Shown here: piece after piece, positions 1 to 41,805 of the stretch
Layout of the letters: each line of letters begins with the position of its first letter
Numbering within the stretch: position 1 is the stretch's first letter
Assembly (NCBI GenBank): GCA_007988785.1
Contig: BJUU01000022.1
Span: 1-41,805, forward strand
Direction of reading: 5' to 3'
Source: Agrococcus baldri
GTDB lineage: Bacteria > Actinomycetota > Actinomycetes > Actinomycetales > Microbacteriaceae
Length of the DNA stretch: 41,805 nt
Position numbers and translations under genes: made by a program
The notes under the pieces: generated by a model
The model's input: the letters and a program-made list of their open reading frames with translations, nothing else
The model's database searches: none
Told to the model about the DNA's origin: nothing

Positions 1-2
1 AA

Positions 3-818
3 CTAGTCGTGGTGCTCGAAGGGCAGCACGGGGCCCGGCTCCGGCCGCTTGGGCGAGACGGTGTCGCCGGAGGACTGCCCCCGCAGCCGCCGCACCACCC
101 ACGGCGCCAGGTGCTCGCGCGCCCAGTGCAGGTTCTCGACCGCCATCTGCTGCCGCGTGCGGTGGGGCAGGGGCTCAGGCTCCATCGCCGTCAGCTCGTG
201 GTGCACGCCGAGCGCATCGAGCACCAGCATCGCGATCGCGTGATGGCCGTAGTGCGAGAAGTGCAGGCGGTCGGGCGCCCACATCTGCGGCTGCTGCAGG
301 TGCCGGGCAGACCACATGTCGGCCATCACCGCGCCGTGCCTGGCCGCCACGCCCCACAGGTTGGCGTTGTAGATGCCGACCTTGCCGCGGATGGTGCGCA
401 GCACCGGCGTCATGGCGATGTCGGGCCCGTTGAACAGCACGACCTCTGCGCCGCCGGCGCGCAACCTGCCGACGATGACGTCGAGGCGCGCGGCGAGCGC
501 GTCGGGATCGCCGCCCGGCCGCAGCAGGTCGTTCCCGCCGGCCGAGATGGTGACGAGGTCGGGCTCGAGCGCGATCGCCGGGTCGAGCTGCTGCTGCTCG
601 ATCTGGCCCAGCAGCCTGCCGCGGATCGCGAGGTTGGCGTACTGGAAGTCGGGGCGGCTCGAGGCGAGCGCCTCCGCCACCCTGTCGGCCCAGCCGCGCA
701 GGCCGTTGGGCAGCTCGGGCTCCTCGTCGCCGACGCCCTCCGTGAAGCTGTCGCCGAGGGCGACGTAGCGCGTGTACGGGTGCTCCATGCCGGGGTGCGG
801 CGCGCCTGAGTCCTGCAT
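3..818 (-). CDS. SGNH/GDSL-family hydrolase
   Basis: Predicted 271-residue serine esterase/lipase of the SGNH superfamily; the substrate cannot be read from sequence. Block I is GDS at residues 22-24 (nucleophile Ser24), block III is GGND around residues 94-97, and the C-terminal catalytic pair is Asp183-x-x-His186 (DRLHF). There is no signal peptide or membrane segment, so it is probably cytoplasmic. The ATG at 818 is chosen because a CAGGAT -10-like hexamer lies exactly 6 nt upstream, as for leaderless genes nearby; an ATG at 788 is the alternative. It is divergent from dinB with about 56 bp between starts. The stop codon lies only 2 bp inside the window edge, so the gene is complete. Confidence 0.85.
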   Translation of the reverse strand: MQDSGAPHPGMEHPYTRYVALGDSFTEGVGDEEPELPNGLRGWADRVAEALASSRPDFQYANLAIRGRLLGQIEQQQLDPAIALEPDLVTISAGGNDLLRPGGDPDALAARLDVIVGRLRAGGAEVVLFNGPDIAMTPVLRTIRGKVGIYNANLWGVAARHGAVMADMWSARHLQQPQMWAPDRLHFSHYGHHAIAMLVLDALGVHHELTAMEPEPLPHRTRQQMAVENLHWAREHLAPWVVRRLRGQSSGDTVSPKRPEPGPVLPFEHHD

Positions 819-824
819 GCCCCC

Positions 825-830
825 ATCCTG
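825..830 (-). promoter_or_regulatory. Putative leaderless -10 box of the SGNH hydrolase
   Basis: CAGGAT sits 6 nt before the ATG at 818. It fits the NANNNT-N6-start pattern found repeatedly in this window. No convincing -35 is visible. Confidence 0.4.
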
Positions 831-862
831 CCGTGCCCCGGCTGGATGTGGGCGGCGCATGG

Positions 863-868
863 GACGAT
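863..868 (+). promoter_or_regulatory. Putative leaderless -10 box of dinB
   Basis: GACGAT sits 6 nt before the GTG at 875. It is weaker than the TANNNT consensus but has the same spacing. I see no LexA-type operator here, so SOS control is not supported by sequence. Confidence 0.35.
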
Positions 869-874
869 GGATGC

Positions 875-2119
875 GTGAGCAAGCAGGACGGCTCGAACCG
901 GCTGGTCTCGGGCCCGGGGGTCGACGACTCGACCGCGACGATTCTGCACGTCGACCTCGATGCGTTCTTCGCCTCCGCGTCGCTGCTGGCCAGGCCCGAC
1001 CTGATCGGCAGGCCGGTGGTGATCGGCCACGACTCCTCGCGCTCGGTGGTCACCGCGGCCACGTACGAGGCGCGCAGGTACGGCGTGCACTCGGCGATGC
1101 CGATGGCGCGCGCGCTGCGGCTGTGCCCGAACGCAGTGATCCTCGACCCCGACTTCCAGCTCTACTCGCGGCTGTCGAAGCAGGTGATGGGCATCCTCGA
1201 CGACACCTCGCCCGACGTCGAGCGGCTCGGCATCGACGAGGCCTTCGTCGGCATCGCGGGGCTCCGCAGGCTCTCGGGCGGCGCGAACCGCATCGGCCCC
1301 GCGCTGCGGGCGCGCATCAGCGCCGAGACGGGCCTCGTCGCCTCGGTGGGCGCAGCGAGCACGAAGTACGTGGCGAAGCTCGCCTCCTCCCGCGCGAAGC
1401 CCGACGGCATGCTGGTCGTGCCCGACGAGCAGGTGATCGGCTTCCTGCACCCGCAGCCGGTCTCGGCGCTCTGGGGGGTCGGGCCGAAGCAGCAGGAGCG
1501 GCTCGCGCGCTACGGCCTGCACACCATCGCCGACGTCGCGCACACGAGCGAAGAGCGGCTGAGCTCCTGGTTCGGCGAGGCCACCGGGCGCCACCTCGCC
1601 GACCTCGCCTGGGGCCGCGACCCGCGCGTGATCGCGGAGCGCGAGCACGAGAAGTCGTTCGGCCACAACCACACCTTCTTCCGCGACGTCACCGACCGCG
1701 ACGAGCTGCAGGGCGAGATCCTGCGGCTCGCGACCGGCGTCGGCAGGCGGCTGCGCGATGCGGCCGTGCAGGCGCGCACGGTGACCCTCACGGTGCGCTT
1801 CCACGACTTCCGGACCATCACCCGCTCGCGCACCCTGCCCGAGGCCACCGACGTCACGCGCGTGATCGTCGAGACCGCCTGGTCGCTGCTCGAGCAGCTG
1901 GGGCAGCTGCCGCCCGTGCGGCTGCTGGGAGTGCGCGCGAGCTCGGTGCAGAGCGCCGCCGACCACGGGCTGCTGTGGGACGACACCGAGACGTGGGGGA
2001 GCGCGGAGCGCGCGATGGATGCCGTGCACGATCGCTTCGGGGCGGCGACCGTCGTGCCGGCGAGCATGCTGCGGCGGGAGCGCAAGCGCGACGACACCGG
2101 GCCCTCGGGCGGCGACTGA
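875..2119 (+). CDS. dinB: DNA polymerase IV (Y-family)
   Basis: Error-prone Y-family translesion polymerase, 414 residues, the usual size for actinobacterial DinB. The first metal ligand is Asp27 in HVDLDAFF; the second catalytic pair is Asp121-Glu122 in GIDEAF. The fingers motif ARRYGVHSAMPM and the KLASSRAKPDG segment are also family hallmarks, followed by helix-hairpin-helix and little-finger regions. The usual Ser before IDEA is Gly here, a minor variant. The GTG at 875 is preferred over an in-frame start at 833 because residues upstream of it look non-coding and a -10-like box lies 6 nt upstream. Some actinobacterial DinB paralogues lack the beta-clamp motif; I did not verify it here. 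Confidence 0.92.
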   Translation: MSKQDGSNRLVSGPGVDDSTATILHVDLDAFFASASLLARPDLIGRPVVIGHDSSRSVVTAATYEARRYGVHSAMPMARALRLCPNAVILDPDFQLYSRLSKQVMGILDDTSPDVERLGIDEAFVGIAGLRRLSGGANRIGPALRARISAETGLVASVGAASTKYVAKLASSRAKPDGMLVVPDEQVIGFLHPQPVSALWGVGPKQQERLARYGLHTIADVAHTSEERLSSWFGEATGRHLADLAWGRDPRVIAEREHEKSFGHNHTFFRDVTDRDELQGEILRLATGVGRRLRDAAVQARTVTLTVRFHDFRTITRSRTLPEATDVTRVIVETAWSLLEQLGQLPPVRLLGVRASSVQSAADHGLLWDDTETWGSAERAMDAVHDRFGAATVVPASMLRRERKRDDTGPSGGD

Positions 2120-2140
2120 GCGAGCGGCCGCCTCGACGCC

Positions 2141-2682
2141 TCACGCCGCCGGCTCCTCGGGCAGCGCCGCGCGATGCTCCACACGAGCACCGAGGCGATC
2201 AGGTGCTCGCCGCCGTCCTCGAGCAGGTCGCCCCAGGTGTCCTTCACCGCGCCCGTCATGGTGGCCGCGAAGACCACGTCGAGCACGACGCCCGCCAGCA
2301 GCAGCAGCGCCAGCAGCAGCCCGATGACGCGACCCGCGGTCTCGTGCGTGCGCAGCGCATCCGTGTCGAGCAGGAACAGGAAGCCGGCCGTGAGCGGCAG
2401 CCAGCGCCACTCGCGCCAGCGCCAGGCGAGCACGCCGGTGAGCAGCGCGAGCCACAGCCACTTGAGGTACTGGTAGACCTCTGCCCAGCCACCGTCCGCG
2501 GCGAGGCTCCACGAGCCGTACAGGCCCAGCCCCAGCAGGGTGTGCGCCAGGTGCAGGACGAACAGCGCGACGTCGACCGCGATCAGCACCAGCAGCAGCA
2601 TCGCGCCCGGCCGCAGCACCTGCGCGCGCAGCGCGAGCATCGGCCTGCCCTCGCGCAGCAGCAGCCTCGATCTGCTGGTCAT
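2141..2682 (-). CDS. Four-helix membrane protein, probably frameshifted near its C-terminus
   Basis: Not recognised as a named family. From the ATG at 2682 (GGAGGG ribosome-binding site a few bases upstream) the frame encodes a short basic N-terminus, then about four hydrophobic helices separated by short loops such as WRWREWRW, up to ...HLIASVLVWSIAR around 2180. Read strictly, the frame has no stop there and runs on through the antisense of dinB to 1510, adding roughly 217 unlikely residues. One extra base in the GC-rich stretch near 2165-2175 would instead give a short tail ending ALPEEPAA at a stop at 2141-2143, 21 bp from the dinB stop. I therefore give 2141 as the probable ancestral end. 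Either a real 1-bp deletion or a sequencing error is possible. Confidence 0.5.
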
Positions 2683-2767
2683 GCGCCCTCCGGTCGTGCG
2701 CTCGCCATGAGCGCTTGACCGTCGAACCTCACCGCTCGGGCGCGCCTCGCGGGGCGGCGGCGCGAAG

Positions 2768-2796
2768 CATGAGGGAAGCCTCACGCTCGCCTCATG
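2768..2796. terminator. Inverted repeat downstream of the PspC gene
   Basis: CATGAGG and CCTCATG are perfect 7-bp arms separated by 15 nt, just beyond the PspC stop (2799-2801, reverse strand). It could be a weak terminator for pspC. There is no T tract. Confidence 0.3.
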
Positions 2797-2798
2797 AG

Positions 2799-3041
2799 CT
2801 ACCGCCCGCGGCCGAGCCACCGCTCGAGCGGGATGGAGCCCGACTGGTTGGGCGTCAGGATCCACACCACCGCGTAGAGCCCCCACCCGATGCCCGGCAG
2901 GGCGAACAGCAGCAGCAGCACGATGCGCACGATCCAGACGTTGATGCCGACCTTCGCGGCGATGCCGCCGCAGATGCCGGCCAGCAGGCGAGCGGGCCCG
3001 CGGCGGAAGCCCGCGCTGCGGATGGAGCTGAAGAACGACAT
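2799..3041 (-). CDS. PspC-domain small membrane protein
   Basis: An 80-residue protein that is almost entirely one PspC domain. It has a basic N-terminus, the GICGGIAAKVGINVWIVRIV signature, a hydrophobic helix (LLLLFALPGIGWGLYAVVWIL) and the typical VVWILTP ending. PspC proteins are inner-membrane stress proteins, some acting with PspA; actinobacterial stand-alone copies are common and their function is unclear. The ATG at 3041 is chosen over the in-frame ATG at 3047 because TAGCGT lies exactly 6 nt upstream of 3041. Confidence 0.85.
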   Translation of the reverse strand: MSFFSSIRSAGFRRGPARLLAGICGGIAAKVGINVWIVRIVLLLLFALPGIGWGLYAVVWILTPNQSGSIPLERWLGRGR

Positions 3042-3047
3042 GCGCAC

Positions 3048-3053
3048 ACGCTA
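3048..3053 (-). promoter_or_regulatory. Leaderless -10 box of the PspC gene
   Basis: TAGCGT-GTGCGC-ATG: a consensus TANNNT exactly 6 nt before the start at 3041. This implies an mRNA beginning at or next to the A of ATG. Confidence 0.6.
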
Positions 3054-3098
3054 GCCCGTGCACCTGAGCGCACGGCAGGCAGCGCCCGAGCCTGGCCG

Positions 3099-3515
3099 TC
3101 AGCCCATCGAGGCCGACAGCCACGCGACCGGGCGCAGCCGGAACACCGCGGTGGGGCCGATGCTCGCACGGCGGAACGCCAGGTAGCCCTCGATCATCGC
3201 CTCCGGCAGGTACCTGCGCGCGAGGCGCTCGGCATCCTCCATCGTGCCGGGCCGCTCATCCACCAGCTCGCATTCCGCCGCGGCGTAGCGCACCTCGGGC
3301 TCGAGCTCGTCGACGACGAGGGTCGCCCGGCCGGATGCGCGCAGCAGCCGCGCCTTCAGCGAGTCGTCCGGCGTCAGGATCCACGCGCATCCGTCGTCGT
3401 CGACGTCGTGCCAGACGGGCACGGCGACCGGTGCCCTGCCGGGCCGCTCGATGGCCAGGATCGGCGTGGCGGCCGACGCGAACAGCGCGTCGCGGTCTGC
3501 AGCGGGGAGTGCCAT
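3099..3515 (-). CDS. Pyridoxamine 5'-phosphate oxidase-like FMN-binding split-barrel protein
   Basis: A 138-residue protein. The AdRDALFASAATPILAI start, PVAVPVWHDVDDDGCAWILTP segment and LLRASGRATLVVDE are typical of the FMN split-barrel fold (PNPOx-like, F420/FMN/heme-binding families). Such proteins bind flavin, F420 or heme; the true PdxH catalytic set is not evident, so it is probably not PdxH. It follows the TetR regulator on the same strand (49 bp gap) and may be co-transcribed with it. The start at 3515 gives a normal family N-terminus; a GTG at 3545 is possible but adds ten atypical residues. No good ribosome-binding site is visible. Confidence 0.75.
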   Translation of the reverse strand: MALPAADRDALFASAATPILAIERPGRAPVAVPVWHDVDDDGCAWILTPDDSLKARLLRASGRATLVVDELEPEVRYAAAECELVDERPGTMEDAERLARRYLPEAMIEGYLAFRRASIGPTAVFRLRPVAWLSASMG

Positions 3516-3564
3516 GCAGACCACCGTGCCAGGCGGCACCCACACGCCGGAACCCGGGCGGCGT

Positions 3565-4167
3565 TCAGGACGCGGCCGGGAACAGGCGATCGAGATGCGC
3601 GTCGATGGCTGCCAGCGCCGCCGCGGGCTCGATCACACCGAGCTCGAGCAATGGCGTGAACCCGGTCAGGGCGAGGAGGAGATCCGTCTCGACAGCCGGG
3701 TCGCGGTCTGCCCCGATCTGCTCATCGGCGATCGCCTGCCGGATGAGGCGCTCGACCATCGCGCGGCCCTGGCGCAGCTCGGCTCCTGCCAGCTCCCGCA
3801 GCGCCTCGTCGTGCAGCGCATCGAGCACGTAGGCGGCATGCATGCGGCTCGTGGCACGGGCCTCGGCTCCCAGCGGGAGCATCTCGGCGAGCACGACGCG
3901 CAGCACCGCTCGAGGGTGCGGCGGCCGATCCAGCGCCTCCAGCTGACGCGTGATCCGGTGGGACGTCTGCGAGGCGGCGTGCTCCATCGCGAAGCTCAGC
4001 ATCGCCGTGCGGGACGGGAAGTAGTGCTGCAGCTGCCCGAGGGAGATCCCGCTCTCGCGCGCCACCGCGCGCATGGTCGCCCCGGACCAGCCGTGCCGGT
4101 CGACGACGCGCCACAGCGCGAGCGCGAGCGCTTCACGTCGTGCACGATGATCGACCTGCTTCGGCAT
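3565..4167 (-). CDS. TetR-family transcriptional regulator
   Basis: A 200-residue one-component repressor. The N-terminal TetR HTH spans about residues 8-55, with MRAVARESGISLGQLQHYFPSR as the recognition region; a variable all-helical ligand domain follows. The ATG at 4167 has an AGAGG-type ribosome-binding site. It is divergent from the DUF1992 gene with 70 bp between starts, and a 17-bp dyad (4196-4212) in that gap is its likely operator. The gene downstream is the FMN-barrel protein, a plausible regulatory partner. The ligand is unknown. Confidence 0.88.
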   Translation of the reverse strand: MPKQVDHRARREALALALWRVVDRHGWSGATMRAVARESGISLGQLQHYFPSRTAMLSFAMEHAASQTSHRITRQLEALDRPPHPRAVLRVVLAEMLPLGAEARATSRMHAAYVLDALHDEALRELAGAELRQGRAMVERLIRQAIADEQIGADRDPAVETDLLLALTGFTPLLELGVIEPAAALAAIDAHLDRLFPAAS

Positions 4168-4195
4168 CCCGCCCTCTTCCGCTTGCCAACTGCGT

Positions 4196-4212
4196 GTCAC
4201 AATACAGGTGAC
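4196..4212. promoter_or_regulatory. Putative TetR operator
   Basis: GTCAC-N7-GTGAC, a perfect 5-bp dyad in the 70-bp gap between the divergent TetR and DUF1992 genes. Size and location suit a TetR-family site. A CACAAT -10-like sequence for the rightward gene overlaps it (4198-4203). Confidence 0.4.
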
Positions 4213-4237
4213 TGGAAACCGGGAGTGCGGAGCGATC

Positions 4238-4771
4238 ATGGCTGAGCAGGAGCTGCCCGCCGCGTTCTGCGATCCCGCTGCCTTCGCCGTCGACGCCGAC
4301 GTGGCGATCGCGCTGCTCGCCGAGCTCCAGATCCGCAGGGCCATCGATCGCGGCGAGTTCGACGACCTGCCCGGCAGCGGCCGGCCGCTCGACCTCTCCG
4401 ACCACCACGATCCCGAGTGGTGGCTGAAGAGCCTCATGCAGCGTGAGGGGTTCCAGCCGCCCCTGCCGCCGTCCATCCAGCTGCGGAAGGACGACGCCGC
4501 GCTGGACGACCAGCTCGACCGGCTGCCGACCGAGGCGGCCGTGCGACACGAGACCGAGGCGTTCAACCAGCGCGTGATCAGCGCTCGCTACCAGCTGCCG
4601 GCCGGGCCGCCGCTGATCACCATGCCGCGCGACGTCGATGCGACGACGACCGCATGGGCCGCGCGACGGGCAGCACGGATCGAGGCAGCACGCGCGAAGG
4701 CGCTCGAGGACGAGCAGGAGCGCCGGAGGGCATCGGGGCGCGAGCGGCGCCGCTGGCGACGGCGCAGATGA
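4238..4771 (+). CDS. DUF1992 (DnaJ-C28-like) protein
   Basis: A 177-residue protein. The diagnostic DUF1992 segment is QIRRAIDRGEFDDLPGSGRPLDL, followed by a D-x-E-WW-K region. This domain is named after DnaJC28-like eukaryotic proteins; its bacterial function is unknown. The C-terminus is strongly basic and arginine-rich (RASGRERRRWRRRR), suggesting nucleic-acid or membrane contact. The ATG at 4238 is chosen because CGGAG lies 6-7 nt upstream; an upstream in-frame start at 4208 overlaps the operator-like dyad. It is likely controlled by the divergent TetR. Confidence 0.8.
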   Translation: MAEQELPAAFCDPAAFAVDADVAIALLAELQIRRAIDRGEFDDLPGSGRPLDLSDHHDPEWWLKSLMQREGFQPPLPPSIQLRKDDAALDDQLDRLPTEAAVRHETEAFNQRVISARYQLPAGPPLITMPRDVDATTTAWAARRAARIEAARAKALEDEQERRRASGRERRRWRRRR

Positions 4772-4777
4772 GACGCG

Positions 4778-4821
4778 GATGGCCCCCGACCCGGGAACTG
4801 CATCCCGGGTCGGGGGCCATC
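4778..4821. terminator. Strong bidirectional hairpin terminator
   Basis: Perfect 18-bp arms (4778-4795 and 4804-4821) rich in G and C around an 8-nt loop. It lies 6 bp after the DUF1992 stop and 9 bp beyond the 3' end of tRNA-Leu on the other strand, so it can end both transcripts. There is no T tract, as is common in actinobacteria. Confidence 0.85.
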
Positions 4822-4830
4822 TCGTTCACG

Positions 4831-4916
4831 TGCGCGAGGGGGGACTTGAACCCCCACGCCCTAATACGGGCACTAGCACCTCAAGCTAGCGCGTCTGCCA
4901 TTTCCGCCACCCGCGC
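4831..4916 (-). tRNA. tRNA-Leu(GAG)
   Basis: An 86-nt class II tRNA. The acceptor arm is GCGCGGG paired with CTCGCGC (one G-T pair) and A is the discriminator. The anticodon arm is CTAGC / GCTAG with loop TTGAGGT, giving anticodon GAG (reads CUC/CUU). It has a long variable arm and a GGTTCAAGT T loop. CCA is not encoded. The 5' flank contains TAATGT (4950-4955, reverse) as a possible -10 and a small CTTGGT-GG-ACCAAG dyad (4931-4944). Confidence 0.95.
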
Positions 4917-5025
4917 AAGGTGTCGGACCACTTGGTGGACCAAGAGAAGACATTACCACGGACCCTGCGCCCTCGACGACCACGCGCGCGCCCTGCCGGC
5001 GGCGAGCGGCAGGGGCCCGACGGAC

Positions 5026-5031
5026 TAGCCT
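5026..5031 (+). promoter_or_regulatory. Leaderless -10 box of the M20 peptidase
   Basis: TAGCCT-TGCCTG-GTG: consensus TANNNT exactly 6 nt before the GTG at 5038. Confidence 0.6.
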
Positions 5032-5037
5032 TGCCTG

Positions 5038-6330
5038 GTGACCGACCGCCTGACCAGAACTGCGCACATCGCCAGGGACCTCATCCGCATCGACACCCAG
5101 AACTGGGGCGGCGGCCGCTCGAACGGCGAGGCGGATGCGGCGGCATACGTCACCGGTGTGCTCACCGCCATGGGCGTGCAGAGCGAGACCTTCGAGGCGG
5201 CGCCCGGCCGCGCGAGCGTCGTCGCCCGCGTCGCCGGCGAGGACCCGTCGCTGCCGCTGCTGGTCGTGCACGGGCACCTCGACGTCGTGCCCGCCGACGC
5301 GAGCGAGTGGAGCGTCGACCCCTTCGCGGGCGAGATCCGCGACGGCCTGCTGTGGGGCAGGGGAGCGGTCGACATGAAGCAGATGGACGCCATGATCCTG
5401 GCCGCGCTCGAGCGCATCCTCGCGAGCGGCAGGAAGCCGCGCCGCGGGCTGGTGATCGCCTTCTTCGCCGACGAGGAGGCCGGCGGCGCCTACGGCTCGC
5501 AGTTCCTGGTGCGCAACCACCCGGAGCTCTTCGCCGGCGCCACCGAGGCGATCAGCGAGGTGGGCGGCTACTCGATCGAGATCGCCGGGCAGCGCGCCTA
5601 CCTGCTGCAGACGGCCGAGAAGGCGCTGCAGTGGATCCTGCTGCGCGCCCGCGGCACTGCCGCGCACGGCTCGCAGCACATGCGCGACAACGCCGTCACG
5701 AAGCTCGCCCGCGCCGTGGCGACCGTCGGGGCGCACGAGTTCCCGGTGGTCTACACCGAGACGACGCGCGAGCTCATCGCGCGCATCGCCGAGCTGCTCG
5801 ACATGCCCGCGGACGACCCGGATGCGGTGGCGGAGCGGACGGGCACGGTCGCCCGCTTCCTGCGCTCGAGCCTGCGGCACACCGCCAACCCCACGCAGCT
5901 GGAGGCCGGCTACAAGCACAACGTCATCCCCTCGGTGGCGGAGGCGCGCATCGACGTGCGCCCGCTGCCGGGCCGCGAGCGCGAGGCGATCGACGCCATC
6001 CGCGAGCTCGTCGGCGACGAGATCGAGATCGAGCTCGTGCACGGCGACGTGGGGCTCGAGCAGCCCTTCGGCGGCGCCCTGGTCGAGGCCATGGCCGCCG
6101 CGATCGACCGCCACGACCCGGGTGCGCCGGTGCTGCCCTACATGCTCTCGGGCGGCACCGACAACAAGTCGCTCTCGGAGCTCGGCATCGCCGGCTACGG
6201 CTTCGCGCCGCTGCGGCTCACGCCGGAGCTCGACTTCGCGGCGATGTTCCACGGCGTCGACGAGCGCGTGCCGCTCGACGCCCTCGAGTTCGGCACCGAC
6301 GTGCTCGAAGACCTCCTGCTGACGTACTAG
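5038..6330 (+). CDS. M20/M25/M40 family metallohydrolase (dipeptidase-like)
   Basis: A 430-residue di-zinc peptidase or amidohydrolase of the M20 family. The first zinc motif is HGHLDVVP (His80, Asp82); the bridging Asp is Asp112 in GRGAVDMK; the catalytic pair is Glu146-Glu147 in FADEEAGG. The lid/dimerisation domain lies in the middle, and the C-terminal His is in the AAMFHGVDERVP segment. The exact peptide or N-acyl substrate cannot be told from sequence. The GTG start is set by the leaderless -10 box. uppP follows after 7 bp, so the two are likely co-transcribed. Confidence 0.88.
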   Translation: MTDRLTRTAHIARDLIRIDTQNWGGGRSNGEADAAAYVTGVLTAMGVQSETFEAAPGRASVVARVAGEDPSLPLLVVHGHLDVVPADASEWSVDPFAGEIRDGLLWGRGAVDMKQMDAMILAALERILASGRKPRRGLVIAFFADEEAGGAYGSQFLVRNHPELFAGATEAISEVGGYSIEIAGQRAYLLQTAEKALQWILLRARGTAAHGSQHMRDNAVTKLARAVATVGAHEFPVVYTETTRELIARIAELLDMPADDPDAVAERTGTVARFLRSSLRHTANPTQLEAGYKHNVIPSVAEARIDVRPLPGREREAIDAIRELVGDEIEIELVHGDVGLEQPFGGALVEAMAAAIDRHDPGAPVLPYMLSGGTDNKSLSELGIAGYGFAPLRLTPELDFAAMFHGVDERVPLDALEFGTDVLEDLLLTY

Positions 6331-6337
6331 GAGACCC

Positions 6338-7171
6338 ATGGACTGGCTGATCGCGATCGTCCTCGGCGCCCTGCAGGGCGCCACCGAGTTCCTGCCCATC
6401 TCCTCCAGCGCCCACCTGCGCATCGCCGGGCTCTTCCTGCCCGGCGCGGAGGATCCGGGCGCCACCTTCACCGCCATCACCCAGATCGGCACGGAGCTCG
6501 CGGTGGTGATCTTCTTCTGGAAGGACATCACCCGCATCATCGGCAAGTGGTTCCAGCAGTTCTCGGGCAGGACCGACCGCAGCGACCCCGACGTCAAGAT
6601 GGGCTGGCTGGTCATCATCGGCACGATCCCGATCGTGATCGCCGGCGTGCTGTTCCAGGACCTCATCCGCGACCAGTGGCGCAGCCTCTGGATCACCGCG
6701 ACGGTGCTCATCGTCTTCGGCATCATCCTCGGCATCGCCGACATGCTCGGCCGGCGCGTGCACACGCTCGAGACGACCACCTACCGCCACGGGCTGCTGA
6801 TCGGGCTCGCGCAGGTGCTCTCGCTCATCCCGGGCGTCTCGCGCTCCGGGGCGACGGTGACGATGGGCCGCACGCTCGGCTACGAGCGCCCCGCGGCCGC
6901 CAAGTACGCCTTCTTCCTCGCCGTGCCCGCCGTCTTCGGCGCCGGCATCTACGAGACCATCCAGGCCGTCAGCGAGCCGACCTCGATCGGCCTCGGCTGG
7001 GGCCCGACGATCGTCGCGACCCTCGTCGCCTTCGTGGTCGGCATCGGCGTCATCAAGTGGCTGATGGACTGGATCTCGCGCCGCAGCTTCCTGCCCTTCG
7101 TCGTGTACCGCATCGTGCTCGGCACGGCCCTGCTCATCGCGCTCGGCGCCGGCTGGATCGAGGCCCTCTGA
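6338..7171 (+). CDS. uppP: Undecaprenyl-diphosphatase
   Basis: Membrane phosphatase that recycles undecaprenyl pyrophosphate to undecaprenyl phosphate for cell-wall synthesis; also called BacA because extra copies give bacitracin resistance. It has 277 residues and about seven to eight hydrophobic helices. The signatures EFLPISSSAHL near the N-terminus and PGVSRSGATVTMGRTLG in the middle hold the catalytic Glu, His and Arg residues. The AGGAG ribosome-binding site overlaps the stop codon of the M20 gene. Its stop overlaps the mshC start by one base, so translation is likely coupled. Confidence 0.95.
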   Translation: MDWLIAIVLGALQGATEFLPISSSAHLRIAGLFLPGAEDPGATFTAITQIGTELAVVIFFWKDITRIIGKWFQQFSGRTDRSDPDVKMGWLVIIGTIPIVIAGVLFQDLIRDQWRSLWITATVLIVFGIILGIADMLGRRVHTLETTTYRHGLLIGLAQVLSLIPGVSRSGATVTMGRTLGYERPAAAKYAFFLAVPAVFGAGIYETIQAVSEPTSIGLGWGPTIVATLVAFVVGIGVIKWLMDWISRRSFLPFVVYRIVLGTALLIALGAGWIEAL

Positions 7172-8439
7172 TGCGCAGCTGGGAGCGCGCGGCGGTGCCC
7201 TCGCTCGAGGCGATGGGCCACGGGGACGGCCCGCTGCCGAGCGTGCACGACGTGCGCACCGACGCGCGCGCGACCGTACCGGCCGGGCCCACCGCATCCA
7301 TGTACACGTGCGGCATCACGCCCTACGACGCGACCCACCTCGGGCATGCGTTCACCTACCTCGCCTTCGACACGCTCACGCGCGTGTGGCTCGACGCCGG
7401 CATCGAGGTGCGCACGGCGATGAACTCGACCGACGTCGACGACCCGCTGCTCGAGCGGGCGCGGCGCGACGGCGTCGACTGGCGCGAGCTGGCCGAGCGG
7501 CAGCAGCAGCTGTTCCGCGACGACATGGCTGCGCTGCGCATCCTGCCGCCCGACCGCTGGGTGGCCGTGACCGAGCGGATCGCGCCGATCGCGGCGGGCG
7601 TGCGGCGGATGCTCGACTCCGGTGACGCGTACCGGCTCGCGGCCCCGGAGGGCGAGGGCGCGACGGGCGAGGACGTGCTGTTCGACACCACGCGCGCCCG
7701 CCGGTTCCGGGTGGGCGAGGGCAGCCGCACCGACGAAGCGGAGATGGTCGCGCTCACGCGCGAGTTCGGCGGCGACCCCGACCGGCCCGGCAAGCGCTCG
7801 CCGCTCGACCCGCTGCTGTGGCGCGCGGAGCGGCCGGGGGAGCCCGCCTGGGATTCTCCGGTGGGCCGCGGCCGCCCGGGCTGGCACGTCGAGTGCACCG
7901 TGATCGCCATGGAGGAGCTGGGCGCGCCCTTCACGGTCGCCGCCGGCGGGCGCGACCTGCGCTTCCCGCACCAGGAGCTGCAGGGGCACCACGCCATCGC
8001 GCTGGGCGCCCCGCTGTTCAGCCAGACGCGCCTGAACGCCGGGCTGGTCGCCTACGCGGGCGAGAAGATGTCGAAGTCGCTCGGCAACCTCGTGCTCGTC
8101 TCGCGGCTGCTCGAGCGGGGCGCGAGGCCGGCAGCCCTGCGGCTCGCGCTGCTCGACCACCACTGGCGGCAGGACTGGGAGTGGCGCGACGGCGAGCTCG
8201 AGGCCGCCGAGCAGCGCCTCGACCGCTGGCTCGCGTGGTCGGCGACGCCCGACGACGACCCCTCGCTGGCCGAGTCGATCGTGCCGTGGCTGCGGGTGAC
8301 GCTCGCCGACGACCTCAACACGCCGGCGGCCCTGCAGGCGGTCGACGCGTTCATCCAGCGCGCGCCGGCCGACGAGGGCAGCCTCGCCGCGATCGATGCG
8401 CTGCTGGGCATCGATCTGCGGAGCGTCGCCGCCCGCTGA
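7171..8439 (+). CDS. mshC: Cysteine--1-D-myo-inosityl 2-amino-2-deoxy-alpha-D-glucopyranoside ligase (mycothiol biosynthesis)
   Basis: Joins L-cysteine to GlcN-inositol with ATP, the third committed step of mycothiol synthesis, the main low-molecular-weight thiol of actinobacteria. At 422 residues it resembles a cysteinyl-tRNA synthetase core. Cys47 (zinc ligand, MYTCGITPYD), the HLGH motif at 56-59, the GWHVECTVIA zinc segment and the K-MSKS motif starting at Lys299 are visible. A full CysRS would carry a longer anticodon-binding tail. ATGA overlap couples it to uppP. The PAC2 gene faces it with a 3-bp gap. Confidence 0.93.
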   Translation: MRSWERAAVPSLEAMGHGDGPLPSVHDVRTDARATVPAGPTASMYTCGITPYDATHLGHAFTYLAFDTLTRVWLDAGIEVRTAMNSTDVDDPLLERARRDGVDWRELAERQQQLFRDDMAALRILPPDRWVAVTERIAPIAAGVRRMLDSGDAYRLAAPEGEGATGEDVLFDTTRARRFRVGEGSRTDEAEMVALTREFGGDPDRPGKRSPLDPLLWRAERPGEPAWDSPVGRGRPGWHVECTVIAMEELGAPFTVAAGGRDLRFPHQELQGHHAIALGAPLFSQTRLNAGLVAYAGEKMSKSLGNLVLVSRLLERGARPAALRLALLDHHWRQDWEWRDGELEAAEQRLDRWLAWSATPDDDPSLAESIVPWLRVTLADDLNTPAALQAVDAFIQRAPADEGSLAAIDALLGIDLRSVAAR

Positions 8440-8454
8440 GGCTCAGACGGGCGG
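8429..8454. terminator. Hairpin spanning both stop codons of mshC and the PAC2 gene
   Basis: CCGCCCG-CTGAG and CTCAG-(A)-CGGGCGG form a near-perfect 12-bp stem with one bulged A. The TGA stops of both convergent genes lie inside it, so it can serve as a bidirectional terminator with no intergenic space. Confidence 0.55.
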
Positions 8455-9402
8455 GGCGTCCTCGTCCGGCTCGTCGTCGCGCCGCGGGGCGGAGGGCGGC
8501 GCCTGGCCGCCGCCCTGCCACGGCTTGGGGCCCTGGTCGCGCAGGAAGCGCTCGAACTCGTGCGCGATCGCCTCGCCGCTCGCCTCCGGGCTCTCGACGG
8601 CATCGCGCTGCTCCTCGAGCTTGCCGATGTAGGCGCGCATGTCGTCGTCCCGCTCGGTGATCTCGTCGATGCCGCGCTCCCACTCGCCCGCCTGCTCGGG
8701 CAGGTCGCCCAGCGGGATGGTGACGTCGAGCATCTCCGAGAGCCGGTCGAGCAGCGCCACGACGGCCTTGGGCGCCGCCGCGTTGTGCACGTAGTGGGGC
8801 ACAGAGGCCCACAGCGAGGCGGTCGCGATGCCGGCCTCCCGCGCGAGCAGGCCGAGCACCGACATGATGCCCGTCGGGCCCTCGTACTCGCTCTCGAGCA
8901 CGCCCAGCCGCGCCTGCAGCTCGGCGCTCTCGCTCGAGACAGAGGTCGCGATGGGCCGCGTGTGCGGCACGTCGGCGAGCATCGAGCCGACGAACACGAT
9001 CGCGTCGACCTCGCAGCCGCGCGCGATCTCGAGGAACTCGGCGGCGAACGCCGTCCAGTTGCGGCTCGGCTCGGCGCCCACGAGCGCGAACAGCTCGCCC
9101 TCGTTGCCCGAGGAGACGTCGAGCCCCGCGTCCTGGGCCAGCGAGGTCCTGCCGGAGGGGCGCGTGGGGGCGTAGGCGATCGTCGCCGGCCACTGCAGCG
9201 CGCGGGTGCCGTCGTCGAGCGTGCGGATCACCGGTCGGTGGAGCGCGAAGTCGACGAAGTCCTCGGGCTCGATCTCGTCGAACGCCTCGAGCTCGCATGC
9301 CTCGATCAGCTTCCGCACCGCACCACTGGCGGCATCGCCCGCATCGGTCCAGCCCTCGAAGGCCACGACCATGATGCGACCCTCGATGGGTCCTCGTGCC
9401 AC
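8443..9402 (-). CDS. PAC2-family protein (proteasome assembly chaperone-like)
   Basis: A 319-residue protein with the PAC2 fold (VVAFEGWTDAGDAASGAVRKL at the start, then SGNEGELFALVGAEPSRNW and VGSMLADVPHTRP). PAC2 proteins are widespread in actinobacteria; the name comes from eukaryotic proteasome chaperones, but their bacterial job is unproven. The last ~25 residues are proline- and acid-rich and probably disordered. The GTG at 9402 is chosen because GAGGAGG lies about 8 nt upstream; TAGAGT (9431-9436, reverse) is a suitable -10. It is divergent from the HAD gene. Confidence 0.85.
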   Translation of the reverse strand: MARGPIEGRIMVVAFEGWTDAGDAASGAVRKLIEACELEAFDEIEPEDFVDFALHRPVIRTLDDGTRALQWPATIAYAPTRPSGRTSLAQDAGLDVSSGNEGELFALVGAEPSRNWTAFAAEFLEIARGCEVDAIVFVGSMLADVPHTRPIATSVSSESAELQARLGVLESEYEGPTGIMSVLGLLAREAGIATASLWASVPHYVHNAAAPKAVVALLDRLSEMLDVTIPLGDLPEQAGEWERGIDEITERDDDMRAYIGKLEEQRDAVESPEASGEAIAHEFERFLRDQGPKPWQGGGQAPPSAPRRDDEPDEDAPPV

Positions 9403-9430
9403 GCCCGGCACCTCCTCGCGTCGAACGTCC

Positions 9431-9453
9431 ACTCTACGCTTGCGCATTAGGCT
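9431..9453. promoter_or_regulatory. Divergent promoters of the PAC2 and HAD genes
   Basis: On the reverse strand TAGAGT (9431-9436) faces the PAC2 gene. On the forward strand TAGGCT (9448-9453) lies exactly 6 nt before the HAD GTG at 9460, a leaderless arrangement. The two -10 boxes are about 12 bp apart and may interfere with each other. Confidence 0.55.
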
Positions 9454-9459
9454 TGCGCG

Positions 9460-10134
9460 GTGACCTCACCCGCCCCCGACGCCGTCCTGTTCGACATGGA
9501 CGGCACCCTGATCGACACCGAGCCGCAGTGGATGGCCGCCGAGGCCCGGCTGGCGGCGGAGCACGGCATCCCCTGGGGCAGCGCCGAGGCAGAGGCGCTC
9601 GTGGGCGTCGACCTGTGGGATGGCGCGCGCTCGTTCATCGCGAAGGGCGTGCCGATGGAGGAGGACGCCATCGTGGCGCGCCTGGTGGGCGAGGTGCTCT
9701 CCGCCATCGGCGACGAGCTCCCGGCCCGGCCCGGCGCCATCGAGCTGCTGCGCGCGCTGCTGGACGCCCGCGTGCCGGTCGCGCTCGTCACGATGTCGAC
9801 GCGCGAGATCGTCGACCGCGTCGAGGCGGCCCTCACCGAGCGCCTGGGCCGCCCGCCCTTCGCCGTCACGGTCGCGGGCGACGAGTGCACGCGCGGCAAG
9901 CCGCATCCGGAGCCCTACCTGCAGGCGCTGCGGATGCTCGGGGCCGACGCGGCGCGCTCGGTCGCGATCGAGGATTCCCTCAACGGCGCGCGCAGCGCGC
10001 TCGCCGCGGGCCTCACGACGATCGGCGTGCCGCACGCGGTCGACGTCTCGCAGCTGCCGGGCATCGTGCACTGGCCCAGCCTCACCGGCCGCACGGTCGC
10101 CGATCTCGCGGCGACGGTCGAGGTGCCCGCGTGA
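9460..10134 (+). CDS. HAD-superfamily phosphatase (beta-phosphoglucomutase-like)
   Basis: A 224-residue HAD hydrolase, subfamily IA. Motif I is FDMDGTLIDTE near the N-terminus, with nucleophile and acid Asp; motif II is VTMSTR; motif III/IV is GKPHPEPYLQA and IEDSLNGARSA. The alpha-helical cap between motifs I and II is typical of small sugar phosphate phosphatases or phosphoglucomutases. The substrate is not predictable. The leaderless GTG is set by the TAGGCT box. Its TGA overlaps the trmI ATG by one base, so it probably heads the trmI operon. Confidence 0.88.
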   Translation: MTSPAPDAVLFDMDGTLIDTEPQWMAAEARLAAEHGIPWGSAEAEALVGVDLWDGARSFIAKGVPMEEDAIVARLVGEVLSAIGDELPARPGAIELLRALLDARVPVALVTMSTREIVDRVEAALTERLGRPPFAVTVAGDECTRGKPHPEPYLQALRMLGADAARSVAIEDSLNGARSALAAGLTTIGVPHAVDVSQLPGIVHWPSLTGRTVADLAATVEVPA

Positions 10135-11186
10135 TGGGCAGGAGCGGCCCCTTCCAGTGGGGCGACGTGGTGCAGCTGACCGGCCCCAAGCAGCGCAGGT
10201 ACACGATCGTGCTCGCCGAGGGGAAGCAGTTCGGCACCCAGCACGGCGCGCTGCCGCACGCCGACTTCGTCGGCCTCGACGACGGCTCGCTGGTCTCCGT
10301 GGGCGAGTCGGAGTACCTCGCCATCCGCCCGCTGCTGCAGGACTACGTGATGTCGATGCCGCGCGGCGCCGCCATCATCTACCCGAAGGACGCCTCCCAC
10401 ATCGTCGGCTTCGCCGACATCCACCCCGACCTCACCATCGTCGAGGCCGGCGTCGGCTCTGGTGCCCTGTCGCTCTGGCTGCTGCGGGCGCTGCACGGCA
10501 CCGGCCGGCTCGTCTCCTTCGAGCGCCGCGAGGAGTTCCGCGATGTCGCGGAGGCGAACGTCACCGGCTTCTTCGGCGAGCGGCCCGCGAACTGGCAGAC
10601 CGTGCTGGGCGACCTCGCCGACGAGCTCGGCGAGCACGTCGCCGACGGCGAGGCCGACCGCGTGCTGCTCGACATGCTCGCCCCCTGGGAGTGCGTCGAC
10701 GCCACCGCGCTGGCGCTGCGGCCCGGCGGCCTCGTGCTCTGCTACGTCGCCACGGTCACGCAGCTCTCCCGCACCGTCGAGGCCATCCGTGCCGACGGCC
10801 GCTTCACCGCGCCGGTCTCGAGCGAGACGCTCGTGCGCGGCTGGCACGTCGAGGGCCTCGCCGTGCGCCCCGACCACCGGATGGTCGCCCACACCGGCTT
10901 CCTCATGACGGCCAGGCGCGTCGCCGACGGCGTCGAGCTGCCGAGCTTCCGTCGACGCGCCGCCAAGGCCGACTTCGCGGAGGCCGACATCGAGGCGTGG
11001 ACGCCCGGCGCGGTCGGCGATCGGGCCCCGAGCGACAAGCGCGCCCGCCGCGCCCGCCGCGACGCGCAGCGCCAGGCGGCCGCCATCGCGGCGGGCACCT
11101 CCGCAGGGGTCGCGGGCGAGCCCGTGGCCCCGACCGCAGACCCGGCGCACGCCGACTCGGCCGACTCGGCCGCGCAGGTAGACTGA
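10134..11186 (+). CDS. trmI: tRNA (adenine-58-N1)-methyltransferase
   Basis: SAM-dependent methyltransferase that makes m1A58 in the tRNA T loop. The N-terminal small domain (GPFQWGDVVQLTGPKQRRYTIVL) and the Rossmann motif IVEAGVGSGALSLWLLRAL are diagnostic, with VLLDMLAPWE as motif IV. At 350 residues it is longer than the usual ~280. The extra C-terminal tail (about residue 295 on) is basic, then Ala/Asp-rich (RARRARRDAQRQ, repeated ADSADS), and is probably disordered. It starts in the HAD stop codon. In M. tuberculosis the trmI homologue lies near the Pup-proteasome genes; here the next gene is the FKBP lipoprotein. Confidence 0.92.
   Translation: MGRSGPFQWGDVVQLTGPKQRRYTIVLAEGKQFGTQHGALPHADFVGLDDGSLVSVGESEYLAIRPLLQDYVMSMPRGAAIIYPKDASHIVGFADIHPDLTIVEAGVGSGALSLWLLRALHGTGRLVSFERREEFRDVAEANVTGFFGERPANWQTVLGDLADELGEHVADGEADRVLLDMLAPWECVDATALALRPGGLVLCYVATVTQLSRTVEAIRADGRFTAPVSSETLVRGWHVEGLAVRPDHRMVAHTGFLMTARRVADGVELPSFRRRAAKADFAEADIEAWTPGAVGDRAPSDKRARRARRDAQRQAAAIAAGTSAGVAGEPVAPTADPAHADSADSAAQVD
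11179..11184 (+). promoter_or_regulatory. Putative -10 box of the FKBP-paf-tat run
   Basis: TAGACT overlaps the end of trmI and would give a ~27-nt leader with an AAAGG ribosome-binding site before the GTG at 11217. No clear -35 is visible. Confidence 0.4.
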
Positions 11187-11216
11187 GCCGACCCCCGACC
11201 CCCGAAAGGCATCGCT

Positions 11217-12197
11217 GTGCGCACACGCCCCCTCACGATCGCCGCGCTGCTCGTCGCCGCGGCCGGCCTCACCGCCTGCCAGGCGCCCGCGGGCAGCCTC
11301 GACGGCTGCTTGCCGCCGCTGCCCGACGGCGCGGCCTCCGGCCAGGTGCAGGTCGAGCGCACCGACGGCGTGCCGACGGCCGAGTTCGAGATGCCGCTCG
11401 TGAGCGAGGGCGACCAGGCGACGCACACGGGCGGCGAGGGGCAGCGCGTGGGCGAGGGCGACGTGGTCGACGCCGACTACGTGGTCTACTCCGGCAAGAC
11501 CGGCGACGTCATCACCAGCTCGTACGAGACGCCGGGCGCGCAGGCGCCCGCCGCGGAGCCGCTGCGCCTGGCCGCCGGCGGCGACTCCTCGCTCGGCCAG
11601 GCCGTCACCTGCGCCGCACCGGGCTCGAGCATCGTGCTGACGACGACGATCGACAGCCTGTTCGGCCCCGGCGCCGCCTCGCCCCAGCTCGACATCACCC
11701 CCACCGACACGGCGGTCGTGGTGCTCGACGTCACCGGCACCCACCCGGGCCGCGCCGAGGGCAACGCCCGCCCCGGCCAGCAGGGCATGCCGGCCGTCAC
11801 GCTCGCGACCGACGGCACGCCGGGCGTCACCTTCCCCGGCAGCCCGGCGCCGGAGGAGCTCACCGTCATGCAGAGCATCGAGGGCACGGGCGAGCCCGTG
11901 GCCGAGGGCGACAGCATGCTGCTGCACTACACCGGCATCGTGTGGGAGACCGAGGAGGTGTTCGACTCCTCCTGGGAGCGCGGCACCCCGACGGCGATGA
12001 CGATCGACGACGCGAGCCTCATCCCCGGCTTCGTCGACGCGGTCGTCGGGCAGCCCATCGGCAGCCAGGTCGTGGTCTCGATCCCGCAGGAGCTCGGCTA
12101 CGCCGATCCGGCGACGCGCCCGGCGTCGATCCAGGAGGGCGACCACCTCCTGTTCGTGATCGACATCCTCGACCGGGTCGAGCCCGCAGCCGGCTGA
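11217..12197 (+). CDS. Lipoprotein with two FKBP-type peptidyl-prolyl isomerase domains
   Basis: A 326-residue secreted lipoprotein. A signal peptide ends in the lipobox LTAC with Cys21 as the lipidated residue. The first FKBP-like domain (about 60-165) is degenerate. The second (about 215-322) has the canonical VAEGDSMLLHYTGIVWETEEVFDSSW entry, a PGFVDAVVG segment and an IPQELGYAD / LLFVIDILD end, so it probably folds extracytoplasmic proteins. FKBP genes commonly precede pafB in actinobacteria. The GTG start at 11217 has AAAGG upstream. Its stop overlaps the pafB ATG. Confidence 0.88.
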   Translation: MRTRPLTIAALLVAAAGLTACQAPAGSLDGCLPPLPDGAASGQVQVERTDGVPTAEFEMPLVSEGDQATHTGGEGQRVGEGDVVDADYVVYSGKTGDVITSSYETPGAQAPAAEPLRLAAGGDSSLGQAVTCAAPGSSIVLTTTIDSLFGPGAASPQLDITPTDTAVVVLDVTGTHPGRAEGNARPGQQGMPAVTLATDGTPGVTFPGSPAPEELTVMQSIEGTGEPVAEGDSMLLHYTGIVWETEEVFDSSWERGTPTAMTIDDASLIPGFVDAVVGQPIGSQVVVSIPQELGYADPATRPASIQEGDHLLFVIDILDRVEPAAG

Positions 12198-13246
12198 TGA
12201 GCCGCATCGAGGCCGAGGAGCGGCAGTTCTCGCTGCTGCTGGCGCTCGTCGACACGAGCGTCGGCTTCACGAAGCAGGAGCTCTTCACCCGTGTCGCCGG
12301 CTACCAGGGGCAGGCCGTCGGCGACGCGCTCGAGCGCATGTTCGAGCGCGACAAGGATGCGCTGCGCGACCACGGCATCGTCATCGACGTCGTGCAGCCG
12401 CCGGGCGACGACAGCAACCAGGAGGCCCGCTACCGCGTGCTCGACGGCGTGCTGGGCTCGCCCGCCGAGCTGCAGTTCGACGCCGAGGAGCGCGACCTGC
12501 TCGACCTGGCCCTGCGCGTGTGGCACGAGGGCGGCCTCACCGAGGAGTCGCAGCGCGCGGCGCTCAAGCTGCGCGCCGACCCCGAGTTCCGCGGCGGCCT
12601 GCCGCTCGAGCGCACCCCTGGCCGCACGAGCGAGCCCTCCGGCGACGGTGCCGGGCCCGCGACGGCGACGATCCTGCAGCCGCGACAGCGCGCCCGCGAG
12701 AGCGCGTTCCAGGCCCTCAAGCGCGCCGCCGACCGGCGGCGGGAGGTGGTCTTCGACTACCTCAAGCCCGGCGAGCGCATGGCCCGCAGCCGCACGGTGC
12801 AGCCCTGGGCGACGGTGCTGTTCCGCGGCCGCTGGATGCTCGTCGGCCACGACGTGGGCGCCGAGGACTCGCGCACCTTCCTCATGCAGCGCATCGTCTC
12901 GCCGGTGCGGGACCGCGCGGCGAGGCAGCCCTTCGAGGTGCCCGCCGATGCCGCCTCCGCCGCGCTCGCCAAGCTCGAGCAGATCTGGGCGAGCGCCTCG
13001 GTGGGCGTGCACGCGCTGCCCGGCAGCGACGCCGACATCCGGCTGCGGCACCGGCGCGGCACGACCGAGGAGGACGGCCTGCTCGTGGTCCATCACGCCG
13101 ACCGGCACCTGATCGCCGACGAGTTCACGGGCTTCGGCTCCGACGTCGCCATCGCCTGGCCCGCCGAGCAGCGCGAGCTCGTGCGCCAGCGCCTGCAGCG
13201 CATCCGCGACGCGCACGCCGAGCACCGCGAGGAGCCGGCATCGTGA
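12197..13246 (+). CDS. pafB: WYL-domain transcriptional regulator PafB
   Basis: A 349-residue protein with an N-terminal winged HTH (FSLLLALVDTSVGFTKQELF...), a central WYL domain (VVFDYLKPGERMARSRTVQPWATVLFRGRWMLVGHD, about 175-225) and a C-terminal WCX region. With PafC it forms the activator of the SOS-independent DNA-damage response in mycobacteria; single-stranded DNA is the proposed WYL ligand. It overlaps its neighbours on both sides (ATGA with FKBP, GTGA with pafC), so the three are an operon. pafA, which gives the genes their name, is not next to it here. Confidence 0.9.
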   Translation: MSRIEAEERQFSLLLALVDTSVGFTKQELFTRVAGYQGQAVGDALERMFERDKDALRDHGIVIDVVQPPGDDSNQEARYRVLDGVLGSPAELQFDAEERDLLDLALRVWHEGGLTEESQRAALKLRADPEFRGGLPLERTPGRTSEPSGDGAGPATATILQPRQRARESAFQALKRAADRRREVVFDYLKPGERMARSRTVQPWATVLFRGRWMLVGHDVGAEDSRTFLMQRIVSPVRDRAARQPFEVPADAASAALAKLEQIWASASVGVHALPGSDADIRLRHRRGTTEEDGLLVVHHADRHLIADEFTGFGSDVAIAWPAEQRELVRQRLQRIRDAHAEHREEPAS

Positions 13247-14196
13247 GCGCCAGCCGCATCGAGCGCGGCATCGGCCTGCTGCTCTCGCTCATCCAGTACG
13301 TCACGGCCTCCGGCTCGGTCACCGTGCAGGAGGCTGCCGCGCACTTCGGCGTGCCCGAGCAGCGCATCCGGGAGGCCGTGGAGCGCGTCTTCATGGCCGG
13401 GGTGCCCGACGGCGCCGGCGACTTCATCCGCTTCGACATCGACTTCGACGCGTTCGAGCAGCACGACGTCATCTCCGTGACCATGCGGCCCGCCTTCGAG
13501 GACGAGACGGTGCGCCTGTCGCCGCGCGAGGCGAGCGCGCTCATCGCCGGCCTCACGCTCGTCTCCGGCTACACCGGCGCCGCCCCCGAGCGCGTCGCCG
13601 CGCTGCGCGACAAGCTGCGCAGGGCGGCCTCGCAGGGCGCCGACACCGTGGCCGTCGACGCGCTCGCCGTGCCGCACGCCGCGCAGATCATCCGCGACGC
13701 CATCCGCGATCGCCGCGTGCTCGCGATCGACTATCGCAAGCTCGGCGAGGCATCCGCGCGCCGCCGCGTCGCGCCGCTCAAGCTCGACCTCAACGAGGGC
13801 CAGGTCTTCGTCGAGGGCGCCGACCTCGACAAGCACGGCATGCGCACCTTCCGGCTCGACCGCATCGAGCGCATCGAGGCGACAGGGGATGCCTGGCCTG
13901 ATGCGCTGCCCGAGCGGGAGCGCACGGTCGCCGGCACCGCGCAGGTGGTCGCCACCCGCGCCGCCGCCGCGCTGCTCGCCGACTACGCGGCCTCCGAGCC
14001 CGTCTCGGTGGACGGCGAGCGCGTGCGGCTCGACATCGAGGTCTGGAGCGAGGCGAGCGTGCTGCGCGCGGTCGCCGCGTGCGGCGGCGACGCCGAGATC
14101 GTGGCGCCGGCGAGCCTGCGGCGGGCGATGCACCGCTTCGCCGTGGAGGCGCTCGGCGAGGCGCACCACGAGGTCGGGGCCTCCAGCGGGGAGTGA
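13243..14196 (+). CDS. pafC: WYL-domain transcriptional regulator PafC
   Basis: A 317-residue partner of PafB. It has an N-terminal winged HTH (IERGIGLLLSLIQYVTASGSVTVQEAAAHFGV), a WYL domain (VLAIDYRKLGEASARRRVAPLKLDLNEGQVFVEGAD) and a WCX tail. The two proteins act together, fused in some actinobacteria but separate here. GTG start with 4-nt overlap to pafB. tatA follows after 63 bp with its own possible -10. Confidence 0.9.
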   Translation: MSASRIERGIGLLLSLIQYVTASGSVTVQEAAAHFGVPEQRIREAVERVFMAGVPDGAGDFIRFDIDFDAFEQHDVISVTMRPAFEDETVRLSPREASALIAGLTLVSGYTGAAPERVAALRDKLRRAASQGADTVAVDALAVPHAAQIIRDAIRDRRVLAIDYRKLGEASARRRVAPLKLDLNEGQVFVEGADLDKHGMRTFRLDRIERIEATGDAWPDALPERERTVAGTAQVVATRAAAALLADYAASEPVSVDGERVRLDIEVWSEASVLRAVAACGGDAEIVAPASLRRAMHRFAVEALGEAHHEVGASSGE

Positions 14197-14221
14197 CGAT
14201 CCCGCCCCGCCGCGAGCGCGG

Positions 14222-14227
14222 TAGGAT
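14222..14227 (+). promoter_or_regulatory. Putative -10 box of the tatA-tatC-helY run
   Basis: TAGGAT lies 32 nt before the tatA ATG, leaving a short leader with a GAGGGG ribosome-binding site. Confidence 0.4.
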
Positions 14228-14259
14228 GGGTGACGACCGAGACAGGGCGAGGGGCGATC

Positions 14260-14466
14260 ATGGGTGGATTCTTTGGCAATGCGGCATCGCATTGGTGGAT
14301 CATCCTCATCATCGTCGTGCTCGTGTTCGGCGCGACGAAGCTGCCGGCGCTCGCGCGCAGCCTCGGCCAGTCGGTCAACATCCTGAAGAAGGAAGTCAAG
14401 GGCGACGGCGACGAGACGACCGCCCAGGGCACCGACGACTCGACCTCCAGCACCGACCGGAAGTAG
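14260..14466 (+). CDS. tatA: Twin-arginine translocase subunit TatA
   Basis: A 68-residue pore-forming subunit of the Tat system, which exports folded proteins. One N-terminal membrane helix (WWIILIIVVLVFGATKLPAL, with the conserved FG hinge) is followed by an amphipathic helix (ARSLGQSVNILKKEVKG) and a polar tail. The ATG at 14260 follows a GAGGGG box by 6 nt; an in-frame GTG at 14230 would add ten non-conserved residues. tatC follows after 3 bp. There is no tatB nearby, which is normal for a minimal system. Confidence 0.92.
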   Translation: MGGFFGNAASHWWIILIIVVLVFGATKLPALARSLGQSVNILKKEVKGDGDETTAQGTDDSTSSTDRK

Positions 14467-14469
14467 CCG

Positions 14470-15249
14470 ATGGCCCGCAAGGGGCGCACGGCTGACCCCC
14501 AGGGCCGGATGAAGCTGGCCGCGCACCTGCGCGAGTTCAAGCGCCGCTTCTACATCTCCGGCGCCGCGATCGTGCTCGCCGCGATCGGCGGCTTCTTCCT
14601 CGCCGAGCCGCTGCTGCGGCTGCTGAGCGCGCCGCTCGAGGAGCTGCAGGCCTCTGGGCTCGACGTCGAGCTCAACATCACCAACATCACGCAGGCCTTC
14701 GACGTGCAGATGCGCATCGGCTTCCTGCTCGGCCTCATCATCTCGAGCCCGATCTGGATCTGGCAGCTGCTCGCGTTCATCGTGCCGGCGCTGCGCACCA
14801 TCGAGCGCCGCTACGTCTTCGGCTTCATCGCCGCAGCCGTGCCGCTGTTCGTCGCCGGCTGCGCCACCGGCTGGTTCGTGCTGCCCCGCATCATCCGGCT
14901 CTTCGTCGGCTTCACGCCGGACGGCTTCACCGCCTTCCTGGGCGCCACCGACTACTGGGACTTCTCGCTCAAGCTCGTCTTCGCCGCCGGTGTCGCCTAC
15001 ACGCTGCCGGTGGTCGTGGTCTTCCTGAACCTCGCGAGCGTCGTCACCGGCAAGGCGATCCTGGGCGCATGGCGCTGGGCCGTGCTCACCGCGACCCTGT
15101 TCGGCGCCTTCGTCACCCCCGCCGGCGACGTCTGGAGCATGTTCATCATCTCGGTGCCGATGGTGGTGCTCTACTTCGCCGCCACCGGCATCGCGCTGCT
15201 CGTCGACCGTCGCCGCGCGAAGCGCGAGTCTGCCAGGGTTGAGGCATGA
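14470..15249 (+). CDS. tatC: Twin-arginine translocase subunit TatC
   Basis: Multi-pass receptor for twin-arginine signal peptides, 259 residues with six hydrophobic helices. Near the N-terminus is HLREFKRRF, the TatC motif that contacts the signal peptide, and later FDVQMRIGFLLGLIISSPIWIWQL and the TPAGDVWSMFIISVPMVVLYF end. It forms a unit with tatA upstream; helY begins 13 bp after its stop, the same order as in M. tuberculosis. Confidence 0.95.
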   Translation: MARKGRTADPQGRMKLAAHLREFKRRFYISGAAIVLAAIGGFFLAEPLLRLLSAPLEELQASGLDVELNITNITQAFDVQMRIGFLLGLIISSPIWIWQLLAFIVPALRTIERRYVFGFIAAAVPLFVAGCATGWFVLPRIIRLFVGFTPDGFTAFLGATDYWDFSLKLVFAAGVAYTLPVVVVFLNLASVVTGKAILGAWRWAVLTATLFGAFVTPAGDVWSMFIISVPMVVLYFAATGIALLVDRRRAKRESARVEA

Positions 15250-15262
15250 GCGGGATGCACCG

Positions 15263-17686
15263 GTGACGATCGCGACCGACGCCTTCGCGCGGGCCATGCC
15301 CTTCGGGCTCGACCCCTTCCAGCGCGAGGCCTGCGAGGCGATCGAGGAGGGCTCGAGCGTGCTCGTCGCCGCACCCACGGGTGCCGGCAAGACCGTCGTC
15401 GCCGAGTTCGCCATCCACCTCACGATGGAGGCGCCGACGGGCCGCGTCTTCTACACGACGCCCATGAAGGCGCTCTCGAACCAGAAGCACCGCGAGCTCA
15501 CCGAGGTCTACGGCAGCGCATCCGTCGGGCTCCTCACCGGCGACACCTCGATCAACGGCGACGCCCGCATCGTCGTGATGACGACCGAGGTGCTGCGCAA
15601 CATGCTCTACGAGGGCCGCGACCTGACGCAGCTCGAGTACGTGGTGATGGATGAGGTGCACTACCTCGCAGACCGGTTCCGCGGGGCGGTGTGGGAGGAG
15701 GTCATCATCCACCTGCCGCGGCACGTGCGGATGGTCTCGCTCTCGGCGACCGTCTCGAACGCCGAGGAGTTCGGCGCCTGGCTCGACGCGGTGCGCGGCG
15801 ACACGCGCGTGATCGTCTCCGAGCACCGGCCGGTGCCGCTCGACGCCCACGTGCACATCCGGGGCCGCTTCGTCGACCTCTTCGACTCGAAGGCGGGGGA
15901 GGACACCCACCGGCCGAGCCGCGAGCTGCAGGAGCTCGCGCGCGGCACCGACCTGGCCGCGTCGGCCGCGCACGGGCACCGCGACCGCGGCGGCCACAAC
16001 CGGCATCGCTCGCGCGACGCGCCCCGCAAGGGGCGCCAGCGCGACTTCCAGCCGTGGCGCTCCGGCGGGCCGGCGCGCGTCGACCGGGTCGCGCTCATCG
16101 AGCAGCTCGACCGGCGCGAGATGCTGCCGGCGATCGACTTCATCTTCTCCCGGGCCGGATGCGACGCCGCCGTGCGGCAGGTCGTGGACGGCGGGGTGCG
16201 GCTCACCACCCCGGAGGACAGGGCGGAGATCCGCGCGATCGTCGACGAGCGCACGCGGCTGCTCGACGACGCCGACCTGGGGGTGCTGGGCTACTACGAC
16301 TGGCTCGACGGGCTCGAGCGCGGCATCGCGGCGCACCACGCCGGCCTGCTGCCGGTCTTCAAGGAGGTCGTGGAGGAGCTCTTCCGCGCCCGCCTGCTGA
16401 AGGTCGTCTTCGCGACCGAGACGCTCGCGCTCGGCATCAACATGCCGGCCCGCACCGTCGTGCTCGAGCAGCTGGAGAAGTTCAACGGCGAGGCACGGGT
16501 GCGCATCACGCCGGGGGAGTACACCCAGCTCACCGGCCGCGCCGGCCGCCGCGGCATCGACACCGAGGGCCATGCCGTCGTCATCTGGAGCGGCAAGCTG
16601 CAGCCCGTGGAGGTCGCCTCGCTCGCCTCCCGCCGCACCTACCCGCTGCACTCGAGCTTCAAGCCCACGTACAACATGGCCGTCAACCTCATCGACAGGC
16701 TCGGCGTGCCGGGCACCCGCGAGGTGCTCGAGACCTCGTTCGCGCAGTTCCAGGCCGACCGCTCGGTCGTGCAGCTCGCGCGCCGGGTCGTCGACCAGCG
16801 CGCGAGCCTCGCCGGCTACGAGGAGTCGATGACGTGCCACCTGGGCGACTTCCCGGAGTACGCGGCGCTGCGCCGCGAGCTGAGCGACCTCGAGCGCGAG
16901 GCGCAGCGCAAGAACCTCGGCCACGGCGAGCACGACCGCATCCAGCGGTCGCTGCAGAGCCTCCGACGCCGCATGAAGCAGCACCCCTGCCACGCGTGCC
17001 CCGAGCGCGAGTCGCACGCGCGCTGGGGCGAGCGCTACTGGCGGCTGCAGCGCGACGTCGAGAAGTCCGAGCGGCAGATCGCGCGGCGCACGGGCGAGAT
17101 CGCCGAGCGGTTCGATCGCATCAGCGAGATCCTGCGCGCCCTCGACTACGTCGAGGAGGCCGAGGACGGCACGCGGGTCACGCCGGCAGGCGACGTGCTG
17201 CGGCGCATCTACGGCGAGCGCGACCTGCTGGTGGCCGAGAGCATCCGGCAGGGCCTGTGGAACGGGCTCGACGCGCCAGCGCTCGCGGCGCTCGCGTGCG
17301 CGCTCGTCTTCGAGGGCAGGCGCGACGACGGCATGCTGCCGGAGCGGATGCTGCCCAAGGGCGCGTTCCTCGACGCGCTGCACGCGACCCAGTCGCTGTG
17401 GGCACGGCTCGACGACCTCGAGCAGGAGCACCGGCTGCCGGGCAGCGAGCAGCTGCAGACGGGGCTGACGCTCGCGATGCACCGCTGGGCGCGCGGCTAC
17501 CCGCTCGACGGGGTGCTGCGCGACACCGAGCTCGCCGCCGGCGACTTCGTGCGCTGGACGAAGCAGACCATCGACGTGCTCGAGCAGATCGAGCACGTCG
17601 CGCCGAAGCGGCTCTCCCGCACCGCCCGCGATGCCGTGGAGCGCATCCGCCGCGGCGTCGTCGAGGCCTCGGGGTCGGCGCTGTGA
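15263..17686 (+). CDS. helY: Ski2-like DEAD/DEAH-box helicase HelY
   Basis: An 807-residue superfamily 2 RNA/DNA helicase. Walker A is APTGAGKT with Lys43; Walker B is DEVH at residues 130-133; motif III is SAT; the second RecA domain carries NMPARTVVLEQLEKFNGE and the QLTGRAGRRG motif VI. The C-terminal half has the Ski2/Mtr4-like winged helix and ratchet region. Between the two RecA domains (about 15950-16060) is a basic, His/Arg-rich linker that looks unstructured. The GTG at 15263 is chosen; an in-frame TTG lies at 15239. It follows tatA-tatC as in mycobacteria. Its cellular substrate is not established. Confidence 0.92.
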   Translation: MTIATDAFARAMPFGLDPFQREACEAIEEGSSVLVAAPTGAGKTVVAEFAIHLTMEAPTGRVFYTTPMKALSNQKHRELTEVYGSASVGLLTGDTSINGDARIVVMTTEVLRNMLYEGRDLTQLEYVVMDEVHYLADRFRGAVWEEVIIHLPRHVRMVSLSATVSNAEEFGAWLDAVRGDTRVIVSEHRPVPLDAHVHIRGRFVDLFDSKAGEDTHRPSRELQELARGTDLAASAAHGHRDRGGHNRHRSRDAPRKGRQRDFQPWRSGGPARVDRVALIEQLDRREMLPAIDFIFSRAGCDAAVRQVVDGGVRLTTPEDRAEIRAIVDERTRLLDDADLGVLGYYDWLDGLERGIAAHHAGLLPVFKEVVEELFRARLLKVVFATETLALGINMPARTVVLEQLEKFNGEARVRITPGEYTQLTGRAGRRGIDTEGHAVVIWSGKLQPVEVASLASRRTYPLHSSFKPTYNMAVNLIDRLGVPGTREVLETSFAQFQADRSVVQLARRVVDQRASLAGYEESMTCHLGDFPEYAALRRELSDLEREAQRKNLGHGEHDRIQRSLQSLRRRMKQHPCHACPERESHARWGERYWRLQRDVEKSERQIARRTGEIAERFDRISEILRALDYVEEAEDGTRVTPAGDVLRRIYGERDLLVAESIRQGLWNGLDAPALAALACALVFEGRRDDGMLPERMLPKGAFLDALHATQSLWARLDDLEQEHRLPGSEQLQTGLTLAMHRWARGYPLDGVLRDTELAAGDFVRWTKQTIDVLEQIEHVAPKRLSRTARDAVERIRRGVVEASGSAL

Positions 17687-17714
17687 TCGTCGCGGACGCC
17701 GTGGGGTCGATGCC

Positions 17715-19313
17715 GTGAGCCTGGCGAGCAACCCGCTGAGCGGGGCGGGCATCAAGCCGCGCACCAAGCGCACCAGGGCGCGGCAGCCGCTGCCGACCCC
17801 CTACGCGTGGGCGGCGGCGATCCTGGCGGGGGCGATCATGCCCTTCGCCTTCCAGCCCTTCGACTGGTGGCCGCTCATCGTGCCCGCCGTGGCCCTCTCG
17901 CTCGTGTCGCTGCGCGGGCGCACGCTCGGCAGCGCCTTCGCGCTCGGGTTCACCACCGGGGCGCTGTTCTTCGTGCTCCACATCCAGTGGATCACCGTCT
18001 ACCTCGGCCCCATCCCGCTGCTGGCGCTCACCGCCTGGATGGCGGTCTGGTGGGGCCTCGGCGGCATGCTGCTGGCGCTCGCGTGGCGCTGGGGCGAGGC
18101 GCGGATGCCCGGCTCCGTCGGCTCCTTCGCCCTGCTGCCGCTGCTGCTCGGCGGCCTCTGGACGCTGCGGGAGTCGCTCGCCTCGACCGTGCCGTGGGGC
18201 GGCTTCGCCTGGGGCAGGCTCGCGCACTCGCAGGCCTCGAGCCCGCTCGCCGACACCACCAGCTGGGTCGGCCTCACCGGCCTCACCTTCCTGCTCGCCG
18301 CCGTCTCGGCGCTGCTCGTGCAGCTCGTGCTGCACCACCGCACGATGCTGCGCCGCCGGCTCACCTTCGGCGCCATCGCGGTCATCCTGCTGGTCGCGAT
18401 CCCCGCCTTCCCGATCGAGCAGTCCGGCAGCCTGCGGGTGGGCGCCGTGCAGGGCGACAGCGAGGCCGGTCTGCTCGCCCCCTACACGCCGGGGGAGATC
18501 CTGCAGCAGCACGTCGACGCCACGCGCGAGCTGGCCGGGCAGGAGCTCGACCTGCTGGTCTGGCCCGAGAACGCGGCCGAGTTCTACGCCGACGAGACGC
18601 CGGCGACGCTGGCGGCGCTCGACCGTGTCGCCACCGAGCTCGACGCGCCGCTCATCGCCGGCACCGTCACGCGCGACGGCGACGACACCTACAACGCGCT
18701 GCTGCAGGTCGAGCCGGGCGCGGGCGTCGTCGCCGAGTACCGCAAGCGGCACCCGGTGCCCTTCGCCGAGTACCTGCCGCAGCGCGAGCTCTTCGCCCCC
18801 ATCCTCGATGCGCTCGGGTTCCTCGAGCTCATCCCGCGCGACTTCTCGATCGACCCGTCGAGCGCAAACGCCTTCGAGGCGGCCGGCACGAGCGCGGGCG
18901 TCGCCATCTGCTTCGACATCATCGACGACTACCTGTCGCGCGAGATGGTGCTCGAGCACGGCGCGCAGATCATCCTGGCGCCCACGAACAACGCCGACTT
19001 CGGCGAGGGCTCGGCCGAGAACGTGCAGCAGCTCGCGATCGCGCAGCTGCGGGCGGTCGAGGCGGGGCGCGCGGTCGTCAACGTCTCGACGGTCGGCACG
19101 AGCGCCATGATCGGCCCCGACGGGACCGTCATCGACCGACTGCCGCAGTACGAGCCCGGCACCATGCTCGAGGAGCTGCCGCTGTCGACGACGGTGACCC
19201 CCGGCATCCGTCTGGGAGCATGGATCGACTGGGCGCTGTGCATCGGCAGCGCGCTTGCACTGGCGGGCCTCGGCCTCGCCCGCGCGCTGGAGCGGAGGAG
19301 AGCGGATGCCTGA
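17715..19313 (+). CDS. lnt: Apolipoprotein N-acyltransferase
   Basis: Adds the third acyl chain to the N-terminal Cys of lipoproteins, last step after Lgt and LspA. It has 532 residues: about six to seven N-terminal membrane helices, a nitrilase-like periplasmic domain, and one C-terminal helix. The catalytic triad is visible as Glu285 (WPENAAEF), Lys344 (YRKRHPVPF) and Cys399 (AICFDIIDDYL). GTG start, 28 bp after helY. Overlaps the mannosyltransferase gene by 8 nt, recalling the Lnt-Ppm1 fusion protein of M. tuberculosis. Confidence 0.93.
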   Translation: MSLASNPLSGAGIKPRTKRTRARQPLPTPYAWAAAILAGAIMPFAFQPFDWWPLIVPAVALSLVSLRGRTLGSAFALGFTTGALFFVLHIQWITVYLGPIPLLALTAWMAVWWGLGGMLLALAWRWGEARMPGSVGSFALLPLLLGGLWTLRESLASTVPWGGFAWGRLAHSQASSPLADTTSWVGLTGLTFLLAAVSALLVQLVLHHRTMLRRRLTFGAIAVILLVAIPAFPIEQSGSLRVGAVQGDSEAGLLAPYTPGEILQQHVDATRELAGQELDLLVWPENAAEFYADETPATLAALDRVATELDAPLIAGTVTRDGDDTYNALLQVEPGAGVVAEYRKRHPVPFAEYLPQRELFAPILDALGFLELIPRDFSIDPSSANAFEAAGTSAGVAICFDIIDDYLSREMVLEHGAQIILAPTNNADFGEGSAENVQQLAIAQLRAVEAGRAVVNVSTVGTSAMIGPDGTVIDRLPQYEPGTMLEELPLSTTVTPGIRLGAWIDWALCIGSALALAGLGLARALERRRADA

Positions 19314-20034
19314 TGTGATGATCGTCGTGCCGACCTACAACGAGATCGAGGGTCTCGAGCGCACGGTCGGGCGGCTGCGGCAGTCGGTGCCGCACGCCGA
19401 GCTCGTGATCATCGACGACGGCAGCCCCGACGGCACGGGCGAGCTCGCCGACCGGCTCGCGAAGGCCGACGCCGGCACGCTCGTGATCCACCGCAGCGAG
19501 CGCGGCTACCGCTCCGCGGTGATCGAGGGGATGCGCTTCGCCGTCTCCCGCGGCGCCACCCGGGTGGTCGTCACCGACGCCGACGGCTCCTACGACGCCG
19601 ACGGGCTGCCGGAGCTGCTGGCCGTCTCGCACTCGGGCGTCGACCTCGTCATCGGCTCACGCTTCGTCGAGGGCAGCGACGTGCGCAACATGGGTTGGCG
19701 GCGCAGCCTCGCGGCGAAGGTCGGCAACGCGTACGCGCGCATGATGCTCTCCACCGGGGTGAAGGACCTCACGAGCAGCCTGCGCGTCTACCGCACGCGC
19801 ATCCTGGAGCAGATCGACCTCGACGCCATCCAGGTCGACGCCTACGCCTTCCAGATCGCCATGGCCGTGCGCGTCGCGCAGGCCGGCGGCACGATCGCCG
19901 AGGTGCCGATCGGCTTCATCGAGCGCGCGGTCGGGTCGTCGAAGATGCGCGTGCTGGAGGAGCTCGGCACGCTCGGCGCCGTCACGAAGTGGAGCCTCTC
20001 GGGCGTGCGCGCCCTGCCCAAGCCGCCGCGCTGA
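19306..20034 (+). CDS. ppm1: Polyprenol monophosphomannose synthase (GT2)
   Basis: A 242-residue family 2 glycosyltransferase making polyprenyl-phosphate mannose from GDP-mannose, the donor for lipoglycan and protein mannosylation. The N-terminal VVPTYNE, the nucleotide site IDDGSPDGTG and the metal-binding TDADGSYD motif are clear. No membrane domain, matching the stand-alone Ppm1 catalytic unit. Start ATG at 19306 with GGAGG upstream, overlapping the lnt stop. The gene ends one base before the convergent glpQ stop. Confidence 0.88.
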   Translation: MPDVMIVVPTYNEIEGLERTVGRLRQSVPHAELVIIDDGSPDGTGELADRLAKADAGTLVIHRSERGYRSAVIEGMRFAVSRGATRVVVTDADGSYDADGLPELLAVSHSGVDLVIGSRFVEGSDVRNMGWRRSLAAKVGNAYARMMLSTGVKDLTSSLRVYRTRILEQIDLDAIQVDAYAFQIAMAVRVAQAGGTIAEVPIGFIERAVGSSKMRVLEELGTLGAVTKWSLSGVRALPKPPR

Positions 20035-20035
20035 G

Positions 20036-20779
20036 CTACGCGACCAGCGGCAGCGCCAGGTCGGCGCGGTCGGTGACGATGCCGTCGACGCCCATGGCGA
20101 GCAGCTCCCGCATCTCGGCGACCTCGTTGATCGTCCACACGTGCACCTCGACGCCCGCGCGCTGGAAGGCGGCGACGCTGCGCTCGGTGACGATCTCGAG
20201 CCCCCGGTGCCTGCGCGGCACCTGCAGCGCGACCACCGGCCGCAGGATGCGCTCGAGCTGGCCGCGCAGCCCGAGCCGCTGCGCGGCGAGCGCCTGCACC
20301 ACGAGCGACTGCGATGCGCTCGTGGCGACCTCCGGCAGCAGCTGCTGCGCCTGGCGGCGCCGTCGCTCCGAGAAGGAGGTCAGCAGCACGCGGCCCGTGG
20401 CCTTGGCCTCGACGACCGCGCGCACCGCGGGCACGACCGAGGCATCCGACTTCAGGTCGATGTTCCACTTCGCGTCGGGCAGCGCGAGCAGCGCCTCCCG
20501 CAGCCCCGGCACCCGCTCGCCCTGGCCGAGGTCGATCTCGCCCAGGTCCTTCCAGAGCGTCTGCTCGATCACGACGTCGCGCCCGGCGACCCGGTCGAGG
20601 CCGGGGTCGTGGGCGAGCACGGCGACGCCGTCGGCGGTGGCGTGCACGTCGGTCTCGAGGAAGGTCGCGCCCGCGTCGACCGCGGCGATGAACGCGAGCA
20701 TGGTGTTCTCGGGCACGTCGAGGGCGAGCCCGCGGTGCGCGAGCACCCTCGGCGGTGCCGGGGTCAGGAAGCCGCTCAC
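20036..20779 (-). CDS. glpQ: Glycerophosphodiester phosphodiesterase
   Basis: A 247-residue GDPD-family TIM barrel that hydrolyses glycerophosphodiesters to glycerol-3-phosphate and an alcohol. AHRGLALDVPENTMLAF holds the catalytic His and Glu; ETDVHATADGVAVLAHDPGLDR holds the metal-binding Glu/Asp and the second His. It lacks a signal peptide, so it is probably cytoplasmic (UgpQ-like) rather than periplasmic. The GTG start overlaps the SPFH stop by 4 nt (GTGA), so it is the third gene of the NfeD-SPFH-GlpQ operon. Confidence 0.9.
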   Translation of the reverse strand: MSGFLTPAPPRVLAHRGLALDVPENTMLAFIAAVDAGATFLETDVHATADGVAVLAHDPGLDRVAGRDVVIEQTLWKDLGEIDLGQGERVPGLREALLALPDAKWNIDLKSDASVVPAVRAVVEAKATGRVLLTSFSERRRRQAQQLLPEVATSASQSLVVQALAAQRLGLRGQLERILRPVVALQVPRRHRGLEIVTERSVAAFQRAGVEVHVWTINEVAEMRELLAMGVDGIVTDRADLALPLVA

Positions 20780-22029
20780 GCCTGCGGCGGCCTGCTGTCG
20801 TCGGATGCGCCAGGCAGGTCCTCGGGGTCGACGCGCGGTGCGTCGGCCCGCACCTCGCGCGCCGTCTCGATCGCCTCGTCGTAGTCGGTGTCGGGCGTCT
20901 CGTCGGCGAGCGAGGTGGAGGAGGAGACGTTGTCGATGCGGCCGGCGTCCTTCGGGTCGATGCCGCTGGCCTGCAGGGTCTCTGCGATCGAGGGCACCTC
21001 GACGTCCGAGACCGAGTCGGCCTGGAACGTCTCGTCCAGGATCGACTGGCCGGTCTCGCCGGCGTGCTTGGCCTTCGCCTTCTGCGCCGGCACCTCTGCG
21101 CGGCCCTCGAAGAAGCCCTTGCCGACCTGCTGCAGCGCGTCGGTGAGCTCCGAGGGGATGATCCAGAGCTTGTTCGAGTCGCCCTCGGCGAGCTTCGGCA
21201 GCGTCTGCAGGTACTGGTAGGCGAGCAGCTTGTTGTCGGCGTCGCCCTCGTGGATCGCGGCGAAGACGCGCTCGATGGCCTCCGACTCACCCTTGGCGAG
21301 CAGCACCTGGGCCTCGGCGTCACCCTTGGCGCGCAGCACCTGCGCCTTGGCCTGGCCCTCTGCGCGCAGGATCTCCGACTGGCGGAGGCCCTCGGCCTCG
21401 AGGATCTGCGACTGCTTCGAGCCCTCGGCGGTGAGGATCGCGGCGCGACGGTCGCGCTCCGCGCGCATCTGCTTCTCCATCGAGTCCTGGATGGAGTGGG
21501 GCGGGTCGATCGCCTTCAGCTCGACGCGGCCGACGCGCAGGCCCCACTTGCCGGTGGCCTGGTCGAGCACGTTGCGCAGCTGGCCGTTGATCGTGTCGCG
21601 GCTGGTGAGCGCCTCCTCGAGGTTCATGCCGCCGACCACGTTGCGCAGCGTGGTGGTGGTGAGCTGCTCGACGGCAGAGAGGTAGTCGGCGATCTCGTAG
21701 GTCGCGGCGCGCGCGTCGGTCACCTGGAAGTAGACGACGGTGTCGATCGAGACCACCAGGTTGTCCTCGGTGATCACCGGCTGCGGCGGGAACGAGCGCA
21801 CCTGCTCGCGCATGTCGACGTGGTACCCGACCCGGTCGATGAACGGCACGAGGAAGTTCAGGCCGGGCTGGAGCACCTTGTGGAAGCGGCCGAGCCGCTC
21901 CACGACGCCCGTGAAGCCCTGCTTGATGATCCGGATCGACCTGAAGAGCGTGACGAGCACGAACAGGACGACGAGGATCACCACGACGAGCAGGAACGCT
22001 CCCAGGATGAAGTTTCCGTCGAAGGGCAT
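20776..22029 (-). CDS. SPFH/Band 7 (stomatin-like) membrane protein
   Basis: A 417-residue protein with one N-terminal membrane helix, then the band 7 domain (IKQGFTGVVERLGRFHKVLQPGLNFLVPF; DRVGYHVDMREQV) at about residues 35-190. A coiled coil (about 195-260) follows, with ~11-residue near repeats such as AEGxxQSxILxAEG. The last ~110 residues are acidic and polar. SPFH proteins form membrane ring scaffolds. It follows an NfeD gene by 15 bp with an AAGGAG site, the classic SPFH-NfeD partnership. No protease domain is present. Confidence 0.92.
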   Translation of the reverse strand: MPFDGNFILGAFLLVVVILVVLFVLVTLFRSIRIIKQGFTGVVERLGRFHKVLQPGLNFLVPFIDRVGYHVDMREQVRSFPPQPVITEDNLVVSIDTVVYFQVTDARAATYEIADYLSAVEQLTTTTLRNVVGGMNLEEALTSRDTINGQLRNVLDQATGKWGLRVGRVELKAIDPPHSIQDSMEKQMRAERDRRAAILTAEGSKQSQILEAEGLRQSEILRAEGQAKAQVLRAKGDAEAQVLLAKGESEAIERVFAAIHEGDADNKLLAYQYLQTLPKLAEGDSNKLWIIPSELTDALQQVGKGFFEGRAEVPAQKAKAKHAGETGQSILDETFQADSVSDVEVPSIAETLQASGIDPKDAGRIDNVSSSTSLADETPDTDYDEAIETAREVRADAPRVDPEDLPGASDDSRPPQA

Positions 22030-22044
22030 GGCTGGCTCCTTGCG

Positions 22045-22503
22045 TTAGCGCTGTGCGGAGACGACGATGGCCGTCGCCCCCTCGATGGCGGTGACGACGA
22101 TGCGCTCGCCGACGTCGGGATCGCGGGGCTGCACCGCGGGGGAGAGGCGGGCCGTCCAGATGTCGCCGTTGACGAGCGTCACCTCGCCGGCGCCGCGCAC
22201 GAACGAGCGCGTCACCTCGCCGGCCATGCCCAGCAGCGCCTCGATGCCCTGCTTGTTGAGCTCACCGGACTCGTGCAGCCGATGCAGCAGCCTGGGCCGC
22301 ACGAGGAACAGCAGCAGCAGCGCTGCCGCCGCGGCGATGAGGATCTGCGCCCACCACGGCAGCCCGGTGATGCTCGAGACGAGGCCCACGACCGACGAGA
22401 GCCCGATCATCAGGAACGTGAACTCGAGCGTCACCATCTCGATGATGAAGCACACGAGCGCTACGACGAGCCACGCGATCCAGGCGTATTGGACGAGATC
22501 CAC
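22045..22503 (-). CDS. NfeD-family membrane protein
   Basis: A 152-residue protein with an N-terminal hydrophobic half (three helices, about residues 5-75, including LEFTFLMIGLSSVVGLVSS) and a C-terminal OB-fold typical of NfeDC (GEVTRSFVRGAGEVTLVNGDIWTARL ... IVVTAIEGATAIV). NfeD partners SPFH proteins, here the next gene. The GTG at 22503 is preceded by TATGCT with 6-nt spacing, so the operon mRNA is probably leaderless. Confidence 0.9.
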   Translation of the reverse strand: MDLVQYAWIAWLVVALVCFIIEMVTLEFTFLMIGLSSVVGLVSSITGLPWWAQILIAAAAALLLLFLVRPRLLHRLHESGELNKQGIEALLGMAGEVTRSFVRGAGEVTLVNGDIWTARLSPAVQPRDPDVGERIVVTAIEGATAIVVSAQR

Positions 22504-22509
22504 ACGCCC

Positions 22510-22515
22510 AGCATA
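22510..22515 (-). promoter_or_regulatory. Leaderless -10 box of the nfeD-SPFH-glpQ operon
   Basis: TATGCT-GGGCGT-GTG: consensus TANNNT exactly 6 nt before the start at 22503. Confidence 0.6.
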
Positions 22516-22547
22516 TTGAGCGGATGCTGTGGCGCGACCAGGCGCGC

Positions 22548-24755
22548 TCAGGCGGCCGGGTGCTCGGCGTCCGCGTCGGCCAGCGAGGCCTCGTACGCGG
22601 CACGGGCGCCCTCGTCGACCGCCCGCACCTGATCGGGCACCATGCGGCGCAGGATCGGCTCCCGCAGCATGCGCGGCAGTGCCGACACCGCGCGGTGGAG
22701 CGGGCCGACCCAGCCAGGCACCGAGACCTCGAACCTGGGCCGCTCGATCGCCTGCAGCACCGCGCGGGCGACGTCGGCCGGCTGCAGCCGGGGCGCAGCG
22801 CCGGCGTCGGTGCCGGCCGCGAGCGGCGTCTCGACCACGGTCGGCATGACCGCCGTGAGCTCGACGCCCGTGCCGCGCAGCTCCTCGCGCACGGCGCGCA
22901 GGTAGCCGAGCACACCGTGCTTGCTCGCGGCATAGCTCGCCTCGCCGGGGGTGGGCAGGAACGAGGCGGCTGAGGCGATCGCGATCACGTGGCCGGCGTC
23001 GCGGGCGCGCATCCGCGTCGCCGCCGCCCGCACGCCGTGCACGGTGCCGAGCAGGTTGACCTCCAGCTGCCGCCGCACCGCGGCCTCCGGCTCGTCGCCG
23101 AACGCGCCCACCCACATCACGCCGGCGGAGTGCACGAGCACGTCGACGGGGCCGAGCGCCGCCTCGGCGTCGGCGAGGAACGCCCTCCAGGAGTCGGCGT
23201 CGGCGACGTCGAGGTCGAAGGCGCGCGCGTCGCCGCCGAGCTCCGCCGCGACCGCTCGGGCCGCGTCGCCGGCGCGGTCGCCGATCGCGACGGCCGCGCC
23301 GGCGGCGGCGAGCTGCCGCGCGACCTCCCTGCCGATGCCGCTCGCTCCGCCCGTGACCGCCACGACGCGGCCGGCGTGCGCACGAGCGCGACCGGCCCGT
23401 GCGCGGCCGCGCCGCCGCTCGCGCTGCAGATCCCACAGGTAGTGGTCGACGTCGACCTCCATCGTGTGGCGCGGCGAGTCGTAGAACTGCCGTCGATCGC
23501 GCTCGTGCTCTGCGCGCAGCTGCTCGCGCACCTCGCGCTCGTCAGGCATCGCGCAGGCGCCCGTGAGCAGCTCGGCGATCCAGGCGCTCTGCGCCTCGGC
23601 GAGCGGCATGACGGCGCCGACGGGCTGGAGCAGGCCGATGAAGAACAGTCCCGGGAGGTCGGGGTGCACGGCGCGCTTCCACAGCGGCAGCTCGTTGTCC
23701 TCCGCGGCGACGAGCTGCGGGTCGAGGAAGGGGAAGCGCACCCGATAGCCGGTGGCCCACACGAGCAGGTCGCACGCCGCGCTCGTGCCGTCGGTGAAGA
23801 GCACCCGGTCGCCCGCGAGACGCTCGATGCCCGGCCGCACGTCGATCGCGCCCGCGGCGAGGCGCCCGCGGATGCGGTCGGACTGCACGGGATGCGACTG
23901 GCCCGGCCGGTGCGTCGGCCTCGGCAGCCCGAAGCGCTCGTGGCCGCCGGAGAGCGCGACGCCCAGCCGCAGCCGCTGCGCGGTCGCCCACCACGGCAGC
24001 CAGCCGGGCAGCGCGACCCGGTCGGTGGGCAGCCCCAGCAGCGTCTTGGCCAGCACCCACTGCCCGCGCCGGATCGACAGCACGGTGCTCGCCGCGCGGT
24101 GCGAGGCCTCGACGGCGATGTCCATGGCCGAGTTCCCCGCACCGACGACGACGACCCGCCTGCCGGCGAGCTGCTCGGCGGGGCGGTAGTCGTGCGCGTG
24201 CAGCTGCTCGCCGGCGAACTCGCCGGGATATGCGGGATCGGGCCATCGCGGATCCCAGTGGTGGCCGTTGGCGACCAGCACGGCGTCGTACTCGCGCTCG
24301 CGCTCGCCGTCGGGCCCGAGCGTGCGCACGCGCCATCGGCCCGCCTCGCCGCGCGCGACCTCGACCACCTCGGTGCCGAAGGTGATGCGGTCGCGGAACC
24401 CGAAGTGGTCGACGTACTGCTCGAAGTAGTCGTGCACCTGGTCGTGGCGGGCGTAGTGCGGGTAGTGCTCGGGCATGGGGAAGTCCGAGAACGCCATGCG
24501 CCGCACCGAGGTGTTGATCTCCAGCGTCTCGTAGCAGGCGGAGGTGCCGTTCGGGTTGTCGAACAGCCAGTTGCCGCCGATCGCGGTGCCGCGCTCGAAG
24601 CAGTCGAAGGGCACGCCCGCCATGTGCAGGGCCTTGGCCGCCGCGATGCCGGAGGAGCCGGCCCCGATCACGCACGCGCTCGGCAGCGAGCGGTCGACGG
24701 GGATGGGCCGGGTCACGGCCGGAGCGCGATGGCGCTGATGCACGACGTAGGGCAT
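22548..24755 (-). CDS. Fused flavin monooxygenase and short-chain dehydrogenase
   Basis: A 735-residue two-enzyme fusion. The N-terminal ~470 residues are a flavin-containing monooxygenase: FAD site GAGSSGIAAAKAL, FMO-like LHAHDY segment, NADPH site GAGNSAMDIA, and ATGYRVRFPF near the end. After an Arg-rich linker comes an SDR domain: TGGASGIGREVARQL cofactor site, and YAASKHG with the Tyr-x3-Lys pair. The SDR half resembles proteins acting on alcohols or ketones. A route in which one half makes the substrate for the other is likely, but the substrate is unknown. The frame is continuous with no stop. Start ATG at 24755 with CACGAT 6 nt upstream. Divergent from the next SDR gene. Confidence 0.85.
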   Translation of the reverse strand: MPYVVHQRHRAPAVTRPIPVDRSLPSACVIGAGSSGIAAAKALHMAGVPFDCFERGTAIGGNWLFDNPNGTSACYETLEINTSVRRMAFSDFPMPEHYPHYARHDQVHDYFEQYVDHFGFRDRITFGTEVVEVARGEAGRWRVRTLGPDGEREREYDAVLVANGHHWDPRWPDPAYPGEFAGEQLHAHDYRPAEQLAGRRVVVVGAGNSAMDIAVEASHRAASTVLSIRRGQWVLAKTLLGLPTDRVALPGWLPWWATAQRLRLGVALSGGHERFGLPRPTHRPGQSHPVQSDRIRGRLAAGAIDVRPGIERLAGDRVLFTDGTSAACDLLVWATGYRVRFPFLDPQLVAAEDNELPLWKRAVHPDLPGLFFIGLLQPVGAVMPLAEAQSAWIAELLTGACAMPDEREVREQLRAEHERDRRQFYDSPRHTMEVDVDHYLWDLQRERRRGRARAGRARAHAGRVVAVTGGASGIGREVARQLAAAGAAVAIGDRAGDAARAVAAELGGDARAFDLDVADADSWRAFLADAEAALGPVDVLVHSAGVMWVGAFGDEPEAAVRRQLEVNLLGTVHGVRAAATRMRARDAGHVIAIASAASFLPTPGEASYAASKHGVLGYLRAVREELRGTGVELTAVMPTVVETPLAAGTDAGAAPRLQPADVARAVLQAIERPRFEVSVPGWVGPLHRAVSALPRMLREPILRRMVPDQVRAVDEGARAAYEASLADADAEHPAA

Positions 24756-24761
24756 GGCGGG

Positions 24762-24767
24762 ATCGTG
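24762..24767 (-). promoter_or_regulatory. Putative leaderless -10 box of the FMO-SDR gene
   Basis: CACGAT-CCCGCC-ATG, same 6-nt spacing as the stronger examples, with C instead of T at position 1. Confidence 0.35.
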
Positions 24768-24795
24768 CCACGGGCGCGGTGCCCGGGCGACCGCA

Positions 24796-24810
24796 TGTGT
24801 CTGACGCACA
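24796..24810. promoter_or_regulatory. Short dyad in the FMO-SDR / SDR intergenic region
   Basis: TGTG-N7-CACA centred between the divergent genes, next to a TAGTGT -10-like box (24812-24817) for the rightward SDR. It is a possible operator, but no regulator gene is adjacent. Confidence 0.25.
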
Positions 24811-24839
24811 GTAGTGTCGTCGGGAACGAAGGAGCACAC

Positions 24840-25643
24840 GTGTCGGAGATCTCCAATGCCCCCCTCGAGCCCGGTTCGCTGACCGGTCGCACCGCGCTCG
24901 TGACCGGCTCGAGCCGAGGCATCGGCGCGGCCACCGTCGCGCTGCTGGCCGCCGCCGGCGCCGACGTCGTCGTCAACTACCGCGCGAAGGCGCCGCGCGC
25001 CGAGAAGGTGGTGGCGGCAGCGCAGGAGCGCGGCGTGCAGGCGATCGCCGTGCAGGCCGACCTCACCGACGCGGCGGATCTCGCGACCATGTTCGAGGCC
25101 GCGCGATCGCGCTTCGGCGGGCTCGACATCCTCGTCATGAACGCCTCCGGCGGCATGGAGAGCGGCATGGGCGAGGACTACGCCATGCGGCTCAACCGCG
25201 ACGCGCAGGTCGCGCTGCTCGAGGCCGCCGTGCCGGTGCTCAACGACGGCGCCCGGGTCGTGTTCGTCACCAGCCACCAGGCCCACTTCATCCGCACCAC
25301 CCCGACGATGCCCGAGTACGAGGCCGTCGCGCTCTCGAAGCGCGCGGGCGAGGACGCCCTGCGGGAGCGCATCCCGGCGCTGGCCGAGCGCGGCATCGAG
25401 CTCGTGGTGGTCTCCGGCGACATGATCGAGGGCACCATCACCGCGACCCTGCTCGAGCGCGCCAACCCCGGCGCGATCGCCAGCCGCCGCGAGGACGCCG
25501 GTCGCCTCTACAACGTCGAGGAGTTCGCGCGCGAGGTCGCGCTCGCCGCCGTCGAGCCCGTGCCCGCCGAGCACACCCGCCTGGTCGGCGACGTCGAGGG
25601 CTTCGGCGCCGCCGAGGGCACCTCCGAGAGCGCCGGCGCCTGA
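24840..25643 (+). CDS. SDR-family oxidoreductase with a non-classical active site
   Basis: A 267-residue Rossmann-fold protein. The cofactor site is VTGSSRGIGAATVALL and the NAG-like motif is MNASGGMESG. The catalytic Tyr-x3-Lys is not clear: the region reads PEYEAVALSKRAGED, so Tyr and Lys are seven residues apart and the Ser-containing segment (VTSHQAHF) is also unusual. It may be an atypical SDR. GTG start with GGAG 7 nt upstream. Its TGA overlaps the ATG of the S9 peptidase, so the two are probably co-expressed. Confidence 0.82.
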   Translation: MSEISNAPLEPGSLTGRTALVTGSSRGIGAATVALLAAAGADVVVNYRAKAPRAEKVVAAAQERGVQAIAVQADLTDAADLATMFEAARSRFGGLDILVMNASGGMESGMGEDYAMRLNRDAQVALLEAAVPVLNDGARVVFVTSHQAHFIRTTPTMPEYEAVALSKRAGEDALRERIPALAERGIELVVVSGDMIEGTITATLLERANPGAIASRREDAGRLYNVEEFAREVALAAVEPVPAEHTRLVGDVEGFGAAEGTSESAGA

Positions 25644-27649
25644 TGCGCGCGGAGGACATCGAGCGGCTCGTCACGCTCTCGCGACCCGCGGTGCACCCGA
25701 GCGGCGCCTGGGCGATCGTCGCGGCCTCGCGGCCGGATCTGCGGGCGAACCGCAACGTCGGGCAGCTGTGGCGCGTCTCGCTCGAGGACGGCTCGCGCCG
25801 CCGCCTCACCGGCGGCGCCGCCGACCGCGCCCCGCAGCTCACCCCCGACGGACGGACGGTGCTGTTCGTCCGCCCCGACGCCGCCGACAAGCCGCAGGTC
25901 TGGGCGATGCGCGTCGACGGCGGCGAGCCGGTGCAGGCGACCGCGCAGGCGGGCGGCGTGCTCGAGTTCGCGGTCTCGCCGACGGGCGACCGCATCGCCT
26001 TCACCTCGCTCGTCGTCGAGCCGGGCCGCTACGGCTCCGTCGAGGGCGTGTCGGCCGCGCACGAGTCGCCGCGCCTGATCACCCGCAACCGCAGCCTCGC
26101 CAACGGCCTCGGCAGCCTCGTCGGCCGGCACGCCCACCTCTTCGCCGCCGCGCTGCCGGATCTCGATGCCGAGCCCCGCTACGCGCGCGCCGCGCATCCG
26201 CACGACGAGGCCGGCACCACCGACGACGCGCCCCACGCCCCGCAGGCGATCAAGCTCAGCCACGGCGACTTCGACCACGCCGCGCCCGCCTTCTCGAGCG
26301 ACGGTGAGCGGGTGCTGTGCGTCACGGCGCGGCACGACACCCGCGACGACGACCTGCTGACCGCGGTGGTCGAGTTCGACGCCGCCGTCGCCGAGGGCGA
26401 GCCGCACACGATCCTCTCCTCGCGAGCAGGGCTCGCCGTCAGCGAGGTGCAGGCCACCCCCGACGGCGGCTTCGTGCTGCTGGCGGCCAAGCTGGGGGAG
26501 TCGGGCCGCGACTTCGTGGCGCGCAGCACCCAGCTGTTCGTGCTCGAGCAGCCCGGCGCGCACCCGGAGGAGGTCACCGACGAGGCGACCGTCGACCTGG
26601 GCGAGGTCGGCAGCCACGCGACCGTGGTCGAGGACGGCGTGCTGGTGCAGGAGCGCCGGCGCGGGCGCGTGCGGCTCATGCACGTCACCGGCGGGGGCTC
26701 GAAGGAGCTCATCGGCGGCGACCTCGAGGTGCTGGGCCACGGCGTGGGCTCCGGCGTGACGGTCGCGACGGTGCGCACCCCCACCTCGATGGGCGAGGTC
26801 GCGGTGCTCGGCGAGCACGGGCTGCGGGTGCTGACCGACTTCGGCGCATCGCTCGCCCAGGCCGGCATCGTGGCGCCCACCGAGCACGAGCTCGCGACGC
26901 GCGACGGCGGCACGGTGCACGGCTGGGTGTGGGTGCCGGAGGGTCCCGGCCCGCACCCGGTGCTGCTGAACATCCACGGCGGCCCCTTCGCGCAGTACGG
27001 CGTCGGCGTGTTCGACGAGGCGCAGGTGGCGGTGGCCGCCGGCTACGCCGTCGTGCAGTGCAACCCGCGCGGCTCGGCGGGCTACGGCCGCGAGCACGGC
27101 GCCGCGATCCGCCAGGCGATGGGCACCGTCGACCTGCACGACGTGCTCGACTTCCTCGACGGCAGCCTCGACGAGCATCCGCAGCTCGACCGCGAGCGGC
27201 TCGGCATCATGGGCGGCTCCTACGGCGGGTACCTGACGGCCTGGACGATCGCGAACGACCACCGCTTCACGGCCGCGGTCGTCGAGCGCGGCTTCCTCGA
27301 CCCCGACTCGTTCGCCGGCACGAGCGACATCGGCTGGTTCTTCGCCGGGGAGTACACGGGGTCCGACGCGGATGCGGTGCGCGCGCAGTCGCCGATGGCC
27401 CACGTCGGCAAGGTCACGACCCCGACCCTCGTGGTGCACTCCGAGCTGGACTGGCGGTGCCCGCCCGAGCAGGGCCAGCGATACTTCGCGGCGCTCAAGC
27501 GGCAGGGCGTCGACACGGCGCTGCTGCTCTTCCCCGGTGAGGACCACGAGCTGACGCGGGCCGGGCAGCCGCGGCACCGGCTCGAGCGCTTCGAGCACAT
27601 CCTCGCCTGGTGGGCGAAGCACCTGCCGACGCCGCAGAACCACACCTGA
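25643..27649 (+). CDS. S9 (prolyl oligopeptidase) family peptidase
   Basis: A 668-residue protein with an N-terminal beta-propeller (about 1-415, repeated DG-x-VLF-like blades) and a C-terminal alpha/beta-hydrolase. The catalytic triad is Ser526 in GGSYGGY, Asp603 in SELDWRCP and His635 in GEDHEL. Such enzymes cleave short peptides, often after Pro or acylated residues. No signal peptide is seen. It starts inside the SDR stop codon and ends in a hairpin shared with the convergent APP1 gene. Confidence 0.92.
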   Translation: MRAEDIERLVTLSRPAVHPSGAWAIVAASRPDLRANRNVGQLWRVSLEDGSRRRLTGGAADRAPQLTPDGRTVLFVRPDAADKPQVWAMRVDGGEPVQATAQAGGVLEFAVSPTGDRIAFTSLVVEPGRYGSVEGVSAAHESPRLITRNRSLANGLGSLVGRHAHLFAAALPDLDAEPRYARAAHPHDEAGTTDDAPHAPQAIKLSHGDFDHAAPAFSSDGERVLCVTARHDTRDDDLLTAVVEFDAAVAEGEPHTILSSRAGLAVSEVQATPDGGFVLLAAKLGESGRDFVARSTQLFVLEQPGAHPEEVTDEATVDLGEVGSHATVVEDGVLVQERRRGRVRLMHVTGGGSKELIGGDLEVLGHGVGSGVTVATVRTPTSMGEVAVLGEHGLRVLTDFGASLAQAGIVAPTEHELATRDGGTVHGWVWVPEGPGPHPVLLNIHGGPFAQYGVGVFDEAQVAVAAGYAVVQCNPRGSAGYGREHGAAIRQAMGTVDLHDVLDFLDGSLDEHPQLDRERLGIMGGSYGGYLTAWTIANDHRFTAAVVERGFLDPDSFAGTSDIGWFFAGEYTGSDADAVRAQSPMAHVGKVTTPTLVVHSELDWRCPPEQGQRYFAALKRQGVDTALLLFPGEDHELTRAGQPRHRLERFEHILAWWAKHLPTPQNHT

Positions 27650-27669
27650 GCCGCGCCCGCGGCTCAGGT
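27644..27669. terminator. Perfect palindrome covering both stop codons of S9 peptidase and APP1 genes
   Basis: Two perfect 12-bp arms (27644-27655 and 27658-27669) around a 2-nt centre. The TGA of the S9 gene (27647-27649) and that of the APP1 gene (27664-27666, reverse) lie in opposite arms. Probable bidirectional terminator, without T tract. Confidence 0.6.
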
Positions 27670-28719
27670 CATCATCCCGCTGACCTCGTCGACGGCCCGC
27701 ACCACCGCATCCCGCCCGGGCCGGTCGATCAGCCCGAGCTCGAACACGTGCCGGGCCGCCTGGTCGTAGGAGCTGTGGAAGCGGATGCCGGCACGCTCCA
27801 GCCGCTCGCGCTTCGCGCCGGTCACCGGCACCACCTCGTGGATGAGCACGGTGACCACGAAGTCGGGCCCGCGCCGCAGCATCTCGGCGCCCACCTGGGC
27901 GTCGGCCTGGCCGCTGTCGCCGAGGAAGAGGAAGCGGCACTCGGGGAACAGCGAGCGCTCGCGCTCGAAGTTCTGCAGCTTGCGCGCCGTGATCGACGCC
28001 TTCGTGAACAGGTTGAGCACCGAGCCGCCGAGCACGGCGTGGGGCGGCAGGCCGAGGCCGGAGAGCGCATCCCTCGTGTACTGCTCGATGAGGCCCTTGG
28101 GGCCGCCCGGGCGCGCGGTCACGAAGGTCAGGTCGCCGGGGCGCGAGGGCTCGGCGGCGCGCCCCTTGTCGAGCGCCGTGAGCAGCTCGACGACGCCCGG
28201 GTAGACGGTGCCGCGCGGGTAGCGGCGCTCGTGCAGCATCGCCTTGACGGTGTCGTCGATGTCGCACAGGATGCGCAGGTCGTGCGAGGGCGCGGCGGCC
28301 GCCTCTGCCGCGATGTGCTCGAGCACGGCGGCGCGATCCGCGGGGGAGAGCCGCTCGTAGACGACGTGCTCGAGGTCGTGCCGGTCGGCCGTGGCGTTCA
28401 GCAGGTACTTCATGTCGCGGAACGGCTCGCCGGTGAGCGAGAGCAGCATCGAGCGGATGCCGGTCGAGAGCACCGGGCTCGGCGACAGGCGCCGCAGCGC
28501 GTGGATGACGCGTGCGCGCATGGCGGGGCTGAGCTCCGCGGCGCGGTCGATGCAGAGCAGCTGCACGAGCGCGTGCCGCTCGTCGCGGCGGAAGAGCCCC
28601 GTGATGGTGCCGCCGGCGATCGCGGCGACGGTGCGCTCGACGTCGACGCGCTCGAGCACGTCCTCGAGCTGGCCCTGCGGCGTGGCGGTCAGCCGCTGCA
28701 GCGCTTCGGTCGGCTTCAT
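27664..28719 (-). CDS. APP1-type phosphatidate phosphatase-like protein
   Basis: A 351-residue protein with the APP1/DUF2183 catalytic domain in the C-terminal half. DIDDTVKAML is the DxDxT nucleophile motif, with TFVTARPGG and FLGDSGQAD downstream. Yeast APP1 dephosphorylates phosphatidic acid; bacterial homologues are of the same family but less studied. The N-terminal ~150 residues are helical with no clear family. It overlaps the diacylglycerol kinase gene by 4 nt (ATGA), so kinase and phosphatase of the same lipid pool appear coupled. Confidence 0.82.
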   Translation of the reverse strand: MKPTEALQRLTATPQGQLEDVLERVDVERTVAAIAGGTITGLFRRDERHALVQLLCIDRAAELSPAMRARVIHALRRLSPSPVLSTGIRSMLLSLTGEPFRDMKYLLNATADRHDLEHVVYERLSPADRAAVLEHIAAEAAAAPSHDLRILCDIDDTVKAMLHERRYPRGTVYPGVVELLTALDKGRAAEPSRPGDLTFVTARPGGPKGLIEQYTRDALSGLGLPPHAVLGGSVLNLFTKASITARKLQNFERERSLFPECRFLFLGDSGQADAQVGAEMLRRGPDFVVTVLIHEVVPVTGAKRERLERAGIRFHSSYDQAARHVFELGLIDRPGRDAVVRAVDEVSGMMT

Positions 28720-29633
28720 GTGAGCGATCCTCGCATCCGTATCCTGAGCGCCGCCCGGTCGATGCGCGCGTCGAGGCGCGCGACGCGCCCGGCGGCGTCG
28801 CCGTCGACCTGCACCGGCAGCAGCCCGTCCACGCCGCCGAGCGTCACGCGCTCGACGGTGCGGTGGCGCAGGATGCCCTCGGCGCGCGCGATGCCGGCGC
28901 CGGCGGCGGCGATCCGGCCCCAGTGGGCGAGGTGCCGGGGGCTGACGGCGGCGACGTGCAGCACGCCGTCGTCGAGGCGCGTGCCGGGCAGCACCTGGAA
29001 ACCGGCGGGGATGCGCGCGGCGTTGTGCACGAGCACGCTCCACGCGCGCGTCGACTCGATGTCGCCGCCGTCGAAGCGGCCGCGCACGGCGAAGCTCGGG
29101 CTGCCGAGCCTGCGCGCGCCGAGCGCCACGTAGGCGGCCCAGCCGAGCCGCCGCTTGTGCCGCAGCGACACGGCCTCGATGGCGAGCGCGTCGTTGCCGA
29201 CGCCCGTCACCACCAGGAACACGCGCTCGGGCTCGCGCGCCCCGTCGCCGCGGGTGAGCGCCACCCTGCCCAGGTCGACCGACGCCTCGCGGCCGCCGAC
29301 CGCGGCGCGCGCGGCGGCCGCGGCGTCGCGCAGCGGCAGCTCGAGGTTGCGGGCGAAGAGGTTGGCGGTGCCGGCCGGCATGATGCCCAGCGGCGTGCCC
29401 GAGCTGGCGAGCACGGCGACGATCTCGCGCACGGTGCCGTCGCCGCCGACGGCGACCACCGCATCCGCCCCCTGCTCGAGCGCGGCGCGCGCCTGCGGGC
29501 CGCCGGGCTCGGCGATGGTCGTGGGCAGCACGCGCGCGTCGGCGCCGGTCGCGGCGGCCTCGCGCAGCAGCGCGTCGACTGCACGGTCGAAGCCGCGCGC
29601 GGCAGGGTTGCCGATGACGGCGAGCGAGGGCAC
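28716..29633 (-). CDS. Diacylglycerol/lipid kinase family protein
   Basis: A 305-residue DagK-fold kinase. VIGNPAARG at the start, VAVGGDGTVREIVAVLASSGTPLGIMPAGTANLFARNL for nucleotide binding, and a C-terminal beta domain ending VQVDGDAAG are diagnostic. The family phosphorylates diacylglycerol or related lipids. GTG start at 29633 with TACGCT exactly 6 nt upstream. Heads the two-gene operon with APP1. It may alternatively be a polyprenol or sphingosine kinase-like member. Confidence 0.88.
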   Translation of the reverse strand: MPSLAVIGNPAARGFDRAVDALLREAAATGADARVLPTTIAEPGGPQARAALEQGADAVVAVGGDGTVREIVAVLASSGTPLGIMPAGTANLFARNLELPLRDAAAAARAAVGGREASVDLGRVALTRGDGAREPERVFLVVTGVGNDALAIEAVSLRHKRRLGWAAYVALGARRLGSPSFAVRGRFDGGDIESTRAWSVLVHNAARIPAGFQVLPGTRLDDGVLHVAAVSPRHLAHWGRIAAAGAGIARAEGILRHRTVERVTLGGVDGLLPVQVDGDAAGRVARLDARIDRAALRIRMRGSLT

Positions 29634-29639
29634 GCGGCC

Positions 29640-29645
29640 AGCGTA
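29640..29645 (-). promoter_or_regulatory. Leaderless -10 box of the lipid kinase-APP1 operon
   Basis: TACGCT-GGCCGC-GTG: consensus TANNNT exactly 6 nt before the start at 29633. Confidence 0.6.
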
Positions 29646-29652
29646 GCCGCGG

Positions 29653-30762
29653 CTACGGCATCGCCGGGCGCAGCGACAGGAAGGCCGCGAGGCGGGCGAT
29701 CTCGTCGTCGGCCGCGCGCAGCAGGCGGGCGTCGGGCTCGACGTCCCAGTGGATGCGGTGCACGCGCAGCGCTCCGGCGTCGCGGTCGGACTTCGCGTCG
29801 ACCTTGCCGACGAGGCGGTCGCCGTCGAGGATCGGCAGCGCGAAGGCGCCCCAGCGGCGCTTGGCGGCGGGCGTGTACTGCTCGAGCGCGTACTCGAAGC
29901 CCCACAGCTGCACCATGCGCTTGCGGTCGGCGAGCAGCCGGTCGAGCGGGGAGAGCAGCGCGACGCGGCCGGCGAAGCCCTCGGCGGTCGCGCCCGGGTC
30001 GAGCCGCCACTCGCCGCGCACGCCCTCGACGCGCACGGGCTCGCCGACATCGCCGAGATGGGTGGCGCGGCTGATGCCGCACGAGCGCAGCCAGCGCTCG
30101 CGCCAGGTGCGCCAGGCGTCGTCGAGCCGCGCGGGCTCGACCGGCGGCAGCACGCGCGCGGCGAGATCCCAGACGCGGGCGGTGCCGTGCCGCTCGGCGA
30201 CCACGACCTCGCCGCGGATCTGCAGCAGCTCGAGCATCATGGCCACGTTGCGGTCGGTGTTCCAGCCGCTCGAGCGGAAGGGCACGTCGGCGGCGTCGTC
30301 GATGTCGGCCTGGGGGAGCGGGCCCTCCTCGCGCAGCTGCATGAGCACGCGGGCGTGGAAGCCGCCGTTGGCGTCGAGCCACTCGCTCGCGGAGCTGTGG
30401 ATCGAGGAGGGGTCGCGGCCGATCGCCACGAGCCACGGCAGGTCGGTCATCGCCCGCAGCCCGATCGCCCACGCCTCCATCGGATGCCGGTGCGGGCCGA
30501 GGTGCTCGAAGAGGGTCTGCTCGACCTCGACGGCGCGGCGCACGTCGTCGTGCACGAGGCTCGGGATGCGCGTGTGCGCGATCTGCTCGGCCGACGGCGC
30601 GACGATGTCGGTCGGGTTGAGGGGCAGCAGCGTGAGCTGCTCGACCACCTCCGGCAGGTCGCCCGCCTCGCGCTCGAGGGAGTCGGCCTCGAGCCACTGC
30701 GCGCGCACCGCGATGCGCCGAGCCTCCTCGAGCGTGATGGTGCGGATCTCGCTGCTCGCCAT
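29653..30762 (-). CDS. YcaQ/AlkZ-like winged-helix DNA-binding protein (HTH_42)
   Basis: A 369-residue protein of the HTH_42 family (EARRIAVRAQWLE start; FRSSGWNTDRNVAMMLELLQIRGEVVVAERHG winged-helix part; LLSPLDRLLADRKRMVQLWGFEYALEQYTPAAKR hallmark). E. coli YcaQ and Streptomyces AlkZ of this superfamily are DNA glycosylases that unhook interstrand crosslinks. I did not verify their catalytic residues here, so repair activity is inference. Start ATG at 30762 with TAGGGT exactly 6 nt upstream. Confidence 0.82.
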   Translation of the reverse strand: MASSEIRTITLEEARRIAVRAQWLEADSLEREAGDLPEVVEQLTLLPLNPTDIVAPSAEQIAHTRIPSLVHDDVRRAVEVEQTLFEHLGPHRHPMEAWAIGLRAMTDLPWLVAIGRDPSSIHSSASEWLDANGGFHARVLMQLREEGPLPQADIDDAADVPFRSSGWNTDRNVAMMLELLQIRGEVVVAERHGTARVWDLAARVLPPVEPARLDDAWRTWRERWLRSCGISRATHLGDVGEPVRVEGVRGEWRLDPGATAEGFAGRVALLSPLDRLLADRKRMVQLWGFEYALEQYTPAAKRRWGAFALPILDGDRLVGKVDAKSDRDAGALRVHRIHWDVEPDARLLRAADDEIARLAAFLSLRPAMP

Positions 30763-30768
30763 GCCGCG

Positions 30769-30774
30769 ACCCTA
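30769..30774 (-). promoter_or_regulatory. Leaderless -10 box of the YcaQ-like gene
   Basis: TAGGGT-CGCGGC-ATG: consensus TANNNT exactly 6 nt before the start at 30762. Confidence 0.6.
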
Positions 30775-30805
30775 CCCACCGCCCCCGACACCGCCGCCAC
30801 TGCCC

Positions 30806-30845
30806 CCTCCCGCGCATGAGTGGCGCCTCCCGCGCATGAGTGGCG
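30806..30845. repeat. Two perfect tandem copies of a 20-bp unit
   Basis: The unit CCTCCCGCGCATGAGTGGCG occurs at 30806-30825 and 30826-30845, followed by a decayed start of a third copy (ACTCCCGGCG). It sits in the 141-bp gap between the divergent YcaQ-like and GNAT genes. Function unknown. Confidence 0.9.
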
Positions 30846-30891
30846 ACTCCCGGCGGGACAGGTGACGCTGCACCCGCCCAGCCGCGTCGGA

Positions 30892-30897
30892 GAGGAT
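30892..30897 (+). promoter_or_regulatory. Putative leaderless -10 box of the GNAT gene
   Basis: GAGGAT-GGGCGC-ATG, 6-nt spacing to the start at 30904; G replaces T at position 1. Confidence 0.4.
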
Positions 30898-30903
30898 GGG
30901 CGC

Positions 30904-31503
30904 ATGGAGGACGAGCTCCGCATCGTGGCCGCGAACACGGCCGACCCCGCCGACCTCGACGCGATCTTCGGCGATCGCGGCAACGGATGCCGCTGCCGCT
31001 GCCAGCGCTACCGGCTCGAGCGCGGCGAGACCTTCGCCGGCACGCCGGTCGAGGAGCGCGCCATGCGCCTGGTCGAGCAGACCGGCGCGGGCGAGCCCGA
31101 CGCATCCACCACCACGGGCCTCGTCGCCTACCTGGGCGAGACGCCGATCGGCTGGGTGGCGGTCGCGCCTCGCAGCGAGCATCAGGGGCTCGTGCGCGAG
31201 TTCACGGTGCCGTGGAAGGGCCGGGATGAGGACAGGGCGGATGCGTCGGTGTGGGCGATCACGTGCCTGTTCGTCCGTGCGGGGCACCGCAGGAGCGGCG
31301 TCAGCCGCGCGCTCGCCGCAGCAGCCGTCGGATTCGCGAGAGCGCAGGGTGCGCGAGCGGTCGAGGCGTACCCGATCACGACGACCGCGGTGATCGACGA
31401 AGAGCTGCACGTCGGCACCGTGCCGACGTTCGAAGCGGCGGGCCTCACCGAGGTCTCGCACCCGACGAAGCGACGGAAGGTGCTGCGCGCCGACTTCGCG
31501 TGA
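30904..31503 (+). CDS. GNAT-family N-acetyltransferase
   Basis: A 199-residue GNAT protein. The acetyl-CoA region is around ITCLFVRAGHRRSGVSRALAAAAVGFARAQGARAVEAYPI. The N-terminus has a CRCRCQRY cysteine cluster seen in some actinobacterial GNATs. Substrate unknown. Likely leaderless start at 30904. It lies upstream of, and on the same strand as, the PLP enzyme, but a separate -10-like box precedes that gene. Confidence 0.82.
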   Translation: MEDELRIVAANTADPADLDAIFGDRGNGCRCRCQRYRLERGETFAGTPVEERAMRLVEQTGAGEPDASTTTGLVAYLGETPIGWVAVAPRSEHQGLVREFTVPWKGRDEDRADASVWAITCLFVRAGHRRSGVSRALAAAAVGFARAQGARAVEAYPITTTAVIDEELHVGTVPTFEAAGLTEVSHPTKRRKVLRADFA

Positions 31504-31527
31504 CCGCCGGCAGCATCCGGGCGGTGC

Positions 31528-31533
31528 CAGAAT
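31528..31533 (+). promoter_or_regulatory. Putative leaderless -10 box of the PLP enzyme
   Basis: CAGAAT-CAACAC-ATG, 6-nt spacing to the start at 31540; C replaces T at position 1. Confidence 0.4.
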
Positions 31534-31539
31534 CAACAC

Positions 31540-32598
31540 ATGTCAGACACGCCCCGCCGCCCCGAGACCATCGCCGTCACCGCGGGGCGCCCACCGCACG
31601 AGCCCGGAGCTCCGCTCAACCAGCCGGTGGCGTTCACGAGCACGTTCGTGCAGGGCGGCGACCCGGTCTACGCGCGCTACGGCAATCCCACCTGGAGCGC
31701 CTTCGAGGAGGCGCTCGGCGCGCTCGAGGGCGGCGACTGCATCGCCTTCTCGAGCGGCATGGCCGCGGTGAGCGCCGTCATGGCGCAGGTGCCGCACGGG
31801 GGAGCGGTGGTCGTGGCGCGACACACCTACCAGCACGCGCTGCTGCTGCTCGACGAGGGCGCCGCGAGCGGTCGCTTCGAGGTGCGCCGCGTCGACATCA
31901 CCGACGGCGATGCGGTCGAGGCCGCGCTGCCCGGCGCGGCGCTGCTGTGGCTCGAGTCGCCCACGAACCCGGCGCTCGAGGTCGCCGACATCCCGCGTCT
32001 GACGGCAGCTGCGCGGGCAGCGGGGGTGCAGAGCGTCGTCGACAACACCTTCGCGACGCCGCTGCTGCAGCGCCCGCTCGAGCTGGGCGCCGACATCGTG
32101 GTGCACTCGGCGACCAAGCTGATCGCCGGCCACAGCGACGTCGTGCTGGGCGCGGTCGTGACGGGTGCGCCCGAGGCGGCCGAGCGCATCCGCCACCACC
32201 GTGGTCTGCACGGCGCGATCCCCGGCCCGATGGAGGTGTTCCTGGCGCTGCGCGGGCTGCGCACGCTGTCGGTGCGGCTCGAGCGCGCCGCGTCGAACGC
32301 GCGCGAGCTCGCACGCAGGCTCGCGGATGCGCCGGGTGTCGTCGAGGTGCGCGACCCCGGGCTGAGCACGGTACTGGCACTCGTGCTCGCCGATGCCGCT
32401 GCCGCCGACCGGGTGGTCGAGCGCGTGCGGCTGTGGATCCCGGCGACGAGCCTCGGGGGAGTGGAGTCGACGCTCGAGCGCCGCAGGCGGTGGCCGACGG
32501 AGGCGCCCACGATCCCGGAGGGGCTGCTCAGACTGTCGGTCGGCATCGAGCACGTCGACGACCTGGCCGAGGATCTGCTGCAGGCGCTGGGGGAGTAG
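31540..32598 (+). CDS. Cystathionine gamma-synthase/lyase-family PLP enzyme
   Basis: A 352-residue Cys/Met-metabolism PLP enzyme (fold type I). YARYGNPTWSAFEEALGALEGGD and FSSGMAAVSAV bind the cofactor phosphate; ESPTNPALEVADI and VDNTFATPLLQRPLELGAD are family signatures; the Schiff-base lysine is in HSATKLIAGHSDV. It may be a gamma-synthase, gamma-lyase or O-succinylhomoserine sulfhydrylase; sequence alone does not decide. Slightly short compared with the usual ~380. Confidence 0.88.
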   Translation: MSDTPRRPETIAVTAGRPPHEPGAPLNQPVAFTSTFVQGGDPVYARYGNPTWSAFEEALGALEGGDCIAFSSGMAAVSAVMAQVPHGGAVVVARHTYQHALLLLDEGAASGRFEVRRVDITDGDAVEAALPGAALLWLESPTNPALEVADIPRLTAAARAAGVQSVVDNTFATPLLQRPLELGADIVVHSATKLIAGHSDVVLGAVVTGAPEAAERIRHHRGLHGAIPGPMEVFLALRGLRTLSVRLERAASNARELARRLADAPGVVEVRDPGLSTVLALVLADAAAADRVVERVRLWIPATSLGGVESTLERRRRWPTEAPTIPEGLLRLSVGIEHVDDLAEDLLQALGE

Positions 32599-32661
32599 CA
32601 CTGGAGGCACGCGCGACACAGCGCTGGCACCGCGCCGCTCGGTGTGCCATCGTCGGGCGGC

Positions 32662-33219
32662 ATGAGCACAGGACAGCGAACACTGGCGATCACGCAGAAC
32701 ATCACGCTCGACGGCTCCATCGAGATGCTCGGCGACTGGTTCGACCCGATGGATCAGACGGGTGACCTGCTGGAGGTCATCTCGGAGCACACCGCGCGAG
32801 AGAGTGCGCTGCTGCTCGGCAGGCGGACCTTCGAGGACTTCCGCGGCTTCTGGCCCGAGCAGACCGACGACGAGACCGGCATCTCGGCACAGCTGAACGC
32901 GGTGCCGAAGTACGTGGTGTCCTCGACGATGACCGACCCCGGGTGGCAGCACACCACGGTGCTCTCCGGCGATTGGCTGGGTCGGGTGCGCGAGTTGAAG
33001 GACGAGCCGGGCGACGACATCATCGTGACCGGCAGCATCACGCTCTGCCACGCGCTCATCGAGGCGCGCGTGGTCGATGAGCTGCGGCTGTTCGTCTACC
33101 CCGTCGTGCAGGGGAGCGGCCGACGGCTCTTTCCCGAGGAATTCCAGGCCGAGCGGCTGCGGCTGACGGAGAGCCGCGGCTTCACCAACGGCGTCTCGCT
33201 GCTGCAGTACGCCTTCTGA
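32662..33219 (+). CDS. Dihydrofolate reductase-like (RibD C-terminal) family protein
   Basis: A 185-residue DHFR-like fold protein: ITQNITLDGSIEML at the start, LLLGRRTFEDFRGFWP, YVVSSTM and TGSITLCHALIEARVVDELRLFVYPVVQGSGRRLF. This family reduces pyrimidine-like or unknown substrates with NADPH; true folate reduction is unlikely to be its role. The ATG at 32662 starts just ahead of the first strand; a GTG at 32644 is also in frame. A CATCGT box (32648-32653) is 8 nt upstream. Confidence 0.83.
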   Translation: MSTGQRTLAITQNITLDGSIEMLGDWFDPMDQTGDLLEVISEHTARESALLLGRRTFEDFRGFWPEQTDDETGISAQLNAVPKYVVSSTMTDPGWQHTTVLSGDWLGRVRELKDEPGDDIIVTGSITLCHALIEARVVDELRLFVYPVVQGSGRRLFPEEFQAERLRLTESRGFTNGVSLLQYAF

Positions 33220-33292
33220 ATCGGTCGGCCGCCGCGAGCAGGCGCCCAGGTCGAATCCCTGCCGACCGACATGGTGGGCCGTCCGTCATCAC

Positions 33293-33298
33293 TAGGCT
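33293..33298 (+). promoter_or_regulatory. Leaderless -10 box of the 60-residue membrane peptide
   Basis: TAGGCT-CGAAGC-ATG: consensus TANNNT exactly 6 nt before the start at 33305. Confidence 0.6.
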
Positions 33299-33304
33299 CG
33301 AAGC

Positions 33305-33487
33305 ATGAGTCGCAATGCCTGGGCGGTCATCTGCGCGATCCTCGCCGTCATCATCGCGTGGATCGTCGTCGACCTGGTCTTCAGCCTGCTGTGGTTCATC
33401 GGCAAGCTCGTCATCGTGGCCCTCGTCGCCGTCGTGGTGTTCTTCCTGCTGCGCTCGCTCATCGGCAGGCGGTCGCCGGAGCGCTGA
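33305..33487 (+). CDS. Small membrane protein (60 residues)
   Basis: Encodes two closely spaced hydrophobic helices (AVICAILAVIIAWIVVDLVFSLLWFI and LVIVALVAVVVFFLLRSLI) with a basic end (GRRSPER). Not recognised as a named family. The strong leaderless -10 box and membrane-like composition support it being real. It is convergent with the VOC gene, 40 bp away. Confidence 0.7.
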   Translation: MSRNAWAVICAILAVIIAWIVVDLVFSLLWFIGKLVIVALVAVVVFFLLRSLIGRRSPER

Positions 33488-33527
33488 TGCCCGATAACGA
33501 CGTTTTCGTGATGCGAGCTGACGGCGC

Positions 33528-33917
33528 TCAGCCGGTTCGCTGCACGAGCTGCACCGGGTGTCCGTCGGGGTCGGCGATCCACGCGATGCGCAGATCGGTG
33601 AGCCATGGCTCCGGCGCAGCGAGCGTCGGGATGCCGCGAGCCTCGGTCTCAGCCAGCGCAGCGTCGACGTCGTCGCACCAGAGGATCACGGCGGCTCGCT
33701 GGCCATGGTCCACGGGCGCCAGGCCGTGGTCGTCACGGGTCGAGGCGATGGAGGCGATGCCGAAGCGCATCCCGTCGAGCTCGAGATCGACATGGATGGG
33801 CGCGCCGAGCGCAGGCGTGCGGAATCGTTCGGCGAAGCCGAACGCGCGATAGAAGGCCGCGGCGCGCTCGACATCGGCGCTGAACAGGATCACCTGCGGA
33901 TCGCCGAACGTCACCAT
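33528..33917 (-). CDS. VOC-superfamily (glyoxalase-like) protein
   Basis: A 129-residue vicinal-oxygen-chelate protein with two beta-alpha-beta-beta-beta modules (VILFSADVERAAAFYRAFGF ... and VILWCDDVDAALAETEARGI ... WIADPDGHPVQLVQ). The family includes glyoxalase I, bleomycin-type binders and dioxygenases; the specific role is unknown. Start ATG at 33917 with TAGCGT exactly 6 nt upstream (33924-33929). A small GCTGA/TCAGC dyad (33517-33532) overlaps its stop. Confidence 0.85.
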   Translation of the reverse strand: MVTFGDPQVILFSADVERAAAFYRAFGFAERFRTPALGAPIHVDLELDGMRFGIASIASTRDDHGLAPVDHGQRAAVILWCDDVDAALAETEARGIPTLAAPEPWLTDLRIAWIADPDGHPVQLVQRTG

Positions 33918-33923
33918 GCCGTC

Positions 33924-33929
33924 ACGCTA
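33924..33929 (-). promoter_or_regulatory. Leaderless -10 box of the VOC gene
   Basis: TAGCGT-GACGGC-ATG: consensus TANNNT exactly 6 nt before the start at 33917. Confidence 0.6.
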
Positions 33930-34445
33930 CGCGGCATGCCGGCGCACAGCACCGGCCCGGCCGGTGGACGATCGATCACGTGCCCGTCTGCGCGAACCAC
34001 CACAGCGCCGATAATGCACATTATGTCGGATAAAGTTGATACCGAAGCTTCGGCCCCACTCTCCCTGGGACCCAAGTCGGCAAACAGATCCCATCAAAAC
34101 CCGCTCCTGACCGGGCGTTTTCCGCGTAGGGTCGGACACCGGCCTACGGGCGCCACTCTGGGTTGATGCAAATAATGAACCAACCGGAAGGGTTCCCGAC
34201 GGGCACTTTCGCACTAGTTGTTGCAAAGTGTGACCGAATGGTGCAGATCCTGGTTGCACGATCAATGTCCAGCGCTCGTACCTGTCCTGCGCCACGTTGA
34301 CATCCGGGGTGCCCCAGCCAAGGTGGGCACGCAGCCCACAACCCACTTGGTTCCGGCTCCGCTGGCTACACCGCAGTGATTCGTCACGGAGCTCGCGAGT
34401 GGGTTGCTAGTGTCTCCAGACCCGTTCACCGCGTGTCGGGATCGC
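33930..34445. other. Non-coding junction at the left edge of the metal cassette
   Basis: About 515 bp with no supportable gene, AT-richer than the core region to its left. It holds a dyad ATAATG-CA-CATTAT (34011-34024) and repeat copy A (34035-34179). The rest (34180-34445) has reading frames on the minus strand that I do not recognise and cannot distinguish from chance or decayed sequence. Confidence 0.6.
34035..34179 (+). repeat. Direct repeat copy A (left boundary of the metal cassette)
   Basis: 145-bp non-coding sequence matching copy B at 38129-38272 in the same orientation. Hand alignment gives about 19 mismatches and one gap, roughly 86% identity. Both copies begin GTTGATACCGAAGC and end GGTTGATGCAAATAATGAA. 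I see no transposase; it may be a solo element end or an integration remnant. Confidence 0.85.
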
Positions 34446-35132
34446 CTACTCCGCCAGCGCCGCCTGGATCGCCGTCTCGATGTCGCTTTCCTGCGACAGC
34501 TCGAGCCGCTCCCCGTCGACGAAGATCGTCGGTGTTCGGTCGACGCCGAGTGCGACGCCGGCCTGGAAGTCTTGCTCGACGCGGGCCAGCGTGGCGGGGT
34601 CCGCGACGCCAGCGTCGTATACGGCCATATCGAGGCCGAGTTCCTGCGCGTAGCCGCGGAAACGGTCGGCCTCGGACTCTCGCCCCTCTCCCCACTCCGA
34701 TTGCGTCTCGAACATACGCTGATACATCGCCTCGAACGCTCCCTGCTGAGCGGCCGTCTCAACGGCGACGGCTGCGTTGCCGGAGTTAAAATGACCCGGC
34801 AGCGGGAAGTACCGAACGGCGAACGTCACCTCGCCGTCGTACTCCCCACGGAGCTCTTCCATAACGGGGTACACGGCGCCGCACACTTCACACTCGAAGT
34901 CGAGGAATTCAACCACCACCGGGGCGTCTGGACCTGCGTCGTCCAAAATGAGCGTGGATTCATCCACAAGCGGCGGTAGGGCAGTCGGTGACACGGCAGA
35001 ATCCGTCGATTCGTCACTCGTGAGCGACGGATCGCTGCTCTCCCAAGGCCGCACGGTGAGCAGCAGTGCAATAACAAGCACCGCCACAGCCGCGGCGAGG
35101 ATCAAGACTGTCACGACGGGACGGGTACGCAC
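34446..35132 (-). CDS. Membrane-anchored DsbA/thioredoxin-like disulfide oxidoreductase
   Basis: A 228-residue protein: short basic N-terminus, one membrane helix (VVTVLILAAAVAVLVIALLLTV), acidic Ser/Thr-rich linker, then a DsbA-like domain outside the cell. The active site is CEVC in FLDFECEVCGAVYP, and the cis-Pro loop is in RTPTIFVDG. Family members form or isomerise disulfides in exported proteins. The GTG at 35132 is chosen because TAGCGT ends 7 nt upstream (leaderless spacing); GTG at 35141 is the alternative. It is divergent from cmtR with about 100 bp between starts, which suggests joint metal control, an inference. Confidence 0.85.
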   Translation of the reverse strand: MRTRPVVTVLILAAAVAVLVIALLLTVRPWESSDPSLTSDESTDSAVSPTALPPLVDESTLILDDAGPDAPVVVEFLDFECEVCGAVYPVMEELRGEYDGEVTFAVRYFPLPGHFNSGNAAVAVETAAQQGAFEAMYQRMFETQSEWGEGRESEADRFRGYAQELGLDMAVYDAGVADPATLARVEQDFQAGVALGVDRTPTIFVDGERLELSQESDIETAIQAALAE

Positions 35133-35139
35133 GCTCCTC

Positions 35140-35145
35140 ACGCTA
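35140..35145 (-). promoter_or_regulatory. Putative leaderless -10 box of the DsbA-like gene
   Basis: TAGCGT-GAGGAGC-GTG: TANNNT with 7-nt spacing to the start at 35132. It is about 75 bp from the cmtR operator. Confidence 0.45.
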
Positions 35146-35219
35146 CCCGTCGACTCGTGCTTGCCTGACGCGCGCCCCCCCTCCACACAACCACGACATC
35201 GACGCGACAGCGCACGCTG

Positions 35220-35242
35220 TATAGTCAGTGTGTGCTGACTAT
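35220..35242. promoter_or_regulatory. cmtR promoter and overlapping operator palindrome
   Basis: TATAGT (35220-35225) is a consensus -10 exactly 6 nt before the cmtR GTG at 35232. A perfect 8-bp dyad, ATAGTCAG-N6-CTGACTAT (35221-35242), covers the -10 box, the transcription start, the start codon and the next codons. ArsR/SmtB repressors such as CmtR bind imperfect dyads of this size, so this is the likely autoregulatory site. Confidence 0.75.
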
Positions 35243-35585
35243 TGCGAATCGACTGGACGTGATGCATCGGCTGGGCAGGGCGATGGCGGACTCGACGCGC
35301 TCACGCATCTTGCTGAGCTTGCTGCAGGGCCCGAACTATCCCGCTGTCCTTGCGAGCGAACTCGAGCTGACACGCTCGAACGTATCGAACCATCTCGCCT
35401 GCCTGCGTGATTGCGGCATCGCCGTGGCCGAGCCTGAGGGCCGCCAGACGCGGTACGAGATCGCCGACCCGCACCTCGCGCGGGCGCTCACTGCGCTGGT
35501 CGAGGTGACGTTGGCTGTCGACGAGCAAGCGCCGTGCCTCGATCCGGAGTGCCCAGTCCCGGGCTGCTGCGAGTCGACCCGATGA
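35232..35585 (+). CDS. cmtR: ArsR-family Cd(II)/Pb(II)-sensing repressor CmtR
   Basis: A 117-residue winged-helix metal sensor. The HTH is LASELELTRSNVSNHLACLRDCG; the match to M. tuberculosis CmtR includes the metal ligands at the very same numbers: Cys57 and Cys61 in the recognition helix and Cys102 in the tail. Three extra cysteines (107, 112, 113) follow in a tail CPVPGCC, which is unusual. CmtR leaves DNA when Cd or Pb binds. Leaderless GTG. It overlaps the transporter gene by 4 nt (ATGA). Confidence 0.92.
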   Translation: MLTIANRLDVMHRLGRAMADSTRSRILLSLLQGPNYPAVLASELELTRSNVSNHLACLRDCGIAVAEPEGRQTRYEIADPHLARALTALVEVTLAVDEQAPCLDPECPVPGCCESTR

Positions 35586-36235
35586 GCGCGGAGGCACTGA
35601 CCGAGGCACGACGGGGCATCCTGCATCGCCGAGTGCGGTTCATTGTCGGCTTCACGATCACCTACAACGTCATCGAGGCGATCGTCGCGATCTGGGCGGG
35701 CTCGATGGCCTCCTCGGCCGCGCTGATCGGGTTCGGGCTCGATTCGATCGTCGAGGTGCTCTCCGCGGCCGCAGTCGCGTGGCAGTTCACGCGCAAGGAT
35801 CCGGAACGGTGGGAGAAGGCCACGGTCCGCGCGATCGGCATTGCGTTCTTCGCTCTCGCCGCGTACGTCATCATCGACGCGGTGCTCACGCTGACCGGGG
35901 TGGAACAGGTCGATCACAGCCCGTTCGGCATCGGCATCGCCACCCTCAGCCTGCTCGTCATGCCGGCTCTGGCCTGGTTCGAGTTCCGCACCGGTCGCGA
36001 GCTCGGTTCACGCAGCGTGCAGGCGGACGCCAAGCAATTGCTTCTGTGCATCTACCTGTCGGGCACGGTGCTCATCGGCCTGTTGCTCAACCTGCTCTTC
36101 GGCTGGATGTGGGCAGATTCCGTGGCTGCACTCATCGTCGCCGGGCTTGCCATCCGCGAAGGCATTGAGGCATGGCGCGGCGACGTCGAATCGCCCTTCG
36201 AAGTCCTGGACGAGCTCGAGGAGAAGGACCTCTAG
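35582..36235 (+). CDS. Cation diffusion facilitator-like heavy-metal transporter
   Basis: A 217-residue membrane protein with about six helices. The CDF-like signatures are FGLDSIVEVLSAAAVAW in helix 2 and ADSVAALIVAGLAIREGIEAW in helix 6. It is shorter than classical CDF proteins because the cytoplasmic C-terminal metal domain is absent, as in a subgroup of actinobacterial transporters next to CmtR. Likely exports Cd/Zn by proton exchange; specificity is inference from the CmtR-CadD context. Confidence 0.85.
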   Translation: MSAEALTEARRGILHRRVRFIVGFTITYNVIEAIVAIWAGSMASSAALIGFGLDSIVEVLSAAAVAWQFTRKDPERWEKATVRAIGIAFFALAAYVIIDAVLTLTGVEQVDHSPFGIGIATLSLLVMPALAWFEFRTGRELGSRSVQADAKQLLLCIYLSGTVLIGLLLNLLFGWMWADSVAALIVAGLAIREGIEAWRGDVESPFEVLDELEEKDL

Positions 36236-36844
36236 ATGCTCGCGACCATTGCCTCCGCGATCGGCATGTTCGCGGCAACCAACATCGACGACATCGTCAT
36301 CCTCACCGTCCTCTTCCTCGCATCGTCTCGCGGTGGGCCGCGGCCCTGGCAGATCGTCCTCGGCCAGTACCTGGGATTCGCGACGCTCGTTGCGATCAGC
36401 GCTGTCGCGGCACTCGGGCTCACGATCATCCCGGACGAGTGGGTCGGCTTCCTCGGCCTCATCCCCCTGCTGATCGGTGTCATCGGACTCATCCGGGGAC
36501 TGCGCGACCGCGACGATGCAGATCCAGACGAGTCGGCGATGAAGAACCTCGGCCTGCTTGGCATCGCCGGAATCACCATCGCGAACGGGGCGGACAACAT
36601 CAGCCTCTACACGCCGGTGTTCCGAACCATCTCGCCCGCGGACACCGCGATCACCATCGTCGTGTTCCTCGCTCTGGTGAGCGTCTGGTGCCTCTTCGGC
36701 AAGCTCATCGGCACGCACAAGGCCGTCACCGAGACGCTCGAGCGGATCGAGCACTGGCTCGTCCCCGCCGTGTTCATCGGCCTCGGCCTGTTCATCCTGA
36801 TCGAATCCGGCGTCATCCCCCGCCTATTCGAGGCACTCGCCTGA
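36236..36844 (+). CDS. cadD: Cadmium resistance transporter CadD
   Basis: A 202-residue membrane protein of the CadD family, first known from staphylococcal plasmids. ATNIDDIVILTVLFL in helix 1 and the internal repeat IANGADNISLYTPVF carry the conserved Asp residues; about five to six helices in total. Starts right after the previous stop codon and its own stop overlaps the lspA ATG, so cmtR, the CDF gene, cadD and lspA are one transcription unit. Confidence 0.92.
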   Translation: MLATIASAIGMFAATNIDDIVILTVLFLASSRGGPRPWQIVLGQYLGFATLVAISAVAALGLTIIPDEWVGFLGLIPLLIGVIGLIRGLRDRDDADPDESAMKNLGLLGIAGITIANGADNISLYTPVFRTISPADTAITIVVFLALVSVWCLFGKLIGTHKAVTETLERIEHWLVPAVFIGLGLFILIESGVIPRLFEALA

Positions 36845-37404
36845 TGTCGACGACTGACAACAGCTCACCAAGTCCCGCGGCAGCACAGGCAGTCGACGCG
36901 GGGGCCGCCATCTCGCCACACACGAGACCTCGACTGTGGAAAGTGACCCTGCTCGGCCACCTCGCCGCGCTCGCCGCCGTCGCGATCGATCAACTCAGCA
37001 AGGTCTGGGCAGAGGCGAACCTCGCTGTCGGCGAGCGTCACCCGCTGCTGGGCGACATGCTCGCGCTGCAGCTCACCTACAATCCGGGCGCAGCATTCTC
37101 GCTCGGCGCCAGCGCAACGCCGCTCATCACCGTCCTCGCCGCTGCGGGCACGATGTTCGCGGCTTGGCTCGCCTGGAGAACCACATCGCTGCCGTGGGCG
37201 CTGAGCCTCGGCCTCATCCTCGGAGGCGCCCTCGGAAACGTCATCGACCGCCTGGCACGACACCCCGGACCCGGCCGTGGCCACGTCGTGGACTTCATCG
37301 CCTACGCCGACTGGTTCATCGGAAATCTCGCAGACGTGTTCGTATTCGGCGGTCTGACGCTCTGCATCGCCTTCGCCTTCATGGGTAAGTCCATGCGGCC
37401 CTAA
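36844..37404 (+). CDS. lspA: Accessory lipoprotein signal peptidase
   Basis: A 186-residue aspartic signal peptidase II that cleaves before the lipobox Cys. Catalytic Asp135 (GNVIDR) and Asp164 (NLADVFVF) are present; four membrane helices after a ~30-residue polar N-terminus. The housekeeping lspA usually lies elsewhere in the chromosome, so this is probably a second, cassette-borne copy. LspA-like proteins also accompany lead and cadmium operons in other bacteria (for example the pbr system). Coupled to cadD. Confidence 0.9.
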   Translation: MSTTDNSSPSPAAAQAVDAGAAISPHTRPRLWKVTLLGHLAALAAVAIDQLSKVWAEANLAVGERHPLLGDMLALQLTYNPGAAFSLGASATPLITVLAAAGTMFAAWLAWRTTSLPWALSLGLILGGALGNVIDRLARHPGPGRGHVVDFIAYADWFIGNLADVFVFGGLTLCIAFAFMGKSMRP

Positions 37405-37536
37405 CCCTCAGCACGCCGCTGTGGAGCGCTCGACCGCCGAATCCAGTCATGAGAAGACTGCGGCGACCCCGCCGCTTCCCCAACCCCGCCCGATCGGCTG
37501 CGGTGAACACATCGATCACCGAACAGCGCGCGCTCG

Positions 37537-37565
37537 TTGACATCAGTCCAGCGAGTCGACACGAT
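37537..37565 (+). promoter_or_regulatory. Candidate promoter of the thioredoxin-fold gene
   Basis: TTGACA (37537-37542), 17-nt spacer, CACGAT (37560-37565). The -35 is a perfect consensus. It gives a ~30-nt leader before the start at 37602, suggesting expression separate from the cad unit. Confidence 0.5.
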
Positions 37566-37601
37566 CGGTGCTACTCAGCGAGCACGACTAATGGAGACCG
37601 A

Positions 37602-37913
37602 ATGATGAACTTCGAAGTCCTCACCATCGAGGGCTGCCCCCATGGCGCGGAGGCAACGCGGCGCCTAGAAGCAGCGCTCGCCGCCGACGGCAGGGCCGCC
37701 GCGGTGCTACAGCGAAGCATCACGACTGCAGCCGACGCCTCGTCAACCGCGTTCGCAGGCTCCCCCACGATCACGTTCGCAGGCCGGGATCTCTTCCCGA
37801 GCGACGGCCGGACGAGCGCTCTCGCATGCCGCGTCTACGCAACTCCAGCTGGTCTCGCCAGCGCCCCGACAGTCGAGCAACTGCGGGTAGCGATCGGAGA
37901 ACTCCCTGGCTAA
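37602..37913 (+). CDS. Small thioredoxin-fold protein ('DF family'-like)
   Basis: A 103-residue protein: FEVLTIEGCPHGAEATRRLEAAL at the start, then GSPTITFAGRDLFPSDG and CRVYATPAGLASAPTVEQLRVAI. This pattern resembles small actinobacterial thioredoxin-like proteins found near mercury and other metal genes; usual members have a Cys pair in the VxxCPN region, while here only one Cys is in that motif. ATG at 37602 with GGAG 6 nt upstream. Assignment to the family is from memory of its pattern, not search. Confidence 0.7.
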   Translation: MMNFEVLTIEGCPHGAEATRRLEAALAADGRAAAVLQRSITTAADASSTAFAGSPTITFAGRDLFPSDGRTSALACRVYATPAGLASAPTVEQLRVAIGELPG

Positions 37914-38052
37914 TGCACGCGTCCGATGCTCCTGCTGCGGCAAGGAGTATCCACGTCGGAACGTCCACGCACTCGAGGTGTCAGGGGCATTCATCTGCCG
38001 CCGCTGCGGCCTCTGGGTCGCGCTCCGTCCTCGCGGCGATCGGATCGACTAG
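37906..38052 (+). other. Zinc-ribbon reading frame without a recognisable start
   Basis: A short open frame ending at TAG 38050-38052 reads RCSCCGKEYPRRNVHAL, then ICRRCGLWVAL. Two CxxC knuckles spaced like a zinc ribbon are unlikely by chance. The only upstream codons in frame before a stop at 37888 offer no ATG, GTG or TTG; a CTG at 37906 overlaps the previous gene's end. It may be a decayed gene, a frameshifted extension of the previous gene, or use a rare start. Confidence 0.45.
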
Positions 38053-38472
38053 CAGCGCGGCATTACGCGCGCATCGCGGCCGACGCAGCAGCTCACGACC
38101 TATGTTGATATCCCCGATATCCAGTCGAGTTGATACCGAAGCTCCGGCCCCACACCCCCTGAGGCCCAAGTTGGCAACCAAATCCCATCAAAACCTGCTC
38201 CTGACCGGGCATTTCCGCGCAGGAGCGGACGCCGGCCGACGGACGCCGCTCCTGGTTGATGCAAATAATGAAACATCTGAAACCGACCTCGACTGTGTGA
38301 ATTGTGGCCTGGAGGCCGATCATTGACGTCACCGAATAGCCAGACTGCGTGGCGGTTCACCGTGAAGTGAAGCATGAACGTTGCTATCGTTTGCTCGATC
38401 GTGTCATGACCGCGGCGATGACCGTGGCCGACGGCGGACGATGCAGCGGCCAAGCTGCGAGACGGGAAAACG
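38053..38472. other. Non-coding region at the right edge of the metal cassette
   Basis: 420 bp without a supportable gene. It holds GATATC-CCC-GATATC (38107-38121), repeat copy B, and, before the M23 gene, a possible promoter with TATCGT (about 95 bp upstream of the start) and weak -35 GTGAAG. Nothing else is recognised. Confidence 0.5.
38129..38272 (+). repeat. Direct repeat copy B (right boundary of the metal cassette)
   Basis: 144-bp sequence in direct orientation to copy A, about 86% identical by hand alignment. Homology stops sharply at both ends in the same places as in copy A. Confidence 0.85.
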
Positions 38473-39843
38473 ATGGCCCAGCCCGACCCGGCCGGTCGAG
38501 CCCGCTCGCGCTGGCGTAGCCTCCAACTCGGCGCCGCGGCCACGGTCGCCATCGGCGCCTTGATCGCGACTCTGATCGCCCCAGGCGCGCCACGGGCAGA
38601 GGCCGTCGACGAGTACGGCTTCCCCACCTGGGCAGAGGTCGAGGCCGCTCGCGGCAACGTGAGCGCCAAGAACCAGCAGATCAGCGAGATCCGCGCGCTC
38701 ATCTCACAGCTCGAGAGCGACGCCGACAACGCGCAGTCGCTCGCCGATCAGCGCGCGGCGGAGGCAATCGAGGTGCAGCGCGTCTATGACGAGGCCGTCG
38801 CGGCGGCCGAGCGCCTCCAGCAGCAGGCCGACGAGGCATCGGCGAGCGCCGAGCAGTCGCAGTTGGCGGCCGGGCAGCTCGCCGCACAGCTCGCACGCTC
38901 TGGCGGCACCGGCGACATGAGTGCCGAGCTGTTCGCCAACCCCGGCTCAGCCGATGACTGGCTGCATCAGCTCGACATGATGGACCGCGTCGCAGGTACC
39001 GCCGACTCCCTTTACGAGCGGGCGCAGCAGGACGCGAACGCGGCACAGGCGCTACAAGATCAAGCAGCGGTCGCCCGCGACGCGCTGCACGAGATGAAAG
39101 TAGCGGCCGACGAGGCCTACGCGACCGCGCAGGCCGCCGCGATCGCGGCACAAGAGGCGGTCGTTGCGCAGCAGGAGCACCGCGCCGAGCTCGACGCACA
39201 GCTCGCGGTGCTGATCGAGAACCGGGCTGCGACCGAGGAGGACTACCGGGCTGGCCAGGCGCATCGTGCATGGCTGGCCGAGCAGGAGCGGCTTCGGCGC
39301 GAGCGCGAGGCGCGGGAGCGCGAGGAGGCTCGCCAGCGTGCGCTCGAGGAGCAGCGCAGGCTGGCCGAGGCCGCTCGCGAATCCGGAGGCAGCGGTGGCG
39401 GTGGTGCCGTGCCTGTCGCGCCGACTCCGAGCAGCGGCTGGCAGACGCCGCTCTATGGTCGCTTCACCTCCGCATACGGCATGCGTAACGATCCGCTCGG
39501 CCGGCTCGGCCGCAAGTTGCATGCCGGCGTCGATATCGCGGCCGGCTGCGGCGCTCCGATCTACGCGGCTGCGGACGGCGTCGTCACGCTGCGTTCACGT
39601 GACACCTATGGTGCGAACATGCTGTACATCGATCATGGCGGCGGCGTCAGGACCGAGTATTACCACATGATGCAGCCCGCCGGTGTGGCGCCCGGCCAGC
39701 GCGTACAAGCCGGTCAGGTCGTCGCATATGAGGGCAGGACCGGCTACGTGACCGGCTGCCACCTGCACTTCCAACTCCGCGTCGGAGGCACGCTTGTGAA
39801 TCCCGAATCGTTCCTGAACGCACGAGGCGTGTACCTGCGCTGA
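38473..39843 (+). CDS. M23-family murein endopeptidase with coiled coil
   Basis: A 456-residue exported protein. N-terminal hydrophobic segment (about residues 20-38, ending APRAEAV), then a long Ala/Gln/Glu-rich coiled coil (about 55-310) like EnvC/RipC-type proteins, a Gly/Ser-rich linker, and a LytM/M23 domain (about 325-450). Zinc ligands are His350 and Asp354 in HAGVDIA and His432 in HLHFQL, with His430 catalytic. It should cut peptidoglycan cross-bridges. The coiled coil often acts in regulation by FtsEX; no ftsEX is in the window. Convergent with a second M23 gene. Confidence 0.88.
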   Translation: MAQPDPAGRARSRWRSLQLGAAATVAIGALIATLIAPGAPRAEAVDEYGFPTWAEVEAARGNVSAKNQQISEIRALISQLESDADNAQSLADQRAAEAIEVQRVYDEAVAAAERLQQQADEASASAEQSQLAAGQLAAQLARSGGTGDMSAELFANPGSADDWLHQLDMMDRVAGTADSLYERAQQDANAAQALQDQAAVARDALHEMKVAADEAYATAQAAAIAAQEAVVAQQEHRAELDAQLAVLIENRAATEEDYRAGQAHRAWLAEQERLRREREAREREEARQRALEEQRRLAEAARESGGSGGGGAVPVAPTPSSGWQTPLYGRFTSAYGMRNDPLGRLGRKLHAGVDIAAGCGAPIYAAADGVVTLRSRDTYGANMLYIDHGGGVRTEYYHMMQPAGVAPGQRVQAGQVVAYEGRTGYVTGCHLHFQLRVGGTLVNPESFLNARGVYLR

Positions 39844-39907
39844 CGGGCATCGTGGTGCCAGTCGGGCCGCGGTCGCCCAGGACACTGCCGTCGCCCTAGG
39901 GTTCGTA

Positions 39908-41086
39908 CTACTCGAGGTTCATTTGGCGGGTCTGCAGCCACAGCATCGGGTCGAAGGACACGTAATTGCTGTTCTTCAGTTCGAGGTGCAGATGCGGACC
40001 TGTCGAACGGCCGGAGCTGCCCACCTGACCAATGACCGTCGTGATGTCCACGACCTGGCCTACCTCGACCTGGATCGAGCCGGGCAGCATGTGCGCGTAC
40101 CAGGACTGCACGAACTGCCCATTGATGTTGTGGTCGACGAAGACGACGTACCCGCCACCGCCGGGGTTGTTCCCCTGCCATACCTCGGAGACGACACCGT
40201 TCGCGATCGGCCGGATCTGCGTGCCGAGGCCGGGGGCGATATCCGTCCCGCCATGCGACCCACCCGGGCGGTATCCGAACGGACTCGTGATCCGCAACTG
40301 CGCCAAGCTGGGGAAGGGGCTCTGCACGTAGTCGGTGTTCAGCGCTTCCCAGGCACGGGGGAACGCGGGATCGCCCCCGTATGACGAACCTGCCACTTCT
40401 GAGTCCGCGACTGCCTGGTAGTTGGCGAACTCGGCATCCGTCATGCTCGCTGCGGCAAGCGGGTCGGTGACGGTGATCTCGTCGCGTGCGAAGAACGTGT
40501 CGTTGTCTGCGGCGACTTGGTCGAGCTCCTGTGAGCTCGGCTCGATCGAGGCCACCTCCGGGGCGAGGGTGCTCGGCGCCTGCATTGCCTGCGCGGGTAG
40601 CGAGGTGACGGCAACGAACGACCCGATGAACACCAGCGCGCTGCCTGCAGTGATCTTCCGCGCGAGTCCGCGGACGCGTCGCTCAGCACGCGCCGGAGGG
40701 GCGATCGTCATTGATTGCCGAATGGTGCGCGGCCTGAGCGGTCTCGGCGCACCGCGCGTCGCGAATGTCGAAGGCGCGTTGTCGACGCCCAGCGCCGGGT
40801 TCGCAATCGTGATGCTGCTTGCCGTGCCGGTCACGGCCTTCGATACCGTCAGCTCCTGGGCGATCTGCAAGGCGTCCTCGCGCATCGCCCGGCGGCTCGA
40901 GTACAGCGGTGGGGCGCCGTGAAGGACCGTCACTCGCGCAGATGCGCGAGCTTCAACGCGAGTACGTGCGATCGCTGCGGCGGCCCGTTCCTGTTCGCGA
41001 AGGACGCGCCGAGTTGCCGGCTGCGCTGTGACGCCCGGCGGACGTGGCTCGCTCTCCTCCCATGCAGGAGATGTGGGCTGCGTCAC
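39908..41086 (-). CDS. M23-family metallopeptidase, single membrane anchor
   Basis: A 392-residue protein: a cytoplasmic basic N-terminal part of ~150 residues (TRRVLREQERAAAAIARTR...), one membrane helix (ITAGSALVFIGSFVAVTSLPAQA), an acidic linker, and a C-terminal M23 domain. Zinc ligands are in SHGGTDIAPG and HLHLEL. Such a long cytoplasmic part is common in Microbacteriaceae M23 proteins. The GTG at 41086 follows GAGGA by ~11 nt; a longer frame from 41155 is possible. An MtrA-like box lies 100 bp upstream. Confidence 0.85.
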   Translation of the reverse strand: MTQPTSPAWEESEPRPPGVTAQPATRRVLREQERAAAAIARTRVEARASARVTVLHGAPPLYSSRRAMREDALQIAQELTVSKAVTGTASSITIANPALGVDNAPSTFATRGAPRPLRPRTIRQSMTIAPPARAERRVRGLARKITAGSALVFIGSFVAVTSLPAQAMQAPSTLAPEVASIEPSSQELDQVAADNDTFFARDEITVTDPLAAASMTDAEFANYQAVADSEVAGSSYGGDPAFPRAWEALNTDYVQSPFPSLAQLRITSPFGYRPGGSHGGTDIAPGLGTQIRPIANGVVSEVWQGNNPGGGGYVVFVDHNINGQFVQSWYAHMLPGSIQVEVGQVVDITTVIGQVGSSGRSTGPHLHLELKNSNYVSFDPMLWLQTRQMNLE

Positions 41087-41392
41087 GCTAGATGATTCCT
41101 CAGAGTTGAACAGGCGTCCGCGAGGGCATCGGCCTTGCCATGCAACGGCTCGCAACGGATCGCGCCCAGCGCGAACTCACCGAATATAACGGATTGGTAA
41201 CGGCACGGTCAACCTCGCCGCGCCGCCGCCCGTCTTGTGGGCGGACTCCAGCCAGCCACCGGGTGGTGAACCTCACTGCTGCCGCTGGCCTCGAACCGTT
41301 GCGAACCGGACCGCAAACCGAGGGGGTGACAATCACAGTCGCAGCGGGTTCGATGGGGTACAGACCAGTTCGGGCGATCGAAGGAGAGAATC
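41087..41392. promoter_or_regulatory. Shared upstream region of the M23 and copper-binding genes
   Basis: 306 bp between divergent genes. It has two CAACGG copies 10 bp apart (41143-41158), the MtrA/GlnR-like box (41186-41201), and AGGAG 6-7 nt before the copper-protein ATG. A GGGGTAC half-site near 41356 slightly resembles copper-repressor sites but has no partner arm. Confidence 0.5.
41186..41201. promoter_or_regulatory. MtrA/GlnR-like direct repeat upstream of the M23 peptidase
   Basis: ATAAC-N6-GTAAC, two 5-bp boxes with an 11-bp period, extended as TAACGG-N5-TAACGG. MtrA and GlnR response regulators bind such tandem boxes in actinobacteria, and MtrA controls wall hydrolase genes. The match is by eye. 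Confidence 0.5.
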
Positions 41393-41803
41393 ATGAGCCA
41401 CCACGTGGAGTCCATGCTCGACACTTACCCCAAGGATCTCGGGACAATCGACAAGCAGGCGCTTGCGGCCTGCATCGAAGCGTGCTTTGAGTGTGCGCAG
41501 ACGTGCACTGCGTGCGCCGATGCCTGTCTGTCGGAGGATATGGTCGCCGAGCTCACCAAGTGCATCCGCACCAACCTCGACTGCGCCGACATCTGCGAGA
41601 CGACCGGCCGCATCCTCTCGCGCCACACCGGCTACGACGCGAACATCACTCGTGCCGTCCTGGAGGCTTGCCAGACGGCATGCAAGGCGTGCGCGGACGA
41701 ATGTGAGCAGCACGCGCAGATGCACGAGCACTGCCGGGTGTGCGCGGAGGCGTGTCGGCGTTGCGAGCGCGCTTGCGCCGACCTGCTTGCCGCGCTCGGC
41801 TAA
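41393..41803 (+). CDS. Four-helix-bundle copper-binding protein (DUF326)
   Basis: A 136-residue protein with 18 cysteines arranged as repeated CxxxC and CxxC along predicted helices (ACIEACFECAQTC..., EACQTACKACADEC, HCRVCAEACRRC). This matches the DUF326/Csp copper-storage bundle, which holds many Cu(I) ions. No signal peptide, so cytosolic (Csp3-like). AGGAG upstream of the ATG. Complete; the stop lies 2 bp before the window end. Neighbouring copper genes, if any, are outside. Confidence 0.9.
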   Translation: MSHHVESMLDTYPKDLGTIDKQALAACIEACFECAQTCTACADACLSEDMVAELTKCIRTNLDCADICETTGRILSRHTGYDANITRAVLEACQTACKACADECEQHAQMHEHCRVCAEACRRCERACADLLAALG

Positions 41804-41805
41804 TT

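Follow-up and report, generated by a model that had tools for sequence, protein, structure and literature searches.

The window, a 41,805-nucleotide stretch of Agrococcus baldri DNA, contains a cassette of cadmium/lead genes (cassette 1, 34033-38126, forward strand, 4094 bp) that extends from the edge of dif to a palindromic right end (38090-38126, forward strand, AGCTCACGACCTATGTTGATATCCCCGATATCCAGTC). The junctions of the cassette were placed by array comparison. The dif site, where chromosome dimers are resolved, lies at 34004-34031 on the forward strand (a match to GCGCCGATAATGCACATTATGTC) and anchors the array. Cassette 1 starts with a left arm (34033-34182, forward strand), followed by a gene for a DsbA-like thiol oxidoreductase on the reverse strand (34446-35141; PF13462 and PF01323), whose region has an 86% DNA match to a stretch adjoining dif in another genome of the genus, G005. 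The remaining genes are on the forward strand: cmtR, encoding a Cd/Pb-sensing repressor (35232-35585; NF047906, 173.7 bits, cut-off 150), a CDF-type metal transporter (35582-36235; PF01545), the cadmium transporter cadD (36236-36844; PF03596, with TIGR00779 at 150.5 bits, under its cut-off of 181.65), an lspA-like signal peptidase II (36844-37404; PF01252), and a small thioredoxin-like/DF-family ORF (37602-37913), which has no match in Pfam and a single NCBIfam match, NF049942, at 58.9 bits, under the cut-off of 70. These profiles confirm the gene set named in the initial annotation, the thioredoxin-like ORF only at a sub-cut-off score. Judged from the gene families, the cargo probably serves export and sensing of cadmium and lead. 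The interior is AT-richer than the DNA to its left, as had been noted: 34033-38126 has 65.0% G+C and 20000-34000 has 73.4%. Of 60 segments of 4.1 kb that begin within the first 30 kb, the one poorest in G+C has 71.0%.

Directly behind the right end lies the left arm of cassette 2 (38127-38275, forward strand), and the DNA from 38473 to 41805, which runs off the contig, belongs to cassette 2 or to further array cargo. It contains two M23-peptidase-like ORFs, labelled by eye, and one Csp1/DUF326-like ORF, the DUF326 assignment coming from a profile. G005 and G013 have similar ORFs downstream of dif, at distances that differ from this one. On another contig, C12, a right-end site lies at 15391-15412 and is followed by core homologues, so C12 may be the continuation of the array past the contig end. 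The dif site at the left repeat, the palindrome ahead of the right repeat and the two-cassette start had been overlooked in the initial annotation.

The two left arms are the direct repeats described there as ~145 bp long and ~86% alike, which is borne out by a search of the own genome (34034-34182 and 38128-38275, 86% identity over 149 bp, E 1.8e-43, starts 4094 apart). The repeat has no other match in this genome at E <= 0.001 and none among 72,556 plasmid records, and across the family it is found in 6 of 398 genomes, two of these being weak partial matches. Of the nine matches within the genus, one, at 1603731-1603874 in G016, is a left arm in truncated form; it lies 375 kb from dif and has neither a right end nor dif close by. 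The repeats had been read as brackets of the cadmium unit, but each copy is the left end of a separate cassette. We rejected the bracket reading because the repeat also opens cassettes without the cadmium block in G014, G016 and G005 (loci L010, L012 and L014) and because the block in G013 and G016 opens with a different left end. The block cmtR-CDF-cadD-lspA recurs with 88-94% identity in three genomes: G013 and G016 have it elsewhere in the array, G001 has it adjoining dif, and in each it terminates at a right-end site. This recurrence supports the proposal that the gene set arrived and moved as a unit. As read from these comparisons, the mobile unit is the segment from dif or a right end up to the next right end.

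In one alternative, the ~145-bp repeats recombine homologously and the cadmium segment is thereby moved or deleted. This could draw on the similarity of the two copies and on outer arms that are swapped between cassettes otherwise 98% identical. The borders, however, sit on right-end sites even where the adjoining left ends differ in class, and such recombination would not predict a strict one-sided orientation at dif. We consider this explanation very unlikely, and the earlier idea that the repeats serve as an excision substrate is unsupported; homologous deletion between the copies is possible yet unneeded.

The right-end core occurs once in the window and in none of 100 shuffles. Allowing up to three mismatches, 25 right-end sites are found in 9 of 24 Agrococcus genomes, and all 23 that lie on dif-bearing contigs are downstream of dif and on the same strand as dif. 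A 41-nt matrix, trained on these same Agrococcus sites, finds 27 sites on the plus strand and 0 on the minus strand of 25 stretches. The exact motif was found in three Agrococcus records among public genomes, one of them with three matches. Whole cassettes are shared between genomes: one of 5.54 kb, with 99.7% identity, is found behind dif in G009 and at a distance of 14 kb from it in G013, and one of 2.2 kb, 97-98% identical, is common to G001, G005 and G016. The right borders of both are within 3 bp of right-end site ends. An empty site, which the initial annotation proposed to look for, is present in G010, where dif is followed by CGTTGGTTGCGGTAGCGCTG; in G009 (contig C13) CGTTGGTTGCGGTAGCGCTG comes after a right end. 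Thus a one-directional cassette array is found at a primary site. By sequence comparison, the cassettes have a common right end and a left arm at their start and are arranged head-to-tail downstream of dif in one direction, and a left end can come either after dif or after the right end of another cassette. We note that some cassettes of G001 differ from those of G016 and G005 only in the outer 74 bp, which plain site-specific insertion does not account for.

The left arms contain an arm motif, CTGACCGGGCGTTTT in cassette 1 (34107-34121, forward strand, 74 nt from the junction, 14.2 bits), with a counterpart in cassette 2 (38201-38215, forward strand, 17.1 bits). The motif was trained on other genera and scored at a threshold of >=10 bits; the class A repeat was already in sight when it was first spotted by eye, which leaves the training set less than fully blind. 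Among 48 Agrococcus junctions, 13 carry the motif at +71 to +75. Five of these are among the 9 dif flanks of array genomes and eight among the 26 right-end junctions; the 13 dif flanks of genomes that have no right-end site contribute none. Six of the 13 hits belong to homologous class A arms. At this threshold the motif is missing from 18 of the 26 right-end junctions and from the dif flanks of G007, G008, G009 and G013. The cassette left arms share the motif, at a similar distance, with int-bearing elements of other genera.

Two of the nine arrays (G014 and G016) open with an int-HTH-XerD-like operon, at +263 and +265 from dif, which the window's own cassette lacks. The G014 int protein matches PF00589 (8.4e-16), and the G016 int matches XerD (1a0p, 3e-11). 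The same order of recombinase, XRE/HTH protein and second recombinase is present in all six annotated plasmid loci examined, and the HTH and third proteins are 46% and 44% identical to Rhodococcus pNit proteins. Of 40 int loci surveyed, 24 have an identity of >=41%, and 14 of these have a dif or dif-like site upstream of int, at 242-311 bp; the same holds for none of the 16 loci below 41% and for 1 of 80 control windows, the 41% line having been set after the data were seen. A dif-like site is absent within 600 bp in 10 of the 24 close loci, one of which (L130) has dif farther upstream. In G225, a 4.31-kb element is present in four copies, 99.84-99.86% identical and in the same orientation, and all four lie 3' of dif or a dif-like site.

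The only dif of this Agrococcus genome directly precedes the first repeat, and GCGCCGATAATGCACATTATGTC has exactly one match at <=3 mismatches in each of the 24 Agrococcus genomes. The Frankia alni dif, as quoted in PMC3025954, shares 22 identical bp with it. Insertion within the dif central region, as in Xer elements, was rejected, as the junctions do not fit. Capture by XerC/XerD at dif, in the manner of IMEX or pdif modules and with the int operon as a mere passenger, would explain why everything is anchored at dif. It would also explain the arrays in G009 and G013, which have just two PF00589 proteins each in all, presumably XerC and XerD; no PF00589 protein adjoins dif in 7 of the 9 array genomes. 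The left half of the right end, moreover, resembles an Xer arm by eye (CGTTGATA versus CGCCGATA). With one dif per genome at up to 3 mismatches, however, the cassettes are without two flanking dif sites of that similarity, by which IMEX and pdif modules are recognised. The junction lies outside the 28 bp of dif and not in the central region, and int-bearing elements of other genera have the target side of the cassettes and partly their arm motif. We therefore regard Xer capture as unlikely.

Right-end arrays are also found in three further genera (G293; G409 and G336, of one genus; G236), with the same plan and different site sequences. These divergent right ends were found only via local patterns from those very genomes. 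Six hits with 5-6 mismatches were taken as chance and set aside (G225 16140; G051 31682 and 5649, minus strand; G409 35615; G236 15992; G336 20902), and one 6-mismatch hit, G293 5960, was retained on account of its flank. Repeated k-mers gave no array sign by eye in G386, G288, G115, G225 and G051.

Many bacteria have variable terminus regions, and the arrays could be an ordinary genomic-island hotspot whose motifs are relics of one shuffled ancestral island. The stretch after dif is long also in genomes without right-end sites (18.2 kb in G021, 8.7 kb in G019 and 8.6 kb in G002), so other DNA gathers there too, and the orphan left arm far from dif would fit as well. Such a hotspot does not readily explain 5.54-kb and 2.2-kb segments that are 97-99.7% identical between genomes with right ends at sites, the recent four-copy multiplication in G225, or the same plan built from different site sequences in other genera. 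We consider this explanation, too, very unlikely.

Taken together, these observations suggest that the Cd/Pb segment is probably one non-autonomous cassette in an integrase-driven, dif-anchored array that is integron-like but made of other parts; the recombination itself we infer. The proposed integrase is a tyrosine recombinase encoded in the int-HTH-XerD-like operon, which is resident in G014 and G016 and occurs on plasmids elsewhere; it would recognise dif-like sites. It would insert a circular cassette at the outer edge of dif, on the XerD side, joining right end to left arm and keeping dif intact, and each new cassette would shift older ones farther from dif. Cassettes without int, such as the Cd/Pb cassette, would be mobilised in trans, given their like ends and arm motif. 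On a wider reading we are evenly divided: a second integron-like capture platform, unrelated to integrons in its parts, may exist in Agrococcus and in three or more other genera of Microbacteriaceae, with dif as the primary attachment site and a dif-hunting tyrosine integrase. Circular cassettes would be inserted at the dif edge, and int-less ones, with metal resistance and other functions as cargo, would be stacked and swapped between species. If so, actinobacteria would own a system of cassette capture that compares with integrons and is linked to a site kept by nearly all circular chromosomes; because dif occurs in nearly every bacterium, a very wide range of hosts would be conceivable. Reading downstream of dif would then be an easy route to mobile metal-resistance and defence genes, and integrase use of dif without disturbing dimer resolution would become testable. 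A search that covered part of the literature, and is therefore no proof of absence, brought up the XER modules and the IS1202-family hunters but no description that we recognised of dif-anchored cassette arrays in actinobacteria.

Integrons have one primary site and a one-directional array of cassettes with a common 3' site and variable genes, and the Agrococcus arrays resemble them in all these features. Unlike in integrons, the primary site is dif, the cassettes also have a left arm, and int lies within the first element instead of beside a fixed platform. The G014 int is not IntI (TIGR02249, 29.2 bits against a cut-off of 265), and the core boxes of integrons, GTTRRRY/RYYYAAC, are missing from the right end by eye. 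IMEX and pdif modules, found on chromosomes and plasmids, likewise use dif or dif-like sites. According to the parts available of PMC5357621 and PMC9765430, IMEX carry a dif mimic and use the host Xer proteins, whereas the Agrococcus arrays lack a second dif and are associated with a dedicated integrase family. The IS1202-family dif-site hunters (ISAjo2) insert in one orientation beside dif and pdif sites; they do so by a DDE transposase, with 5-bp duplications and at a distance of 5 bp on the XerC side (PMC10132070, as far as available); here, in contrast, there are a tyrosine recombinase, the XerD side and cargo arrays. GInts have four genes (ginABCD) and other targets, e.g. ssb, and the available part of PMC5385486 mentions neither a dif target nor int-less arrays, unlike in Agrococcus. 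They are alike in an operon of several integrase-like genes with a small protein, cargo and a short 3' end. On Arthrobacter plasmids, the XER modules were located between umuC and umuD, and the word dif is absent from the text of PMC6305408, whose accessible portion does not mention attachment ends, int-less cassettes or arrays; no records of the pA2H2, pA8H1 and pA40H2 modules were recognised among the 60 of 191 matches listed. As described in that portion, these modules consist of a tyrosine recombinase, an XRE regulator and a second recombinase plus passenger genes, and they thus share the three-gene recombinase core and passengers with the Agrococcus arrays.

Two direct repeats (34034-34182 and 38128-38275, 86% identity, spacing 4094) flank the cadmium/lead segment, as the initial annotation reported, and the gene set and AT-richer interior that it described are borne out as well (segment G+C 65.0% versus 73.4% on the left side), with weak support only for the small thioredoxin-like ORF. 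A search of the same genome found no further copies of the repeat. Repeat 1 is adjoined on its left side by the dif string GCGCCGATAATGCACATTATGTC (dif at 34004-34031), and repeat 2 by a palindromic site, GTTGATATCCCCGATATCCAGTC, at the right end (38090-38126) of the cadmium/lead cassette (34033-38126). GCGCCGATAATGCACATTATGTC has a single match in each of the 24 Agrococcus genomes (at most 3 mismatches), and over its last 22 bases it agrees at every position with the Frankia alni dif given in PMC3025954.

Comparison of these genomes shows that exchangeable cassettes are arrayed at dif in a single direction. The right-end core occurs at 25 sites in 9 of 24 Agrococcus genomes (at most 3 mismatches), with exact motif matches in A. 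baldri, A. lahaulensis, and Agrococcus sp. KRD186. On contigs bearing dif, 23 of 23 right ends are on the dif strand and downstream of it, 0.8 to 46 kb off, and the remaining two are on dif-less contigs (G009 C13 and, in the genome of the window, C12 at 15391-15412). From 18.5 kb on, this C12 carries DNA that begins 0.1 and 0.6 kb past dif in G019 and G020, respectively. An extended right-end matrix, scored on the same sites that trained it, gave 27 matches above 14 bits on the plus strand and 0 on the minus strand. DNA next to a right end in one genome can be dif-adjacent DNA in another: GAAAGAGGGATGAAGTACTCACG follows dif in G009 and a near-identical string follows an internal site in G013, and CGTTGGTTGCGG follows dif in G010 and the right end in G009 C13, so G010 represents an empty site. 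A conserved 154-aa ORF, found in 14 of 22 genomes, is separated from dif by a span that is shortest in G017 (1.0 kb) and longest in G005 (23.6 kb), and on the opposite side of dif a conserved ORF lies inside 1.5 kb in 12 of 22 genomes. The span is also long in some genomes that lack right-end sites (G021, 18.2 kb; G019, 8.7 kb; G002, 8.6 kb), and additional types of DNA therefore accumulate downstream of dif too.

Comparing the arrays with each other by blastn gave a 5.54-kb block (99.7% identity) that directly follows dif in G009 and occupies 14.3-19.8 kb in G013. A 2.2-kb block is common to G001, G005, and G016 (97-98% identity), and a cmtR-lspA block to the genome of the window, G001, G013, and G016 (88-94%). 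The right boundaries of the blocks fall at most 3 bp from site ends, with two exceptions: the G013-G016 cadmium-block alignment continues 23-24 bp into similar left ends, and the cadmium block of the window carries an extra 0.65 kb, holding the small ORF, ahead of its right end. The cadmium block of G013 is interrupted by a 1.3-kb insertion. In the G014 array (L010, about 9000-10440), an IS-like transposase gene, recognized by eye, adjoins a broken right-end copy, TACGTTGATATCCGGTCAAG.

In a PF00589 search of the 24 genomes, G014 and G016 each have one match ~0.7 kb from dif, whereas the other seven genomes with right-end sites have no match beside dif. The two integrase (int) ORFs start at +263 and +265 from dif; after them come a small HTH protein and then a protein of 501-516 aa, which in G014 has no Pfam match. 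The int family is found in 39 of 396 Microbacteriaceae genomes (E <= 1e-40), 9 of 396 genomes phylum-wide (E <= 1e-50), and 191 of 72,556 plasmid records (E <= 1e-20). All six plasmid records opened keep the gene order, the third gene being annotated as recombinase XerD in three and as hypothetical in three. On Rhodococcus plasmids (L183 and L186), the int-HTH operon is present twice, in tandem or near-tandem. We fetched 40 int loci, 30 from the Microbacteriaceae search and 10 from the phylum-wide search. Of the 24 loci whose int is at least 41% identical to the query, 14 have a dif-like site (CCGATA-n(5-7)-TTATGTC, at most 2 mismatches) 242-311 bp upstream of it, compared with 0 of the 16 loci below the 41% line, which was set post hoc on data already seen; the control windows, two per locus, contain such a site in 1 of 80. 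The plasmid loci match dif less closely: of six, five differ at no more than 7 of 19 positions and two at no more than 3. Among the sister integrases below 41% identity, L137-L150 have no such upstream site at 2 mismatches (0 of 14). The L175 integrase (38% identity) has one on the opposite strand with 0 mismatches to the loose pattern, so a sister group may use dif in reverse orientation.

Pattern searches of ten int-bearing elements of other genera gave an arm motif resembling CTGATCAGGACTTTC ~75 nt from the junction in five and no motif in two; a second motif lies at ~165 nt in four of the ten and at 144 nt in two. A matrix built from eleven sites of these elements, the motif having first been spotted by eye with knowledge of the class A repeat, was scored on 48 Agrococcus junctions. 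At +71 to +75, 13 junctions reach at least 10 bits (99.99% of background positions are below 8.9 bits), six of them homologous class A arms and the rest different arm classes. They comprise 8 of 26 right-end junctions and 5 of 9 dif flanks of array genomes (not G007, G008, G009, and G013), and 0 of 13 dif flanks of genomes without right-end sites. Single matches of at least 11.5 bits occur elsewhere in the Agrococcus stretches on both strands (23 plus, 16 minus). Both repeats of the window carry the motif (14.2 and 17.1 bits), so they would exist as attachment arms, which would explain the pair. Across the genus, the repeat is matched nine times, in 5 of 24 genomes, and eight of these matches are inside dif arrays. 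The ninth, in G016 (1603731; L011, about 6732-6875), is an orphan left arm 375 kb from dif that lacks its outer 26 bases and has the motif intact; within 7 kb on each side there is no dif and no right end, an 8-mismatch search giving chance-like matches only. The 2.2-kb cassette of G001 (L117) differs from those of G016 (L105) and G005 (L054) in about the outer 74 bp. The switch point is the arm motif, which may reflect recombination at the arm.

Going by genus labels, similar arrangements are found in three other genera, with right-end-like sites on the dif strand of arrays in G293 (five), G409 (five), G236 (three), and G336 (two); these counts omit six weak matches, two of them minus-strand, and reflect repetition rather than a blind search, as the patterns derive from the same genomes. 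In G225, a 4.31-kb element is present four times (99.84-99.86% identity): one copy follows the chromosomal dif, and the other three are on a 124,450-base contig that by length and positions is NZ_CP053345.1 of Herbiconiux sp. SALV-R1. A site built as CCGATA-n7-TTATGTCAA immediately precedes each copy on its 5' side, and the copies have different flanks and identical right ends as far as CACCACAT. By eye, a further cassette left end appears to begin next after plasmid copies 1 and 2. From the target, the ends, and the arms, we infer that the int operon would be the builder of the dif array. Taken together, an int-driven, dif-anchored cassette array with an integron-like plan is a probable reading, slightly weakened by the presence of the motif in no more than 5 of 9 array dif flanks and by the G016 orphan arm. 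The likeness to integrons concerns the plan only; the integrase of the Agrococcus operon differs, and by its integrase the system is no integron. The autonomous int-bearing element resembles the XER modules of Arthrobacter plasmids, judged by the description in PMC6305408.

Among 20 cargo ORFs scanned out of 89 listed, 18 have a match at E <= 1e-5. Profile matches include pyridine nucleotide-disulphide oxidoreductases, ArsB, a P-type ATPase, an SBF transporter, ArsR fused or joined to a low-molecular-weight phosphatase-like domain, GNAT, an APH-like phosphotransferase, ABC proteins, and an SMODS/AGS_C nucleotidyltransferase, among others. The last, as found in CBASS-type defence, is encoded in the dif-proximal segment of G013 (L099:14918-16135). 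Among 72,556 plasmid records, 30 carry genes like cadD (E <= 1e-40), and every one of the 30 bears an actinobacterial genus name. A Cys-rich ORF at 41393-41803 of the window matches DUF326 and is Csp1-like at 33 bits, under the cut-off of 100; an ORF in the G013 dif region is 60% identical to it.
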